DNA from: Pseudopedobacter saltans DSM 12145 | GTDB taxonomy: Bacteria; Bacteroidota; Bacteroidia; Sphingobacteriales; Sphingobacteriaceae | NCBI RefSeq assembly: GCF_000190735.1 | Contig: NC_015177.1 | Coordinates: forward strand, 3,100,001-3,164,000 | Reading direction: 5' to 3' | DNA length: 64,000 nt | Part shown: positions 1 through 64,000 of the stretch, one piece after another | Numbering within the stretch: the first letter of the stretch is position 1 | Layout: each line of letters opens with the position of its first letter | Program-made: the position numbers and the translations under genes | Notes under the pieces: model-generated | Databases searched by the model: none | Seen by the model: only the letters and a program-made list of their open reading frames with translations | Told to the model about the DNA's origin: nothing

Positions 1-351
1 AAAGAAAGTAAATCCCATTCCATAAGACGCAAATAAAACCGTAAGCTCAAACATGATCGGAATAAAATCCGGAAATGCAAAGGCTGGCTTACCACCTATA
101 TTCATTGGCCAATCGTAAACCAACGTATAATACATTAAACTAAAAGCACAAATAGTTCCGGTTATACCGAATAAAAATGCAACGATTGGTAAACGGCTTC
201 TCTTAACGCCTAACTTATCTTCGATACCATGTATTGGCATAGGAGTAAAAGCGTCGTAAATTTTGATGTTACTTTTTTGCAAAGCATCGATACCGGCCAT
301 CATATGGTCAGGATCTGCATAAGATGCTAAAATATATTTAGTGTTGCTCAT
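1..351 (-). CDS. actD: Alternative complex III subunit ActD (DUF3341), 3' part outside the window
   Basis: The reading frame starts at 351 and runs off the window edge, so only the N-terminal 117 residues are visible. The N-terminus (MSNTKYILASYADPDHMMAGIDAL) is the soluble domain typical of DUF3341/ActD, and a hydrophobic segment begins around residue 65 followed by a second one near the edge. ActD is an integral membrane subunit of alternative complex III, the quinol:electron-acceptor oxidoreductase that replaces bc1 in many Bacteroidota. The start lies 5 bases after the actC stop, which indicates translation from one mRNA with actA, actB and actC. The assignment rests on gene order as much as on the sequence. 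Confidence 0.88.
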   Translation of the reverse strand, partial: MSNTKYILASYADPDHMMAGIDALQKSNIKIYDAFTPMPIHGIEDKLGVKRSRLPIVAFLFGITGTICAFSLMYYTLVYDWPMNIGGKPAFAFPDFIPIMFELTVLFASYGMGFTFF

Positions 352-356
352 TGTTA

Positions 357-1826
357 TTATTTTGCGTAATCAGCTTGGTTAACACTATCAAATTTGGTTA
401 AAGACTCTTTATAGTATTCAACCTCCTCTGGTTTAAGGACTCCTTTTTCAATTAACGCTTTCTTACTTTGTTCTGAAGATGATTTCACTAGTAATTTAAC
501 CTCTGCCATTGCTACGGAAGGTAACACTCTAATGAATAATAAGAACAAGGTAAAGAATACACCTATTGAACCAATAAACAGACTAATATCAACCCAGGTT
601 GGATAGAACATTGCCCAGCTTGAAGGAATATAGTCTCTATGTAATGAAGTTACGATAATTACAAAACGTTCGAACCACATACCAATGTTCACAACGATGG
701 ACAGCACCCATGATACCGCGATATTTGTTCTGATTTTAGAGAACCAGAATAACTGTGGCGTAATCACGTTACAAGTCATCATACACCAATAAGCCCATGC
801 GTAAGGACCTGAGATACGATTCAGAAATGCATATTGCTCATATTCCACACCAGAATACCATGCGATAAACAACTCTGTCAAGTATGCAACACCCACGATA
901 GAACCTGTCAATACGATAATCTTGTTCATAGATTCGATGTGGAACATTGTGATGTAATTTTCCAAACCTAATACCTTTCTGGTAATCAGCAATAACGTTT
1001 GCACCATAGCAAATCCTGAGAAAATCGCCCCCGCAACGAAATAAGGCGGGAAGATTGTTGTATGCCATCCCGGAATTACCGAAGTAGCAAAGTCAAAGGA
1101 TACAATTGTATGTACGGAAAGTACAAGAGGTGTAGAAAGGCCTGATAAGATCAGACAAACAGCCTCGAAACGTTGCCAGGTTTTCACGGAACCAGTCCAT
1201 CCGAAAGAAAGGATAGAATAAATTCTTCTTTTCAATCCTGTTGCTCTGTCTCTGATAGTTGCGATATCCGGTAATAAACCAATGTACCAGAATAATAATG
1301 ATACAGAGAAATATGTAGAGATCGCAAATACGTCCCAAATTAAAGGCGAGTTAAAGTTAACCCATAAAGATCCGAATTGGTTTGGAAGCGGGAATACGAA
1401 ATGAGCTAACCAAGGACGTCCCATGTGAGCAACAATATAAGTCGCAGCACAGATAACGGCAAAGATAGTCATCGCCTCTGCGGAACGGTTGATAGAGTTT
1501 CTCCAGTTTTGACGGAAAAGTAGTAATACCGCAGAGATTAATGTACCAGCGTGACCAATACCTACCCACCATACGAAACCTGTAATATCCCAAGCCCATC
1601 CAACTGTCTTGTTTAATCCCCAAGCTCCTATACCATACCAAAATGTGTAACTAACACTAAATACCCAAAGCAAAGCTCCTGCTACAGCTACAATGAATCC
1701 TATCCACCAAGCTTTGTTTGGTTTATTTTCTACAGGTAAAAGAACCTCGTCAGAAATTCTTCTGTACGTAATGTCTTTACCGGTTATTAACGGTTCTCTT
1801 AATATCGATTCGTGATGAGATGCCAT
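357..1826 (-). CDS. actC: Alternative complex III quinol-binding membrane subunit ActC (NrfD/PsrC family)
   Basis: The product is a 489-residue polytopic membrane protein with about ten hydrophobic segments between residues 40 and 450, as expected for the NrfD-like subunit that binds menaquinol in alternative complex III. The stretch around VSVHTIVSFDFA and PGWHTTIFPPYFVAGA (middle of the protein) is characteristic of NrfD-type quinol subunits. It lies 26 bases after actB and 5 bases before actD, on the same strand, so it belongs to the act operon. Length and layout look complete. ActC and ActF are paralogues, but the position directly after actB identifies this copy as ActC. Confidence 0.93.
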   Translation of the reverse strand: MASHHESILREPLITGKDITYRRISDEVLLPVENKPNKAWWIGFIVAVAGALLWVFSVSYTFWYGIGAWGLNKTVGWAWDITGFVWWVGIGHAGTLISAVLLLFRQNWRNSINRSAEAMTIFAVICAATYIVAHMGRPWLAHFVFPLPNQFGSLWVNFNSPLIWDVFAISTYFSVSLLFWYIGLLPDIATIRDRATGLKRRIYSILSFGWTGSVKTWQRFEAVCLILSGLSTPLVLSVHTIVSFDFATSVIPGWHTTIFPPYFVAGAIFSGFAMVQTLLLITRKVLGLENYITMFHIESMNKIIVLTGSIVGVAYLTELFIAWYSGVEYEQYAFLNRISGPYAWAYWCMMTCNVITPQLFWFSKIRTNIAVSWVLSIVVNIGMWFERFVIIVTSLHRDYIPSSWAMFYPTWVDISLFIGSIGVFFTLFLLFIRVLPSVAMAEVKLLVKSSSEQSKKALIEKGVLKPEEVEYYKESLTKFDSVNQADYAK

Positions 1827-1852
1827 ATTTTCTTTTTAATAATATCCTAAAA

Positions 1853-4840
1853 TTAAGCCTCTTGTAACCCTGTGTTCGTGATCTTTGTCATATAACCAAC
1901 ACCTGCCTGAACGTTGATCTCTTCTAAAACGTAGTATACTCTTTCGTTTTTAAGCGCTTTCGATACTTCCGAGTTAGGGTCGTTTGCATCACCAAAGATG
2001 ATAGCGTTTGAAGCACAGGTTTGTTGACAAGCCATTTTGATATCACCATCTTTAAGCTCTCTTCTTTCGATCTTAGCTTGCAGCTTACCAGCCTGAATAC
2101 GTTGGATACACATTGAACATTTTTCCATAACACCACGGAAACGTGTAGTTACATCAGGGTTTAGTACTAATTGTGTAAACTCGTTATTTAAGTAGTTATC
2201 GAAACGAGAATCGTTCCAGTAGTTAAACCAATTGAAACGACGAACTTTGAAAGGACAGTTGTTAGCACAATATCTTGTACCTACGCAACGGTTATAAGCC
2301 ATATGATTTAAACCGTCTGAAGAATGTACAGTTGCCAATACCGGACAAACAGTTTCACAAGGTGCATGGTCACAATGTTGACACATCATTGGCTGATGAA
2401 CCACAGAGATGTTTTCCATTCTGCCTTGTATCTTCTCGATCTCTTTCTCCTCTGTAATTGACTTCCCTTCTTCGTTGAAAGTATAGTAACGATCTATACG
2501 TATCCAGTGCATTTCACGACGACGACGAACCTCGTCTCTTCCTACAACCGGAACGTTATTTTCAATGTTACAAGCAACAATACAAGCTCCACAACCAGTA
2601 CAAGCATTCAGATCGATTGCCATTACCCAGTTGTTTCCAGGTGTTTCATATTTCTTCCATAAATCATAAGTTTTATGGTGATTATGAGGATTTCCAGTTG
2701 CCGGATCTTTTTTATAATCTGCGAAAGAAGCTTCTCTGATCACATTTCTACCTTCGTAAGAATGATGAGTTTGAGTTTGTGCCAATTCGTAATAACCTGA
2801 AACCTGCTCGATAGTTACTGTTGAAGCTCCTAAGAAAGGATAAGCATTTTTGCCTAAACCGGTTCCAACTTTACCCGCTTTCTCTCTACCATAACCCAAG
2901 GCAATTGCCACAGTTTCCTGTGCCTGGCCAGGCTGTAATAATAAAGGTAGTTCAACCGAGTAATCTCCGGCAGTTACCTTTACCAGGCTATTTTCTTTCA
3001 ATCCTAATTTCTCAGCAAATTTAGGATTCACTGCTGCGTAGTTATCCCATGTCACTTTCGATATAGGATCTGGTGTTTCTTGTAGTACCGGATTGTTTGC
3101 CTGCTCACCAGCCCCCATAACGCCAGTATATAAGCAAAGCTCAATAGCATCTGTAGTTTTGTATTTCGTAGCTAACGATGATGCCACTGCAGCTATGTTT
3201 CCGTTAAAGCTATAAGAAGAAGCTGCTTTTGGCGCAGTTAAAACAAGACCTGTTTGTAATACATCCTGCCATGTTTTTCCTGATCCAGGAAGAATTGTTG
3301 CTTCCCAATTGCTTTTCACGAAAGTGTAATAATCAGGAGTAGTACTTTCTGCCCATACCAATAAGCTTTCTTCTGCTTGTCTGGTATTATAAATAGGGTT
3401 AATAGTAGGCTGAATGATAGTATAATAACCAGACAATGCATTTGCATCACCCCATGCCTCCAGGTAGTTATTATTTGCAGCAACTACATTTGATAAAGCA
3501 GCTGTTTCATCTTCTCTATCAGCAAAAGAAACTTTTAAAGCAACCTTTTCTAAAGCTTCTTTTAATGACTTATTGTCTGCGTAAGTATACGCAGGGTTAG
3601 TATCCAAGAAAAAGATAGCACCAACTGCTCCAGCTTTTGCATCTTTAACCAATGTAGCAAAATCAGTATCGTTACCTGTGTATTGGTTACTGTTATTATC
3701 TAAATCTATAGTAGCGCCATAGCTTCCCAAAACGCTATTGATTGCATTAACTACTGTTTGTATTTCCGGATCGTTTGAACCAGAGATTACCAAAGCAGCT
3801 CCTTTAGCAGCAGACAATTCTTTAGCAGCTAATTTAACTGCTGTTGCTGCCGCCGGATTAGAGGACAAATTACCTCCCGAAACTGATGAACCAGTTAATT
3901 CTGCATACAATGCTAAAACAGCAGCGGCTTCTTGCGAAGGCTTAATTACAATTCTTGAATCTGCAGTAGAACCAGCCTGAGACAGGATAGACTCAAACTG
4001 GATATGTCTTGACATTTTTTTCTCTGCCAAAGACTTATGGTTTCTGTTTTTGAAATACTGAACAGAGAACTGGGAAGGAGAAATCCAAGACCCCAAGAAA
4101 TCAGCTCCAAAACTTACCACAACCTGAGCTTTCTCAAAATTATATTGTGGAATTACCGCTTTTCCGAAGCTATCTGCGTTAGCTTTTATAATACCTGCAT
4201 AAGACACAGCATCATAAGTAACATGCTTAGTATTCGGATATTTAGCAGTAAATTCTGCAATTACTTTTTTAGTAGAAGGACTATTTACTGTCGAGCTAAG
4301 AACAACGATAGATTTTCCAGCAGCCTGAATTTTACTTAATTCTGCTTTTACAAATTTATCTACATCCTCCCAGGATGAGTCTTTACCGTTTAATAAAGGT
4401 CCGTGAAGTTTAGAGTTATCGTAAAGATCCAATACAGATGCCTGACCTTGTGCGTCTAAACCACCTGCATTAATCGGACAAGCTGGGTTACCTTCCAACT
4501 TGATAGGTCTACCCTCACGAGTTTTAACAATTACACCAGTTCCTTTAAAGCTTGACGCGTAGTAGTTAGGAACACCTGGAGTAACATCCTCTGGCTTTAT
4601 AAGATATGGAATAGATTTTCTAACCGGAGCGGTATTACATGCAGCTAAAGTAACTGCACCTAAACCAAATCCCATAGTCTTTAAAAAATCACGACGTGGA
4701 GTAGAAGCCTTCAATCCAGAACCTTCTAATACTTCTTCAATAGGAAGCGGTTCAGCAAATTCGCCTTTGTTTTTCTCAACGAATTCAGGAGTTTTGTTAA
4801 GCTCCTCTAAACCTTTCCAATATTTCTTTGTGCTTTCCAT
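1853..4840 (-). CDS. actB: Alternative complex III iron-sulfur subunit ActB (molybdopterin-oxidoreductase-like plus ferredoxin domain)
   Basis: This 995-residue protein has a twin-arginine motif (RRDFLK, residues 49-54) followed by a lipobox-like LAAC with Cys68, so it is probably Tat-exported and lipid-anchored. Residues about 75-700 resemble a molybdopterin oxidoreductase fold that in this family carries no Mo cofactor. Residues about 740-970 hold the ferredoxin-like part: a CTGCGAC cluster, CQHCDHAPC, CVGTRYCANNC and CSMC plus a distal Cys. These are ligands for four Fe-S clusters that pass electrons between the ActC quinol site and the haem subunits. The N-terminal extension before the Tat motif (48 residues) is normal for ActB. 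It lies 48 bases after actA in the same transcription direction. Confidence 0.95.
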   Translation of the reverse strand: MESTKKYWKGLEELNKTPEFVEKNKGEFAEPLPIEEVLEGSGLKASTPRRDFLKTMGFGLGAVTLAACNTAPVRKSIPYLIKPEDVTPGVPNYYASSFKGTGVIVKTREGRPIKLEGNPACPINAGGLDAQGQASVLDLYDNSKLHGPLLNGKDSSWEDVDKFVKAELSKIQAAGKSIVVLSSTVNSPSTKKVIAEFTAKYPNTKHVTYDAVSYAGIIKANADSFGKAVIPQYNFEKAQVVVSFGADFLGSWISPSQFSVQYFKNRNHKSLAEKKMSRHIQFESILSQAGSTADSRIVIKPSQEAAAVLALYAELTGSSVSGGNLSSNPAAATAVKLAAKELSAAKGAALVISGSNDPEIQTVVNAINSVLGSYGATIDLDNNSNQYTGNDTDFATLVKDAKAGAVGAIFFLDTNPAYTYADNKSLKEALEKVALKVSFADREDETAALSNVVAANNNYLEAWGDANALSGYYTIIQPTINPIYNTRQAEESLLVWAESTTPDYYTFVKSNWEATILPGSGKTWQDVLQTGLVLTAPKAASSYSFNGNIAAVASSLATKYKTTDAIELCLYTGVMGAGEQANNPVLQETPDPISKVTWDNYAAVNPKFAEKLGLKENSLVKVTAGDYSVELPLLLQPGQAQETVAIALGYGREKAGKVGTGLGKNAYPFLGASTVTIEQVSGYYELAQTQTHHSYEGRNVIREASFADYKKDPATGNPHNHHKTYDLWKKYETPGNNWVMAIDLNACTGCGACIVACNIENNVPVVGRDEVRRRREMHWIRIDRYYTFNEEGKSITEEKEIEKIQGRMENISVVHQPMMCQHCDHAPCETVCPVLATVHSSDGLNHMAYNRCVGTRYCANNCPFKVRRFNWFNYWNDSRFDNYLNNEFTQLVLNPDVTTRFRGVMEKCSMCIQRIQAGKLQAKIERRELKDGDIKMACQQTCASNAIIFGDANDPNSEVSKALKNERVYYVLEEINVQAGVGYMTKITNTGLQEA

Positions 4841-4888
4841 TTAAGCTATATAAGACTTACAGTTTATTCTAATTATTTAACCAATTAA

Positions 4889-6217
4889 TTAATAGTGACA
4901 TTTACCACACTCTAATCCACCAAGGACAGCTGCTGTAATTTTCTCACCTTTCTTAATTTGTTCGTGTGCCGCGATCACCTTATCGTAATATGAGTTATGC
5001 TCATGATTAACCTCTGTTTCTCTGTGACAGTTTACACACCATTTCATCGTTAATGGAGAGTATTGATAAACTTCCTCCATAGTCTCGATAGGACCGTGAC
5101 ATTTTTGACACTCGATACCTGCAACATTTACGTGTTGTGAGTGATTGAAGTACGCAAGGTCTGGCAAGTTATGGATTCTAACCCACTCGATTGGTCTTGG
5201 ATTATCTCCGTATTGTTGAGTTTCAGGATTATAATCTAACGCAGTGTAGATTTTTTGGATTTCCGGAGAAATCTCACCATCATATTTATCTGTAGCCTGT
5301 ACATATTTATGACAGTTCATACAAACATTCAATGACGGAATCGTAGCATTTTTAGACTTCCACGCCCCAGAGTGACAATATTGACATTCGATCTGGTTTG
5401 TTCCAGCATGTAACTGGTGAGAGAATTTAATCGGCTGTACAGGTTGGTATCCTTGCTGAACACCTGTGTTCCACATTATTGAGGTACTGTAAGCACCAAT
5501 AATTACCAATAAACCAATTATTGTAAAGAAAACTGCCTTTTTATTTTTAAGGAATTTCTTAACACCTGCATATTGATCTTTTGCTTCCTTAATTTCCTCG
5601 TCTTCTTCAATAATTAAAGCATCACCTTTATTTAAAAGTAGACGCTCTAAAGTTGAAATCACACGATTTAAAACCAGGATAATGATTAATGCAATAACAA
5701 CAACAGCGATTAAACCAGCAATCATAAAACCACTTACTCCTTTGTCAGCAGCAGCTGTTTCAGCTCCACCGCCAGAAGCAGGCTTTTCAGCTTTCTTAGT
5801 TTCCTCAGCTTTTACATACGCCAAAATATTATCAATATCAGCGTCAGATAATTGAGGAAATGGAGTCATCGGCGCCTGATTGTACTCGTTAAAAATTTTC
5901 ACAGCAGCAGCATCGCCAGAAGCAACCATTGCCGGAGCATTTTTAATCCATTTGTGCAACCATGCTCTGTCATGACGTTGATCGACGCCCGCCAATGCAG
6001 GCCCCATCACTCTTTTGTCTACCGCGTGACAGGCCGTACAGTTCGCTTTAAATAAAGCTTCACCTGCAGCTGCATCACCAACAGCCGCTTCACCCGCAGC
6101 AGCAGGGTCTGCAGCAGCTTCCTGAGCAACAGATACAACTGACGCTCCAATAATGATAGCCGAGACTATCAGAAGGGATCTTACTAATTTCTTAAAATCA
6201 GATGAGAAGTTTCTCAT
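4889..6217 (-). CDS. actA: Alternative complex III multihaem cytochrome c ActA, with an extra N-terminal monohaem domain
   Basis: The 442-residue protein starts with a signal peptide (residues 1-31) and then carries one class I cytochrome c domain: CTACH at 60-64 with the downstream MTPFP methionine-ligand loop near 117. A transmembrane helix follows (164-185), a charged linker, a second helix (227-245), and then five CxxCH sites at 278, 299, 370, 394 and 437, the pentahaem signature of ActA. The total is six c-type haems. Known ActA descriptions emphasise the pentahaem part, with the monohaem supplied by ActE, so the fused monohaem domain here is worth noting. First gene of the act operon, with a recognisable promoter 70-100 bases upstream. 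Confidence 0.93.
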   Translation of the reverse strand: MRNFSSDFKKLVRSLLIVSAIIIGASVVSVAQEAAADPAAAGEAAVGDAAAGEALFKANCTACHAVDKRVMGPALAGVDQRHDRAWLHKWIKNAPAMVASGDAAAVKIFNEYNQAPMTPFPQLSDADIDNILAYVKAEETKKAEKPASGGGAETAAADKGVSGFMIAGLIAVVVIALIIILVLNRVISTLERLLLNKGDALIIEEDEEIKEAKDQYAGVKKFLKNKKAVFFTIIGLLVIIGAYSTSIMWNTGVQQGYQPVQPIKFSHQLHAGTNQIECQYCHSGAWKSKNATIPSLNVCMNCHKYVQATDKYDGEISPEIQKIYTALDYNPETQQYGDNPRPIEWVRIHNLPDLAYFNHSQHVNVAGIECQKCHGPIETMEEVYQYSPLTMKWCVNCHRETEVNHEHNSYYDKVIAAHEQIKKGEKITAAVLGGLECGKCHY

Positions 6218-6288
6218 ATTGAGCTTGTTATACTAAAATTTTTAATGTTTTCTGATTGAAAATGCGTACCTACCTCATTTTCGCACCA

Positions 6289-6321
6289 CAAAAGTAAGAT
6301 TAATTACGTTCCGCCTGACAA
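6289..6321 (-). promoter_or_regulatory. Bacteroidota-type promoter of the act operon
   Basis: On the minus strand a TACTTTTG (6289-6296) matches the TAnnTTTG -7 consensus of the Bacteroidota primary sigma factor. A TTG lies 22 bases upstream (6319-6321) as the -33 element. The predicted transcription start is near 6283, leaving a leader of about 65 bases before actA. Confidence 0.6.
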
Positions 6322-6458
6322 TTTGATGACTGATTTTCCTAATTTAAAACCATTCTAAACTAGCTTAAAAATCCGCCTCAAATGACATTAGACACTTTTT
6401 TTTATGATTATGCGTAATTTCTTAGCTTTTTGCAGTTTGTTTATCAAACTTTTTTTCC

Positions 6459-7439
6459 TTATTGTTTTAATATCCACGCAAAAATTAATGGAGCAACGAT
6501 TGTAGCGTCAGATTCAACTATAAATTTTGGTGTATTTATATCCAGCTTACCCCAGGTAATTTTCTCATTCGGAACTGCCCCAGAGTATGAGCCATAAGAT
6601 GTTGTAGAATCCGAAATCTGACAGAAATAGCTCCAGAAAGGGATATTTTCCATTTCCAAATCCTGATAAAGCATAGGTACTACACAAATTGGAAAATCAC
6701 CGGCAATACCACCACCTATCTGGAAGAAACCAATGCCTTTTCCTTCTGAGTTTTTAGTATACCAATCCGCTAACCAAGCCATATATTCTATACCACTTTT
6801 CATAGTAGAGGCTTTTAATTCCCCTTTTATTACATATGAAGCAAAGATATTACCCATTGTAGAGTCTTCCCATCCCGGTACTACAATTGGAATATTTTTT
6901 TCTGCAGCAGCCAACATCCAGGAATTTTTAGGATCAATTTCATAATATTGTTCCAACACGCCGCTTAACAACATTTTGTACATATACTCGTGTGGAAAAT
7001 AGCGTTCTCCCGCATTGTCCGCATCTTTCCAAATCGCGTGGATATGCTTTTGCAATCTCCTGAAAGCTTCTTCTTCAGGAATACAGGTATCGGTAACCCT
7101 GTTGTAATGATTTTCTAACAAATCCCATTCATCCTGCGGACTAAGGTCTCTATAATTCGGAACTCTTTTGTAATGTGAATGCGCAACTAGGTTCATAATA
7201 TCTTCTTCAAGATTTGCTCCTGTGCAAGATATAATTGAAACTTTATCCTGACGAATCATTTCGGCAAGCGAAATACCTAATTCAGCAGTACTCATAGCAC
7301 CTGCCAGGGTAATCATCATTTTGCCACCTTCATCTAAATGTTTCTCATATCCTTTAGCGGCATCCATCAATGCTGCAGCATTAAAGTGCAGGTAATTTCT
7401 CTCTATAAACTGTGATATAGGACCTCTTTGTACACTCAT
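6459..7439 (-). CDS. Deoxyhypusine-synthase-family protein (likely polyamine-modifying enzyme)
   Basis: The 326-residue product belongs to the deoxyhypusine synthase fold: GGKMMITLAGAMSTAELG near residues 37-54, an NAD-binding GGGIAGDFP segment, and the conserved active-site WGK (296-298), where Lys298 corresponds to the lysine that carries the aminobutyl intermediate. Bacteria have no eIF5A, so bacterial members are thought to act on small amines, for example as homospermidine synthase. Which reaction this one runs cannot be told from sequence. It is monocistronic: the next gene downstream is actA, on the same strand but 240 bases away with its own promoter. Start chosen at the ATG that begins the conserved MSVQRGPIS. 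Confidence 0.85.
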   Translation of the reverse strand: MSVQRGPISQFIERNYLHFNAAALMDAAKGYEKHLDEGGKMMITLAGAMSTAELGISLAEMIRQDKVSIISCTGANLEEDIMNLVAHSHYKRVPNYRDLSPQDEWDLLENHYNRVTDTCIPEEEAFRRLQKHIHAIWKDADNAGERYFPHEYMYKMLLSGVLEQYYEIDPKNSWMLAAAEKNIPIVVPGWEDSTMGNIFASYVIKGELKASTMKSGIEYMAWLADWYTKNSEGKGIGFFQIGGGIAGDFPICVVPMLYQDLEMENIPFWSYFCQISDSTTSYGSYSGAVPNEKITWGKLDINTPKFIVESDATIVAPLIFAWILKQ

Positions 7440-7456
7440 GTCATTATTTTTTTGGA

Positions 7457-7464
7457 CAAAAGTA
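7457..7464 (-). promoter_or_regulatory. Putative -7 element upstream of the deoxyhypusine-synthase-like gene
   Basis: TACTTTTG on the minus strand matches TAnnTTTG and is the same octamer as in the act promoter. No TTG sits at the usual distance upstream, so the -33 element is weak or absent. It is 18 bases from the start codon. Confidence 0.4.
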
Positions 7465-7500
7465 AGACTTTTTATCTTTTAACCACTATGAACTCATGCC

Positions 7501-7742
7501 CTACCCCTCTTTTTAAGTGGAATGCGTGGTTTTGCCCACATTTTACGGGCTTTTCCGGAAATCCCCCTATCCTTCTTCGAGGCTTCTTCAGAACCTCTTC
7601 GGGAAAACGAGGGTAATTCCCGAATAAAACCCGAAGAAAGGTCGAATAATTATTAGTTGCTTACTTTGAGTTTTTATGTAAGTGGGTCTAAGGTGGGAGT
7701 ATACTGGGAGTATAGTGCTGGTATAGTGGGAGTAGCAACATG
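7501..7742. repeat. Degenerate tandem array with an 11-nt period (about 22 units)
   Basis: Cutting the sequence every 11 bases from 7501 aligns units that drift gradually from one to the next and keep one register to 7742. Examples are cgaggcttctt (7578), cagaacctctt (7589); gaataaaaccc (7622), gaagaaaggtc (7633), gaataattatt (7644); and near-identical gtatactggga (7699), gtatagtgctg (7710), gtatagtggga (7721). The GC content and composition differ from the surrounding AT-rich spacer. An 11-nt unit is not a multiple of three, and no start context is present, so it is not obviously coding. A second array of the same kind lies at 47059-47289. Confidence 0.7.
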
Positions 7743-8252
7743 GCTCATTGTGTCTTCCTATCATTGACTTCTGTTCCTTATTCCTACCAATCTGCTATTC
7801 TGTAGCTGATAAAGACGAAACCTTTGAAATGAGATGTGTCTGAGAAGTTTCTGAAAAATATTAAAGAAATAACTTAATTGTGGTAAAAACCAACCGTTCT
7901 GATTGTTCTTGAACCAGAACATCTATGATCAATTATGGATAAGGTGAGCTTCAAACTCTTTTTATTCACGCCTTAAATTAAAATACTGCTATGCCCTGAG
8001 TGCTCTTGAGAAAATGCATCCTTCGTTCATCTTTCGTTATAAGCTACTTTGGAGTATAGTCGTCATTAACTTTCAATATACTCTATATATTTTAATAATC
8101 ATCATCCTAATAAACCTCAGATTTTAACTCCAACAATCTATTAGTCAAAGCCCTATTTAATCACTTATCTTCTATTGTCTAAAATACTATCTTTACGGCT
8201 TCGGAAAAAAGATTTGTGTTAGATACATATCAATAAACTACTTAATCGTCTA
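7743..8252. other. Intergenic stretch without recognised genes
   Basis: This 510-base AT-rich region between the 11-nt array and the outer-membrane barrel gene has no credible reading frame on either strand, no tRNA-like fold and no long inverted repeat that I could find. It contains the putative promoter octamer at 8188-8195 for the downstream gene. Confidence 0.5.
8188..8195 (+). promoter_or_regulatory. Possible -7 element for the outer-membrane barrel gene
   Basis: TATCTTTA differs from TAnnTTTG only in the last base, and is followed by a CGGC typical of the start region. No well-placed -33 TTG is seen. It lies 57 bases upstream of the start codon at 8253. Confidence 0.3.
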
Positions 8253-9386
8253 ATGAAAAAAATACTCGTAGCCTACATTTTTTCACATATAACAGTAATA
8301 AGTTTCGGTCAAAATAAATTACTGGAACAGTTTAACAGGATATTTCCAGACGATACCACCAGAAGAAATACTTTTATGCCTTTGCCTGCAATTGGATATA
8401 ATCAGGAGGCAGGATTTATTATAGGTGCTGCAGGATTATATTCGTTTTATACCGACAAATATGATTATGCTACCCGACCATCTCAAATCAATGGTATGGC
8501 TTTATTCAGTACTAAAGGGCAAACTCAATTCTCTCTGAAATCTGATATCTGGTCCAAACAGAATAAATGGCACCATATTCATACGATTCAATTTTATCAC
8601 ATCCCATTCAATTTTTACGGTGTTGGGAATGATACAAAAGTTATTGATGAAGACAAGCTTAAGCAGGAAAAAATCCGGGTAAACAGTGAGGTAGAATATA
8701 AATTTTTCAAGAATTATTACGCGGGTTTAGGCGCAGAATTCGAGTCACATTCTTTTACTGATAAAGAAACAGGCGGCATATTTGAATCACTACCTTCTAC
8801 CGATCGGACAGGAGGTAAATTTCTAATGTTCAAGATCAGCCAGCTTTATGATACGCGAAACTCAAATACTTATCCTACAAAAGGTTTTTTTGGCAGAATA
8901 AAATACGGTTACACACCCAATTTATTTGGTCACGATGATTTTTCAGGTAATTTCTACTCGGCTGATATTAGACAGTTTGTCTCCCTGCATAAAAAAGTCG
9001 TATTTGCAAGCAAACTATTTTACGAAGGCTTAGATAGCGACAGACATATTCCTTTCTACGTCTTACGCCAGCTGGGTAATGACGAAGTCATGAGAGGTTA
9101 TTATCAGGGAAGATATCGGGATGAGCAGTATATTTCTCTACAATCTGAAATCCGATACAGATTTAGCAACCGATTTGGCATAGTAGCTTTTGGTGGCTTT
9201 GGAAATGTGGACAATAAATTCAGCAATCTTTTTTCCGATCTTAAACCAAATTATGGGCTTGGTGGAAGATTTTTCTTCGATCTGGATAAAAGCCTGGCAG
9301 TTAGATTTGATTTAGGGTTTGGTGAAAAACCTACAGGAGAAAAAAGGATATCTGGTTTTTACATTAGTCTTAGTGAAGCTTTTTAG
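8253..9386 (+). CDS. BamA/TamA-family outer-membrane beta-barrel protein (bacterial surface antigen domain)
   Basis: The 377-residue product has a Sec signal peptide (residues 1-19, cleavage after SFG) and then alternating amphipathic strands. It ends with the aromatic-rich FYISLSEAF expected of a C-terminal outer-membrane strand. The pattern SQLYDTRNSNTYPTKGFFGRIKYGY (around residue 195) and YYQGRYRDEQYISLQSEIRYRF (around 285) match the Omp85 barrel domain (PF01103 type); the latter contains the loop-6 RGYYQGRYRD, comparable to the VRGY/F-RG motif. POTRA domains are absent, so this is not BamA itself. Such short barrels are common in Bacteroidota and their substrates are unknown. It stands alone, flanked by long spacers. 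Confidence 0.8.
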   Translation: MKKILVAYIFSHITVISFGQNKLLEQFNRIFPDDTTRRNTFMPLPAIGYNQEAGFIIGAAGLYSFYTDKYDYATRPSQINGMALFSTKGQTQFSLKSDIWSKQNKWHHIHTIQFYHIPFNFYGVGNDTKVIDEDKLKQEKIRVNSEVEYKFFKNYYAGLGAEFESHSFTDKETGGIFESLPSTDRTGGKFLMFKISQLYDTRNSNTYPTKGFFGRIKYGYTPNLFGHDDFSGNFYSADIRQFVSLHKKVVFASKLFYEGLDSDRHIPFYVLRQLGNDEVMRGYYQGRYRDEQYISLQSEIRYRFSNRFGIVAFGGFGNVDNKFSNLFSDLKPNYGLGGRFFFDLDKSLAVRFDLGFGEKPTGEKRISGFYISLSEAF

Positions 9387-9600
9387 TAGTAGCAAATACT
9401 TCGTACTTTGTATCAAGTAATTAGCATAAAAAAAGGCAGGCTAAATTAAAGGCAGGAGTAGCGTTGATCCTACGCTGTGGAAAATTAAACAACTTGCCAA
9501 ACATAGCATATTTCGTCCTTTCAACAGCGAATAGTGTAATCGATCAAATCAAATGTTAAAAAATTATTCATACAACCTATAAAATGCAAATCTATAAATC

Positions 9601-9644
9601 AAAAAATGTCCCCTACATTTGTTTTTCAGCAAACATAGGAGACA
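9601..9644 (-). terminator. Rho-independent terminator at the end of the PUL transcript
   Basis: Two 15-base arms (9607-9621 and 9630-9644) pair with three mismatches around an 8-base loop. On the minus strand the hairpin is followed by six T (9601-9606). It lies about 24 bases after the GH16 stop. The arm core resembles the hairpin found upstream at 12639-12669. Confidence 0.65.
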
Positions 9645-9667
9645 AGGGTCATCACCTACAATACGCT

Positions 9668-10963
9668 CTAATTATCAATTTTAAACTTTTCCCAATTACC
9701 GATGTTTGTCCGGTTACATATCATTGGGTTTGTACCGCCATCTGTAGAGACATATTTACCATTGTTTCCCTTTAAAGAAATTGTTCCATCGTTATTCACT
9801 ATATAATCAAATTTTTCCCAATTACCGATAGTGCTGCGTGTACAAGTCATGGCTCCCGTTCCATTTTCAGAAGACACATATTTCCCATTGTATTTCAATG
9901 CCACTTTCCCCGAGCCGGCATCTATTATGGTAAATTTTTCTGCATTTCCGGGAGTCGAAACATTACAAATCATCGAACTTGTATTTTGTGCCGAAATATA
10001 CTTCCCATTACTTCCCATAAATTGCAAAGTATTGTTTAAAGGGATGATACCGTAAACCCTCACATAATCCACTTCCATTGTCCTTGTATAATTAGTATCA
10101 CCATTAATAATGTCGGCCGTTGTCGGATTTCCTGTATACCAACCTCCAACGGCGAAGTTCAGGAGTATATAAAAGTCTTTGTCCCAAGGCCATTTCACCT
10201 CGTTGTTTGAGGCGGGAGATAGTGAATTAGGTGTCTTTGTTTCTGTTTTAAAAAGCACATCATCTACATAAAACCTAATTATTCCAGGCTCCCATTCTAC
10301 GGAAAAAACATGAAACTGATCTGAAAAATTACCTGTTGGCAAATAATAAGAAGTGCCATCATTTTGATTATTCGGCCAGCCATTACCATAATGTAAGGTA
10401 CCTCCTATCTTATTTTGAATGTCTCCCCGATATTCCATTATGTCAATTTCTCCACTAGTTGGCCACCCCCCGTAAGCCTTATCTTTAGGCAACATCCAAA
10501 ATGCCGGCCACATACCTAAACCTTCGGGTACCTTTATCCTGGCTTCAAATCGGCCGTATAGCCAACTGAATTTTGTTGCAGTCGAAATTTTTCCGGAGGT
10601 AAAAGAAGAGCCTGACCCCTGATAATTTGGTTTATACTTCACTGTCAAATTCAATTTACCATTAGTCACTTTAACGTTTTCAGTCGCGGTCGTGTAGTAT
10701 TGCTTTTCATTATTTCCCCATCCACATAAACTCGGACAACCATTCCCCGTCTCATATATCCACTTACTGGTATCTAAACTGGTTCCATCAAATTCATCGG
10801 CCCACAATAAATTACTAACCGCTTTGGTTGTAGCTTTAGTTAGTTTTTGGTTCGGCTTTTTGTCAGGTTCTACCAGCGCGTCGGATGGCTTTTTCCCACA
10901 TGATAAAAGTACCAGCAAAGAGGACAGGTACATTACAGTTTGACTTTTGTAATTTGTTAACAT
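9668..10963 (-). CDS. GH16 endo-beta-1,3-glucanase-like lipoprotein with a C-terminal beta-trefoil-like domain
   Basis: The lipobox LLSC ends at Cys22, so the 431-residue enzyme is a lipoprotein, probably surface exposed. The GH16 catalytic domain spans about residues 50-305 and has the motif GEIDIMEYRG (171-180). Glu172 is the expected nucleophile and Glu177 the acid/base; the extra Met that bulges the strand is typical of laminarinase-type members. Residues 310-431 hold three repeats of about 45 residues, each with GKY(I/V)S ... M(I/T)C ... EKF. This is a three-fold pattern that fits a fascin- or ricin-like beta-trefoil, probably glycan binding. It is the last gene of the PUL transcript, before a terminator. 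Beta-1,3-glucan is the best substrate guess. Confidence 0.88.
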   Translation of the reverse strand: MLTNYKSQTVMYLSSLLVLLSCGKKPSDALVEPDKKPNQKLTKATTKAVSNLLWADEFDGTSLDTSKWIYETGNGCPSLCGWGNNEKQYYTTATENVKVTNGKLNLTVKYKPNYQGSGSSFTSGKISTATKFSWLYGRFEARIKVPEGLGMWPAFWMLPKDKAYGGWPTSGEIDIMEYRGDIQNKIGGTLHYGNGWPNNQNDGTSYYLPTGNFSDQFHVFSVEWEPGIIRFYVDDVLFKTETKTPNSLSPASNNEVKWPWDKDFYILLNFAVGGWYTGNPTTADIINGDTNYTRTMEVDYVRVYGIIPLNNTLQFMGSNGKYISAQNTSSMICNVSTPGNAEKFTIIDAGSGKVALKYNGKYVSSENGTGAMTCTRSTIGNWEKFDYIVNNDGTISLKGNNGKYVSTDGGTNPMICNRTNIGNWEKFKIDN

Positions 10964-10993
10964 AATATTATTTGGTTTATAATTAATAATCTG

Positions 10994-12610
10994 TTATTTC
11001 TTAATGAGGCGTTGAGATTGCCCGCCTGATTTCAGCAAATATGAACCAGATTTCAAAAAACTTATATCCAGTTCATCTGTCACGAATACACCTTTTTTCA
11101 ATAGTTTACCGTCTATAGAAATTATTTCAAAAGAGGCATTTATTAAAGAAGGATTTACTTTAATATAATCCTGAGCAGGATTAGGGTAAATAGTCAAACC
11201 AACCAACCCGTTAGAACTAACTGCCTCTATATTACTAAATGTAACTGTTCCATCGTTGTCTACCATTTTAAGACGATAATAAATAGTCTTTGCTTCGGCA
11301 TTAAAATCAGTTAAATTATATATGTTACTTGATTGATTTTTTGCCGGCACTACCTTAACAGAATGAAAATTCTTTCCATCAATACTTTTCTCTAACACAA
11401 ATTCCTTTACATTAAGCTCATCACTAGTTGTCCATTTCAAAACCGCATTATTTCCAGATGAAGACGCCTTAAATGAGGTTAATTTTAGAGGTAATGTGCT
11501 ATATTGACTAGGAGAAAGTGCCACGCTTCGGAAAGTGTATTTATCGCCTGAAGTAGCTATTTGAACTATAGTATGAGTTCCATCCAATTTATCCCTCGAA
11601 CTGCTATTATCAATAATCTTAATCAACTCATTATTTAAAGTCGCTCCTCTTACTGCATACAACTCAGCTTTACCAGCTGCATTTATTTTCCCAGTTAGTC
11701 CGGTGATTATCCCGCTAGCATCTATTCTTCCTAAATAAACCCAACTAGATGTACTGGTGTCGTAATACATTTTGACAATTCCAGGACTAGTTCCTTGATC
11801 AGCCATATATAAAACATCATTTTTATCTGAAAGACTATTTACTGTATTGTCCTGATCAAGCAGTACAAACCCATAGCTCTTTTCTATATTACTACTACCG
11901 CTATTCCATAAAGCCGTTCCCGTAGTACTTGTAGGTGAAGTTGCTCCCGCATGTGGAGTTGAAGCATCATACGGAGATAAACCAAAATCTAAAAGTACAG
12001 CCGGATTAGCAGTATTAACACCGTACAAATGCTTTCCAATCACATTAAAATAATTAATAAATCCAGAATTATTAAATCTTATTGCAGGGGATGTTCTATT
12101 ATCGGGAAATGTAGTAGCTGCAATACCCTGATTGGTAGCTATATATATAGAGCTACCATCGTAACTCGCTGTAGACCTAATATATCCATTACTAATATTC
12201 GCATCTAAAGCAAATAGTTCAGGAACACCAGTATAACCAATTCTGGCGAAACTTTTCTTAGAAGGACCTGTGTCTCCGATTCCCTTATACGCATTTGAGC
12301 CACCAATCACCAAATATCTTCCATCGGCGGAAAGAGACAACCCTCCTTCAATTCCAGTTGGATTTATGTTAATAACCATTGAAGGATTTACAATATCTGC
12401 TGGGTCGGATGAAGAAGAGTAAGGCAATGTTACAGTAACAGTATTGCCATACGTTAAAGTATTGTATTCAAGGAGAGATACAGGTACAGCATTGTTAGTT
12501 GCCTGTCCATCTCCCAACCTAGCTACAACAACATTACCCGGAGTAAAATTTTGAGCAAAGCCTGCTCCTGCAGCTCCTAAGAGCAGTAAAGTAGTAAAGA
12601 TTTTTTTCAT
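10994..12610 (-). CDS. Secreted protein of unknown function with a type IX secretion C-terminal sorting domain
   Basis: The 538-residue protein begins with a Sec signal peptide (residues 1-19, AGFAQ). It ends with a type A T9SS sorting domain: LTIYPNPAQDYIKV near residue 475, then IDGKLLKKG and a terminal SGGQSQRLIKK. A fibronectin-like module with the common ALKWTTSDELNVKEFVLEKS pattern precedes it (about residues 395-465). The main part (20-380) has repeated beta-rich segments and may be a propeller, but I do not recognise the family. Position between GH16 and GH128 suggests a secreted glycan-binding or helper role. It is exported by a different route from the lipoprotein neighbours. Confidence 0.78.
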   Translation of the reverse strand: MKKIFTTLLLLGAAGAGFAQNFTPGNVVVARLGDGQATNNAVPVSLLEYNTLTYGNTVTVTLPYSSSSDPADIVNPSMVININPTGIEGGLSLSADGRYLVIGGSNAYKGIGDTGPSKKSFARIGYTGVPELFALDANISNGYIRSTASYDGSSIYIATNQGIAATTFPDNRTSPAIRFNNSGFINYFNVIGKHLYGVNTANPAVLLDFGLSPYDASTPHAGATSPTSTTGTALWNSGSSNIEKSYGFVLLDQDNTVNSLSDKNDVLYMADQGTSPGIVKMYYDTSTSSWVYLGRIDASGIITGLTGKINAAGKAELYAVRGATLNNELIKIIDNSSSRDKLDGTHTIVQIATSGDKYTFRSVALSPSQYSTLPLKLTSFKASSSGNNAVLKWTTSDELNVKEFVLEKSIDGKNFHSVKVVPAKNQSSNIYNLTDFNAEAKTIYYRLKMVDNDGTVTFSNIEAVSSNGLVGLTIYPNPAQDYIKVNPSLINASFEIISIDGKLLKKGVFVTDELDISFLKSGSYLLKSGGQSQRLIKK

Positions 12611-12638
12611 AAAATTTGATTTAGTTTATAAAAAAGAT

Positions 12639-12669
12639 GTCTCCTGCGTCCTGTAAAAACACAGGAGAC
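12639..12669 (-). promoter_or_regulatory. Hairpin between GH128 and the T9SS-exported protein gene
   Basis: An 8-bp perfect stem (12639-12646 with 12662-12669) and 15-base loop is followed on the minus strand by a T-rich run. It could be an attenuating terminator or a processing/stability element that sets lower or separate expression of the two distal genes. Confidence 0.5.
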
Positions 12670-12691
12670 CACCCTATATTTGGTTTCCGTT

Positions 12692-13564
12692 TTATCGTTT
12701 TATTTCGGTATTTGGTTTATAGTCGGAATACCACTTTCCGAGATTCGTCAGATTTCCATTCGCATCTACCAATGCAGAAGGCCAAAGTCTGGCACTGGTT
12801 GGCGAGCCTGAAAACCATGAATAACGATGTACAAAATCTAATGCTTCTAACTTAGGCAATAACCGCTGCATAAAAGCCAGTACAATTTCCGGAGTATAAG
12901 GATTTTCGGCCATAGTAGTAGCTTTTTCATGTACTGTTGCAAACTCGGTAATCCAAATAGGCTTATGGTATTTATCGTATAAGTCTTGAAGAATTTTTAC
13001 AAAATGATTCTCATCTATTCCCACATACATGTGTACCGCAATAAAATCTACACGTTTACCTTGTGCAATAGCTTTATCCATAAAATCATAAATCCAGGCA
13101 TTAGTTGGCCACGAAGCTGCCGGACTACCCAAAGGAAGTCCAATAGACTCTAATTGCGGCCAAAGATCCAAAGCTTCCTGAACGGTCATATTTGCCTGGT
13201 CTTTAAGGTCAGGCTCATTAAATCCCAGAATGTATTTCACTTTCCCTTCTGCTTTTAAAGCTTTTATCTGGGCTATATTCGCATCTGTCACAGAAGACTT
13301 GCCCCAAAACATTGGAACAAATTCTGAGTTCTGCGGAGCCAGCTCAAAGGGTATGGTTAATCCCCAGGTGTAAAACCAATGGCTTTGCAGATTAATCGTA
13401 TTCCCCCACCAGGTACCGTTTTTTGTTGAGGTACTAAAATCAGCTCCCTTTTTACCTTTCACTTCATAGGGAACGGGTTTAGATTTTTTAGGGATATATT
13501 CGTTGCTTTTTGCACATCCCAGCAATAATATACTGGCCAGAAATAATGCTTTAATATTTTTCAT
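12692..13564 (-). CDS. GH128-type glycoside hydrolase (Asl1-like catalytic domain) lipoprotein
   Basis: The lipobox LLGC gives Cys17 as the lipid anchor. Residues about 50-285 match the glycosyl hydrolase catalytic core of the Asl1/GH128 family: FWGKSSV, LGFNEPD with Glu117 as the likely acid/base, DFIAVHMY, and PIWITEFA with Glu207 as the likely nucleophile. GH128 members cleave beta-1,3-glucans, so this fits with the GH16 gene downstream. The length of 290 residues is normal for a single-domain member. Flanked by hairpins on both sides (13597-13647 and 12639-12669), which suggests that its mRNA level is set independently. Confidence 0.85.
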   Translation of the reverse strand: MKNIKALFLASILLLGCAKSNEYIPKKSKPVPYEVKGKKGADFSTSTKNGTWWGNTINLQSHWFYTWGLTIPFELAPQNSEFVPMFWGKSSVTDANIAQIKALKAEGKVKYILGFNEPDLKDQANMTVQEALDLWPQLESIGLPLGSPAASWPTNAWIYDFMDKAIAQGKRVDFIAVHMYVGIDENHFVKILQDLYDKYHKPIWITEFATVHEKATTMAENPYTPEIVLAFMQRLLPKLEALDFVHRYSWFSGSPTSARLWPSALVDANGNLTNLGKWYSDYKPNTEIKR

Positions 13565-13596
13565 CCGTTATTTATTAGCGTTTACAATTGATGCAC

Positions 13597-13647
13597 CGTG
13601 ACTGTTTAATGGCTTGGAATTTTTCTTTTGTACATTAAACAGTCACG
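13597..13647. repeat. Perfect 15-bp inverted repeat between two PUL genes
   Basis: Arms 13597-13611 and 13633-13647 are exact reverse complements separated by 21 bases. No T-run follows on either strand, so it is not a standard terminator. It sits between the stop of the GLUG-repeat lipoprotein gene and the start of GH128. An mRNA stability or processing hairpin is the most likely role. Confidence 0.6.
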
Positions 13648-13663
13648 TTACATTTAATTAAAA

Positions 13664-16480
13664 TTAATAAGTCCCATTATACCCCACATTCCTTAGTGTA
13701 GGATAACCGTCTGTTCCAATTTTCCATATTGAAAAATCGAAACCAAGAGTGCTTTCAAAAAATGCCTGATTGGTAACGGTTGCTGTTAAACCATCTAAAC
13801 CAGCCGCATCTTCAACAAATGGTACATCTCTAAAAGGAGTTACCACTCCTGATCCTACATAATTTTTCTTATTAGCTCCGGTTCCATTAGCTGCTGTACC
13901 GGAAATTCTGAATACACTATTAGCATTAGGAACAGTATTGGACCCTTCAAGGGAAGTACTTACCACAAAGCTATTTGCAGAATATCCGCTATTTTGATAA
14001 GTAGACGATAATCCGGCAACTGGCATTGCTGCAGTAGTAATTGAAGCTCTTAAAGTTGCATTCTTCACCACGCAATTTTCTAGCTTCACTTTATTGGTTC
14101 CTGCGATTCCACCAATATTTCCGGTGGCAGGTGTCCCTACTGCCCTAATTGTTGCAGTTGTTGTCTGACCTGCTCCTGCCCCTTCTACCAGGCAATTGGT
14201 AATGCTGGAACCTACTCCCGCAATACCCCCTACTGAGAAGCCACAAGAAATGGTACCGTCAAACATACATTGGTCTATAGGAACTATTCCCGCATTTTGA
14301 TCTGCTCCAAATATTCCTCCAACGCCATTTACAGTAGCTATTATAGCTGTTGTTGCTGAAATATTGACAGAGGATTTACAGTTTTTTATAATTCCACCAC
14401 CTATATTAGTGCCTTCTGCTCTTCCTAAAATACCAGCTATCCTATTTTTAGATCCACTAATTTCTATTGTTCCTGTCGCTGTTGAATTAGATATTTCTGA
14501 TATGCCAGATGAAGCTGTAGTCAATCTGCCAACCAAACCTCCTACCATACCACAAGCAGCCTTAATATTTAAGTTGGTATACACTTGAGTTAATCTCGCT
14601 ACGGCCGACATTTCACCAACAACCCCACCTAATATATCCCCTCCATTTGTAGAAGTAACATCTCCTGTTATCTTAACGTTTTGAATAGTTCCGCCAACGA
14701 GCTTACCCGCAAGTGTACCGAAAGCTAAGGTAGCATTACAATTCACATTCAGTAATTGGATGTTTTTAATCGTTCCCGTTACTGTTGCAAACAATCCTTC
14801 ATTGGCTGTTGTAGAATTAATGGTTAAACCAGTGATTTTATGCCCGGATCCATCTAATGTTCCTGAAAAATTAGTGATTGGTACCCATGGTTTAGTCAAT
14901 GCAAAATCCGTAACAACTTTATAATTTTTATCCATGCCCTGTGCTATGGCTATTAATCCATCTTCAGAAGATATTAAATATGGATTCCCAATCGTTCCAT
15001 CGCCACCGTCAAAGGCAGAGCCTTCTTGTTTAGCATATACTTTTATAGTTTTTGCTATTACTACATTACCTTTTTTCAAGTTCAATAATACATCTCCTGA
15101 AATAAATCCTGTAGCAGGTGTAAAAGTTACTTTTTGTCCGGCAATTGGAGTAGCGGTTAAGTTTGCCGGTGCAGATTTAACCTCTATTATCGCATCACTC
15201 GGACTAAAGCTAAATGTAGTTGTCGTAACTGTATTAATACCATATACTATCGCAGGAAAGGTATTTGGTATATTTAAGATGGTGTTATTAGTTTGAACAG
15301 AACCTGTATTCTCTTTAGCTGCAAGAGTAGCTACATAATTATCTCCAGAAACTGCCAAAGCCGTTACATCACCATTTGTCACTTTCCCAAAGTTATTAAC
15401 TGCAACTCCCGCTACATATTGTTTACCTTTCACGGTACCAGAAGCCTTTATATTGTCTATTGTACCTCTATTTGTTACAGCAACAAGGGCGACATTATTT
15501 TGTGCAGTTATGGCAGCATTTACAAATTCTACATTCTTAACCGTTGCCGAAGTTCCCAACTCATTAAATAAAGCAACATTATCTGTTGTAGCATTATTAA
15601 ATGTCAGGCCCGATATTTTTTTAGTATTTCCGTCCAGCGTCCCTGTAAATACTCCTGAAATAGGACTGAATCCTGCACCTGCGATGTCACTGGAAAGTTT
15701 ATAATTATAAGCTAAACCATACCTTACTTTATTTAATCTTGCAAAGTCGCTAATTTCATAAGGTTTTGATGTTGTACCATCACCGTTGGAAAACGCCACC
15801 ACTTTTATCGTCTTCACTACTTCCGGAACTTGTAAAAACTTAGCTTTTATAACAACATCGCCCATCACAAATTCATCTGTAGCTAATAACTTTAATACCT
15901 TGTGGTCATCATCAGCACCATTTTCTATACTTGCCGTTAAACCTGCTGATGCCGTAATTTCAAATTCTGTAGAACGCGGATAAACTGTAAATGTTCTTGA
16001 CACTTCGCCTACAGCATTGTACAATACGTCTTCAGATAAATCTAAGGTAATAGCGCTTACGTTTGGCTTATCTACAAACAATTTAGTGTTAAGTACGTAA
16101 CTTTCTCCGTCTATCTTCACCTTTATAATCATAGTAAACACGCCCTCATACTTCGGCTTTCCCTTTATAGGTACATCCACAGCAGTACCTGTTAAAAGAA
16201 TTTTCTGTTCTTCTATATAAACTCCATTAACTTCCTCGGCACTTACAATAGCCTCGTTATTCTTAGGCGGATTAACGAACACCATATTAAACTTATTCGC
16301 CTCCGTAAGTGACATATTCTCTACCACATTTCCGGTTATTCGTGATTTTTCGGAATAGATTTGAAATCTACCATCAGATACTGAGTAATATCTGTCGTTA
16401 TCTTTTTTACAACTTCCTATCAATACCAGCAACAATAAGGCTAGCACAGGAAAATTCTTTATAAAACTTATACTTTTCAT
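13664..16480 (-). CDS. Large surface lipoprotein with Ig-like and GLUG-type beta-helix repeats
   Basis: The 938-residue product has the lipobox IGSC (Cys24) followed by CKKDN, an acidic-type +2 region common in surface lipoproteins. Residues 25-225 look like beta-sandwich modules. From about 230 onwards there are repeated segments of the pattern LDGnxxxIxGLxxN ... AxIKNVxFVN ... GxVxGxxxVGGxxG. These resemble the GLUG-motif repeats that form right-handed beta-helices in adhesins. Two such blocks are interrupted by an Ig-like insert (about 395-475). It occupies the SusE/SusF-like position after SusD, so a cell-surface glycan-binding role is inferred, not shown. Confidence 0.75.
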   Translation of the reverse strand: MKSISFIKNFPVLALLLLVLIGSCKKDNDRYYSVSDGRFQIYSEKSRITGNVVENMSLTEANKFNMVFVNPPKNNEAIVSAEEVNGVYIEEQKILLTGTAVDVPIKGKPKYEGVFTMIIKVKIDGESYVLNTKLFVDKPNVSAITLDLSEDVLYNAVGEVSRTFTVYPRSTEFEITASAGLTASIENGADDDHKVLKLLATDEFVMGDVVIKAKFLQVPEVVKTIKVVAFSNGDGTTSKPYEISDFARLNKVRYGLAYNYKLSSDIAGAGFSPISGVFTGTLDGNTKKISGLTFNNATTDNVALFNELGTSATVKNVEFVNAAITAQNNVALVAVTNRGTIDNIKASGTVKGKQYVAGVAVNNFGKVTNGDVTALAVSGDNYVATLAAKENTGSVQTNNTILNIPNTFPAIVYGINTVTTTTFSFSPSDAIIEVKSAPANLTATPIAGQKVTFTPATGFISGDVLLNLKKGNVVIAKTIKVYAKQEGSAFDGGDGTIGNPYLISSEDGLIAIAQGMDKNYKVVTDFALTKPWVPITNFSGTLDGSGHKITGLTINSTTANEGLFATVTGTIKNIQLLNVNCNATLAFGTLAGKLVGGTIQNVKITGDVTSTNGGDILGGVVGEMSAVARLTQVYTNLNIKAACGMVGGLVGRLTTASSGISEISNSTATGTIEISGSKNRIAGILGRAEGTNIGGGIIKNCKSSVNISATTAIIATVNGVGGIFGADQNAGIVPIDQCMFDGTISCGFSVGGIAGVGSSITNCLVEGAGAGQTTTATIRAVGTPATGNIGGIAGTNKVKLENCVVKNATLRASITTAAMPVAGLSSTYQNSGYSANSFVVSTSLEGSNTVPNANSVFRISGTAANGTGANKKNYVGSGVVTPFRDVPFVEDAAGLDGLTATVTNQAFFESTLGFDFSIWKIGTDGYPTLRNVGYNGTY

Positions 16481-16495
16481 AACGCTGCTTTTTTG

Positions 16496-17410
16496 TTATG
16501 GTCTTTGATAACCTTTTCTAATTAATGTATACTGATCTCTCCACAATGAAGCGGCTCTTGAGGCCGGAGCAGTCTCGTAATGGGTAACTACCATTTCATT
16601 CTCATTGATAGAGTTGATTTCATACTCAATTACATTGGAAATTCCTCTATAGAAAAAGAAGAACGCGCCACCTTTTAATTGCAAATAGTGCTTACCACCC
16701 CTAATTTCCATTTCCCAATGCTGAACCGCATCTTTTGGTGTATAATTGATCATTAAATCCCCGCCATCTGCAGTAGAAGAAGTTACGGTTCCCCAATTGG
16801 CATTCAGTTCTTTTAATCGGAATTGAGTTACCCCATCTATAGTACCACCATGACAATAAGAGTTTCCATTATTTTTGTATAAACATTCTTTTCCAGCCAG
16901 TTTAAAGGTTAACTCATCATCATACACCCCTTTATTGGTCTTTGCTAATTTATTCCATGGCGTGGTAGAGCCATTATTAACCAGCTTAACATGACCATCA
17001 ATTAAAGAATCCAACACCCATGTTTTTCCGTTGGTGGCATTTGGCCCTCCTGTTAAAAAACCATAAACAGGATCAAGGTCGAGATTATCATTTTTGAATG
17101 ATATCTGGATTGATTTATCTACAATCTTGATTCCGTTAAATACCGATAATTTCACGGTATAGTTTCCTTTAAAAGGATATTTGCCTATTACTGTATCACC
17201 AACAGCCTCTTCACTATTCCCCAGGTTCCACTTTGCTTTGGCAGTATTACCTATTTGCCCGTTAATGAAACGATAGACATTTGGCGTTTCCGTTTCCTGG
17301 ACGATGATATTGATATCCTCTTCTGCTATAGGATCTTCCAAACTGATGCTTTTCTTACAGGCTGATGCTGAAAAAAGCACTATTGCCATGATTAAAAATA
17401 TATTCTTCAT
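16496..17410 (-). CDS. PKD-type lipoprotein of the PUL (putative surface glycan-binding protein)
   Basis: The lipobox SASAC gives Cys18. Residues about 25-110 show a PKD-like sandwich (AKWNLGNSEEAVGD, KGNYTVKLSVFNG). Residues 115-304 form a second beta-rich domain with several Trp and Tyr residues and two Cys (KECLY, NSYCHG). This arrangement recurs directly after susD in many Bacteroidota PULs, where such proteins bind the target glycan. The gene lies 12 bases downstream of susD and 15 bases upstream of the GLUG lipoprotein. The exact ligand is not evident. Confidence 0.75.
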   Translation of the reverse strand: MKNIFLIMAIVLFSASACKKSISLEDPIAEEDINIIVQETETPNVYRFINGQIGNTAKAKWNLGNSEEAVGDTVIGKYPFKGNYTVKLSVFNGIKIVDKSIQISFKNDNLDLDPVYGFLTGGPNATNGKTWVLDSLIDGHVKLVNNGSTTPWNKLAKTNKGVYDDELTFKLAGKECLYKNNGNSYCHGGTIDGVTQFRLKELNANWGTVTSSTADGGDLMINYTPKDAVQHWEMEIRGGKHYLQLKGGAFFFFYRGISNVIEYEINSINENEMVVTHYETAPASRAASLWRDQYTLIRKGYQRP

Positions 17411-17422
17411 GTTATACCTCTT

Positions 17423-18985
17423 TTAGAAATAACCTTTGTTTTGTGACAAAGTATATTTAGCATTAATGATTTCCTCTTGTGGAATTGGGAATAAACCTTC
17501 TGCATCCATATTAAACTTGCTGATAAATGGCTCCCCTCTGTTGATGTCTATTTTAGATTTTGCATAATCTAAACCTCTTCTCATCAGATCCCAATATCTT
17601 ACTCCTTCCAAAGCCAATTCTAATTCACGTTCTCTATACAATACATCCAGTGTAACTGTTGGAGCAACATAGCCTGCCTGATGTGCCCGTTTAGCTACTT
17701 TTTCAAAATACGTTTGTGCCTTTGCAGCGCTCCCTCCATGTAAAAGGTTAAGTTCTGATGCCATCAACAACACATCCGAAAAACGGATAGCAATAAAATG
17801 GTTAGGGAAATTCAATCTAAAATCACCTCTTGTAGCTTGATTTGCCTTTAATGCCATCCATTTCTTAGGAAAGATATCGGTGTTCTGATAGCCGGGCGTA
17901 AAAGAAACAGAAATGTTTTTAGGCAATAAAAATGTCGCATCTTTTCTCAGGTCATCATTTGGAAAGCTATTATAAAATTCTGCATCTATAGGTGCAAAAG
18001 ACCATCCCGCTGAAAATATCGAAGCCGAATTAGGATCGCGTGGGGCCCATAACATTACTGCTAAATTACCATTCGCTTCTTCTCTGTAGCTAAAGTTTCC
18101 ACTGTTTGCTTTGGATGAATATTGGATTTCGAATACCGACTCTTTATTGTTATGATTAAAAGGAGCATCATTTACAAATACATCCGAAAATTTTGGTAAT
18201 AAATCGTGTCCGCTTTGATTTATCACCTTTTCAGAGATATCCAATATTTGCGTAGACGATACATTGGGCATTTCTGCTTTCTTGTAATAACCTGTGTAAT
18301 ACAACCAAACACGCATTAGAAGTGCTCCTGCGGCATCCGAAGTTACCCTACCATACTGGTCGGCAGGTAAATCTTTATAATGTGGCAGTACGTTAATCGC
18401 TGCCAATAAATCATCACCTATTTGTTTATATACCTCTTCTGGTGTTGCTTGTTTTTGGTTATACTCCGATGGTGCTAGTGTTTTTAATATTAATGGTACA
18501 TTTCCAAAAAGGCGCACCAAATCAAAATAATAATATGCCCTCAAAAACTTCGCTTCGGCGGCGTACCTTTCCCTCAGTTCGGGTTCGTCAAAAGTTGCTG
18601 CCGGCAATTTCTCCAACAAAATATTGGTTCTATAAATACCATAATAATATTTATACCACATTGCTTTAGGCGTCAAATCATCGGTACGTATTATCCCTCT
18701 GTCCACACGCAATAATGCTGGTAAGTCAGTAGCCGAAGCACCTCCGGTAAAGCATTTATCACCCAACACCTCGCTAATTAACTGGAATGGAGCATTCTGG
18801 TTTTGTGGCGCATCCCACAAAAGCACATTGTATGCCGCCGCCAATCCCTGAAAACAGTCTTTTTGGTCTCTATAAAAGTTAGCTTCAGTATCCGAAGCTA
18901 TCGGATATAAATCTATCTTTTTATTGCAAGCACCCAAGCTTAAAACCAGGGTGAGCATAGACAATTTTATATATTGAAATTTCAT
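17423..18985 (-). CDS. SusD/RagB-family nutrient-binding outer-membrane lipoprotein
   Basis: The 520-residue protein has a lipobox SLGAC (Cys20) and the SusD layout. It has an N-terminal KIDLYPIASDTEANFYRDQKD, a helical TPR-like scaffold with AEAKFLRAYYYFDLVRLFGNVPL (around residues 140-160), and a C-terminal RERELELALEGVRYWDLMRRGL segment followed by LFPIPQEEI. It caps the SusC transporter and binds the oligosaccharide at the cell surface. It begins 20 bases after susC and is the second of the canonical pair. Confidence 0.95.
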   Translation of the reverse strand: MKFQYIKLSMLTLVLSLGACNKKIDLYPIASDTEANFYRDQKDCFQGLAAAYNVLLWDAPQNQNAPFQLISEVLGDKCFTGGASATDLPALLRVDRGIIRTDDLTPKAMWYKYYYGIYRTNILLEKLPAATFDEPELRERYAAEAKFLRAYYYFDLVRLFGNVPLILKTLAPSEYNQKQATPEEVYKQIGDDLLAAINVLPHYKDLPADQYGRVTSDAAGALLMRVWLYYTGYYKKAEMPNVSSTQILDISEKVINQSGHDLLPKFSDVFVNDAPFNHNNKESVFEIQYSSKANSGNFSYREEANGNLAVMLWAPRDPNSASIFSAGWSFAPIDAEFYNSFPNDDLRKDATFLLPKNISVSFTPGYQNTDIFPKKWMALKANQATRGDFRLNFPNHFIAIRFSDVLLMASELNLLHGGSAAKAQTYFEKVAKRAHQAGYVAPTVTLDVLYRERELELALEGVRYWDLMRRGLDYAKSKIDINRGEPFISKFNMDAEGLFPIPQEEIINAKYTLSQNKGYF

Positions 18986-19005
18986 AAAACTCTTTTTAAA
19001 TGATA

Positions 19006-22000
19006 TTAAAACCCTACTGATGCACCCAACATAATGGTTCTTGGCTGCGGATAAACACCTTTATCAATACCTAAACCTAAAGCACCTCCAGAAACTTCAG
19101 GATCAAATCCAGTATATTTAGTTAAGACAAATAAATTGGTCCCCGAAGCGTAAACTCGTATTTTGTCTATTTTAGCTGCTTTTATATTTCTGAAGGTATA
19201 GCCAATAGAAGCATTCTTTAATCTCAAGAAGCTTCCTTCTTCCAGGAAGAATGTAGATGGATTGGTAAAATTCCCATTCAAATCACCCGCAGCCACTCTT
19301 GGATATGAATTAGTGGTTCCCTCTCCATGCCAACGATTCATGATTTCAACCGGGAAATTTGCTGTCAGTAAATCCCATCTATGCAAACTATTAAAGATTT
19401 TATAATCTGCCAAACCATTAAAGAATACATTGACATCCAGATTTTTATAGCGGGCATTTAGATTTAAACCATAGTTATATTTAGGATGTGGAGACCCTCC
19501 CATAGATCTGTCTTTACTGTCTATGATGCCATCTCCATTCAAATCCTTAAATCTGATATCTCCCGGAACAGCATTAGGCTGGATTAACTTTCCATCTTTC
19601 TGGTGTGCATTAACCTCTGCCTGATTCTGGAAGATCCCATCCATGGTATATAACCAGAAATAACCAAGCGGGTAACCTGCTTCCATGCGAGCGATATCTC
19701 CCATTTGATTATTGGCATTACCGCCCATTAAATACCCATTTGAATTCCCGACAAGGGTTACTTCATTATGATTATAGGCTCCGTTTATAGTAGCATCAAA
19801 ATAGAACTTACCAAAATCTTTTTGATAACCTAAAGACAGTTCTATCCCTTTATTTACCACACCACCTGCATTTCCCCATGGCTGAGCATTTCCTGCGTAC
19901 AATGGTATAGGTATACGCAATAAAAGACCTTTGGTAGACTTCTTGTATAAATCGAAGGTTAATTTGAAATCTTTAAGAAATTCTGCGTCGATACCTATAT
20001 TGGCTTGCTCTGAATTTTCCCACTTAAGATCTTGGTTTGAAACACCACTTGGAGAGGCTCCAATTTGTTGAACATCTGAACCAAAGTAATAGTTTCTTGC
20101 ATAAGTACTTATTGTTGACAGATATCTAAAATCTTCAATTTGATCGTTCCCTGTCCCTCCCCAACTAGCTCTTAGTTTTAAAGAGTTGATTTGATTAACA
20201 TTTTGCATGAAATTTTCCTTGTGAATATTCCATCCAGCAGATACTGAGGGAAAATAACTAAACTTGTTATTCTTACCAAATCGATACGATCCATCCACTC
20301 TATAGGTTGCGGTCATCATGTATTTATTATCATAATCATAGTTTACACGACCGAAGTAAGAAACAAACCCACTCTCCCAAGCAGTTCCCGAAGCAGTCGC
20401 ACTCGTATTGTCCTTTGCTGCACTTAGATAAGCAAACTCTGGATCGTCATACAATAATCCATTTTTCGATGCGGACACATTGGATCCATACCCTGTATTC
20501 ACCGTATTTCCCAACATAGCTGTTAGAGAATGTAAATTGATTTTTTTGGTATAAGTCAGAATATTATCTATATTCAGATACTTGCTTTCTGCCATAGATT
20601 TACTGGCACCTGTAGCAATAGTTTTATTCGTAGAATTTAAGTAATAAATGGGGGTATAACCTCTTCCTTCATCATACTGCAAAGAAGCTCCAATACTGGT
20701 TTTAATCTTCAGTCCTTTTAAAATTTGTAGCTCTCCAAATGCATCTGCATACATTTTTGTATAACCCGAAGATCCATTGGTATAGTAAATTCTTGCTATA
20801 GGGTTTACAATTTCCTGAGCAACATAACGTGATATGGCAAAGGTTCCATCATCATTCATTACCGGAGTCACTGGATCCATATTTATGGCACTTAAAATAG
20901 GGCCAGAATTACCACTATTGGTAGCTATAGATGCTCTTTTCACATTGGTTACACTCAAATTTACTCCTGTATTCAATAAACCTTCAATTACATTTTGCTT
21001 GGTATTGATACGGCCAGTGTATCTCTCAAAATCAGATTTTCCTTTGGCAATTGTTCCCGATTGCGAAAAATAAGAGAATGAAGAAGCATAAGATGACTTT
21101 TCATTTCCACCAGTTAAAGAAACCTGATGATTCTGAATAGGTGCATTCAAGTAAGAAACCTCACGCTGCCAATCTGTTCCTTTTCCCATTTTCTCTATTT
21201 CTATTTCTGAAAAAGGAAGTGGTAAATTGGAATTAAAATGCAATTCATTTTGGATTCTCGCGTATTGGGTTGCATCCAACACATCCACATACTTTCTGAT
21301 ATTCTGAAATCCACGATAATATTCATAATCTAACTTAGTTCTACCTGCTTTTCCAGATTTTGTAGTGATGATAACAACTCCATTTGCTCCACGAGCACCA
21401 AAAATTGCTGCAGACGCTGCATCCTTTAGCACTTCCATCGTTTCAATATCCCTTGGATTTACCGCTTCCAGATCTCCTCTTGGAAATCCATCTACAATAA
21501 ATAAAGGATCATTACTACCATTGGTCCCAACACCTCTGATTCTGATACTTACCCCAGAACCTGGTTGACCGCTGTTCATCATAACTGTTACCCCAGCTGT
21601 CTTTCCCTGAATAGCCTGATCTGCCCGCATCAAGCCGGGTACTTCCAAATCTTTTGGCGTTAAAGAAGCAATAGCACCTGTTACTAAGCTCTTTTTTTGT
21701 ACTCCATAACCTATAACAACAACGCTTTCCAAATCCTGCACACTTTTACTCATCATAACGGTTACATCCGTTTCATTTTTCAGGACCATTTCTTTACTTT
21801 TCATCCCCACCGTTGTAAAAACTAAAGTTGATGATCCCTGCGGTACTTTGATACTGAATTTTCCATCAATATCGGTCATAGTACCTCCACTGGCACCTTT
21901 TACCGTAACAGCAACACCGGGTATAACCGAACTATCCTCAATGTCTTTTACGACTCCTTTTACTGTTCTAGCCTCTTGCGCATGGGTAGTAAAAGCTACA

Positions 22001-22056
22001 CACATGAGACTGACCAGGAAACAGAAACATGAAAACTGTTTAATTTTGATTCTCAT
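19006..22056 (-). CDS. SusC/RagA-family TonB-linked outer-membrane transporter (no STN domain)
   Basis: This 1016-residue protein has a signal peptide ending at THAQ (residue 27). A carboxypeptidase-regulatory-like beta-sandwich follows (about 32-110: VKGVVKD ... TDIDGKFSIKV), then the TonB box region VVVIGYGVQKK (about 113-123), the plug (to about 230, containing the RIRGVGTNGSNDPLFIVDG pattern) and a 22-strand barrel ending in MLGASVGF. There is no secretin/TonB N-terminal (STN) domain, so it is not expected to signal to a FecR anti-sigma factor. That fits regulation by the 7TM protein upstream instead. It imports oligosaccharides released by the PUL enzymes. Confidence 0.95.
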   Translation of the reverse strand: MRIKIKQFSCFCFLVSLMCVAFTTHAQEARTVKGVVKDIEDSSVIPGVAVTVKGASGGTMTDIDGKFSIKVPQGSSTLVFTTVGMKSKEMVLKNETDVTVMMSKSVQDLESVVVIGYGVQKKSLVTGAIASLTPKDLEVPGLMRADQAIQGKTAGVTVMMNSGQPGSGVSIRIRGVGTNGSNDPLFIVDGFPRGDLEAVNPRDIETMEVLKDAASAAIFGARGANGVVIITTKSGKAGRTKLDYEYYRGFQNIRKYVDVLDATQYARIQNELHFNSNLPLPFSEIEIEKMGKGTDWQREVSYLNAPIQNHQVSLTGGNEKSSYASSFSYFSQSGTIAKGKSDFERYTGRINTKQNVIEGLLNTGVNLSVTNVKRASIATNSGNSGPILSAINMDPVTPVMNDDGTFAISRYVAQEIVNPIARIYYTNGSSGYTKMYADAFGELQILKGLKIKTSIGASLQYDEGRGYTPIYYLNSTNKTIATGASKSMAESKYLNIDNILTYTKKINLHSLTAMLGNTVNTGYGSNVSASKNGLLYDDPEFAYLSAAKDNTSATASGTAWESGFVSYFGRVNYDYDNKYMMTATYRVDGSYRFGKNNKFSYFPSVSAGWNIHKENFMQNVNQINSLKLRASWGGTGNDQIEDFRYLSTISTYARNYYFGSDVQQIGASPSGVSNQDLKWENSEQANIGIDAEFLKDFKLTFDLYKKSTKGLLLRIPIPLYAGNAQPWGNAGGVVNKGIELSLGYQKDFGKFYFDATINGAYNHNEVTLVGNSNGYLMGGNANNQMGDIARMEAGYPLGYFWLYTMDGIFQNQAEVNAHQKDGKLIQPNAVPGDIRFKDLNGDGIIDSKDRSMGGSPHPKYNYGLNLNARYKNLDVNVFFNGLADYKIFNSLHRWDLLTANFPVEIMNRWHGEGTTNSYPRVAAGDLNGNFTNPSTFFLEEGSFLRLKNASIGYTFRNIKAAKIDKIRVYASGTNLFVLTKYTGFDPEVSGGALGLGIDKGVYPQPRTIMLGASVGF

Positions 22057-22102
22057 AATAATACAATTGGTTTAGTTATTTATTTGGGACTTCATAATTT
22101 AT

Positions 22103-23320
22103 TCAATCTAGATTTAATCCCAATGCCTTAATATAGCCTTGATTTGGCTCACAATTTTTATATTTTATATTTTCTAAATATTGCTTTAGAATTTTTTTAA
22201 TCGCGGCTCTATCTACTTTTAGCTCACGAATTTCTTTATAAGAACCTCTGTTTGCTTCGGCATAATCGATAAGTATCTGATAATTGTCGGGTAACTGCAC
22301 AGAGCTTATATTTTTAGGGCTATCCAGTTTTTTGTATGGCCAGAAATGCCATCCAATATTATGTTTTTCTAATAATTCGCGGAACTCTCTTACCCATTCA
22401 TCTGTATTCTCACCGGTTTCACCAATATAAATTGGTGCATTGAATTTATCTCTGAACTCTATGAAACGTTTAATAGAGCCGAAGTCTGGCTTATCCCCAT
22501 ATTTATGAAAAGTATAAACTGCATTTTTATCCAGGAGTTCAGAGAATATATTGAAGTTCGTATTCCATTGTGACCCACCATAAAATATAATATGGTTTTT
22601 ATCTACACTTCTGATAGCCGCTGTCATTTCCTTATATAATGGAACAATCAGCGGATTAAGCGTTTTAGAATCGAAATAATGTGCTACCGGTTCGTTTAAT
22701 AAATCATAACCTATAATAATAGACTCTTTAGCATATCTTTTTGCAATACTTCTCCATATGTCAATCGCCAGCTTTTGATCTTCCTTACTTTCAAAAAGAA
22801 AGGGATAACCGTAACCATCGTCAATATTATCTCCTGTTTGGCCGCCCGGCGCACAATGCATATCCAAAATCACATAAACTCCTTCTGCTTTACACCAGGA
22901 AATAACTCTATCAAGTAGTTTAAAACCACGGGAAGCATCGTTTCTTCCCATGTAATCTTCAACCGTAAAAAGCTTATAGTTAAAAGGAACTCTGATAGAA
23001 TTTACCCCCATTTTCTTTAAAGACCTGATATCGTCGTGTGTGATATAATTCTCTAAAAAAGTATCCCAAAATTTGGCTGCCTCCGTTGGACCAATCAACT
23101 GTCCCAACATGTCGTGAATCATATACGGAGAATTCGTTCTTTTAAACTTGAACATATAGCCCTCGGGAACCAACCAGTTTCCTAAATTTGTTCCTTTTAT
23201 TAAAAAGGGCTTACCATTTGGGTCAACAATCTCTTTCCCTTGTACACTAAAGAACTTATCTCTTGCGTTCAGGGAAGCGACTGCAAAAAATAGGGTTATG
23301 GTAAAAAGTAACTTCTTCAT
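22103..23320 (-). CDS. GH5-family glycoside hydrolase (exo-beta-1,3-glucanase/endoglucanase type)
   Basis: The 405-residue enzyme has a Sec signal peptide (residues 1-19) and one GH5 barrel. Visible signatures are GTNLGNWLVPEG (43-54), SIRVPFNY (108-115), the LLNEP motif with Glu210 as acid/base, and the IGETGE motif with Glu301 as nucleophile. The NLGNWL start resembles yeast Exg-type beta-1,3-glucanases, which supports a beta-glucan PUL, although GH5 covers many specificities. It lies between GH2 and SusC with 19- and 46-base gaps, so it is co-transcribed. Confidence 0.85.
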   Translation of the reverse strand: MKKLLFTITLFFAVASLNARDKFFSVQGKEIVDPNGKPFLIKGTNLGNWLVPEGYMFKFKRTNSPYMIHDMLGQLIGPTEAAKFWDTFLENYITHDDIRSLKKMGVNSIRVPFNYKLFTVEDYMGRNDASRGFKLLDRVISWCKAEGVYVILDMHCAPGGQTGDNIDDGYGYPFLFESKEDQKLAIDIWRSIAKRYAKESIIIGYDLLNEPVAHYFDSKTLNPLIVPLYKEMTAAIRSVDKNHIIFYGGSQWNTNFNIFSELLDKNAVYTFHKYGDKPDFGSIKRFIEFRDKFNAPIYIGETGENTDEWVREFRELLEKHNIGWHFWPYKKLDSPKNISSVQLPDNYQILIDYAEANRGSYKEIRELKVDRAAIKKILKQYLENIKYKNCEPNQGYIKALGLNLD

Positions 23321-23339
23321 TTTAAATTGTAGTGTCGTA

Positions 23340-25187
23340 TTATTTATATTTCTTAGCTAATTCGTCGTAATATCCCTTTAGTACATAAAATGCCTTTTTC
23401 TTTCTGCCCTGATGGTCATAAAGCCCTTTATTGTTCCACCCTTCCTGATAAACAGGATTATTTCTTCTCGGCGATCTAAAATCAGCCAATATCCACGGGG
23501 AAATCCCAATGAAATTTGATGGCATCCGCTTTAACATATCTACTTGTTCTTTATAGTACCATTCCTGAAATTCCTCACTCCACAACTGTTTGGCATCTGC
23601 ATTAAATCCACCTACAGCTTCTGCTCCCGTTTCGCTGATAAACAATGGCTTTTTATAATGAGTTCCCCAGTTTGCTGTTCTGCAACTTTCTGGCGTTCCG
23701 CCATACCAGCCTAAATATTGGTTAAAAGAAACAATATCTACATAAGCTCCTAGTGGATCATCAATCCACCTCATATTCTCTTCTGAATGATAATTCACTT
23801 CTAATGCCGCAGAAACTAACCGAGTAGGATCTTGCTTTCTCGCTTCCGCCAATAGATTTTTCATAAAATTGGTTCTTACTTCACTTACCGGAGTTTCATT
23901 TCCAACCGACCAAATAATAATACTCGCTCTGTTTTTGTCTCTATCGATCATTTCATCCAACTGAGTTTTTGCTTTTTCAAACACTTTATCGCTGGTAAAA
24001 TCAATAGTCCAGTAAACTGGGATTTCTGACCATACTAATAACCCCAGCGAATCTGCCAAACGGGTCATTTTTTCATCATGTGGATAGTGTGCTAAGCGGA
24101 CCATGTTGCAACCTAATTCTCTTGCCCATCCAAGCAATTGATTAGCGTCCTTTTGTGTATTGGCTCTTCTACCCTCCTGTGGAATTTCGGAGTGTATGCT
24201 GATCCCTCTTAAAAAAAGAGATTTGCCGTTTAATAAAACTTTCTCTCCCTGCACCTCGATATTTCTAAACCCAATCTTTTCACTTACCTTATCTGCTTTA
24301 CTGCTAATATTTACCTGGTAAAGTTTAGGATTTTCTAAACTCCATAATTTAAGTTTAGGTGCGTTAATCTTCACTTCTGCTCTTCCCGCAGCATTTACCG
24401 TAAATTTTTGATTGATTTTAAGTTCTGGTATTTCTACATATACCTCTTCGTTTGCTTTCGCATTTTTAACTTCAACCCAGCCTTCTATTAAATTAGATTT
24501 TGTATGAGGTTTTGCCAGCTGGATAAAGTAATTGCTGATGAACTGATTTGGAACTTCTACCAGAGATACATCTCTGATAATACCTCCATAATTCCACCAA
24601 TCTGTATTTAGGGTTGGAATTTCATCTGCATATCTCCTATTATCTACTTTAACTACTAAAAAATTGTCCTTTTCTTTCAAAAGGGATGACGGGATTTCAA
24701 AATTGAAAGGACTGAATGCTCCTTTATGCATTCCAAGTTTTTTGCCGTTTAAATATACATCTGCTCTATAACTAACGGCTCCAAAATAGACGTATAACTT
24801 GTTATTCGTATCTGACTTTTTATAGTCAAAGCTTTTTTTGTACCAAACAGTCCCTTCATAATACAGGAACTTATCGGCTTGTGAATTCCAGTCTCCGGGA
24901 ACATTAAGCGTATACTTATCATTGTAACCATGCTCTTTTCTATCTAAGGAGTTTGCCGGAACATCGGTATTCCAATAAGCCTCCGGATCTTTCTCTGCCC
25001 GCTCTCTGTATCTATAATCATAAAATCCGGTTTCATAAATGTCAATAATGTATTGCCATTTTCCGTTAAGGCTTGTTGTCTTCCGATTTGGAATATTGGT
25101 TATCAGATCTGAACTTATTGCTGAAGTTTTAACAAAAATCAGCACAAGCAGCAACAGAAAACATTTGAAATGTAGTTTTTGCATCAT
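23340..25187 (-). CDS. GH2-family glycosidase, beta-glucuronidase-like
   Basis: The 615-residue protein has a signal peptide (residues 1-25) and the GH2 order: jelly-roll sugar-binding domain (about 35-210), Ig-like domain (215-315) and TIM barrel (315-610). Acid/base is Glu431 in SVGNET and nucleophile Glu519 in FISETG. Near the C-terminus WNNKG (584-588) provides an N-x-K pair (Asn585, Lys587) equivalent to the Asn-x-Lys that grips the carboxylate in beta-glucuronidases. The length also equals that class (about 600). I therefore prefer glucuronidase over galactosidase or mannosidase. It is the first enzyme gene of the PUL, 293 bases downstream of the receptor gene. Confidence 0.82.
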   Translation of the reverse strand: MMQKLHFKCFLLLLVLIFVKTSAISSDLITNIPNRKTTSLNGKWQYIIDIYETGFYDYRYRERAEKDPEAYWNTDVPANSLDRKEHGYNDKYTLNVPGDWNSQADKFLYYEGTVWYKKSFDYKKSDTNNKLYVYFGAVSYRADVYLNGKKLGMHKGAFSPFNFEIPSSLLKEKDNFLVVKVDNRRYADEIPTLNTDWWNYGGIIRDVSLVEVPNQFISNYFIQLAKPHTKSNLIEGWVEVKNAKANEEVYVEIPELKINQKFTVNAAGRAEVKINAPKLKLWSLENPKLYQVNISSKADKVSEKIGFRNIEVQGEKVLLNGKSLFLRGISIHSEIPQEGRRANTQKDANQLLGWARELGCNMVRLAHYPHDEKMTRLADSLGLLVWSEIPVYWTIDFTSDKVFEKAKTQLDEMIDRDKNRASIIIWSVGNETPVSEVRTNFMKNLLAEARKQDPTRLVSAALEVNYHSEENMRWIDDPLGAYVDIVSFNQYLGWYGGTPESCRTANWGTHYKKPLFISETGAEAVGGFNADAKQLWSEEFQEWYYKEQVDMLKRMPSNFIGISPWILADFRSPRRNNPVYQEGWNNKGLYDHQGRKKKAFYVLKGYYDELAKKYK

Positions 25188-25317
25188 CTAAAAATTCTGA
25201 GTGTTTCTAAAAATTATAATTGATCGATTGGATATCGGGACAAATATTCTAAAACACCTTCAAAAAAACAAATAGCAAAAACACATAAAACACTGATTAC
25301 TAGAATATTAAATCAAA

Positions 25318-25333
25318 AATAATACGTATTATT
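25318..25333. promoter_or_regulatory. Perfect 16-bp palindrome, candidate operator upstream of the PUL enzymes
   Basis: AATAATACGTATTATT reads the same on both strands. It lies 131 bases upstream of the GH2 start and 148 bases after the receptor gene stop, inside the 293-base spacer that should hold the PUL promoter. A second, weaker inverted pair (ACCCCT 25357-25362, AGGGGT 25391-25396) lies nearby. Operator function is inferred from position only. Confidence 0.45.
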
Positions 25334-25480
25334 ACCACAACAACTTTCAGGCATTAACCCCTGATAATCAGCACTAAATGAACGGTAATAAGGGGTATAG
25401 GATTAATTATTTAACACGCCTCAATAAAATTTAATTTATTTACGATTTATCTCTCAAAAAGCGCGGCTGGGTATTTATAT

Positions 25481-27343
25481 TCATGCAAAAACCAATTTGT
25501 TCCATCCGTCTTCTCCTGCGCCCTTAAATTCTTTTTTTCTTTCCTGCATCAGCGATTTTATCTTATTAAGGTTTGCCCAGCAGGTTGCCTGCCTTAGCTC
25601 TAAAATCTCGGCAAGCTTATAGGATGATATTTTACCCTTGGTGGTATAAACGATGTACACCATATAAAACGCTTTATTTAGTGGGATTCTACTATTTTGA
25701 AAAATTGTTCCGTTAATCACGGACTCTTCATAATCGCAAGAAGCACATCTTTTGCTATAAGGCTGATGTCCCACATAAAAATCAGTATGATTGCATTTTC
25801 TGCATTTAAAGCCTCTTTGTTCTTTTAACTCGTGTAAAAATTTAACACATGTTTCGTTATCAGGGTAAATTTTAATGAATTCTTCGTAACTAAGGATTTT
25901 AGACATTACGCGAGCTTCTGTAACTTCTGTAATATTCTTCTTTAGCTCTGTGTTGTCTATAGATAGCAATTCATTCATTTTGCGAATCGCTTCGGCCTGC
26001 ACCAAAAGCTCTTTATTTTGAGCTTCTATAATTTCAGACTTTTCTAATACCTCTCTCGTTCTTAAAGCAACTTTATTCTCCAGTTCTACATTTAATTTGT
26101 CTTTAAGCTTTTGCTTAGATTCTAATTCCTGAATAATTCTCTTTTGTGCCTTTTCCTTCTTCTTCTTTAACAGGCGTATATTATCACCAATGGCAAAAGT
26201 CACAAAAAGCATCTCCATAATTAAGCAGAAGCTTAAACTATAAAAATTGGCAGGACCAAAAGGCATTTTTCCAATATTTAATACTTTAATGATCCTGATG
26301 AGTATTCCAAGAAAAATAAAAGAATATCCTGCGACAAAGAATCTTGCGGGATAATATCCTTTTCTAAGAATTACAATTCCCGAGATGAGCGCTAGTAGTA
26401 CCGGAATTACTTCTATAACCTTATAAACAAACCAATGATTATTGATAAAAAGACATATCAGAAAGAAAACAGTTCTGAGACTAAGGTAACTTAAGATGAT
26501 TTTGTCTAGAACCGGAACTTTATGTTTTAAATGCAGAAATTCTCTGGTAAACAGCATACTGAATATAGCAGCGAGATAAAGTGCTACACCATACGCTATT
26601 TCGTTCCATCCCGGAGAACCAGGCCAAAGATATTGAAACCCTATTCCGTTAGAGCTTATTTCGAACATGCCTATACTTAGATTATAGAGCACATAAAACA
26701 GATACTGTTTTTGCCTGACAGCGAGAAACATGACGAGGTTGTAAAGACAGAATACGAGTATCATTCCATATAAAACTCCCAAAAGCACATATTCTCTCAA
26801 CCCGTACTGAATGAACCAATTTACTTTTTTGAGTACAATCATAACTGCCGCGGGTTGTTCTGTTTTAACGGCTATATAATATGTCCTGTCTCCTTCAAAC
26901 CTGCGATTGACATTAAAAGTGAAGTTCTTATGGTGAATTTGTCGTTTCTCAAAGGGAAGCTGGGCCCCGAATTGATGAAGGCGAAAAGAACCTGGTTTGT
27001 TTTGATAGTATATTCTTATGTCATCAATTGTCTGATCATAAAATTCAAGCAAGAAAGCTCCTTTAGCATTCGTATTTTCCAGCCTTATTTTATACCAGTA
27101 GGTGGATTTACTATTTGATGTTTTTGGAACAAAAGTTCTACTGCTTTTAAAACTTGCATCAAATTCTGCTGAAGATATATTACCGATATCTAACTTTCCT
27201 GTCTTATCCTCGAATACTTTTATCTCATTATAAGAAAGAATGTGTTGCTTCGTCTCTGAATCCAGTTTAACTATTTCCTGACAGGTTACAGTTCGGCAAA
27301 TTGTTATGATTAGAAAAAATAATACGGATAAAAATTTAGACAT
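25481..27343 (-). CDS. 7TM-DISM membrane receptor fused to an IS1595-transposase-type zinc-ribbon/HTH output domain
   Basis: The 620-residue protein has four parts. A signal peptide (1-21) is followed by an extracytoplasmic 7TMR-DISMED2-like sandwich (25-175), with TYWYKIRLEN and RTYYIAVKTEQ typical of that domain. Seven hydrophobic helices span about 182-388. A long coiled coil follows (390-475). The C-terminal domain (480-610) has CRKC (514-517) and CASC (533-536) and then SVINGTIFQNSRIPLNKAFY, which closely resembles the zinc-ribbon N-terminus of IS1595/ISXO2 transposases. An HTH-like segment lies at 570-600. The DDE nuclease of those transposases is absent. It is best read as a one-component, membrane-bound transcription regulator heading the PUL. 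Confidence 0.85.
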   Translation of the reverse strand: MSKFLSVLFFLIITICRTVTCQEIVKLDSETKQHILSYNEIKVFEDKTGKLDIGNISSAEFDASFKSSRTFVPKTSNSKSTYWYKIRLENTNAKGAFLLEFYDQTIDDIRIYYQNKPGSFRLHQFGAQLPFEKRQIHHKNFTFNVNRRFEGDRTYYIAVKTEQPAAVMIVLKKVNWFIQYGLREYVLLGVLYGMILVFCLYNLVMFLAVRQKQYLFYVLYNLSIGMFEISSNGIGFQYLWPGSPGWNEIAYGVALYLAAIFSMLFTREFLHLKHKVPVLDKIILSYLSLRTVFFLICLFINNHWFVYKVIEVIPVLLALISGIVILRKGYYPARFFVAGYSFIFLGILIRIIKVLNIGKMPFGPANFYSLSFCLIMEMLFVTFAIGDNIRLLKKKKEKAQKRIIQELESKQKLKDKLNVELENKVALRTREVLEKSEIIEAQNKELLVQAEAIRKMNELLSIDNTELKKNITEVTEARVMSKILSYEEFIKIYPDNETCVKFLHELKEQRGFKCRKCNHTDFYVGHQPYSKRCASCDYEESVINGTIFQNSRIPLNKAFYMVYIVYTTKGKISSYKLAEILELRQATCWANLNKIKSLMQERKKEFKGAGEDGWNKLVFA

Positions 27344-27527
27344 TTTGTTTAGGAATAACCGGTTGCTTTCGGTTCCTAAATTAATAAATTATCCGCTTTA
27401 TTTAAATCTAGTGTTCAACTGATACCTTTTTTAAAACAAAATAAAAAGGCAGAATAAATTACACTGTTTTAAAACTCAAAATCCTCCACGCAGAGTTGGA
27501 AAATCTTATTAGAAAGGAGGTATAAAA

Positions 27528-28313
27528 TTAAAACTTTACCTTAAAATGCTCTTTAGCCTGGCCTTTCCTAAAGAAGACCAAACCTATCCAAAATAAATCG
27601 ATTGTGAAGCTTACATCCGGATGATTTTTAACCTCTTCCCAAGCCTCCTTCATTCCTTTACTCCAATAGATATCATCAAAAATCAGGAGGGAATTTTCGT
27701 GAACTTTTGGCAAACTCCATTTGAAATAATCGAGGGTTGCATCTTTTCTATGATTTCCATCAATAAAGACAAAATCTAATTTTTGAAACCGATCTATTAC
27801 ATTTGGAAAATTATCATCAAAATTTCCAATCTCTAATTGAATATTACTTAGTCCTAAATCCTGGAAATTTTCCCGCGCTACTTTTGCCGTTTCAGGACAA
27901 CCTTCCATAGTTATTATAGTAGCATGCGGAGCAGCTTTAGCCAGGTAAGAGGTGGTTACACCTAAGCAGGTCCCCAATTCTATTATATTGGAGGGTTGCA
28001 TCTCTTTCGCCAACCTATAAATCAACTGAGCTAATTTCTGAGGCTTTAAAGCATTTTTTGCTATTTGTGCAACTGCCTTCTGCTTATTATTATTCATATG
28101 CGAGCCGGCACCCAGATCAGTTATGGTAATAATTCTATTGTCTGATATTAACTTTTTACGTAAATCTTCGATATTTTTGTATTCATCTTTAGTCTTTAAA
28201 TCATAGATAACTTCGTCTATCATTTTATAAACAAAAGGAGAATGTATTCCGTGTCTTGTTTTCGAAGTGAGCCTATGTGTTATAAAGTCTTTAATGAATT
28301 GAAATTTTACCAT
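27528..28313 (-). CDS. Class I SAM-dependent O-methyltransferase-like protein
   Basis: The 261-residue product contains the Rossmann methyltransferase motif I IIELGTCLGVTTSYLAKA (about residues 110-127), followed by an acidic TMEGCPETAKVA (motif II) and DFVFIDGNHRKDATLDYF (motif with the conserved D-G-H/N). This is the layout of the Methyltransf_24/class I O-methyltransferase group. The N-terminal 80 residues (HGIHSPFVYKMI) are a conserved cap found in Bacteroidota homologues. Substrate unknown. It is transcribed towards the receptor gene but 184 bases away, so it is probably a separate unit. Confidence 0.8.
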   Translation of the reverse strand: MVKFQFIKDFITHRLTSKTRHGIHSPFVYKMIDEVIYDLKTKDEYKNIEDLRKKLISDNRIITITDLGAGSHMNNNKQKAVAQIAKNALKPQKLAQLIYRLAKEMQPSNIIELGTCLGVTTSYLAKAAPHATIITMEGCPETAKVARENFQDLGLSNIQLEIGNFDDNFPNVIDRFQKLDFVFIDGNHRKDATLDYFKWSLPKVHENSLLIFDDIYWSKGMKEAWEEVKNHPDVSFTIDLFWIGLVFFRKGQAKEHFKVKF

Positions 28314-28384
28314 GCGCCAAAGGTAAATAATATGAAGGATATTTTTTGGAAGGCATGACTGGTTGATTTATTTTAAGAGGAGTG

Positions 28385-29239
28385 ATGAACGCGAACGAAA
28401 TCCCTGCATTAATTAAATTATTAGATGATCCGGATCCGGAGATCTTCAAACATATAGAAGACAAATTGCTTTCTTACGGGGAAGAGATTGTCTCTTATCT
28501 CGAGTCGGAATGGGAGAAATCTTTCAATCCGATTCTTCAGGAGCGATTGATCAATCTCATTCATAAGATACAATTCCAAAACATCAAGATTGATCTTGAA
28601 CTCTGGTTTAACAGCGGCTCTTTCGACCTGTTAAGAGGAATTTTAATTGTTAACAGGTACCAGTACCCCGACCTAAACGAACAAAAGGTCATTAATCAGA
28701 TTGAAGAGATTAAGCGCGAAGTCTGGATGCAGATGATGTATGAATCCAGTCCTTCTGAGAAAGTAAAACTTATTAACCACGTATTTTACACCATTTACGG
28801 ATTTAGCGGAAACACCACCAATCATAAAGACCCACAAAATTCATATATAAGCCAGGTTCTGGAATCTAAACGGGGAAATCAGATTAGCCTGGCTATTATT
28901 TATTCTATTGTAGCGCAAAAACTGGATATTCCTATTTATGGGGTAAATTTACCGCAGCATTTTATTCTGGCTTATATCGACGAGGAGAACCAAACTCAAT
29001 ACGATAATGACGTATTGTTTTATATCAACGTTTTCAACCGAGGATATATATTTGGCCGGCGCGATATCGATCTTTTCTTAAAGCAGTTGAAAATACAGCC
29101 TGACCGCTCTTTTTACGAACCATGTTCGAATGTAGACATCATTAAAAGGGTCCTTCGAAATCTGATATCTTCTTATGAAGAATTAGGATCGGAGGAAAAG
29201 GTAAAAGAAATCAGGCAATTACTGGAGGTTCTTGCCTGA
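28385..29239 (+). CDS. SirB1-family protein with transglutaminase-like core
   Basis: The 284-residue protein has an N-terminal helical region (ALIKLLDDPDPEIFKHIEDKLL) resembling a HEAT-like pair. It then has the transglutaminase-like core_2 signature: ESKRGNQISLAIIYSIVAQKLDIPIYGVNLPQHFILAY (about residues 160-200), in which the Pro-Gln-His-Phe is the conserved histidine region. Members of this family are mostly uncharacterised and lack the classical catalytic Cys. A GTG at 28382 directly precedes the ATG, but the AGGAG just upstream overlaps it, so I place the start at 28385. Divergent from the methyltransferase gene and convergent with aqpZ. Confidence 0.8.
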   Translation: MNANEIPALIKLLDDPDPEIFKHIEDKLLSYGEEIVSYLESEWEKSFNPILQERLINLIHKIQFQNIKIDLELWFNSGSFDLLRGILIVNRYQYPDLNEQKVINQIEEIKREVWMQMMYESSPSEKVKLINHVFYTIYGFSGNTTNHKDPQNSYISQVLESKRGNQISLAIIYSIVAQKLDIPIYGVNLPQHFILAYIDEENQTQYDNDVLFYINVFNRGYIFGRRDIDLFLKQLKIQPDRSFYEPCSNVDIIKRVLRNLISSYEELGSEEKVKEIRQLLEVLA

Positions 29240-29327
29240 TTTAAGTTTCCTACATTATTCTGTTAGACAGAAAGGGGCGTCGGCGAAAAAGCGTCCTGAC
29301 TTTCTATCTCACATAAAAACTATATGC

Positions 29328-30038
29328 TTATTCTTCTTTTTTTTGTAACAGAAATTTATAGATCAATCCTCCTAAAATGCCACCTAAAATGGGTGCTACC
29401 CAAAACAACCAGACCTGAGCAGTTGCCTGTCCGCCTACAAAAAGTGCCTGAGAAAGGGATCTTGCAGGATTTACTGATGTATTGGTGATGGGAATAGAAA
29501 TTAGGTGTATTAAAGTCAAACCCAGGCCTATAGCTATCCCCGCAAATTTTCCCTTGGCAAATTTATCAGTTGCCCCCATAATAATAATGAGAAAAAACAT
29601 GGTCAGTAAAAACTCGGCCAAAAATGCCTGCCCCAAAGAATAGCTTTTACCAAAATACACCGCAGAGTCATAAAAATTACTGGCAAAAGCTCCTGCTGCA
29701 TTACCACCTGTCCCTCCATTTATGGTGTATAAAGCAGCAGCAGCCACTATTCCACCTATACACTGCGCCAAAATATAAGGTATCAGATCTTTCGCAGAAA
29801 ATCTGCCCCCTGCCAATAATCCAAAAGAAACCGCAGGATTAAAATGCCCTCCGGAGATATGACCTACAGCATAAGCCATCGTAAGCACGGTAAGACCAAA
29901 TGCAAGGGCAACTCCAAGAAGAAGAATACCTATTTGTCCATTTTCAGCCGGGGCAATGTGCGAAGCGAAGATTGCGCTACCACATCCTCCGAACACCAAC
30001 CAAAAGGTACCGAAAAATTCAGCAAACAATTTTTTCAT
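29328..30038 (-). CDS. aqpZ: Aquaporin Z
   Basis: The 236-residue membrane protein has six transmembrane helices and both NPA boxes (67-69 and 190-192). The second is followed by Arg193 and preceded by the LIHLISIP segment with His178, the selectivity-filter set of water-specific AqpZ rather than glycerol facilitators. It is a single-gene unit. The spacer before it is 391 bases long. Confidence 0.95.
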
Positions 30039-30429
30039 TTCTGTTCAATTTAATTGACTAATTAGATTTATAAACTTTAGCATAAAGTTGCTGGTATGGA
30101 ATTCAAGTAGTATAGATTTTAAGATTATAAATATCTCAGCAAACATCTTCTCATCAAAACACTGCTTCATGATAAAAACGACAGTCTCAAATAAGAAATT
30201 AAGCTCAAATTGGTTATACTACAACGGGAGTTTCGTCTAATTATAATTGATAACAAAAGTGATAAAATAAGGTTTTACTTTTTTATTACTGAAGGTCTCG
30301 TTCAACTGTTATCCTTCCAAATATATCTTCAAAATTGAAACCTTTTGTAAGGGTGTTTTAAAAACAATTATTAATCGAATCTCAGATTATAAAAAAGAAC
30401 AGGACTAAACAAAGCCCTGTTCCTTTAAT
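30039..30429. other. Intergenic stretch between aqpZ and the HTCS remnant
   Basis: Apart from the terminator at 30391-30422 I see no gene, no long repeat and no clear insertion-sequence end in these 391 AT-rich bases. The aqpZ promoter must lie here, but no TTG/TAnnTTTG pair with proper spacing was convincing. Confidence 0.45.
30391..30422 (-). terminator. Rho-independent terminator directly after the HTCS remnant
   Basis: A 7-bp stem (30397-30403 with 30416-30422) is followed on the minus strand by six T (30391-30396). It begins 8 bases after the remnant's stop codon, so it probably was the terminator of the intact gene. Confidence 0.7.
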
Positions 30430-30735
30430 TCAATATTTTAATATCCATTCGTCATCACTATGCTTATAATGTTTAAACTCATAGCCGTCATAACGGTTCA
30501 GCCCGTCTTCGGTTCCCATCCAGATATAACCCTCACGATCCTGGATCATACACAGAACCACATTTTGTGATAATCCGTCGTTAATCGTAAGATGTTTAAA
30601 CTTAAGCTGAGCTTTTGATACCTGCGGTACAACAAGTATCAGAACGAACAACACGAGATGAATTAACCGAACAATAGGCTTGTATTTGAGCATTAGTGTG
30701 TTTAGATTCTTCAGGTTGGAACCTAATTTATGCAA
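30430..30735 (-). pseudogene. Remnant of a hybrid two-component sensor (HTCS): signal peptide plus first propeller blade only
   Basis: The 101-residue frame has a signal sequence (ending near KAQ) followed by LKFKHLTINDGLSQNVVLCMIQDREGYIWMGTEDGLNRYDGYEFKHY, the unmistakable first Reg_prop blade of a periplasmic HTCS sensor, a protein usually around 1300-1400 residues long. After HYKHSDDEW it stops. No propeller, histidine kinase, receiver or AraC domain follows. A terminator starts 8 bases downstream, which suggests an internal deletion joined the 5' end to the native 3' end. The neighbouring esterase/oxidoreductase/DUF1080 genes may have been its targets. Confidence 0.75.
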
Positions 30736-30768
30736 AATAATACGCTAAATCTATAATAGCAATCAATA

Positions 30769-31689
30769 TCATTTCAAAATTCCCTGGCTATCCATCCAAT
30801 TGCCCAACCTGTCAAACCAATAGTCCTTTACAGTCTTGTTGTTTAAGCCAAATCCATGTCCTCCGGTTGGATAAATATGCGCTTCGTTTTTCACCCCTGC
30901 TTTATTTAAGGCCAGCATATAATTAATCGAATTTTCAACAGGAACAGACTTATCATCATTGGCATGAACTATAAATGTTATGGGGGTTTTGGAAGTCACT
31001 TGCTTCTCGTTCGAATAAAGAGTTATCAAATCCTGTGGAGCATTCTCTCCTATTAAATTATTTCTGGACCCTTTGTGCGTAAATTCGCCGAAGGTAATAA
31101 CTGGATAAATTAAAATTGAAAAATCTGGTCTAACACTGGTGCCTTTCTTATTCTCAATAGCAACTCTCTCAAAATGAGTAGAAGCTGTTGAAGCCAGGTG
31201 TCCCCCGGCAGAAAAGCCCATTATCCCTATCTTGTCTGGATTGATCCCATACTTTGATGCATTTTCCCGAACATATTTTATAGCTTGCTGAGCATCTTGT
31301 AATGGTCCGATCTTTTTATCCACCATGATTTCATCACTTGGCAAACGGTATTTTAGAACAAAGGCAGAAACTCCCATTGATGCAAATTTTTCGGCAACAT
31401 CATAACCTTCATGACTAATAGCCAAACCGCCGTAACCTCCACCCGGACAAATCACCACAGCAGCACCGGTTTTTATATTTCCTTTTGGTGCATAATAACG
31501 TAAATTCGGTTCAGTTACTTTACCTGTCCAGTAAGTTCCATTTTCCCTCAAAACCGTTTCTTCTTTATAACTATCAGATTTTTTTTGTCCAGGTACCTTT
31601 TCGTAAAGTTTAATATAAGCTAAGTCCTGCGCCAAACCAATTTGTTGCACCATTACAAATACAAAAATAATGAGTATGCCTTTTTTCAT
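30769..31689 (-). CDS. Secreted alpha/beta hydrolase, acetyl-esterase/BD-FAE-like
   Basis: From the ATG at 31689 the protein has 306 residues, with a signal peptide MKKGILIIFVFVMVQQIGLAQ. An in-frame ATG 57 bases upstream would put extra residues before the signal, so I reject it. The core shows CPGGGYGGLA (oxyanion-hole HGGG-like element), IMGFSAGGH (nucleophilic Ser), an Asp in ANDDKSVP and the His in GGHGFG, the Ser-Asp-His triad. Members of this group deacetylate or de-feruloylate plant glycans. It is transcribed divergently from the oxidoreductase gene. Confidence 0.82.
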   Translation of the reverse strand: MKKGILIIFVFVMVQQIGLAQDLAYIKLYEKVPGQKKSDSYKEETVLRENGTYWTGKVTEPNLRYYAPKGNIKTGAAVVICPGGGYGGLAISHEGYDVAEKFASMGVSAFVLKYRLPSDEIMVDKKIGPLQDAQQAIKYVRENASKYGINPDKIGIMGFSAGGHLASTASTHFERVAIENKKGTSVRPDFSILIYPVITFGEFTHKGSRNNLIGENAPQDLITLYSNEKQVTSKTPITFIVHANDDKSVPVENSINYMLALNKAGVKNEAHIYPTGGHGFGLNNKTVKDYWFDRLGNWMDSQGILK

Positions 31690-31990
31690 TAATAAATACA
31701 ATTTTGATTTAAATATAATCATTTGATTCCTTTTGTACTTAGACAAATTTCGCTTTAGATCACAATCATTCGTAAGTTCTAATATCTAAAAGCAAATCAA
31801 TTTTGATTATAAAAAAATTAATAAGTTATTTTATTCTTTTTAAAAATGTAGCATTGTTTGTTTTTATTAAGCAAATTATTAAATTCATGTCATCATAGCC
31901 ATTTAAACTTTAATTTACTGAAAACTACCAGTTGTCATGGAAAATAAATCGACTAAACCTATTCAAAATATTAACAACAAAAATGTAAAA

Positions 31991-33256
31991 ATGGAAAGTA
32001 AGAATAACTCGAGACGAGAGTTTATCAAAAAATCTGCAATTGGGATTGCCTCCTTTACCATTGTTCCCCGTTTCGTACTTGGAAAAGGTTATCTGGCTCC
32101 AAGTGATCACCTGACCAAAGGTGTTATTGGTGTAGGATCTATGGGCAGAGGGCACTTCAAATATGCAGGAACCAAAACTGTTGCTATTTGCGACGTCGAT
32201 TCCAGGCATCTGGCTATAGCACAACAAGCTCTAGGTGGAGGTATAAAAGAATACCATGATTTTAGAGACTTGATTAAATCACCGGAAGTAGATATTGTAC
32301 ATATTGCAACACCTCCTCACTGGCATGGCGTTATGTCTGTGGAAGCAGCAAGAGCAGGCAAAGACATCTGGTGCGAAAAGCCGATGACCAGAACCATTGG
32401 TGAAGGAGAAAAAGTAGTGGAAGCAGTTAAACAGCATGGAAACATGTTTAGACTGAATACATGGTTTAGGTTTGATGCCAATTTCTATGGCATGAACGTA
32501 CCTGTAAAAAAGATTAAAAAATTAGTGGATACAGGAATGCTGGGATGGCCTTTAAAAGTAACCATTAGCCAACATACCGGATTTAACTGGAAATTCTATT
32601 GGGTTGGAAGAGAAAATCTTCCAAAACAGCAAGTTCCAAAAGAATTGGATTATGACATGTGGCTAGGCCCTGCGCCATATAAACCTTATAGCGAGCACAG
32701 GGTACATACTACTTTCAGAGGGTATTGGGATTATGATGGAGGCGGCTTGGGAGATATGGGACAACACTATTTAGACCCCGTTCAGTATATTTTAGGAAAA
32801 GACAATGAGAGCCCAGTTTCTGTTGACGTTGATGCACCTCAGCAACATCCCGATGCAGTGGGTACCTGGAGGAGAATAACTTATACCTATGCAGATGGTT
32901 GTCAGATTATTTTAGATGGAGAAGGTAAAGACGTTGGTAAAGCTTTTATCGAAGGTCCTTCCGGAAAACTTTACAAAGGTTTTGTTTGTGACATACCGAA
33001 TGTTGAGCAAAAGCTGGCTCAATATCCAGATCCGGAAATGCAGGTTACAGACTTCTTACAATCTGTACGTACCAGAGAGAAGTTCGCATTAAATGAAATC
33101 AACGGGCACCGTTCGGCAACCCTGGTTAATCTGGGAGCAATTGCCCTTAGACTGAACAGATCTCTTCGCTTTGACTCTGCAACGCAACGATTTGTTAATG
33201 ACGATGCTGCAAACAGACTAATTTCGCAACCTATGAGAGGCCCATGGTCTATATAA
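31991..33256 (+). CDS. Tat-exported Gfo/Idh/MocA-family oxidoreductase
   Basis: Started at 31991 the product has 421 residues and a compact twin-arginine signal SRREFIKKSAIG. The upstream ATG at 31937 would place 18 extra residues ahead of it, which is less likely. The dinucleotide-binding GVIGVGSMGRGH and the WCEKPM element (Lys of EKP) are diagnostic of the Gfo/Idh/MocA fold, and the C-terminal beta-sheet domain carries GGGLGDMGQHYLD. A periplasmic NAD-bound enzyme of this type next to a DUF1080 protein fits a sugar-to-3-keto-sugar oxidase. The gene is followed after 10 bases by that DUF1080 gene. Confidence 0.85.
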   Translation: MESKNNSRREFIKKSAIGIASFTIVPRFVLGKGYLAPSDHLTKGVIGVGSMGRGHFKYAGTKTVAICDVDSRHLAIAQQALGGGIKEYHDFRDLIKSPEVDIVHIATPPHWHGVMSVEAARAGKDIWCEKPMTRTIGEGEKVVEAVKQHGNMFRLNTWFRFDANFYGMNVPVKKIKKLVDTGMLGWPLKVTISQHTGFNWKFYWVGRENLPKQQVPKELDYDMWLGPAPYKPYSEHRVHTTFRGYWDYDGGGLGDMGQHYLDPVQYILGKDNESPVSVDVDAPQQHPDAVGTWRRITYTYADGCQIILDGEGKDVGKAFIEGPSGKLYKGFVCDIPNVEQKLAQYPDPEMQVTDFLQSVRTREKFALNEINGHRSATLVNLGAIALRLNRSLRFDSATQRFVNDDAANRLISQPMRGPWSI

Positions 33257-33266
33257 CCAAAAAGAA

Positions 33267-36200
33267 ATGAAAAAACTTAATATTTTATACGTCCTTTTAT
33301 TATTTCATACCGTATTGTACGGTCAATTACCGAAAGGCAGAACCACGGATACAAAGATTGCTGATGTTCTGGCTTTACAACCTGCTGCAGAAAAAGGAAA
33401 ATTTCTTGACGCTATGCAGGAATTAAAAGGTTTTTCTGCTTCTGAAATTGCTACATTACTTTCACAATTAAGACCTCAGGGAGGCGGAAGAAATCCGGAA
33501 ATCGAATATCTTACCAATAGCTATTCATTTTATGTTCAAAAAAACGGACAAGAACAAGACCGGCTAACTTTTGTATCAGGACTAATTGAGAGCTTAAATA
33601 AAATAAAAGATAAAAACCTACAGGGATATGTCTTGCAGCTGATTCAAAACTGTGGAAAAGACGAAGCTGTAGAAGCCGTTTCAAAATATTTGAATGATGA
33701 GTTTCTGGCAGAGAAAGCTGGCAGAGCTTTAACCAGTATAGGATCTGCAAAAGCAGAATCGGTATTGGTAAATGCATTGAAGAACCCTTCTAATGAAAAA
33801 TCTGCTATTGCTATTGCAACCGCTTTAGGTGCTTTAAAATCTCAGAAGGGAGAACAGGCAATTATTAATTTACTACCGAAATACAGTTCTGTTGATTTCC
33901 AAAAAACAGCTTTAAATGCTTTGAGCCAAATCGCACAACCGGGCTCAGCACAAATATTCGAAAGCAAGATAAAAGCCGCCAATTATGCGTATAGTTCTAT
34001 TGACGAAATGGGATTAGCGCTGAAATATGCACAATCATTAATCAGCAACAATCAAGCAGATGCTGCTGTTAATCTGGCTACAATTGTTTATAATCAGCCT
34101 AATGTTGCACCTAATTATAAGAGCGCAGCACTAAAGATCCTCGCAAAAAAGAACCCCGAAAGTTATAAAAACACACTTTTTAAAATCGTACAGGAAGACA
34201 ATAGTGCTTTGTACAGAAATACCGCACTTTCTTTGATTAATGAAAACTGGGGAAACAATGGCAGTATCAAGTTAATTAGCTTAATTTCTAAATCTAAACC
34301 AGAGGTTCAGGAAGCGATATTAAGAAACATAGGTCAATCGGGTAATTCTGCTAATTACAAAAAAATAGAAAAACTAGCTAAGAGCAAATTAAGCGGACAA
34401 TCTAAAATTACTGCTTTAACAACTTTAAATACACTCGATAAAGCTCAATCAGGCAAATTTCTGATTAAACAATTAGGTCCCGATCTGGAAACAAACAAGG
34501 CTATCAAGGCCATTTTATTAACTTCCAAATCTGCAAACTTAATAAATGAGATTAATGCCGCTTTGCCAAAAGCACCAGAAAATGTACAAGTTGAATTACT
34601 GGATGTTATTGCACAAAGAAACAATGGAACCTCAGCAAAATTTGTTTTACCGTTGTTAGACAGTCCCAATCAGAAAGTAAAAGATGCGGCTTATAAAACA
34701 TTTGCCTCTGTGGCGATACCAGACAATATTAAAGTAATTGTTGAAAGGCTTGATAGAGCAAACAAACCAGAGATTACATATCTTCAGGATGCTCTCGTAC
34801 AAGCGATTAATACCAGTACTCAACCAGAGTCAGAAATAAAAACGCTATCTAAAGAAATCGCTTCAAAAAATGAATCTATAGCCATTAAATACCTGCCGGT
34901 TTTTGCAAAAGTTGGAGGTACAGAAAGTTTAAAATCTGTACAACCATACCTTCAATCAACTAATTCCGGAACAAAAGATGCTGCTATAATGGCATTATCC
35001 GCATGGAACGATAGCGAAGCTTTAGAACAATTATTTCAATTAGCCAGAAAAGAGAACAAAAATTTCGATTCAATATTTAAGGGATTAATACGTCAAATAA
35101 GCTTATCGGAGAAAAACGCTGATCAAAAAACGTTGTACTTGAAAGATGCATTTGAAATTGCTAAAACGGATGCTCAGCGAACAGCTGTGATCAAATCTTT
35201 TGCACAGGCCCCAACTTATCAATCTTTGGTATTCGTAGGTGATTTAATAAAAAATCCTGCTTATGCAAAAACTGCAACACCTGTAGCCATGGATATTGCT
35301 TTAGACAATCCCCAATACCAGGGTGTAAAAGTAAAGGAGATATTAAATAATGTTCTAAGTAATCTGTCAGGTAGTGAGACTTCCTATTTAAAAGAAGCTG
35401 TCAGGAAACATTTAGCAAAAATGTCTGATGTGGAAGGTTATGTTTCCGTATTTAACGGTCAGGATCTAACCGGATGGAAAGGTCTGGTAGCAAATCCTCT
35501 CAAAAGGCAAAAAATGACTCCTAAAGAATTAGCTGAAGCACAGGTAAAGGCAGACCAGATTATGAGAGAAGGATGGATTGTAGAGAACGGAACATTGGTA
35601 TTTACAGGCAAAGGAGATAATATAGCCACTATTAAAGAGTATGGTGATATTGAAATGCTTGTAGACTGGAAATTGGATAAAGATGGAAAAGAAGGTGATG
35701 CCGGTGTATATTTAAGAGGAACTCCGCAAGTACAGATTTGGGACACTTCTCGTGTAAAAGTTGGTGCTCAAGTTGGCTCTGGCGGACTCTATAACAATAA
35801 AACACATCCTGCAAAGCCTTTAAAAGTTAGCGATAATAAATTAGGGGAGTGGAATACCTTTAAAATCAGGATGGTTGATGATAAAGTTACCGTTCATTTA
35901 AATGGCGATCTGGTAACAGATAATGTGGTTCTTGAAAATTACTGGGACAGAAAACAGCCTATTTTTCCTAAAGAACAAATAGAACTACAGGCTCATGGAA
36001 CCAAAGTATATTATCGAGATATTTTTATTAACGAATTACCAAGAAAGGAAATCTTTCAATTAAGTGAACAGGAAGCAAAAGAAGGCTTTAAAATGCTTTT
36101 CGATGGTTCTAGCTTAGATGCGTGGATTCCCGCTAATGGATACAGTATTAACGAAAATGGCCATTTATGGGTAGACCCAAGTTCTAAATTTGGTGGCAAT

Positions 36201-36656
36201 CTTTATACAAAAGAAGAGTTTGCAGACTTTGTTTACCGGTTTGAGTTTAAATTGACGCCTGGTGCTAATAACGGAATAGGAATAAGAGCACCTTTACAGG
36301 GGGATGCAGCTTATTTAGGTTCGGAAATTCAAGTTTTAGATGATTCTGCCGAGATTTACAAAAATCTTAAACCTTACCAATATCATGGCTCTGTTTATGG
36401 AGTTGTAACAGCGAAAAAAGGCTACCTAAAACCTATGGGCGAGTGGAACCAGGAAGAAATACAAGTAAAAGGAAACAGAGTTAAAGTAATACTCAACGGC
36501 ACCGTAATTGTTGATGCTGATATTAAAGAAGCCAGCAAGAATGGTACTTTAGATGGAAAATCACATCCTGGACTAGAAAGAACAAGTGGGCACATTGCCT
36601 TCCTGGGTCATGGAACAGAAGTTTTCTTCAGAAACATAAGAGTGAAAAAACTATAA
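33267..36656 (+). CDS. HEAT-repeat protein with two DUF1080 (3-keto-disaccharide hydrolase-like) domains
   Basis: The 1129-residue protein has a signal peptide (MKKLNILYVLLLFHTVLYGQ). A helical HEAT/ARM-like solenoid follows (about 90-700), with repeats such as DEAVEAVSKYLNDEFLAEKAGRAL and AAIMALSAWNDSEAL. Two concanavalin-like DUF1080 domains complete it: FNGQDLTGWKG (from about 728) and LFDGSSLDAWIP (from about 944). DUF1080 members have been shown to cleave 3-keto-glycosides made by Gfo/Idh/MocA enzymes. Double-domain architecture with a large solenoid is unusual. It ends 4 bases before a strong terminator. Its partner and substrate are inferred from the upstream oxidoreductase. Confidence 0.83.
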   Translation: MKKLNILYVLLLFHTVLYGQLPKGRTTDTKIADVLALQPAAEKGKFLDAMQELKGFSASEIATLLSQLRPQGGGRNPEIEYLTNSYSFYVQKNGQEQDRLTFVSGLIESLNKIKDKNLQGYVLQLIQNCGKDEAVEAVSKYLNDEFLAEKAGRALTSIGSAKAESVLVNALKNPSNEKSAIAIATALGALKSQKGEQAIINLLPKYSSVDFQKTALNALSQIAQPGSAQIFESKIKAANYAYSSIDEMGLALKYAQSLISNNQADAAVNLATIVYNQPNVAPNYKSAALKILAKKNPESYKNTLFKIVQEDNSALYRNTALSLINENWGNNGSIKLISLISKSKPEVQEAILRNIGQSGNSANYKKIEKLAKSKLSGQSKITALTTLNTLDKAQSGKFLIKQLGPDLETNKAIKAILLTSKSANLINEINAALPKAPENVQVELLDVIAQRNNGTSAKFVLPLLDSPNQKVKDAAYKTFASVAIPDNIKVIVERLDRANKPEITYLQDALVQAINTSTQPESEIKTLSKEIASKNESIAIKYLPVFAKVGGTESLKSVQPYLQSTNSGTKDAAIMALSAWNDSEALEQLFQLARKENKNFDSIFKGLIRQISLSEKNADQKTLYLKDAFEIAKTDAQRTAVIKSFAQAPTYQSLVFVGDLIKNPAYAKTATPVAMDIALDNPQYQGVKVKEILNNVLSNLSGSETSYLKEAVRKHLAKMSDVEGYVSVFNGQDLTGWKGLVANPLKRQKMTPKELAEAQVKADQIMREGWIVENGTLVFTGKGDNIATIKEYGDIEMLVDWKLDKDGKEGDAGVYLRGTPQVQIWDTSRVKVGAQVGSGGLYNNKTHPAKPLKVSDNKLGEWNTFKIRMVDDKVTVHLNGDLVTDNVVLENYWDRKQPIFPKEQIELQAHGTKVYYRDIFINELPRKEIFQLSEQEAKEGFKMLFDGSSLDAWIPANGYSINENGHLWVDPSSKFGGNLYTKEEFADFVYRFEFKLTPGANNGIGIRAPLQGDAAYLGSEIQVLDDSAEIYKNLKPYQYHGSVYGVVTAKKGYLKPMGEWNQEEIQVKGNRVKVILNGTVIVDADIKEASKNGTLDGKSHPGLERTSGHIAFLGHGTEVFFRNIRVKKL

Positions 36657-36660
36657 ACTA

Positions 36661-36694
36661 AAAACTCCCGATAAGCTAATTTATCGGGAGTTTT
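36661..36694 (+). terminator. Strong rho-independent terminator after the DUF1080 gene
   Basis: Arms 36661-36674 and 36681-36694 pair perfectly over 14 bp around a 6-base loop, with T residues continuing to 36695. Confidence 0.85.
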
Positions 36695-36812
36695 TCTTTT
36701 CATCCGCCGGTTTTGAGGGATTACCTCAAACATCTATATACGCAATAAAGCAGTTGATCTTTAGAACCTTACGATCTTTATAATTTTCTTTTGCGTACTT
36801 TATCGTTAAAAA

Positions 36813-37902
36813 CTAACTATTTCCCCCGTACTCCATGAGGTACGCTTTTATAAATTCATCCAAATCACCATCCAGAACATCCTGTACATTTGACGTTTCG
36901 TAATCTGTACGGTTATCTTTAATTAATTTATAAGGATGAAGAACATAGTTTCTGATCTGAGATCCCCACTCTATTTTTTTCTTGTCACTCTCAATGGCTG
37001 CACTTTTTTCTCTCCGCTTCCGCATCTCAATCTCATACAATTGCGACTTTAACAAGCGAATAGCATTTTCCTTATTCTGAAGCTGAGACCTCGACTCTTG
37101 ATTTTTAATAATAATTCCGGTAGGTTTATGATACAAACGCACTGCTGTTTCTACTTTATTTACGTTCTGTCCGCCTGCACCTCCGGATCTGAAAGTTTCA
37201 AACTCAAGATCCGCAGGATTAACCTGGATATCTATATTATCATCAATCAAGGGATACACATACACCGACGCGAAAGAAGTGTGCCTTTTAGCATTGGAAT
37301 CAAAAGGGGATATCCTTACCAAACGATGCACACCATTTTCTCCCTTAAGATGACCATAAGCAAAATCACCTTCAAATTGAAGGGTAACGGATTTTATTCC
37401 GGCAACATCTCCTTCCTGAGAATCCTGTTCTATTACCTTACAACCATGCTTTTCACCCCACATGATATACATTCGCATTAGCATACTTGCCCAATCGCAG
37501 CTTTCGGTGCCGCCAGCTCCTGCAGTAATTTGCAACACCGCATTCAATTGATCTTCCTCTGCTGAGAGCATGTTTTTAAACTCCAGCTCTTCAAGCATTT
37601 TCTGTGCATAGGCATAAGCTTCATCAACTTCATCGGCTGTGGCATCTCCCGATTGATAAAATTCGTACATCACAGCAAGATCCTCTACAGCTGCATTGGC
37701 ATTACTATATGCCTCTGTCCAGCTTTTCCTGATTTTTATTGTATGAAGTATTTTTTCGGCTTCTTTGGGATTATCCCAAAAGGTAGGTTCTAATGTCATC
37801 GCCTCTTCGCGATGCAATTCGATTAACTTGGCATCAATGTCAAAGATGCCTCCTCAGAGACGTTATTCTGTCTCTTAAATCCTGTAATTGTTCTTTGGTC
37901 AT
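36813..37902 (-). CDS. prfB: Peptide chain release factor 2, with programmed +1 frameshift
   Basis: Translation starts at 37902 ([20 protein letters not shown]), hits an in-frame UGA at 37840-37842, and resumes in the +1 frame as [19 protein letters not shown], giving a full RF2 of about 363 residues. An AGGAGG (37849-37854) sits three bases before CUU-UGA-C, exactly as in E. coli prfB, so RF2 autoregulates its own synthesis. The remainder carries the stop-recognition SPF (in VRISPFDSN) and the peptidyl-tRNA hydrolysis motif GGQ (in [12 protein letters not shown]). It is the last gene of the ytxJ-prfB unit, 17 bases after ytxJ. This is not a disrupted gene. Confidence 0.95.
37840..37854 (-). 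promoter_or_regulatory. RF2 programmed frameshift site
   Basis: Minus-strand order is AGGAGG, CAT, CTT, TGA, C: an internal Shine-Dalgarno-like element, a slippery Leu codon and a UGA stop followed by C, the hallmark of the autoregulatory prfB +1 shift. Confidence 0.93.
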
Positions 37903-37919
37903 GTTTTTTGTTGATTCAA

Positions 37920-38252
37920 CTATCTGTCTAACTCTGCTAAAGCCTCCTCTACAGATATCTCTCCATGAGACTGGTCAAGGACACACTCTCCGTCTTTAAT
38001 GGCTAAAAGTTGAGGGGATTCGTGATGAACCTGAAAGGTATCAGCAATTAGATTGGATATATTTCTATAATTTAACAAATCTAAAAAGTAGCAATCTACA
38101 TCATCTGTTAAAATATCTTCGTCCATTTCCACTCTCTTCTTCGCCATCAGACTAATAGAGCAACGGGTGCTATGTTTGAAAATAATGGAACGACCTTTTT
38201 TTATTTTAAGTTCCTGTATCTGTAATTCTTCTGTTAAATCTATCCAATTCAT
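37920..38252 (-). CDS. ytxJ: YtxJ-like monothiol bacilliredoxin
   Basis: With the start at 38252 (MNWIDLTEELQIQEL) the protein has 110 residues; an ATG six codons upstream is possible but less conserved-looking. The thioredoxin-like fold carries a single active Cys31 in HSTRCSIS, matching the YtxJ/BrxC family linked with bacillithiol redox control. A HHESPQLLAI segment contains the cis-Pro. Its presence suggests that the organism makes bacillithiol, as some Bacteroidota do. Lies 17 bases upstream of prfB and 66 bases after a small lipoprotein gene. Confidence 0.82.
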   Translation of the reverse strand: MNWIDLTEELQIQELKIKKGRSIIFKHSTRCSISLMAKKRVEMDEDILTDDVDCYFLDLLNYRNISNLIADTFQVHHESPQLLAIKDGECVLDQSHGEISVEEALAELDR

Positions 38253-38318
38253 AGGTATACCTTTCCTCAAAATGAGATCAAAATCCTTAAAATCTCATAT
38301 CATAAGGGCGTTGTTGCT

Positions 38319-38441
38319 TTATCTTCTGGCTCTGGCTTCAGGATAAGAGCTGTATGCCGGACACAGCTTAGAAGAAGAGCAGGATTGTAACATAGACAAT
38401 CCAATTACAGAGATTAATGCTATAAGAACAAATTTTCTCAT
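38319..38441 (-). CDS. Small lipoprotein of 40 residues, unknown function
   Basis: The frame from the ATG at 38441 encodes MRKFVLIALISVIGLSMLQS, then CSSSKLCPAYSSYPEARARR and a TAA. The lipobox LQSC gives Cys21 as anchor, so the mature peptide would have only 20 residues with a second Cys27 and a basic tail. Too short for ordinary gene finders. Support comes from the excellent lipoprotein signal and the position in the ribH-ytxJ-prfB direction with short gaps. No function recognised. Confidence 0.65.
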   Translation of the reverse strand: MRKFVLIALISVIGLSMLQSCSSSKLCPAYSSYPEARARR

Positions 38442-38489
38442 ATTCTATTTTTTATAAAAGTAACAATTTTATATATAATAGTTACTGTA

Positions 38490-38981
38490 CTATTTCAATT
38501 TAGATGCCATATCCGCCATCTTAATCGCTGTGATAGCAGCCTCATCTCCTTTATTCCCATGCTTACCGCCAGCTCGATCTAATGCCTGTTCTTGATTATC
38601 TGTTGTTAAAACGCCAAAAATGACAGGCTTGGTATGTTTTAATCCCACATTTGCTAAACCATGACCTACCGCATCACAAATAAAGTCAAAATGGCGGGTT
38701 TCGCCCTGAATCACGCAGCCTAAACAAATCACTGCATCCAACTCTTTACTAGTTAACAGTATATCTGCTGCTGCAATAAGTTCGTAACTACCAGCTACCT
38801 CAACAGAAATGATATTTTCCTCTCTTGTACCGTATTTAAGTAACGACTCATAAGCTCCATTATATAGCTTACCTGTAACTTCTGCATTCCATGCTGCTAC
38901 AACTATACCGAATTTATACGGCCCTGCTGTAGGTACTGTGGTATGAGAAAAATCAGACAGATTTTTTAGATGACTTGCCAT
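38490..38981 (-). CDS. ribH: 6,7-dimethyl-8-ribityllumazine synthase
   Basis: The 163-residue protein shows the lumazine synthase signatures VVAAWNAEVTGKLYNGA (substrate site), GCVIQGETRHFDFICDAV (with the His near the active site) and VIFGVLTTDNQEQALDRAG. It condenses 5-amino-6-ribitylaminouracil with dihydroxybutanone phosphate, the penultimate step to riboflavin. An N-terminal extension of about 20 residues precedes the core. No FMN riboswitch was visible upstream. It follows the TPR gene after a terminator hairpin. Confidence 0.95.
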   Translation of the reverse strand: MASHLKNLSDFSHTTVPTAGPYKFGIVVAAWNAEVTGKLYNGAYESLLKYGTREENIISVEVAGSYELIAAADILLTSKELDAVICLGCVIQGETRHFDFICDAVGHGLANVGLKHTKPVIFGVLTTDNQEQALDRAGGKHGNKGDEAAITAIKMADMASKLK

Positions 38982-38994
38982 GCTTGTATATTGT

Positions 38995-39023
38995 AAAAAA
39001 GGCTAACTATGATATAGTTAACC
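38995..39023 (-). terminator. Terminator between the TPR gene and ribH
   Basis: A TAACTAT/ATAGTTA stem (39004-39010 with 39014-39020) closed by GG/CC and followed on the minus strand by a run of six T (38995-39000). It ends TPR-gene transcription about 14-30 bases before the ribH start, possibly only partly. Confidence 0.6.
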
Positions 39024-39050
39024 TTTCTTTTATTCATTAATTTTTAAAAT

Positions 39051-39737
39051 CTATTTACTTTCTTGTTTACCTTCCGCTCTTGCTATATACATATCAATGT
39101 TAGAAGCAACAGGGCTTTGAGGATAATCTTCTTTGATTTTTTTGTATGAATCCAAAGCTGATTTAAAATCTTTTTGCTCTTCGTAAACCAACCCTAATTT
39201 CTTCAGATAAATTGGAGCTGCAAAAAGATTATTTCCCTTAGAAATTGCTTTTTTATAATAGTTGATAGCATCATCATACTGTTTCAACTCCGTATAAGCA
39301 TCACCCGCACTTCCCAAAGCTAAAGGAGCAATAACAGCATCCGAACCGCTGTAATTAACCAGGTTATCAGCTGCTTTTTGGAATTCGCCTTTATTTAAAT
39401 AAGCTATACCTAAGTAATAATAAGCCAAGTTAGCTGATTTTGTATTTGCGTAGTCAGCAATGATTTTTTCAAAACCCGGGAAATTACCATCACCTTTTAT
39501 GGCTTTATCCCATTCTTTTGCTTCCCAATATTGTTGCGCTTTGTACATTTGGTCTACCGCTTCCGTTTCCCTTGGAGCCAAATAAAATTTTTGATAAGCG
39601 AAGAATAACAAGATTAATCCAACGATAGTTCCACCTATTACCAATAAGCTTTTACGGTTCTCTTGAATAAAATTTCCTGTACTGCCTAAACTTGGCGTTC
39701 CTATCTTTGTTGTTTGCTCGGTTTGTGTATTCGACAT
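39051..39737 (-). CDS. Membrane-anchored tetratricopeptide repeat protein
   Basis: The 228-residue protein has one N-terminal transmembrane helix (about residues 31-50) and then TPR repeats: KSANLAYYYLGIAYLNKGEFQKAADNL, ALGSAGDAYTELKQYDDAINYYKKA and YLKKLGLVYEEQKDFKSALDSYKKI. The layout resembles the YfgM-like/TPR family that binds periplasmic or translocon partners. Role unknown. A well-formed promoter lies upstream. Confidence 0.78.
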   Translation of the reverse strand: MSNTQTEQTTKIGTPSLGSTGNFIQENRKSLLVIGGTIVGLILLFFAYQKFYLAPRETEAVDQMYKAQQYWEAKEWDKAIKGDGNFPGFEKIIADYANTKSANLAYYYLGIAYLNKGEFQKAADNLVNYSGSDAVIAPLALGSAGDAYTELKQYDDAINYYKKAISKGNNLFAAPIYLKKLGLVYEEQKDFKSALDSYKKIKEDYPQSPVASNIDMYIARAEGKQESK

Positions 39738-39757
39738 TTCACTATTATTAAGGATTG

Positions 39758-39787
39758 CAAAAATAGTGTTTTACTTAAAAACAACAA
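39758..39787 (-). promoter_or_regulatory. Promoter of the TPR gene
   Basis: TATTTTTG (39758-39765) matches TAnnTTTG and a TTG lies 19 bases upstream (39785-39787), the preferred spacing. The start codon is 20 bases downstream. Confidence 0.6.
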
Positions 39788-39951
39788 CCTTTTTGCAATT
39801 AATTTATTGTAATATAACAGAATATAGTACAAGACATATACCCTATTTCGTTTAATAAAGATTATTTAGCTTCTAAATTACGAAAAAGCATTGAAAGAAT
39901 AATCTCAAATAGCCTGATAAAGCTCATTTTATCTTATTAAATTTGCATAAG

Positions 39952-41058
39952 ATGTACCTTAAGAATCTCTCTTTAATCAATTTCAAGAATTATGACGAGG
40001 CAGAACTTTCATTTTCTGAAGGTGCGAATGCTTTTTCTGGCGATAACGGAGCAGGAAAAACGAACCTTTTAGATGCTATTCATTATTTAGCATTATGCAA
40101 AAGTTATTTCAATCCTATAGACAGCCAGCAGATTAAGCAAGAGCAGGATTTCTTTATGATACAAGGAGTATTCGATAAGAACACAGAAGAAATTGTAGCC
40201 TGCGGAGTTAAACGAAATCAGAAAAAGCAGTTCAAAAGAAACAAAAAAGAATACCAGCGGCTGGCAGACCACATAGGATTATTCCCTTTAGTTATGATCT
40301 CACCAAATGATGTTTCCCTTATTTTGGATGGCAGCGAGGAACGTCGTAAATTTATAGACAATGTCATTTCCCAAACAGATCCGAAGTACCTGGATGAACT
40401 TATTATCTACAACAAAAATCTGCTTAACAGAAATAGCCTGTTAAAAAACATTGCCGAAACAGGAAAATACGATCCTTATCTTCTGGAAATTCTGGACGAA
40501 CAACTGGTAAACTCCGGGAGGATTATTTTCGAAAAAAGGGCTGCTTTTATGGAACGTTTTGTCCCAATTTTCAATCAGCATTATTCTTATTTGACAGACG
40601 ATGCTGAAAAAGTGGAGTTAATTTATGATTCTCCTTTACAATCCGGAGATTTTCAGGAACTATTGCAGAAATCCATTGAAAAAGACAGAATATTACAGCG
40701 TACAACAACGGGTATTCATAAAGACGAATTGATTTTTAGCGTACATGAAATGCCTTTGAAGAAATTTGGTTCTCAAGGCCAGCAAAAATCGTTCTTAATT
40801 GCACTTAAACTTGCCAAATACAGCTTTTTGTATCAGGAAAAGGGCTTTAAACCTCTATTATTATTGGATGATATCTTTGACAAGTTAGATGACAAAAGAA
40901 TCACCAAATTAATGAAAATGGTATCAGAGGACGACTTTGGTCAGATCTTTATTACAGACACCAACCCCGAAAGGCTAAAGCGGGTCTTTAATGACATAAG
41001 CGTAGCCCTAAATTTGTTTCATATTAACAACCAACAGGTAAAACATGAGCAGGACTAA
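39952..41058 (+). CDS. recF: DNA replication and repair protein RecF
   Basis: Start at the ATG 39952 (MYLKNLSLINFKNYDEAEL); an upstream TTG codon in frame is not needed. The 368-residue ATPase has Walker A GDNGAGKTN (30-38), the RecF-typical SEERRKFIDNVIS region, the signature SQGQQKSFLIALKLA and the Walker B LLLDDIFDKLDDKR. RecF loads RecA at gaps through RecOR. The -7-like TAAATTTG (39938-39945) only 6 bases before the ATG hints at a very short leader. It overlaps the next gene by 14 bases. Confidence 0.95.
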   Translation: MYLKNLSLINFKNYDEAELSFSEGANAFSGDNGAGKTNLLDAIHYLALCKSYFNPIDSQQIKQEQDFFMIQGVFDKNTEEIVACGVKRNQKKQFKRNKKEYQRLADHIGLFPLVMISPNDVSLILDGSEERRKFIDNVISQTDPKYLDELIIYNKNLLNRNSLLKNIAETGKYDPYLLEILDEQLVNSGRIIFEKRAAFMERFVPIFNQHYSYLTDDAEKVELIYDSPLQSGDFQELLQKSIEKDRILQRTTTGIHKDELIFSVHEMPLKKFGSQGQQKSFLIALKLAKYSFLYQEKGFKPLLLLDDIFDKLDDKRITKLMKMVSEDDFGQIFITDTNPERLKRVFNDISVALNLFHINNQQVKHEQD

Positions 41059-41335
41059 CGACAAAACTTTAAAAGAGGCTTTAGAGCAAATGCTGAAAGC
41101 CTATAAATTAAAAAACAAGTATGACGAAACTTTTGCAGTTAGCTCATGGGAGGAAGTTGTCGGTAAAGCCGTTGCTAACAGAACCAAGGAAATTTACATT
41201 TCTAACAAAAAGTTATTTGTACGTATAGAATCTTCTGTTGTTAAAAATCAGTTGGTTATAATGAGATCGCAGATTTTGCAAAGCTTAAATGAAAAAGCTG
41301 GAGCCATAGTTGTTGAAGAAATTGTTTTTTTATAG
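41045..41335 (+). CDS. DUF721 protein (DciA-like, replicative helicase loader family)
   Basis: The 96-residue protein matches the DUF721 core: SSWEEVVGKAVANRTKEIYISNKKLFVRIESSVVKNQLVIMRSQILQSLNEKAG. DciA of this family associates with the replicative helicase DnaB in organisms without DnaC. It overlaps recF by 14 bases and is probably translationally coupled. The recF-dciA order is common in Bacteroidota. Confidence 0.88.
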   Translation: MSRTNDKTLKEALEQMLKAYKLKNKYDETFAVSSWEEVVGKAVANRTKEIYISNKKLFVRIESSVVKNQLVIMRSQILQSLNEKAGAIVVEEIVFL

Positions 41336-41518
41336 AGATTTCTTCTCATTCCTCCTTAGTACGATAAAATAGATCAGTGTCGTTATACAACTTGTAAAAA
41401 AAACTCTTGCAGCAAATACTTCATTTAACATTTCTTTTTTCACAAACAGACCATAAAGCGTTATTGCTATAGCGATTGCCATAAAGAAAATCAAAAACCT
41501 GGTATTCCAAATACGCAT
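41330..41518 (-). CDS. Small two-helix membrane protein, unknown function
   Basis: The 62-residue frame has two hydrophobic helices (about 8-26 and 37-54) and a charged tail RRNEKKSL. It overlaps the end of the DUF721 gene by 6 bases on the opposite strand. Codon use and topology look real, and similarly placed small membrane proteins occur in related genomes, but I recognise no family. Confidence 0.5.
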   Translation of the reverse strand: MRIWNTRFLIFFMAIAIAITLYGLFVKKEMLNEVFAARVFFTSCITTLIYFIVLRRNEKKSL

Positions 41519-41924
41519 ATTGTTAAAATTTGAAGTAGAAAGTTAAAAGTTTAAAATGGATATACGAATTTTCATGAGCCGGGGACTATATCCTAAGTTG
41601 ACTAATAATCCATTCAATATCTTTTAAAGCCATTGTCACGCCATCCCGAAGAAATTCTTTGGAGGTGGAAGAAAACCCTATTCAGCATATCTAAGACATG
41701 TAGCTATCCTTCATCTTTAATTTCACCAAATCTGATTACCTTGGTACTAGATAATTGAAGTTTAAAGTGGATAGACGAAGAAACTCTTTGTAGAAAAACT
41801 GGAAACTGGATTCAGCATCTCCAAGACAAATCTTTATTCCCTAATCTTCAATCATCTCATCAACAAAAAAAGGCAGGTCCAAACTGAAGTGAACCTGCCT
41901 TTTCTTTTAAGACGTTAAAATTAC
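41519..41924. repeat. Intergenic region with two diverged copies of a direct repeat
   Basis: Copy A has gtttaaaatggatatacgaa at 41549-41568 and, after about 80 extra bases, gaagaaattcttt (41648) with attcagcatatctaagaca (41680). Copy B has gtttaaagtggatagacgaa at 41759-41778 running directly into gaaactcttt and attcagcatctccaagaca (41810-41828). The rest of these 406 bases holds no gene apart from the terminator at 41865-41903. Confidence 0.45.
41865..41903 (-). terminator. Terminator of the prs-rplY transcript
   Basis: A GGCAGGT/ACCTGCC stem (41872-41878 with 41893-41899), extended by A/T pairs, is followed on the minus strand by seven T. It begins 21 bases after the rplY stop. Confidence 0.85.
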
Positions 41925-42515
41925 TTATTTCTTTTTACCGTCTTTTGCAGCTTGTTGTTCTGCTTGTTTCAATGCTCTGGACATGATTACAGAAACGATA
42001 GTATCTTCACCTACGTTTGTGATTAAATAACCTTCTGGTTTCAAATCACGTACACGAGTTGATTTACCAACCTCTAAAGGCTCTAAAGATACTTCTACGT
42101 ATTGAGGCATATCTTTTGGTAAAGCATTAACTTTTAATTTACGTAATTTTTGAACTAATTTACCACCCACTTTAACACCTGGAGATGTACCAGTTAATTT
42201 AACCGGAATTTCCATTGTGATTTTTTTATCATCGAACAATTGCAAGAAATCTACGTGTAAGATTTTCTCAGTCAATGGATGAAATTGAATATCTTGTAAA
42301 ATAGCTTTGTATTTGCTACCATTTACTTCCAATTCAGCAAAGTGTACGTCTGCAGAGTATACTAAGTCTCTTAATGCAGGTGCATCAACCGCAAAGTGAA
42401 TTTGCTCTTTTCCACCATACAAAACCGCAGGAACTTTACCGTCGTAACGAAGTTCCTTTGCGTCGCGTTTCCCTACGTTCTCTCTTGAAGAACCGCTAAT
42501 AGCGATAGTTTTCAT
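41925..42515 (-). CDS. rplY: 50S ribosomal protein L25 (long CTC/TL5 form)
   Basis: The 196-residue protein has the L25 5S-rRNA-binding domain (about 1-92, GKVPAVLYGGKEQIHFAVDA ... FHPLTEKILHVDFLQ) and the C-terminal TL5/CTC beta-domain (95-185). A lysine-rich tail follows. It sits 18 bases after prs, the usual prs-rplY (ctc) pairing. Confidence 0.95.
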   Translation of the reverse strand: MKTIAISGSSRENVGKRDAKELRYDGKVPAVLYGGKEQIHFAVDAPALRDLVYSADVHFAELEVNGSKYKAILQDIQFHPLTEKILHVDFLQLFDDKKITMEIPVKLTGTSPGVKVGGKLVQKLRKLKVNALPKDMPQYVEVSLEPLEVGKSTRVRDLKPEGYLITNVGEDTIVSVIMSRALKQAEQQAAKDGKKK

Positions 42516-42533
42516 TTTTGTTATATTTATTGA

Positions 42534-43475
42534 TTAAACTTTAAAAAGTGCACTTATAGAACTGTGTTGATTTACACTCTTTATTGCATTTGCAAAAAGC
42601 TCGGCCGTGGACAACACTTTAATTTTTTCACTTTGAATTCTTGGAGCAATAGTATCTGTAACAATCAGCTCTGTTAATGCAGAATTCTCGATTGTTTCAT
42701 AAGCCTTCCCCGAAAGCACGGCATGTGTACAAACCGCTCTTACGCTTCTCGCCCCTTTCTCCATAATTAAGCTTGCTGCTTTAGACAATGTGCCCGCAGT
42801 GTCGCATATATCATCTATTAAAACAATATCTAAATCATTTACATCTCCAATGATAGACATTGCTTCAATTTCATTCGCTCTTTTTCTTCTCTTATCACAA
42901 ATAACCACTTCCGCATTGAAGAATTTGGCAAAGGTTCTTGCTCTGTATGATCCTCCCATATCCGGAGAAGCAATAGTCAAATCCGTAAGGTTTAAACTTT
43001 TGATATAAGGCACAAATATTACTGATGCATCCAGGTGATCTACCGGAATATCAAAAAAGCCCTGAATCTGAGCGGCATGCAAATCCATTGTCATTACACG
43101 GCTTGCTCCCGCAGCAGTTAAAAGATTGGCCACCAATTTAGCACCGATAGTTACCCTTGGTCTGTCTTTCCTATCCTGTCTGGCATATCCAAAGTAAGGG
43201 ATTACCACATTAACAGTATTTGCAGAAGCTCTTTTTGCTGCGTCAATCATCATCAGCAATTCAAAAAGATTGTCGTTCGGCTGAGATGTTGACTGAATAA
43301 GATAAACATCACATCCTCTAACTGATTCATTAAAACCAGGTTGAATTTCTCCGTCAGAAAAGCGGGACAAAGTCACTTCGCCTAAGTCGCTGCCATAAAA
43401 TCCTGCGATTTTTTGTGCAAGCTCTTTCGTTGCCGTACCAGCGAAAATTTTTACCGGATTAAATTGTGAAGCCAT
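42534..43475 (-). CDS. prs: Ribose-phosphate pyrophosphokinase
   Basis: The 313-residue enzyme makes PRPP from ribose 5-phosphate and ATP. Visible motifs are the flexible loop region with MTMDLHAAQIQGFFDIPVDHL, ASPDMGGSYRARTFAKF, KRRKRANEIE and the PRPP-binding loop DIVLIDDICDTAGTLSKAA. It follows tRNA-Gln closely (66 bases) and is probably transcribed from the same promoter at 43652-43682. Confidence 0.95.
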   Translation of the reverse strand: MASQFNPVKIFAGTATKELAQKIAGFYGSDLGEVTLSRFSDGEIQPGFNESVRGCDVYLIQSTSQPNDNLFELLMMIDAAKRASANTVNVVIPYFGYARQDRKDRPRVTIGAKLVANLLTAAGASRVMTMDLHAAQIQGFFDIPVDHLDASVIFVPYIKSLNLTDLTIASPDMGGSYRARTFAKFFNAEVVICDKRRKRANEIEAMSIIGDVNDLDIVLIDDICDTAGTLSKAASLIMEKGARSVRAVCTHAVLSGKAYETIENSALTELIVTDTIAPRIQSEKIKVLSTAELFANAIKSVNQHSSISALFKV

Positions 43476-43541
43476 TAGCCTTCTCGAGTATATTTAAAAA
43501 AAATTCGGATTGCGTTATTTCACAATCCGAGTTTTACATTG

Positions 43542-43612
43542 TTGCCCGACCAGGATTCGAACCTAGACAAACAGAACCAAAATCTGTCGTACTACCTTTA
43601 TACTATCGGGCA
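43542..43612 (-). tRNA. tRNA-Gln (anticodon TTG)
   Basis: The acceptor arms TGCCCGA/TCGGGCA pair fully, the anticodon stem ACAGA/TCTGT encloses TTTTGGT, giving anticodon TTG, and the T-arm GTTCGAATC is present. The CCA end is not encoded. Length is 71 bases. Confidence 0.95.
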
Positions 43613-43651
43613 GTTTCCTTTTCTTTGTATCAATGTTTCCGAAATGGAATG

Positions 43652-43682
43652 CAAATATAAGAGCATTTATAAAATGATGCAA
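43652..43682 (-). promoter_or_regulatory. Promoter of tRNA-Gln - prs - rplY
   Basis: TATATTTG (43652-43659) fits TAnnTTTG perfectly and TTG (43680-43682) lies exactly 20 bases upstream. The tRNA 5' end is 40 bases downstream. One of the clearest promoters in the window. Confidence 0.7.
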
Positions 43683-43874
43683 ATGTTTTTTAACAAAAAA
43701 AATAACTCCCTAATTATCAAGCAGAATATTTGTTTATCACCAAAATCCCATCAACAAATTGCTTTCTAAAGCACTAAAAAAGGCTCATTTTTCCAATACA
43801 AATACAACAGGTCGGTTTTTTACAAATCATCTAAACTTATAAAACCGAATATTGCTGCTGAAAATTAAGAAACA

Positions 43875-44477
43875 ATGTACACAATTAGAACTATTACAGC
43901 AGCCTTAGTGTTAACGATGTTATTTAACGCCTGTAAGGAAAACAAAGAAACTACCAAAAGCAATTATGCTGTCAATTCAGAAAAATCATCAATCAAGTGG
44001 AAGGGCTCTGCCCCTACGCATTATCACATTGGAACATTCAACGTAGAAGGGGATATTTCTACTGAAAACGATGCCGTAACCAATGGAGAATTTACTTTTC
44101 CTATTAGCAGTATTACCAATACCGATCTACCTGAAGGGCCAAATCAGGAACTGATTTCACATCTTTCGAGTCCCGACTTTTTTAATTTGGCTCTACATCC
44201 CTATGCAAAATTCAAAATAACCAAAGTAACACCTGTATCTGAAAACGATCACCTAAATTATAATATAACAGGAGACTTCACTCTGATAGGACAAACTCAC
44301 GAATTAAGTTTTCCTGCAAAAATTGAATTTAGCAATGACAGTTTAAAAACCACTGCAAATTTTACGTTCAATCGTTTAAAATGGGGAATGGAAAGTTTTA
44401 ATGATCCTAATGAAAAGCTGTATATATTACCGGAAATAGAAATCACCTTAGATATACACAGTGCAAAAAAAGACTGA
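43875..44477 (+). CDS. YceI-family lipoprotein
   Basis: The 200-residue protein has a lipobox FNAC (Cys20) and the YceI lipocalin-like barrel: YAVNSEKSSIKWKGSAPTHYHIGTF, LPEGPNQELISHLSSPDFFNLALHPYAKF and NITGDFTLIGQTHELSFPAKI. YceI proteins bind isoprenoid or amphiphilic ligands; its ligand here is unknown. The signature is unusually complete, and the lipid anchor is a frequent Bacteroidota variation. The regulator gene follows 60 bases later. Confidence 0.88.
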   Translation: MYTIRTITAALVLTMLFNACKENKETTKSNYAVNSEKSSIKWKGSAPTHYHIGTFNVEGDISTENDAVTNGEFTFPISSITNTDLPEGPNQELISHLSSPDFFNLALHPYAKFKITKVTPVSENDHLNYNITGDFTLIGQTHELSFPAKIEFSNDSLKTTANFTFNRLKWGMESFNDPNEKLYILPEIEITLDIHSAKKD

Positions 44478-44537
44478 AAGTGAATGTAATATTTTCAATA
44501 TCTTGCACTCTAATTGGTTGAATATATAATAATTACA

Positions 44538-45374
44538 ATGGTAAAACAGATCGACCCATGTCCTTTGCTTAATAATTGTATTGACAACTATATGTTTGTA
44601 GATATAGACTGGTCAAACAATAAACATATCGACTCGATCTGGAGACTTATCCCCTTCGGCCAGATTTCAGCACTATTTTTATATGGAGATCTCCATGGTT
44701 ATAGCGACCATGGAGATTCTCCCTTAATATCTACTCCCCGTTCCTTTATTGTAGGTCAGTTAACCAAACCCTTATGGCTAAGCTTTTCGGGACATACCCG
44801 TTTAGTTAAAATACAGTTCAAACCTGCGGGAGCGCAACAGCTTATACACATCAACTTATCCGAATTAACAAATAACCCTTGTATTCCTTTAGAAAACCTA
44901 TGGGGATATCATACCGATTTCTTGTTAGAACAGTTGCATGACGCAGATTCCGATAATGAAAGAGCAGAACTATTGAATAAATTTTTCATCAAAAGATTAA
45001 GTCCCTCAAACCTCCAGGCTACTTATATAGATTATACATTACAGCAATTATACCGTAATAATGGTAGTTACAAATTACAGCATCTGGAACAAAAATTAGG
45101 TATCAGCGGCAGACAGTTGGAACGAATTTTTAAGTCTCATGTAGGACTAAAGCCCAAAGACATCAGCCGGTCTATCAGGATGAATACTGCCCTGACTTTG
45201 CTTTGCAATAAACCAGAAACATCTCTTAGTAATCTCGCTTATGAATTAGGTTACTACGATCCCGCCCATTTCTCTAAAGACTTCAGTCAATTAACCGGCC
45301 TATTACCTTCCAAATTAAAGAACAAACCACAAAAAGAGCTTGTAGTAACCCACGGAAAATGTTTCTATAGCTAA
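44538..45374 (+). CDS. AraC-family transcription regulator (DUF6597-type N-terminal domain)
   Basis: With the ATG at 44538 the protein has 278 residues; an in-frame TTG 24 bases upstream is less plausible. The N-terminal domain has PRSFIVGQLTKPLWLSFSGHTRLVKIQFKPAGA, typical of the cupin-like DUF6597 sensor. The C-terminal AraC pair of HTHs is at LEQKLGISGRQLERIFKSHVG and LSNLAYELGYYDPAHFSKDFSQLTGLLPSKLK. Targets are unknown; the YceI gene upstream is a candidate because of proximity. Confidence 0.85.
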   Translation: MVKQIDPCPLLNNCIDNYMFVDIDWSNNKHIDSIWRLIPFGQISALFLYGDLHGYSDHGDSPLISTPRSFIVGQLTKPLWLSFSGHTRLVKIQFKPAGAQQLIHINLSELTNNPCIPLENLWGYHTDFLLEQLHDADSDNERAELLNKFFIKRLSPSNLQATYIDYTLQQLYRNNGSYKLQHLEQKLGISGRQLERIFKSHVGLKPKDISRSIRMNTALTLLCNKPETSLSNLAYELGYYDPAHFSKDFSQLTGLLPSKLKNKPQKELVVTHGKCFYS

Positions 45375-45526
45375 AACAATATGGAATGTTTTCCCAAAGG
45401 GATGCCGTCGTCAAGTTTTTAATGTTAAATGAACAAAACAGAAATCCTAAGGCAATATTAAAATTAAGTTTACTGATGAACTAGTCCACCCAGTCTTGAC
45501 ACTAAATACTGGCTACTTACTCCCCA

Positions 45527-46474
45527 CTAATCATTACTAGCTTTTATATCTCCCAAATGTTCTACATCACGTAAATCATACGGAGTCTCCTGATATACAA
45601 AATAGTTAAGCCAGTTATTGAATAATAAGTTTGCATGGCTTGTCCAGCAGACCAAAGGCCCTTTTTTAGGATCGTTATCCACATAATAATTTCGTGGAAC
45701 ATCAATTTCAAGTCCTCTGTTCACATCTCTCATATATTCATCGTGTAATGTAAGAGGTGCATATTCCGAATGTCCGGTCAGATAAAACTCCCTGCCTCCT
45801 CTCGAAGATGCAATAGCAACTCCGGCTTCTTTAGATTCAGAAAGCACAGTAATATCCGCTTTATTTTCTACATCAGACTTAAAGAAAGTGGTATGTCTGC
45901 TATGTGGAATAAAGAATTCATCATCAAAGCCCCTAAATAAAGGGTTTGTCTTATCTGTCGCAGTATGCTTAAAAACACCAAACAATTTATCATCCAAAGG
46001 CACTTTCTCTACACCATAGAAATGATACAATGCAGCCTGCGAAGCCCAACAAATATATAAAGTGGACGTAACATGTTTTCTGGCCCAGTCAAATATAGTC
46101 GTAATCTCGTTCCAATAGTTTACCTCTTCGAACTTCAACATTTCTACGGGCGCACCGGTAATAATCATACCATCATAAAAATTCCCTTTAATCTCGTCGA
46201 AGCTCTTGTAAAACAATTCCAAATGCTCTTCAGACGTATTTTTGGATTTATGAGAATCCAGTCTCAAAAACTCCACCTCTACCTGCAACGGATTATTAGA
46301 AAGTAAACGCACAAAATCAGTCTCCGTCGTTATCTTTATAGGCATCAGGTTCAGGATCAATACACGCATTGGACGAATGTCCTGAGTGTTTGCCCTTAGG
46401 TCGTTCATCACAAAAATGTTTTCTTTTTTCAGAAGCTCTATCGCTGGCAGATTATTCGGTATTTTTACTGGCAT
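45527..46474 (-). CDS. metA: Homoserine O-acetyltransferase (MetA family)
   Basis: The 315-residue enzyme carries the MetA triad Cys142 (ICWASQAAL), His235 and Glu237 (TGHSEYAP). Residue 111 is Glu (GAPVE), the position known to select acetyl-CoA, whereas Gly is found in succinyl-CoA-using E. coli MetA; hence homoserine acetylation in methionine synthesis. A TATTTTTG -7-like box (46509-46516) lies 34 bases upstream without an obvious -33. No SAM riboswitch was recognised. Confidence 0.92.
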   Translation of the reverse strand: MPVKIPNNLPAIELLKKENIFVMNDLRANTQDIRPMRVLILNLMPIKITTETDFVRLLSNNPLQVEVEFLRLDSHKSKNTSEEHLELFYKSFDEIKGNFYDGMIITGAPVEMLKFEEVNYWNEITTIFDWARKHVTSTLYICWASQAALYHFYGVEKVPLDDKLFGVFKHTATDKTNPLFRGFDDEFFIPHSRHTTFFKSDVENKADITVLSESKEAGVAIASSRGGREFYLTGHSEYAPLTLHDEYMRDVNRGLEIDVPRNYYVDNDPKKGPLVCWTSHANLLFNNWLNYFVYQETPYDLRDVEHLGDIKASND

Positions 46475-46719
46475 ATACTATTTCCCCCTTGTCCTGCTAA
46501 ATTTTGCTCAAAAATAAAAAGAATATATTGGAAGTTGAAAACGAAAATCGTTTGTAATGAGCCATCAAACCTTTGGGTTTATTAAAAAGCCGAGATATGA
46601 CTTATCTTCAACAATTCTCCGTATTCACAGATATTAAAACAGCAATTTATAACAAACGACTAATCACCCGATAAACAGCAAATTTTTGTAAATTTATTAC
46701 TGAACTTATTCTAAGAACC

Positions 46720-46923
46720 ATGAACTTCTTTAAACTTAAAACAACGTGGACCAATGCAGAGCTCGTCCCATTAAAACTTTGTATCGCTTGCGCATATGTA
46801 TTGGTGGGAGCTTATTTCCATAGCTTCATTTGGCAGTATAAGACATTAATTATCGTGGTGTTTCTTATTACTGTAGTTTACGCCGTCTATTTATGGATCA
46901 ATAAGACAAGGAAAGAGAATTAG
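46720..46923 (+). CDS. Small membrane protein of 67 residues, unknown function
   Basis: MNFFKLKTTWTNAELVPLKLCIAC begins a protein with two hydrophobic segments (about 18-36 and 43-60) and a basic tail WINKTRKEN. The single ATG, the clean hydrophobic pattern and its isolation between metA and the array suggest a real gene, but no family is recognised. Confidence 0.55.
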   Translation: MNFFKLKTTWTNAELVPLKLCIACAYVLVGAYFHSFIWQYKTLIIVVFLITVVYAVYLWINKTRKEN

Positions 46924-47058
46924 TTAATGAAGGAGGATATTCTGTAAACCTAATCAGTAACCTTAATAGAAAAGCAACTATTCGACATGTTCCAAGCTAT
47001 TAAGTTAATTTATCATCATAGTGCAACCTTCCTACGTATAAGACAAACGCCAGAATAC
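46924..47058. other. Spacer before the second 11-nt array
   Basis: No gene is supported here. A frame on the plus strand (46987-47265) runs through this stretch into the array, but it lacks start context and protein-like composition. Confidence 0.4.
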
Positions 47059-47289
47059 TTAATACCAACTTCAACCTTCCTTCCAGAATTGTTCGGGTGT
47101 GCTTCGGGTGCACTTCGGCAGCCGCCGAATGTCCCTCGAAGAATTATTGAAGAATTGTCGAAGATTAGTGCGATGATTGTCGAAGCAGGTACGAACCAGG
47201 GTGCTAGCAGGTACGGAGCGGAGTCGAAACATCAACGGAGTTTCATGGACTTTCACGGACTTTAGTGGAGTTTTATGGACTTTTGGAGA
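47059..47289. repeat. Second degenerate tandem array with an 11-nt period (about 21 units), ending in a 10-nt period
   Basis: In one register from 47059, units include ttcgggtgtgc (47092), ttcgggtgcac (47103), ttcggcagccg (47114), tcgaagaatta (47136), ttgaagaattg (47147), tcgaagattag (47158), tcgaagcaggt (47180) and acgaaccaggg (47191). Near the end the period shortens to ten: tttcatggac (47241), tttcacggac (47251), tttagtggag (47261), ttttatggac (47271). Adjacent units are more alike than distant ones. The same organisation as the array at 7501-7742, although the sequences differ. Confidence 0.7.
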
Positions 47290-47506
47290 AGAGCTTTACA
47301 AGAGGTACTGTAATAAATATTCTCAGTTATTTGGAGGAAAGCTAATTTAATTAAAAACACATTAAAACAAAAATGTTTGAAAGACAGATGCTTTAATCTC
47401 CAACATTTAAAAACAGATTAATAAAAACGGTTAATAATTTGTTAAAGTACTTATATATTCATTCCAAATATTTATTTTCGGCAGATATATAGAATATAAC
47501 AAAGAA
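47290..47506. other. Spacer between the array and the DUF2723 gene
   Basis: AT-rich DNA with no supported gene. The promoter of the downstream gene must be in it, but no TTG/TAnnTTTG pair with good spacing was evident. Confidence 0.4.
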
Positions 47507-50500
47507 ATGACCTATAAAAAAATTAACAACTTATTTGGTTGGCTTACATTTCTAATTGCAAGCTTAGTTTATATTTTAACTCTGGAACCTACGGCAAGTT
47601 ATTGGGATTGCGGCGAATTTATTTCTGCCGCCTATAAACTTCAAATTGTTCATCAACCGGGGGCGCCTTTGTTTTTGATGATAGGCAAGCTATTTAGTCT
47701 ATTTGCGGCAAATGAAACTAAAGTTGCTTACTGGGTGAATGTAAGTTCGGCGCTTTCCAGTGGTGCTACCATTATGTTCTTGTTTTGGTCCATTACTGCG
47801 CTGGGCAGAAAAGTGGCTACCGGTTACAAAGGTGAGCCTAATACAACACAAGTTATCACCATTATTGGTGCTGGTTTGGTAGGTGCTTTAGCTTATGCTT
47901 TTTCTGATACTTTTTGGTTTTCTGCTGTTGAGGCCGAGGTTTACGCCATGTCATCTTTGTTAACAGCAATTGTATTTTGGGCTATTTTGAAATGGGATGC
48001 TCATGCAGATGAGCCGAACGCCGACAAATGGCTTCTTTTTATTGCCTATGTAATGGGACTTTCGATTGGGGTTCACTTACTGAATTTATTGGCTATTCCG
48101 GCAATTGCGTTGATCTATTATTTCCGCAGAACAGAAAAAGCTACCTCTAAGGGAACTATAACAGCCCTAATTATTGGAATTATAATTCTGGGAGTTATCC
48201 AATACGGTATTATACAGTACCTTGTAAAATTTGGAGCTTACTTTGATTTATTCTTTGTTAACACGATAGGCCTGGGCTTCGGAAGTGGCGTTATTTTCTT
48301 TGCACTATTGGTAGTAGGTTTATCAATCTGGCTAATCTTATATTCTATACGTAAAAACAAGCCTGTACTTAATCTGGCTATGTTATCATTTGTATTTATC
48401 ATTTTCGGATACAGTTCTTTTGCCATGATTGTCATCAGAGCAAAAGCAAATCCTACTTTAAATAACAGCGATCCGGACAATGCCTTTGCTTTATTAAGTT
48501 ATCTTAACCGCGAGCAGTACGGAGACAGGCCATTAGCTTATGGACAGTACTTTGACAGTAAAGTTATAGACTCTAAAGAAACCTCTACTATTTACAGAAA
48601 AGGGGAACATAAATATGAAGTTGCAGGCAAAAGAACTTCATACATATATGATAGAAACACGTTATTTCCAAGAATGTACAGCGATGACAGAGGTCATATA
48701 GCAGTTTACAGGGATTGGATGGATATGACAGAATCTCAAAGTCCTACTTTTGCGCAAAACCTTGGTTTCTTTGGAACTTATCAGGTAGGTTTTATGTATA
48801 TGCGTTACTTCCTTTGGAATTTTGCCGGAAGACAAAATGACGAGCAAGGATATGGCGAGTACACAAAAGGAAATTGGATTAGTGGGATCAAACCTATTGA
48901 TGCTATGCGTCTGGGCAGCCAAAGTGAGCTTCCAAAAAGCATCACAGAAAACAAAGCCTATAACAGGTTATATTTCCTTCCATTAATTTTAGGAATAATT
49001 GGCGCTTTCTGGCATTTTAAAAGAAACCAAAAGGATGCTGGTGTTGTGGCGCTTCTGTTCTTCTTTACGGGTTTGGCAATTGTTCTTTATCTTAACCAGA
49101 CACCAAATCAACCAAGAGAGCGGGATTATGCTTATGCCGGATCGTTCTACGCTTTTGCAATATGGATTGGTTTGGCTGTTTTTGCCATTTCAGAATGGTT
49201 TGGCAAGTTTTTAAATGCTAAAACTGCCAGTGCATTGGCAACTGTTATCGGCCTTTTAGCTGCTCCAGTTTTAATGGCTAAGGAAGAATGGAACGACCAT
49301 GACCGTTCTGAAAAAACGACCGCAAGAGATTTAGCAAAAAACTATTTAAGCAGTTGTGCACCAAATGCGATACTTTTTACTTACGGAGATAATGATACTT
49401 ATCCTTTATGGTACGTACAGGAAGTGGAAAACTTCAGACCGGACGTAAGGATTATCAATTTAAGTTTATTTGATACGGATTGGTATATCAATCAGTTGAG
49501 GAAACCATTTAACGCTTCGCAGCCTATCGATTTAACTATTCCACCGTCTGCTTATGTCTCCGGGGTAAGAGATGTGCTTTTCTATCAGGATTTTCAATTA
49601 CAGGGCCATCAGGAGATTGCCGATATTTTTGAATTTGTTACTTCTGATAATCCTGAAGCTAAAGTTCAGTACCAGAATGGCAAATCGGAGAACTTCTTAC
49701 CTACAAAACAGTTTAAATTGACTGTTAACGCAGAGGATGTTATTAAATCTGGTGCAATGAAGGCAAGCGAAGCTGGCAGAATTGTCCCTGAAATGAACTG
49801 GACTTTACCAGGAAATTATTTAACAAAAGGGCAATTGGCTATTCTGGATATTCTTGCCCATAACAAATGGAAAAGACCTATTTACTTTGCTTTCACTGTT
49901 CCGAACAGTAGCTTTATGGGTTTGGATAAATACCTTTTTAACGAAGGCTTCGCTTTACGCCTGCTTCCAAAAGAAAAACATAATCTGGAAAACAGCAGTG
50001 CCCTTTCTGAAACTGAAGAAGTTGATAGCGATGCAATGTACGCCAATATGATGGATAAATTTGTTTGGGGTAACATGAAGAATGCATCTTATTTAGATCC
50101 TGAATCGACGAAAATGGTATTTTTGTCTGTTAACAAGTTTATTGAGCTAAGCAGAAATTTAATTACTGAAGGAAAACTGGATAGTGCCAAAAATGTAATG
50201 AATAAATGCCTTGATGTGCTTCCTATAAAAACTGTTTATGATTCTAATTTTGCCCTGGGTAAATACGAAATCGTTGATGTTCTTTATCAATTAGGTATGA
50301 AGAAAGAGGCAAATGATTTATTGTCGCAAACAGCTGATTTGGTTCAGGGAGAATTGAATTACAGATATTCTATCAGCAAAACGAAAGAAAACCTTGCTGG
50401 AAGAGACGTTCAATTGGGACTATTTGTACTTTCTCAGTTTGAGGAGATGACTAAAAAATATCAGGAAACTGCTTTACATAAAAAGGTTGATGATCAACTG

Positions 50501-50536
50501 AAATCTTTTGAAACTAAGTTTGGATTTTCAAGATAG
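47507..50536 (+). CDS. DUF2723 membrane protein, putative protein-O-glycosyltransferase family
   Basis: The 1009-residue protein opens with the DUF2723 signature LYILTLEPTASYWDCGEFISAAYKLQIVHQPGAPLFLMIGKLF (about 20-65, here with VYILTLEP). About ten further transmembrane helices follow to residue 590, then a large soluble part with DNDTYPLWYVQEVENFRPDVRIINLSLFDTDWY and a C-terminal helical region. The D/E-rich first loop resembles GT-C glycosyltransferases; eukaryotic TMEM260 relatives are O-mannosyltransferases. The acceptor here is unknown. Single-gene unit ending before a terminator at 50571-50606. Confidence 0.88.
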   Translation: MTYKKINNLFGWLTFLIASLVYILTLEPTASYWDCGEFISAAYKLQIVHQPGAPLFLMIGKLFSLFAANETKVAYWVNVSSALSSGATIMFLFWSITALGRKVATGYKGEPNTTQVITIIGAGLVGALAYAFSDTFWFSAVEAEVYAMSSLLTAIVFWAILKWDAHADEPNADKWLLFIAYVMGLSIGVHLLNLLAIPAIALIYYFRRTEKATSKGTITALIIGIIILGVIQYGIIQYLVKFGAYFDLFFVNTIGLGFGSGVIFFALLVVGLSIWLILYSIRKNKPVLNLAMLSFVFIIFGYSSFAMIVIRAKANPTLNNSDPDNAFALLSYLNREQYGDRPLAYGQYFDSKVIDSKETSTIYRKGEHKYEVAGKRTSYIYDRNTLFPRMYSDDRGHIAVYRDWMDMTESQSPTFAQNLGFFGTYQVGFMYMRYFLWNFAGRQNDEQGYGEYTKGNWISGIKPIDAMRLGSQSELPKSITENKAYNRLYFLPLILGIIGAFWHFKRNQKDAGVVALLFFFTGLAIVLYLNQTPNQPRERDYAYAGSFYAFAIWIGLAVFAISEWFGKFLNAKTASALATVIGLLAAPVLMAKEEWNDHDRSEKTTARDLAKNYLSSCAPNAILFTYGDNDTYPLWYVQEVENFRPDVRIINLSLFDTDWYINQLRKPFNASQPIDLTIPPSAYVSGVRDVLFYQDFQLQGHQEIADIFEFVTSDNPEAKVQYQNGKSENFLPTKQFKLTVNAEDVIKSGAMKASEAGRIVPEMNWTLPGNYLTKGQLAILDILAHNKWKRPIYFAFTVPNSSFMGLDKYLFNEGFALRLLPKEKHNLENSSALSETEEVDSDAMYANMMDKFVWGNMKNASYLDPESTKMVFLSVNKFIELSRNLITEGKLDSAKNVMNKCLDVLPIKTVYDSNFALGKYEIVDVLYQLGMKKEANDLLSQTADLVQGELNYRYSISKTKENLAGRDVQLGLFVLSQFEEMTKKYQETALHKKVDDQLKSFETKFGFSR

Positions 50537-50570
50537 TTCCAGCCACTAAGAAGGCTAAGTTCACATAGAG

Positions 50571-50606
50571 AAACGCTGATAGGGATTGTACCTATTGGCG
50601 TTTTTT
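50571..50606 (+). terminator. Terminator of the DUF2723 gene
   Basis: AACGC/GCGTT and ATAGG/CCTAT pair in a hairpin with a small internal bulge, followed by six T. It starts 35 bases after the stop codon. Confidence 0.75.
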
Positions 50607-50914
50607 GTTTTCTTAGCGAGAATATCTGTTGTTGGTTTTTGATTCCTACTCGTTCAAAAACATACGCAACAGCTGAGAGGAGGGTGCATTGAGGATCCTT
50701 TAATATTCTTGTTAGTTTAGCCTGAGGGAAAAAATCTGCCTGGCCTAACCTGCTTGCACAAATAAGATTTCACATTCTTTATTTCAGGTTCTGGATAAAA
50801 AAGTTAGGATATAATAAATATCTTAACTTTTTTCATATATATTAGTTCTATCTTTTTGATTATAAACTAACCTGTCTTTTCAGGATTAAACGACATTAAA
50901 TATTTGCATATAAT
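50607..50914. other. Intergenic region upstream of the ECF sigma gene, with a terminator-like hairpin
   Basis: At 50797-50833 an AAAAAAGTTA/TAACTTTTTT stem (50797-50806 with 50824-50833), extended by GATAT/ATATC, could stop transcription in either direction. The remaining bases hold no recognisable gene. The AATATTTG near 50905 is a one-mismatch -7 box for the sigma gene. Confidence 0.5.
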
Positions 50915-51508
50915 ATGCGGAATCTCGAGAAGCTTTCGGACAATAAACTTGCGGTATTGCTTTGTGAAGGTAGTGATGCCGCATTTGAAGAGATTTTTAA
51001 CAGATATTGGTCTGCTTTATATGCAGCTGCCTATAAGCGGTTAAAATCTCATGAAAAAGCAGAAGAAACGGTTCAGGATTTATTTACCCATTTATGGACT
51101 AAGAGAAAATGCATTAAAATCCATACTTCACTAGCTGCTTATCTTCATACTGCAATTCGTTATATGGTGTTTAATAATATGCAAAAAGAAGGAGTTAGGG
51201 AATCATATAGGATATCTCAGCAAACTACAAATAGTTATGACAATTCAACAGAAGAGACAATTTTGATTAATGATTTAAATAAGATTCTCGAGAAAGAAGT
51301 AAATCATCTTCCACCAAAATGTCGATCTGTTTATGAACTTAGCCGCAAACATTATAAAACTAACCGAGAAATTGCTGCCGTACTTGGTATTTCTGAAAAA
51401 ACGGTCGAAGGGCATCTGACAAAAGCCATCAGACAATTAAAGATCAGGATTTACGGTATTAATAAATTAGCCTCCTGGCTCATTATAATCTTATCGATTA
51501 AAAATTAA
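50915..51508 (+). CDS. ECF RNA polymerase sigma factor (SusCD-linked, FecI-like)
   Basis: The 197-residue protein has sigma region 2 (AFEEIFNRYWSALYAAAYKRLKSHEKAEETVQDLFTHLW) and region 4 (LPPKCRSVYELSRKHYKTNREIAAVLGISEKTVEGHLTKAIRQLKI). It precedes a FecR-type anti-sigma gene by 123 bases and a SusC/SusD pair further down. It is likely held by the anti-sigma until the SusC STN domain signals substrate. Confidence 0.93.
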   Translation: MRNLEKLSDNKLAVLLCEGSDAAFEEIFNRYWSALYAAAYKRLKSHEKAEETVQDLFTHLWTKRKCIKIHTSLAAYLHTAIRYMVFNNMQKEGVRESYRISQQTTNSYDNSTEETILINDLNKILEKEVNHLPPKCRSVYELSRKHYKTNREIAAVLGISEKTVEGHLTKAIRQLKIRIYGINKLASWLIIILSIKN

Positions 51509-51631
51509 CTTCTGAGAATTGGTAGGAAAAACCATCCGGATCATAAATATTTTTTCAATAAGCAAGGGTTAACCTCGTATTAGCTGTCTATATCTAAAGA
51601 AAGCATTTTAATTATACGACCATTAAGCCTT

Positions 51632-52651
51632 ATGCAAAAAACAGATTTGCAAGAACTAGTTGCTAAATATTTAAATAATGCATGTACCCCAGAGGAAATA
51701 CATTATTTAAATGAGTGGTATAATTCGTTTGATAACGAGCAAAATCCTATTGATCTGCTATCGGATTTACAGCAGCAGCAACTAAAGCAGCGCTTAAGAA
51801 AGCGTATTAAAAATAACATTTCATTAATCAATCGGCAACCAGATGAGACTTTGAATCATAATAAAAGAACAACTGACAGGATTTATTTTCTACGTGCAAT
51901 AGCTGCAACTGTATTGATAGTACTTGGAATTTTTCTTTTTAGGTATCATAAAGTACAGCCTATAATGCAGGAAGTTGTTGCGTTTAACCAATCAAAAAAT
52001 ATTCAAAAATTGATTCTTGAAGATGGAAGTACGGTATGGCTTAACCCTAATAGCAAAATTACATATCCAAAGGAATTTAAATTGACTAAGAGAGAAATTA
52101 CCATGTCTGGCGAGATTTTTTTTGAAGTCAAACCCGACGCTAAAAGGCCTTTTATTATTCATAGTGACAATATTGTAACAAGGGTATTGGGCACAAGTTT
52201 TTTAGTAAGAGCAAAAAAGGGTACTCCGGCAGAGGTTTCGGTAGTAACTGGAAAAGTATCGGTACGTCTTCAACAACAGTATGAAGATGCAGGTGTAATT
52301 CTGTACCCCGATCAAAAAGCGACTTATTCCAAAACAGATAATGTCTTAAAGAAAGGGAGGGAAAGCGGAAACTCTGACTTAAGCATGTGGCGAAAAGCAA
52401 CGTTAACATTTAATAATAGAGCATTAAAAGATGTTCTTCCCATCCTGGATGAAAAATTTGGAGTTGATATTACGACTTCCAACAAAGATCTTCTGAACTT
52501 TTCCCTCGAAGCAGATTTTACAGATCAGAGTTTACCCTCAATATTAGAAATGCTGGAGAAATCTCTTGATTTAAAATATGAAATAAACGGCAGGAAGATA
52601 ATCTTAATTAAAACCATAAACAGTAAGCCTATGATTGATGAAAATAATTAA
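51632..52651 (+). CDS. FecR-family anti-sigma factor
   Basis: The 339-residue protein has an N-terminal cytoplasmic helical part (LVAKYLNNACTPEEIHYLNEWYN), one membrane helix (about 90-108) and the periplasmic FecR domain with FNQSKNIQKLILEDGSTVWLNPNSKITYPKEF and the EVSVVTGKVSVRL motif. It ends with the STN-like LKDVLPILDEKFGVDI domain of the Bacteroidota type. It relays the signal from SusC's STN domain to the sigma factor. Confidence 0.93.
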   Translation: MQKTDLQELVAKYLNNACTPEEIHYLNEWYNSFDNEQNPIDLLSDLQQQQLKQRLRKRIKNNISLINRQPDETLNHNKRTTDRIYFLRAIAATVLIVLGIFLFRYHKVQPIMQEVVAFNQSKNIQKLILEDGSTVWLNPNSKITYPKEFKLTKREITMSGEIFFEVKPDAKRPFIIHSDNIVTRVLGTSFLVRAKKGTPAEVSVVTGKVSVRLQQQYEDAGVILYPDQKATYSKTDNVLKKGRESGNSDLSMWRKATLTFNNRALKDVLPILDEKFGVDITTSNKDLLNFSLEADFTDQSLPSILEMLEKSLDLKYEINGRKIILIKTINSKPMIDENN

Positions 52652-52754
52652 ACCAAACTAAATCCGAAGTTTTAATGCTTGGGCAGCCTAGCAGAATTAA
52701 GCCTTGATTTGATAACTTAATTGTCTTATTCTAACAGAAAAAACACATGAATTT

Positions 52755-55700
52755 ATGAAAATGTATTTAAAGAAAAGTTTGACATGGTCCAGAATTATAA
52801 AGAGTACTATTAGTCAGGGAGCCATTGCCTTCTTATTTACAGGGATAACTTTCGCAAACGATACCAGCGCTCAGGCCATATTAGATCGAAAGGTAACTAT
52901 ATCAATTAACGATAATTTGGGCGTTGTGTTAAACGCACTTAAAGAAAATGCAAAAGTTAAATTTGTTTATAGTAAGGATGTCATAAAGATAGACCAACAG
53001 GTCTCGCTAAATGTTAATGATCAAAAGCTAGGTGTTGTTTTAGATAAGCTTTTGAATATTAATGGAATTTCATATGAGGCAATAGATAACCGGATTGTGT
53101 TAGGTAAAAGCCCTGACAAAACTGTAGATGCAGCCTCACTAAAACCATCCATTGAAATGGTTCAGGTCAAAGTAAGCGGTCTGGTAGCAGATAGTAAGGG
53201 AGAACCTTTAATTGGTGTAGGTGTTCAACTTAAAGGCGCAAAAATCGCTACAAGTACTGATGTAAATGGCCGCTACTCCCTTAATTTGCCAGATGGCAAT
53301 GGTATTTTGGTGTTCACCTATATAGGGTACGTCACCAGGGAAATACCGGTAAATAATCAGAGCACTATTAATGTAATTTTGGCAGATGATTCTAAATCTT
53401 TGGAGGAAGTAGTCGTGGTTGGCTATGGTACACAAAAGAAAGTTAATCTTACAGGGGCGGTTGACGTGATTTCTGGAGAACGACTAGAGAACAGACCGGC
53501 ATCCAAAGTTTCTGACCTATTAAAGGGTACGTCCCCGAATCTTAACATTACAATGAATTTCAGAGGTGGCGAACCTGGTGCCGCTAGCAACTTTAATATA
53601 AGGGGTGTTGGTTCGATTAATCTTGATGGTGTCAGGGGCGTAAGCACTTCTCCTCTTGTTTTGGTTGATGGTGTGGAAATGGATATCAATAATGTAGACC
53701 CTGAATCTATTGAAAGTGTTTCGGTTTTAAAAGACGCTTCGGCATCTGCAATCTATGGTTCAAAAGCACCTTTTGGTGTTATATTAATTACTACCAAAAA
53801 AGGGAATAAAGACGGTAAAGTTAATGTTCAATATAACAATACCTTATCATTAGCTTCTCCGGTTAGGCCACTTAGCCAGGTAGATGCCTTAACGTGGGCA
53901 ACAGCTTATAATCAGGCTAATGCCAATGCTTTAGTAGCAACCCCAATATATTCAGATGAACAAATGAACAGGATAAGGGATTATATAGCTGGAACATATC
54001 CTTATGAATATGACCCAAACAATCCCATTTCCGGTATCTTTTTGGGAAGACGTAACGGCAATGCCAATTACGATTGGGCAAGATTAATGTTTAAAGATAA
54101 TACCTTCAATCAAAAACATAACATTAACGTTTCCGGCGGTACAGATAAAACACAATTCTATATTGCCGGTGGATTTACAGACCAGGATGGAATGTATAAC
54201 TATGGTTATGATTTTTATAAAAGATATAATTTCTTAACTAACCTTTCTACCCGAGTGACCAATTGGCTGAGTTTAAATACCAGTTTAAAATATGCAAAAG
54301 GTTATTCCGATTATCCTCTTGGTATTACAACAGTAGGCAGAGACCATGCTTTCGGTGAGTTTCTTACCTGGGCACCTATGACACCTATGTACAATATTAA
54401 TGGTACTATTCAAAACCCCTTAATAAGGATGATGGAAGACGGAGGAAGGGACAAACTGGAAACTAATGACTTTTTATTAGTACTAGGAGGAGAGTTTGAA
54501 CCTGTAAAAGGATGGAAGACAAATGTCTCTTATAATCATAATGTACAAACAGACAGGCAAATGGTAAACCCTAAACCAGTTATGGTAGAACTAGGCAACG
54601 GTACATTTGGCAATATAGGTAAGCCAAGTGCTACTTATCAGTCGGTTTTCTCACAGCCTCTCTACACGTTATTTAACGTAGTTTCATCTTATGAAAAGCA
54701 AGTCAACAATCATTATTTTAAAGGATTATTAGGTTACGAGCAGGATAAAAAAACATTTTCAAGTCTTAATGCAACAGCGTCAGGTTTAATTACTACCGAG
54801 GTGCCATCTATAAGCACTTCAGTTGGAAATAAGACAGTTGAAGATGATTTATGGCATTGGGCAACAGAAGGTATTTTTGGCCGTTTAAACTATAATTTTA
54901 AAGAAAAATATCTATTAGAATTCAGCGCCCGTTATAACGGTTCTTCCAGATTTGCAGAAAATCTGAGATGGGGCTTTTTCCCTTCAGGATCTGTTGGATA
55001 TAACATTTCTAAAGAAAACTTTTGGGATCCTGTGAAACCGTATGTTAATATGCTTAAGTTAAGGGGGTCATACGGCTCTTTAGGAAATCAGAATGTCTAC
55101 GATTATTCTCAATATATAAAAAGGATTGATCCTGTTGCAGAACTGAACTGGATAATTGACGGGCAACGCCCTCCATACGCAAACGTTCCGAAAATAATTA
55201 GCCCTACGATAACCTGGGAAACGGTGTCTACCTTAAATCTTGGATTAGATGCAGAATTTTTGAAAAACAAATTGGGGCTTGCTTTTGATTGGTACAACAG
55301 GAGAACGGACGATATGATGACTAGAGGAAAAGACTTACCATACCTTCTGGGAACACTAGCTCCAAATGTTAATAACGCTTCTTTGACAACCAAGGGTTTT
55401 GAACTTGCGGTAAGCTGGAATGACCGTATTTCATCTGATTTTGCATATAATGCCAGAATAACTTTGGGAGACAGCAGAACAAGGGTATTAAAATTTAACA
55501 ATGAAAAAGGAATTATTGATAACTTTTATGTAGGTAAAGAAATTGGCGAAATATGGGGTTATATAACCGATGGTCTAATACAAACACAGGGAGAAGCTAT
55601 GTATAACCAGAGTTTCTTTTATCCTACATGGGGGCCGGGTGATATGAAATATAAAAATCTTGACGGAGACAGATACCTGGATACAAATGGAAACCCTATC

Positions 55701-56303
55701 ATAAATGATGGAACAAGAACATTAGATGACCATGGAGACTTAACCATTATTGGTAATACTTCCCCAAGGTATAATTATAGTTTTACAGGGGGAGCTAGCT
55801 GGAAAAGTTTTGATTTTAATATATTTTGGCAAGGCTTAGGTAAACATGATTATTACCCACATATCAATGCTGGCATGTTTTACGGTATGCTTACCGCATT
55901 TGGATCATCGACCATTCTTAAAGACTCCCCTGCTCTTGACTACTGGAGGCCTGCTAATGAAACGAATATATTAGGGCCGAATACCGATGCTTATTTTGCC
56001 AAACCTTATTTTACTACTCAAACCAATAAGAATCGTCAGGTACAATCGAGATATGTTCTAAATGGGGCATATTTAAGACTAAAAAATATTAGCGTAGGGT
56101 ACACTATACCTCAAAAGCTATCCAATAAACTGTTTTTACAAAAAGCCAGAATTTATGTAGCCGGAGAAAACCTGCTAACTTTTACAGGTCTTCCAAAAGT
56201 GTATGATCCTGAAACCGTTTTTGCGCAGAATGCGGGTAATGTTCCTCAGGCAACTTATCCTGTTTCTCGTTATTGGATAATGGGGTTTAATTTAACCTTT
56301 TAA
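52755..56303 (+). CDS. SusC/RagA-family TonB-linked transporter with STN signalling domain
   Basis: The 1182-residue protein has a long signal region, an STN domain (about 48-115, with LGVVLNALKENAKVKFVYSKDV), a carboxypeptidase-regulatory-like module (about 135-215), the TonB-box region VVVGYGTQKK, the plug domain (RGVGSINLDGVRG ... PLVLVDGVEMDINNVDP) and a barrel ending in YWIMGFNLTF. The STN domain fits the FecR partner encoded upstream. This SusC is larger than that of the first PUL and is regulated differently. Confidence 0.95.
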   Translation: MKMYLKKSLTWSRIIKSTISQGAIAFLFTGITFANDTSAQAILDRKVTISINDNLGVVLNALKENAKVKFVYSKDVIKIDQQVSLNVNDQKLGVVLDKLLNINGISYEAIDNRIVLGKSPDKTVDAASLKPSIEMVQVKVSGLVADSKGEPLIGVGVQLKGAKIATSTDVNGRYSLNLPDGNGILVFTYIGYVTREIPVNNQSTINVILADDSKSLEEVVVVGYGTQKKVNLTGAVDVISGERLENRPASKVSDLLKGTSPNLNITMNFRGGEPGAASNFNIRGVGSINLDGVRGVSTSPLVLVDGVEMDINNVDPESIESVSVLKDASASAIYGSKAPFGVILITTKKGNKDGKVNVQYNNTLSLASPVRPLSQVDALTWATAYNQANANALVATPIYSDEQMNRIRDYIAGTYPYEYDPNNPISGIFLGRRNGNANYDWARLMFKDNTFNQKHNINVSGGTDKTQFYIAGGFTDQDGMYNYGYDFYKRYNFLTNLSTRVTNWLSLNTSLKYAKGYSDYPLGITTVGRDHAFGEFLTWAPMTPMYNINGTIQNPLIRMMEDGGRDKLETNDFLLVLGGEFEPVKGWKTNVSYNHNVQTDRQMVNPKPVMVELGNGTFGNIGKPSATYQSVFSQPLYTLFNVVSSYEKQVNNHYFKGLLGYEQDKKTFSSLNATASGLITTEVPSISTSVGNKTVEDDLWHWATEGIFGRLNYNFKEKYLLEFSARYNGSSRFAENLRWGFFPSGSVGYNISKENFWDPVKPYVNMLKLRGSYGSLGNQNVYDYSQYIKRIDPVAELNWIIDGQRPPYANVPKIISPTITWETVSTLNLGLDAEFLKNKLGLAFDWYNRRTDDMMTRGKDLPYLLGTLAPNVNNASLTTKGFELAVSWNDRISSDFAYNARITLGDSRTRVLKFNNEKGIIDNFYVGKEIGEIWGYITDGLIQTQGEAMYNQSFFYPTWGPGDMKYKNLDGDRYLDTNGNPIINDGTRTLDDHGDLTIIGNTSPRYNYSFTGGASWKSFDFNIFWQGLGKHDYYPHINAGMFYGMLTAFGSSTILKDSPALDYWRPANETNILGPNTDAYFAKPYFTTQTNKNRQVQSRYVLNGAYLRLKNISVGYTIPQKLSNKLFLQKARIYVAGENLLTFTGLPKVYDPETVFAQNAGNVPQATYPVSRYWIMGFNLTF

Positions 56304-58036
56304 TGAATTATATTATGAAATCTCTAAAAACAATCATCAGTTTCATAGCATTTGGTATAGTCTTTACCGGATGCGAAAAAGATTTTTTACAAAGGTCTCC
56401 TTTAGATGAAGTAGAAGATTCAGCGTTTTTTACAGATCCCGAGCATCTTAAAACATACGTAAATCAGTTTTATAACAGCACAATTTTCATCAGATATGCG
56501 AATCACGGGAATGATTTTGACAGTGATAATCAGATCAGAATAAATATTGATCAGCGTTTAGAAGGCACACGGGTGATTTCATCTACCGGGTCTATACCAT
56601 TTGCAAGTGTTAGGAGTATCAACTACTTTTTTGATAATTATAAAAGAGTAGAAGAAAAACATGCCCTTAATACTTACAAACAATATTTAGGCGAAGCATA
56701 TTTCTTTAGAGCCGTGATCTACTTTAATCTTTTGCAAGACTACGGAGATATTCCATGGATAACTACCGAGCTCAGTTCTGAATCTCCTGATTTATATAAA
56801 CCAAGAGATCCAAGAAACATTGTTGCGGATAATATTATTGCACAATTAGACTCGGCAGCTAAATATTTAACAGCAGATAAAACCTCAGGTGCAGGCCGTA
56901 TAAATAAATGGATGGCCCTTTTAATGCAAAGCAGAGTTGCCTTATATGAAGGCACATGGGAAAAATACCATAATGGTACCGATTTTGGTGTTGCAAACCC
57001 CCAGCCAGCTAAATATTTTAATAAAGCTGTAGAAGCTGCCGATAAAATTATGACCTCAAATTTGTATGATGTTTACACAACAGGCAGTCCTTCTACTGAT
57101 TACAAAGACCTGTTCGCTCTTAGAGATTACTCTACCAATAAAGAAGTAATGTTCTGGAAAAAATACGATAATAATTTATCGAGAGGTAGTTCGGCATTTG
57201 TAAACGATAGAAACTTTAGGATGGAAACGCCATCAGGGAATACAATTACAAAACAGCTGGCAGATTCTTATTTAGCCATTGATGGAAAGCCAATTACCGG
57301 AAATGCAAATTTTATGGGCTACAGCACCTTAAAGTTAGAAGGCCAGAACCGAGATCCGCGATTTTTCCAAACCATAGCTTCACCGGATGATATCTGGAAA
57401 ATTGCTGCAGGCACACCAAATAAGTTCTGGAAAGAAGTATACGACAAACGTAATAGTACTGCAGATTATAATGCGCCAACCGGGTATCTAATTGTAAAAG
57501 GTTATAATCCTAATATGATTTACCATGTTCAGCAGTTTGAAGAGACTCCCTCTATTCTCTACAGATACGCAGAAGTTTTGTTAAACTATGCAGAGGCAAA
57601 AGCTGAGTTAGGAACAATTGATCAAGCGGATATAAATAAGACTATTAAAAAGCTTCGGGATCGGGTTGGTATGCCAAATTTAATATTAACTAATATTACT
57701 ACAGATCCAAAATGGGATTTTCCTACACTTTCTCCGATAATTAATGAAATTAGACGAGAAAGACGGGTTGAGCTGGCTTTAGAAGGTTTCAGGCTACCGG
57801 ATATTTTACGCTGGGCAGCGGCAGATGAGTTGATTTTTGGAAAAAGACCTAAAGGATTCTTAGCCTCCCAGCATCCGGCAAATACTACACCGGTTGATAA
57901 TGAAGGATTTCTTGATCCATATAAAAACACTATTCCAAGTGGCTATGGCTTTAAATTAAATAGGGATTATTTAAATTCTATTCCAGTAAGTGAAAGAGTA
58001 TTGAATCCCGCGCTTACGCAAAATCCCGGTTGGTAG
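56303..58036 (+). CDS. SusD/RagB-family lipoprotein
   Basis: The start overlaps the SusC stop as TAATG. A lipobox FTGC gives Cys24. The SusD layout follows: DFLQRSPLDEVEDSAFFTDPEHL, the helical GEAYFFRAVIYFNLLQDYGDIPW and the C-terminal EIRRERRVELALEGFRLPDILRW. With no enzyme gene downstream it may serve a transporter for short glycans or peptides processed elsewhere. Confidence 0.94.
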   Translation: MNYIMKSLKTIISFIAFGIVFTGCEKDFLQRSPLDEVEDSAFFTDPEHLKTYVNQFYNSTIFIRYANHGNDFDSDNQIRINIDQRLEGTRVISSTGSIPFASVRSINYFFDNYKRVEEKHALNTYKQYLGEAYFFRAVIYFNLLQDYGDIPWITTELSSESPDLYKPRDPRNIVADNIIAQLDSAAKYLTADKTSGAGRINKWMALLMQSRVALYEGTWEKYHNGTDFGVANPQPAKYFNKAVEAADKIMTSNLYDVYTTGSPSTDYKDLFALRDYSTNKEVMFWKKYDNNLSRGSSAFVNDRNFRMETPSGNTITKQLADSYLAIDGKPITGNANFMGYSTLKLEGQNRDPRFFQTIASPDDIWKIAAGTPNKFWKEVYDKRNSTADYNAPTGYLIVKGYNPNMIYHVQQFEETPSILYRYAEVLLNYAEAKAELGTIDQADINKTIKKLRDRVGMPNLILTNITTDPKWDFPTLSPIINEIRRERRVELALEGFRLPDILRWAAADELIFGKRPKGFLASQHPANTTPVDNEGFLDPYKNTIPSGYGFKLNRDYLNSIPVSERVLNPALTQNPGW

Positions 58037-58058
58037 AACCCTAAAATCGTCTATAAAT

Positions 58059-58094
58059 AAAAAATGCAAACGAGATATCTCGTTTGCATTTTTT
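58059..58094. terminator. Bidirectional terminator between SusD and accA
   Basis: An 18-base arm (58059-58076) is exactly the reverse complement of the adjacent 58077-58094, with A6/T6 at the outer ends, so it can stop transcription of both convergent genes. Confidence 0.85.
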
Positions 58095-58111
58095 ATAAGC
58101 TGAATTGTTAA

Positions 58112-59068
58112 TTAATTTTCTAGCACAACTCCCATACTACAGAACTTATCAATTCTTTCTGAAATAAGGGTTTCTATTTGTTTGGATTTCAGCTCTTTTA
58201 AATCCTGAATCAGTTTTTCTTTAATTGTTTGCGACATCGCCGCCGGATCCTGATGTGCTCCGCCCAAAGGCTCTGGAATCACACCATCTATTAAACCATT
58301 AGCCAGCATATTTTCAGAGGTCAGTTTTAAGGCCTCAGCAGCCTTCTCTTTATAATCCCAGGTTCTCCAAAGAATAGAAGAACAAGATTCCGGAGCAATC
58401 ACAGAATACCAGGTATGTTCCAGCATATACACTTTATCTCCAATACCGATACCCAATGCACCACCAGAAGCTCCCTCTCCAATAATTATGCAAATAACAG
58501 GAACATTAAGTACAGACATTTCCAGTAAATTTCTCGCAATAGCTTCCCCTTGCCCGCGCTCCTCTGCTTCCAATCCTGGGTATGCGCCCGGAGTATCAAT
58601 AAAGGTAACAACCGGTTTGTTGAATTTCTCGGCCAGTTTCATCAGGCGCAAAGCTTTTCTGTAACCTTCAGGATTAGCCATACCGAAATTCCTGTACTGG
58701 CGCATCTTGGTATTTATACCTTTCTGATGACCAATAAACATTACCGTTTCTCCATTAAGACTACCAAAGCCGCCTACAATGGCTTTATCGTCTTTTACGG
58801 TACGGTCGCCATGAAGCTCGATAAAATCATCACATATGTTCTCGATATACTGTAAAGTATAAGGTCTTTCCGGATGTCTCGATATCTGCACCTGCTGCCA
58901 ACCTGTTAGGTTGTTATAGACATCTTGCTTTGCTTTTTCTATTTTTTCTTCCAATTCTCTCAGTGTAGCCGACATATCCACTTTGGTTTTCTCCGCTATC
59001 TGATTCACTTTTTCAACCTGTTGCTGTAATTCTGCAATAGGCTTTTCAAAGTCGAAGGATGTGTTCAT
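58112..59068 (-). CDS. accA: Acetyl-CoA carboxylase carboxyltransferase subunit alpha
   Basis: The 318-residue protein starts with a coiled-coil ([20 protein letters not shown]) and carries the AccA core: [61 protein letters not shown], and [31 protein letters not shown]. It transfers carboxyl from biotin to acetyl-CoA, first step of fatty-acid synthesis. The genes upstream (59120-59829) lie on the same strand 51 bases away. Confidence 0.96.
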
Positions 59069-59119
59069 ATAAAAAAATTTTAGGGTGCTAAGTTATCGTT
59101 TACTTGGCTAAATTTAAAA

Positions 59120-59611
59120 TTACTTGTTTGTATTCTTTATAGAATCGTATTTTTTAAGTTGTTGGGCGGTTAAAATCCCCCGGGTTCTTAAATGCGCTTT
59201 TAAATATGCATTGCGCATTTCGCCTTCTAGTGCACCAATTTTATTGGTATGATATATTAAAGAACCCTCATTCACTTTATTTGTTTCGAAAAGCTTATTC
59301 AGTTTTGTCTGTTCCGTAATCAGAAAGCCGCCCATTTCTTTAATTTTCCGCATCATTTCGGTATGTATAGTTTGAATTTGGATTTTCTGATCGGTGCTTA
59401 AATTCAGTTGCTTTTGTTTATCCAGAACTTTTTGCGGAGAGGGGTAATTATTCAATTCCGCTATCAGCACCAGAGAAGGATCGTTCCCTTTTGTATAATA
59501 AGCATACTCTTTATCACCGATAAATTTTAAAGGCGAAACTTCAATAGAATCTTGCTGCGCTTTTGCAGAGAACATAAAAGCACAAAAAAAGGTAGATAAG
59601 ATTATTTTCAT
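59120..59611 (-). CDS. Periplasmic Spy/CpxP-like (LTxxQ) helical protein
   Basis: Started at 59611 the product is 163 residues with a signal peptide (MKIILSTFFCAFMFSAKAQ). The start overlaps the stop of the upstream gene by ATGA, which supports this choice over an upstream ATG. The mature part is helical, with LNLSTDQKIQIQTIHTEMMRKI and GILTAQQLKKYD, which resemble the paired LTxxQ motifs of Spy/CpxP-type chaperones. Role and ligand are inferred only weakly. Confidence 0.65.
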   Translation of the reverse strand: MKIILSTFFCAFMFSAKAQQDSIEVSPLKFIGDKEYAYYTKGNDPSLVLIAELNNYPSPQKVLDKQKQLNLSTDQKIQIQTIHTEMMRKIKEMGGFLITEQTKLNKLFETNKVNEGSLIYHTNKIGALEGEMRNAYLKAHLRTRGILTAQQLKKYDSIKNTNK

Positions 59612-59829
59612 TTCAGGTTTTTCAGTTGTTCTAATTTTGATTTTGCAGACTCCCAATCATTGTCTTTTTTTGATGTAACGACACTTTCGTCGATAAGCTT
59701 CTGCAAGTCGGACAGGCCTTCAATCACCTTTTTTGCATCTATTTGCTCTTTTTTAAAATAAACAAGATCCAGCATTATAGCTTTGGTATTTCCTTTTTCG
59801 TCTGTTACTATGTTGATTCCGTTCATCAT
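59608..59829 (-). CDS. Small acidic-basic helical protein of 73 residues, unknown function
   Basis: The sequence starts MMNGINIVTDEKGNTKAIMLDLVYFKKEQ. This VTDEKGNTKAIMLD pattern resembles the N-terminus of Phd/DUF-type antitoxins, but no toxin gene is adjacent. The rest is charged and helical. It overlaps the following CpxP-like gene by 4 bases (ATGA), so the two are translationally coupled. Confidence 0.55.
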   Translation of the reverse strand: MMNGINIVTDEKGNTKAIMLDLVYFKKEQIDAKKVIEGLSDLQKLIDESVVTSKKDNDWESAKSKLEQLKNLK

Positions 59830-60041
59830 TTCTGTTTTGTTTATATTACGAAATATAAAAATTTCTATTGTGATACATCGAAAAAAACGATTTAACCGTT
59901 ATTATTGATATACTTAACATTATTTAAATTATAAACTTTTAAATAAAGTATTAATTTTACACGCCCGCAAAGATGCCATTTTGACTTTCTTTAGGTCGTG
60001 GCGTAATTGTTGAGTTGATAGTATTTTCAAATTAATCTAAG

Positions 60042-63000
60042 ATGTTAAATTTTATTAGTAAGATATTCGGTAGTAAATCTGATCGCGATATCAAAGCAAT
60101 CAGGCCTATCGTTGATAAAATAAATGAAGAGTTTGACAAGCTCTCCAGCCTTTCACATGACGAATTAAGAGGAAGAACCTTAAACTTCAAACATAGAATT
60201 CAAGAAAGTTTGTCAGAAATCAATGGTAAAATCATCGAAATAAAGAACAATGTTGAGCAAAACCAACAAATGCCTTTAGCTGAAAAAACAGCTTATTATG
60301 ATGAAATTGACCGTTTGGAAAAAGAACGTAACAAACAATTAGAAGTTACGCTTAATGAAATTCTTCCAGAGGCTTTCGCTGTAATGAAAGAAACTGCAAG
60401 AAGATTTACAGAAAATGAAACGATAGAAGTTACCGCTACAGATTTCGACAGAGAATTAGCTGCGAAAAAAGGTAACGTTATTATAGACGGTGACAAAGCT
60501 ATTCACCACAATTCGTGGTTGGCTGCCGGAAATGAGGTTAAGTGGAACATGATCCACTATGATGTTCAGCTGATTGGTGGTATTGTACTTCATCAGGGTA
60601 AAATTGCCGAAATGGGTACGGGTGAAGGTAAAACCTTAGTAGGAACTTTACCAATTTACTTGAATGCACTGGCCGGAATGGGTGTTCACGTAGTTACGGT
60701 GAATGATTACCTGGCTCGTCGTGACTCTGAATGGAATGGACCAGTTTTCGAATTCCATGGTTTGTCTGTAGATTGTATTGATAAACATTATCCAAACTCT
60801 ATTGACAGAAGAAGAGCTTACCAATCGGATATTGTTTACGGAACGAATAATGAATTTGGTTTCGACTACTTGCGTGACAATATGACACGTACACCTGAAG
60901 AACTGGTACAAGGTAAATTACATTTCGCTATAGTGGATGAGGTTGACTCGGTTTTAATTGACGATGCCCGTACACCTTTAATTATCTCCGGTCCTATTCC
61001 TCGCGGAGATGAACACGAATTCTATGATTTAAAACCGAGAATCGAACGTCTGGTAAATGCACAAAAGAATTTTATTAATGGTGTTTTAAACGAAGCTAAG
61101 AAACAAATAAATGAAGGTAAATCTGGTGTAGATGATGGTGGAATGGCTTTATTGAGAGCACATCGCGGTTTACCAAAAAGCAAAGCCTTGATCAAGTTTT
61201 TAAGTGAATCTGGAATTCGTCAGATACTTACTAAAACCGAGAATTATTTTATGCAGGATCAGAATAAAGAGATGCACCGTGTGGATGCAGAACTTTATTT
61301 TATCATCGATGAAAAACAAAATCAGGTTGAATTAACCGAAAAGGGTATTGAATTGATTACCGCTTCTGGTGAAGATCCGCATTTCTTTATTTTACCAGAT
61401 GTAGGTACCGAGATTGCAGAAATTGAAAAATCTGCTGCTTCTCCTGAAGAGAAAGCACATCAAAAAGATGAATTATTGAGAGATTACTCAATTAAAGCAG
61501 AACGTATCCACTCGGTAAATCAACTCTTGAAAGCCTACACTTTATTCGAAAAAGATACGGAATATATTATCGACGATGGAAAGATTAAAATCGTTGATGA
61601 GCAAACTGGTCGTATTATGGATGGCCGTCGCTATTCAGACGGTTTACATCAGGCTATTGAAGCTAAAGAAAATGTAAAAATCGAGGATGCTACGCAGACT
61701 TATGCTACTATCACGCTTCAGAACTACTTTAGAATGTACCACAAACTAGCTGGTATGACCGGTACTGCGGTTACTGAAGCTGGTGAGTTATGGCAAATCT
61801 ATAAATTGGATGTTGTTGAAATTCCTCCGCACAGACCAATTGCCCGTAAGGATATGCAAGACAAGGTATACCGTACAATGCGTGAGAAATACAATGCTGT
61901 AGTAGACGAAATTGTTGAATTATCTAATGCTGGCCGTCCGGTTCTTGTAGGTACAACATCAGTTGAGATTTCAGAATTATTAAGCCGTATGCTTAAACTT
62001 CGCGGAATCAAACATCAGGTATTGAATGCGAAATTACACCAGAAAGAGGCAGACATTGTTGCTGAAGCTGGTAAAGCAGGAACCGTAACCATTGCTACCA
62101 ATATGGCCGGTCGTGGTACCGACATTAAATTGGGCGAAGGCGTGAAGGAAGCTGGTGGTTTAGCTATTATTGGTACGGAAAGACACGAATCCCGTCGTGT
62201 AGACAGACAGTTACGTGGTCGTTCAGGCCGTCAGGGAGATCCGGGTTCTTCTCAATTCTTTGTGTCATTGGAAGATAACCTGATGCGTTTGTTTGGTTCG
62301 GAAAGAATCTCAAACTTAATGGTTAAAATGGGAATCGAAGAGGGTGAGGTTATCCAACACTCTATGATTACCAATTCTATTGAAAGAGCGCAGAAAAAAG
62401 TAGAGGAAAACAACTTTGGCATTCGTAAACGTTTGTTGGAGTATGACGATGTTATGAACTCTCAGCGTACCGTAATCTATACCAAACGTAAAAACGCATT
62501 GTTTGGAGAACGTTTAGATGTGGATATTGAAAACATGATTATTGATGTTATCGATGATATCGTTGCAGAATACAAGGATTCCAATAATTACGAAGGCTTT
62601 AAGCTTGAGCTGATCAGAATATTCTCTATCGATACGCAAATTACAGAACAGGAATTCTCTAATTCTAATATTGATAAACTGGTAAATAAGGTATTCGATG
62701 AAGCATCTGAATACTATAGTAGAAAATCCGAAGCCATCAGTCAGCAGGCTTTACCTGTGTTAAAAGAGATTCTTATTACCAGAGGTGCGAGCATAGAAAA
62801 CATTATAATTCCGTTTACAGACGGTGTAAGAGCGATACAAATTTCTGCTCCTCTTAAAAAATCTGTTGAATCTAACGGAAGAGAAGTTATCAAATCATTC
62901 GAAAAGAATATTGTACTTGCTTTAATAGATGATACCTGGAAAGAGCATTTACGTGAAATGGATGATTTAAAACAGTCTGTACAAAATGCTGTTTATGAAC

Positions 63001-63338
63001 AAAAGGATCCATTGATTATTTATAAAATGGAGGCTTTCAACCTGTTCAAAACCATGTTGGCGTCTGTAAACAAAGAAGTGGTAAGTTTCTTGTTCAAAGG
63101 AGGAATTCCGGTTCAGGAAGCTCCGGTTCAGGAAGCCAGACCACAGCCGTCTATAGATTTGAGCAAGTTAACAAGTTCCAGAACAGAAGTTGGATCAGAA
63201 CAGCCTGGAATGGACGATACCAGAGAATTACCAAAATCTCAACCTATCGTTCGTCAGGAAGAGAAAATAGGTAGAAATGACCCTTGTCCTTGTGGAAGTG
63301 GTAAAAAATATAAAAGTTGTCACGGCGCAAATGCTTAA
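60042..63338 (+). CDS. secA: Preprotein translocase ATPase SecA
   Basis: The 1098-residue motor has Walker [10 protein letters not shown] (about 191-199), [14 protein letters not shown] (about 298) and the helicase motif [17 protein letters not shown]. It ends with the zinc-binding C-terminus [17 protein letters not shown] (about 1082-1098). Insertions relative to the 901-residue E. coli protein are common in Bacteroidota. The SPOR gene overlaps the end of secA. Confidence 0.97.
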
Positions 63339-63756
63339 AACAAAAAATATCATTATAGCGGTTCTTTTTCTTCTGCTAAGTCAGGCTGGCAAAGCCCAGG
63401 AGACTGGCTCGGTACAGGAAGTAAAAGACCCGCTTATAGATAGCTTAATTAAAAGAAGAATTGAATTAAACAAAGGTGTATCGCAAAGTGGTACGCCTTT
63501 GGTTCTTACAGGCTACAGGGTTCAAATTTTCTTTGGACCAAACAGAAAAGAAGCCTATGATGTTCAGGCAAAGTTTAAAACGCTTTACCCGGAACATAAT
63601 ACTTACATCTCTTACACACAACCTAACTACCGGGTTAAAGTTGGTGATTTCCGCTCAAGGATGGAGGCTCAACAGCTCATGAGTTCATTGCGTCCCATCT
63701 TCCGTACCCTTTTTATTTTTAGAGAACGTATCAACCCCGAAAAAGTCGACCAATAA
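63331..63756 (+). CDS. SPOR-domain periplasmic protein
   Basis: Started at 63331 ([23 protein letters not shown], a signal peptide) it has 141 residues; the frame is open further upstream but runs inside secA. The SPOR domain is visible in [57 protein letters not shown], which binds denuded peptidoglycan glycan strands at division or remodelling sites. It overlaps the secA stop by 8 bases and the next start by one base. Confidence 0.85.
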
Positions 63757-64000
63757 TGTTAATAGAAAAAATTAAAACCTTAGCTTCCGAAATCCACGAA
63801 GATGTTATCTCCAAAAGGAGACATTTGCATGCTAATCCAGAGCTTTCTTTTCACGAATACGAGACATCGAAGTTTGTGAAGGAACAATTAACAGCTCTTG
63901 GAATTTCTTTCACTGAGATTGCAAATACCGGAGTTTTAGGAATTATTAAGGGAGGTTTACCTTCGGACAAGGTGATTGCGTTAAGAGCGGATATGGATGC
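63756..64000 (+). CDS. M20-family amidohydrolase/peptidase, 5' part only
   Basis: The start overlaps the SPOR gene stop (TAATG). The visible 81 residues ([41 protein letters not shown], then VIALRADMDA at the edge) match the N-terminus of M20 amidohydrolases: the RRxLHxNPELSFxE motif and the RADMDA metal-site segment. Substrate cannot be judged. Confidence 0.88.
   Translation, partial: MLIEKIKTLASEIHEDVISKRRHLHANPELSFHEYETSKFVKEQLTALGISFTEIANTGVLGIIKGGLPSDKVIALRADMD

Follow-up and report, generated by a model that had tools for sequence, protein, structure and literature searches.

A widespread family of 7TMR-DISM receptors with a transposase-type output domain: probably a new kind of gene switch responding to sugars

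Receptors of the 7TMR-DISM type usually end in a kinase, cyclase or phosphatase. A 7TMR-DISM protein that binds DNA is not in itself a new idea, since the ChiS-family DNA-binding domain is described in one architecture together with 7TMR-DISM in the available part of PMC8092284; that domain is a different one, a cryptic HTH variant judging from the title, and the same part of the source indicates no relation to IS1595 (PMC8092284). Among regulators of glycan loci, hybrid two-component systems (HTCS) and ECF-sigma/anti-sigma pairs sense a glycan and switch on glycan genes, including those of SusC/D-type transporters, according to the excerpt available of PMC10766802, and SusR of Bacteroides thetaiotaomicron is presented in the accessible passages of PMC11216935 as an inner-membrane-spanning transcriptional regulator of a glycan locus.

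The receptor studied here is encoded in a 64,000-nucleotide stretch of DNA from Pseudopedobacter saltans DSM 12145 (the window). As proposed, it would resemble SusR, as portrayed in those passages (PMC11216935), in using one protein from sensing to DNA. Its proposed job is the same as that of HTCS and ECF-sigma systems, but Pfam and NCBIfam gave no match to histidine kinase, receiver or sigma domains in the window receptor. SusR, to our knowledge, is neither a 7TMR-DISM protein nor transposase-derived. The window receptor has the same periplasmic and membrane domains as other 7TMR-DISM receptors (PF07695/PF07696; RetS-type), whereas its output is a transposase-type DNA-binding module and not a kinase, cyclase or phosphatase. 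The closest counterpart of that module is the N-terminus of IS1595-family (ISXO2-like) transposases, which shares the zinc ribbon, the GTIF-type segment and the HTH (PF12760 plus the HTH segment of NF033547); unlike these transposases, the protein lacks the DDE part and carries the module C-terminal to seven-helix receptor and coiled-coil parts.

No earlier description of a transposase-derived output with an operator was found in the literature searched. Searches that included domesticated transposases, 7TM/HTH receptors and PUL regulators yielded no transposase-derived 7TMR-DISM output with an operator among the matches listed, subscription journals lying outside the coverage. Of the matches listed for 7TMR-DISM, transposase and Bacteroidetes together, none contained 7TMR-DISM; those listed for 7TM-DISM and PUL contained only the PUL terms; and those listed for the letters AAGCGTATCA included none on glycan loci by title. 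The work matched by Zn_Tnp_IS1595 concerns Merlin transposons, and the 7TMR-DISM passages available from PMC5342196 and PMC1592074 do not deal with this receptor class.

Domain architecture and output module of the receptor

The receptor gene (25481..27343, minus strand) begins with ATG and encodes 620 amino acids that join a 7TMR-DISM sensor to an IS1595-type zinc ribbon/HTH output domain. A 7TM-DISM sensor followed by seven helices and a coiled coil had been read from the letters alone in the original prediction; the sensor and membrane domains were confirmed by Pfam, and the coiled coil is probable in the structural model. The periplasmic 7TMR-DISMED2 domain (residues 40-171; 26831..27226, minus strand) was matched with E 2.7e-29 and 102.3 bits and the membrane domain, 7TMR-DISM_7TM (residues 184-387; 26183..26794, minus strand), with E 4.3e-42 and 144.8 bits, both above the curated cut-offs, and PF07695- and PF07696-type receptor domains were found in 13/13 members of the family alignment. 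Foldseek places the sensor fold close to the RetS periplasmic domain 3jyb (E 9.3e-6, TMt 0.76). An AlphaFold2 model of the whole receptor (13-row alignment, mean pLDDT 76.8) continues after the membrane domain into helices 368-453 and 461-481, and these long, probably coiled-coil helices form the linker from membrane to output domain (residues ~388-481; 25901..26182, minus strand). Model confidence is low at 449-481, which would allow cleavage by a protease, and the output domain might then be freed from the membrane and act on the operator as a soluble factor; nothing in the sequence demands cleavage, however, and this route is held to be unlikely. From the domain order given by Pfam, NCBIfam and the model, sensor and putative DNA-binding domain sit in one membrane protein.

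The output domain consists of a zinc ribbon with CRKC at 514-517 and CASC at 533-536 (25736..25804, minus strand; sequence, family alignment and model) and a three-helix HTH at residues 555-601 (25541..25681, minus strand; AlphaFold2 models). Both cysteine pairs and the GTIF...RIPL segment that had been pointed out beforehand are present, the latter as GTIFQNSRIPL. The four cysteines are invariant in the 13-member family alignment, and it is from them that zinc binding by C514/C517/C533/C536 is inferred. NF033547, the NCBIfam model of IS1595 transposases, matches residues 550-607 with its positions 1-59 of 215 (E 7.6e-7), with a score of 29.2 bits that lies below the curated cut-off of 75. PF12760 is weak in the window protein (10.4 bits against a cut-off of 25.4), and a second receptor in the same genome passes that cut-off with 25.8 bits. 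Across the alignment, NF033547 is matched at E<=0.001 in 12/13 members and PF12760 at E<=0.01 in 11/13, the window protein not being among the 11. No match to the DDE catalytic domain (PF12762 or full NF033547) was obtained in the window protein with Pfam and NCBIfam.

The output domain shares 39-43% identity over ~120 residues with transposase N-termini (ten copies listed for genome G457), and two scanned sister proteins from that genome are true transposases, with PF12760, PF12762 and a near-full NF033547 match above cut-off. A domain tree was computed from 130 columns by a quick method with midpoint rooting, 91 domains being left of 247 after removal of near-copies. Forty-one receptor rows, 14 transposases and four short frames fall in one starred 59-row clade. 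The 41 receptor rows need two label changes in this tree, and one origin is not ruled out. On a reduced set of 54 of the 91 rows (32 receptor and 22 other), a single receptor clade was not rejected (AU p 0.73), and the log-likelihood of the constrained tree was 8.8 higher. The inner details of the tree are unresolved because of the few columns. As judged from these alignments, the receptor output domains group with IS1595 transposases in a manner compatible with one origin. The profiles, the identity with the G457 proteins and the tree grouping all support the original prediction that the C-terminus is an IS1595-type N-terminal module without DDE, for which failure to group with IS1595 zinc ribbons would have counted as refutation. 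A chance match of the C-terminus to transposases is ruled out by the family-wide PF12760/NF033547 matches together with the tree grouping.

Modelled alone from an 89-row alignment, the output domain shows zinc-ribbon strands and helices (AlphaFold2 pLDDT 90.7). Sequence searches of the PDB gave generic zinc ribbons at best (E 0.0064); by fold, no Foldseek match reached 0.001 and the best VIA Z was 4.5 among 321 chains, so the fold shows nothing beyond the common HTH arrangement. Two further groups of relatives were seen. Frames of 154-203 aa that consist of a zinc ribbon and HTH alone, with no DDE domain, form a starred clade (L161 in G465, L164 in G516 and L165 in G501) and are possible further domesticated regulators. 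Genome G457 contains 19 diversified IS1595-type transposase matches (loci L148 and L308-L329), multi-copy relatives of the receptor output domain.

Distribution of the receptor and its linkage to SusC/SusD loci

A match at E<=0.001 is present in 135/301 genomes of the same family. Receptor-length members remain in 110/301, as 25 weak-match genomes, which gave only frames up to 366 aa, mostly of transposase length, were excluded. Across the phylum, 57/395 genomes gave any match and 11 of the 57 a receptor-length frame (620-718 aa). Among named genomes, 238 loci were confirmed, and the best 80 of them match over nearly the whole receptor; these 80 come from Pedobacter, Mucilaginibacter, Dyadobacter, Chitinophaga and others. 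Twelve relatives align to the window protein with 42-51% identity. The architecture is thus far more widespread than had been supposed, and a one-off gene fusion or pseudogene is ruled out by the receptor-length members in 110/301 family genomes. A longer architecture was also seen: an open frame of 1101 aa, 7 kb away from another receptor, contains a second receptor-type output domain (G031:C12:1003171-1003590).

In the window, the receptor is followed on the minus strand by genes for a glycoside hydrolase family 2 protein (23340..25187), which is the first gene after the putative operator, a GH5/cellulase-family protein (22103..23320; Pfam), a SusC/RagA-family TonB-dependent transporter (19006..22056; TIGR04056, 862 bits) and a SusD-family protein (17423..18985). 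SusC is therefore not the next gene, the GH2 and GH5-type genes lying between. Further co-oriented genes (9668..17410, minus strand) encode a PKD-like protein (weak, below cut-off), a Peptidase_M26_N/GLUG-matching protein, a Glyco_hydro_cc (GH128-type) protein, a protein with a secretion sorting tail and a GH16 protein. Going by the usual activities of the GH16, Glyco_hydro_cc (GH128-type), GH5 and GH2 families, the substrate of the locus may be a beta-1,3-glucan. The window SusC has plug and CarboxypepD_reg domains by Pfam and, as had been predicted, no STN match in 19006-22056; absence of STN is common among SusC proteins and unremarkable here. Elsewhere in the window, a 101-aa frame (30430-30735, minus strand) resembles by eye the start of a regulator-propeller hybrid sensor, is apparently truncated and adjoins an esterase-type gene (30769-31746), and a deoxyhypusine synthase family protein (6459-7439, minus strand; PF01916, E 3.3e-42) is encoded, in a bacterium.

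Linkage to SusC/SusD was assessed in 60 genomes with profiles built from the window's own SusC and SusD genes, each genome contributing one 20-kb receptor region and, as its control, a region of the same contig at a distance of 100 kb. A SusC/SusD tandem is present in 41/60 receptor regions and 9/60 paired controls, with 33 discordant pairs favouring the receptor and one the control (p 4e-9). This bears out the expectation that relatives adjoin SusC/SusD genes (PUL), lack of such association having been named in advance as grounds for refutation. In 31/41 regions SusC shares the receptor's strand and begins within the first kilobase after it, mostly after a gap of 170-670 bp, and SusD then follows. 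The tandem is also found in 53 of the best 80 named loci, some of which end at contig ends; the named and paired sets overlap. One receptor group, with many members from Mucilaginibacter, has other genes downstream. The second receptor of the window's genome has 42% output-domain identity and is followed by GH2 and GH88-type genes, behind which a Reg_prop/Y_Y_Y/LuxR-type regulator is encoded (L298:10556-13405).

A conserved signature downstream of receptor genes

Seventy receptor-to-SusC spacers and the window's own were examined, which reduced to 62 non-redundant spacers (61 and the window's). The strict pattern [AG][ACG]CGTAT[CT][AG] occurs twice, as direct copies 74-96 bp apart, in 48/62; the spacing is 90-92 bp in 36/48 and 76-79 bp in 9/48, and the strict pair is missing from 14/62 spacers, the window's among them. 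The logo of this site, A, is GGTATTnAAGCGTATCA (96 sites, two direct copies per spacer), and a G stands at -8 in 96/96 sites although the search pattern did not require it. A second element, B1, of the form ATCA[AG], lies between the A sites in 41/48 spacers, 54-55 bp after A1 in 33 and 43-44 bp in 6. B2, an ATCA/ACAG element, was found in 35 of the 48 when 23-37 bp was searched, and lies 31-32 bp after A2 in all 35. One example of the B elements, CTGATTATCAG, is an odd palindrome. Downstream of A2, the pattern TTG-N17-22-TAnnTTT[GA], which we take to be the Bacteroidota -33/-7 promoter, is present in 34/48 spacers and in 0/48 on the reverse complement, with the TTG at a distance of 56-59 or 67-68 bp from A2 except in two of the 34; the two distance classes are about one helical turn apart. 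The spacers of L052 and L191 each contain, in addition, an inverted pair of cores; the two cores touch in L052 (AGCGTATCATGATACGCT) and are separated by a few bases in L191.

The window's own spacer (25188-25480), which the original prediction had suggested as a target, lacks a strict site, and no strict double site occurs in its genome. All of its putative elements lie on the minus strand; A1 and the B elements were placed by eye from an alignment with four relatives (L033, L143, L037 and L034). They comprise A1, a diverged copy TTGAGGCGTGTTAA (25411..25424); B1, GTGCTGATTATCAGG (25360..25374), with its ATCA 55 bp after the A1 core; A2, GTGGTAATAATACGTATTATT (25318..25338), with a PWM score of 9.2 and its core 92 bp after that of A1; and B2, TAGTAATCAGTG (25291..25302), with its ATCA 31 bp after the A2 core. 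On family statistics, a putative promoter (25241..25271) has its TTG at +57 from the A2 core and AATATTTG, near the consensus TAnnTTTG, ~20 bp further. The spacings (A1-A2 92, A1-B1 55, B1-A2 37, A2-B2 31 and TTG +57) equal the family values. The best PWM score of 9.2 was reached by 33/5000 dinucleotide shuffles, none of the 33 having ATCA at +31/32. The sequence of the window spacer has drifted and its sites are degenerate, but the positional layout is that of its relatives.

The signature was then sought in 60 non-redundant held-out stretches, with receptors that have no SusC in the first kilobase and that were not used for the matrix. A site scoring >=12 lies within 1 kb downstream on the same strand in 29/60 held-out loci, against 3/60 on the opposite strand and 2/300 control windows, and a pair at 70-100 bp is present in 18/60; the signature thus recurs where the next gene is not SusC. 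The second receptor of the window's genome has a site scoring 22.3 right after its gene. No site >=12 was found within 1 kb downstream in 31/60 held-out loci, and several of the receptors without a site have a SusC/SusD tandem 6-9 kb upstream, with its promoter outside the examined DNA. Upstream of the receptor, only 4/60 held-out loci have a site >=12 in 1 kb on either strand, giving little support to autoregulation through an upstream copy of the same site. Upstream of 16 control-region SusC/TonB genes, with up to 700 bp searched, the best score was 2.5, which rules out the signature as a general SusC promoter element.

The controls and the held-out loci also bear on a further explanation, that the signature came down with the locus merely as a conserved promoter/leader cassette and has nothing to do with the output domain. 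Distances between operators are correlated with those between output domains, sensors and SusC proteins (r 0.61, 0.71 and 0.65), as vertical descent predicts. Against a cassette, the sequence between the sites varies in the receptor-to-SusC spacers while sites and spacings are kept, and the pair is found where the next gene is not SusC and is missing before the 16 control SusC/TonB genes; the explanation is regarded as very unlikely.

Genome-wide, 52 receptor genomes were scanned (51 of the 60 and the window's), with 76 receptors after two short frames (162 and 299 aa) were left out. The strict double site occurs 50 times, in 35/52 genomes, and the reversed-pattern control only once. Of the 50 double sites, 29 follow a receptor on their own strand at <3 kb, against a random expectation of ~0.02; 8/50 lie further off but within 30 kb of a receptor, and 13/50 elsewhere, far from any receptor. 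Among receptor-free genomes, 8/41 have one double-site match each, a rate that scales to ~10 in 52 genomes and is thus near the 13 remote double sites. With training sites counted, the 60 receptor regions contain 132 PWM matches >=12, compared with 19 in as many control regions.

A real operator might still be bound by a different transcription factor, in which case the receptor would act on that factor or merely share its operon, and the zinc ribbon/HTH would contact protein or RNA. Such a factor would be consistent with the lack of covariation specific to the output domain and operator: given sensor distance, the partial correlation between operator and output domain is -0.12 (p 0.93, 48 loci), whereas that between operator and sensor given output domain is 0.48 (p 0.0005, 48 loci). 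Operator divergence therefore follows the whole receptor phylogeny, with no sequence evidence of co-adaptation beyond linkage, although the test is limited by the high conservation of the HTH region. The B elements resemble a site for a second kind of recognition, and some divergent receptors lack the known signature, no site >=10 being found downstream of eight loci from more distant families (L145-L147 and L150-L154; up to 1.5 kb available). However, double sites cluster immediately downstream of receptors (constant neighbours other than SusC/SusD were not surveyed) and occur only at a low rate in receptor-free genomes, the site recurs before genes other than SusC, and the domain fused to the receptor derives from a transposase DNA-binding module. 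Binding by another factor is accordingly considered rather unlikely, and reading of the signature downstream of many receptor genes by the output domain itself is most likely, binding being inferred.

It is doubtful, though possible, that a single mobile element supplied both the output domain and the operator, the receptor having captured an IS1595-type end-binding domain and the operator being derived from, or selected to mimic, the terminal inverted repeats of that element. Elements encoding output-domain relatives have an end reading TTTAGGCGTAA in G457, and one in G119 has TTTAGAATAAGGCGTTT, compared with TTTAAGCGTATCA in the operator. Among the arms of sister-clade elements with recognisable terminal repeats, 10/32 show similarity to the operator core at p<0.05 when scored against other windows taken from the same DNA, whereas 0/18 arms of other IS1595-type elements do so. 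The arms were hand-picked from listings, with 11 of the 19 G457 copies used; the 10 scoring arms include 9 non-independent ones from G457, and usually one arm of an element scores without the other. Common origin is thus a lead and not a result, and the resemblance is only suggestive of a terminal-repeat origin of the operator.

Proposed mechanism and meaning for the family

The original reading of the window receptor is supported, and the family is likely to consist of membrane-embedded one-component activators of glycan loci whose transposase-derived DNA-binding domain reads an operator downstream of the receptor gene. The domain homology, the absence of DDE, the family spread, the PUL linkage, the signature with its promoter-proximal layout and its co-location with receptors were computed. 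In the proposed mechanism, the periplasmic carbohydrate-binding-like domain would sense a glycan breakdown product and pass the signal through the seven membrane helices and a dimeric coiled coil to the zinc ribbon and HTH. From the membrane, the output domain would bind the operator just downstream of the receptor's own gene, composed of two A sites and two ATCA-type B elements. Between the last B element and the -33 box of the promoter that serves the next operon (SusC/SusD or glycoside hydrolases) lie ~25-37 bp. A tethered dimer would read the two A sites and activate a promoter whose -33 box starts ~57 or 67 bp after A2. Activation from a fixed helix face, itself an inference, would agree with the constant A2-B2 distance and with the two promoter distances that differ by one turn. 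In the absence of binding or expression data, binding of the receptor to the signature, the sign of regulation, dimerisation, zinc, ligand and tethered action are likewise inferred.

The usual descriptions of glycan-locus regulators in Bacteroidota cover HTCS, ECF-sigma/anti-sigma pairs and SusR-type proteins, to which the receptor would add a class with a defined operator. If the proposal is true, the defined operator would make target promoters readable directly from sequence in this Bacteroidota family and its relatives, and ligand, receptor and operator could be tested together. In bacteria, the family would also clearly exemplify a membrane receptor that acquired its output domain from the DNA-binding module of a transposase, and its many loci would offer material for asking how a protein tethered to the membrane gets to its DNA. 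This widespread receptor family is probably a new type of sugar-responsive gene switch.
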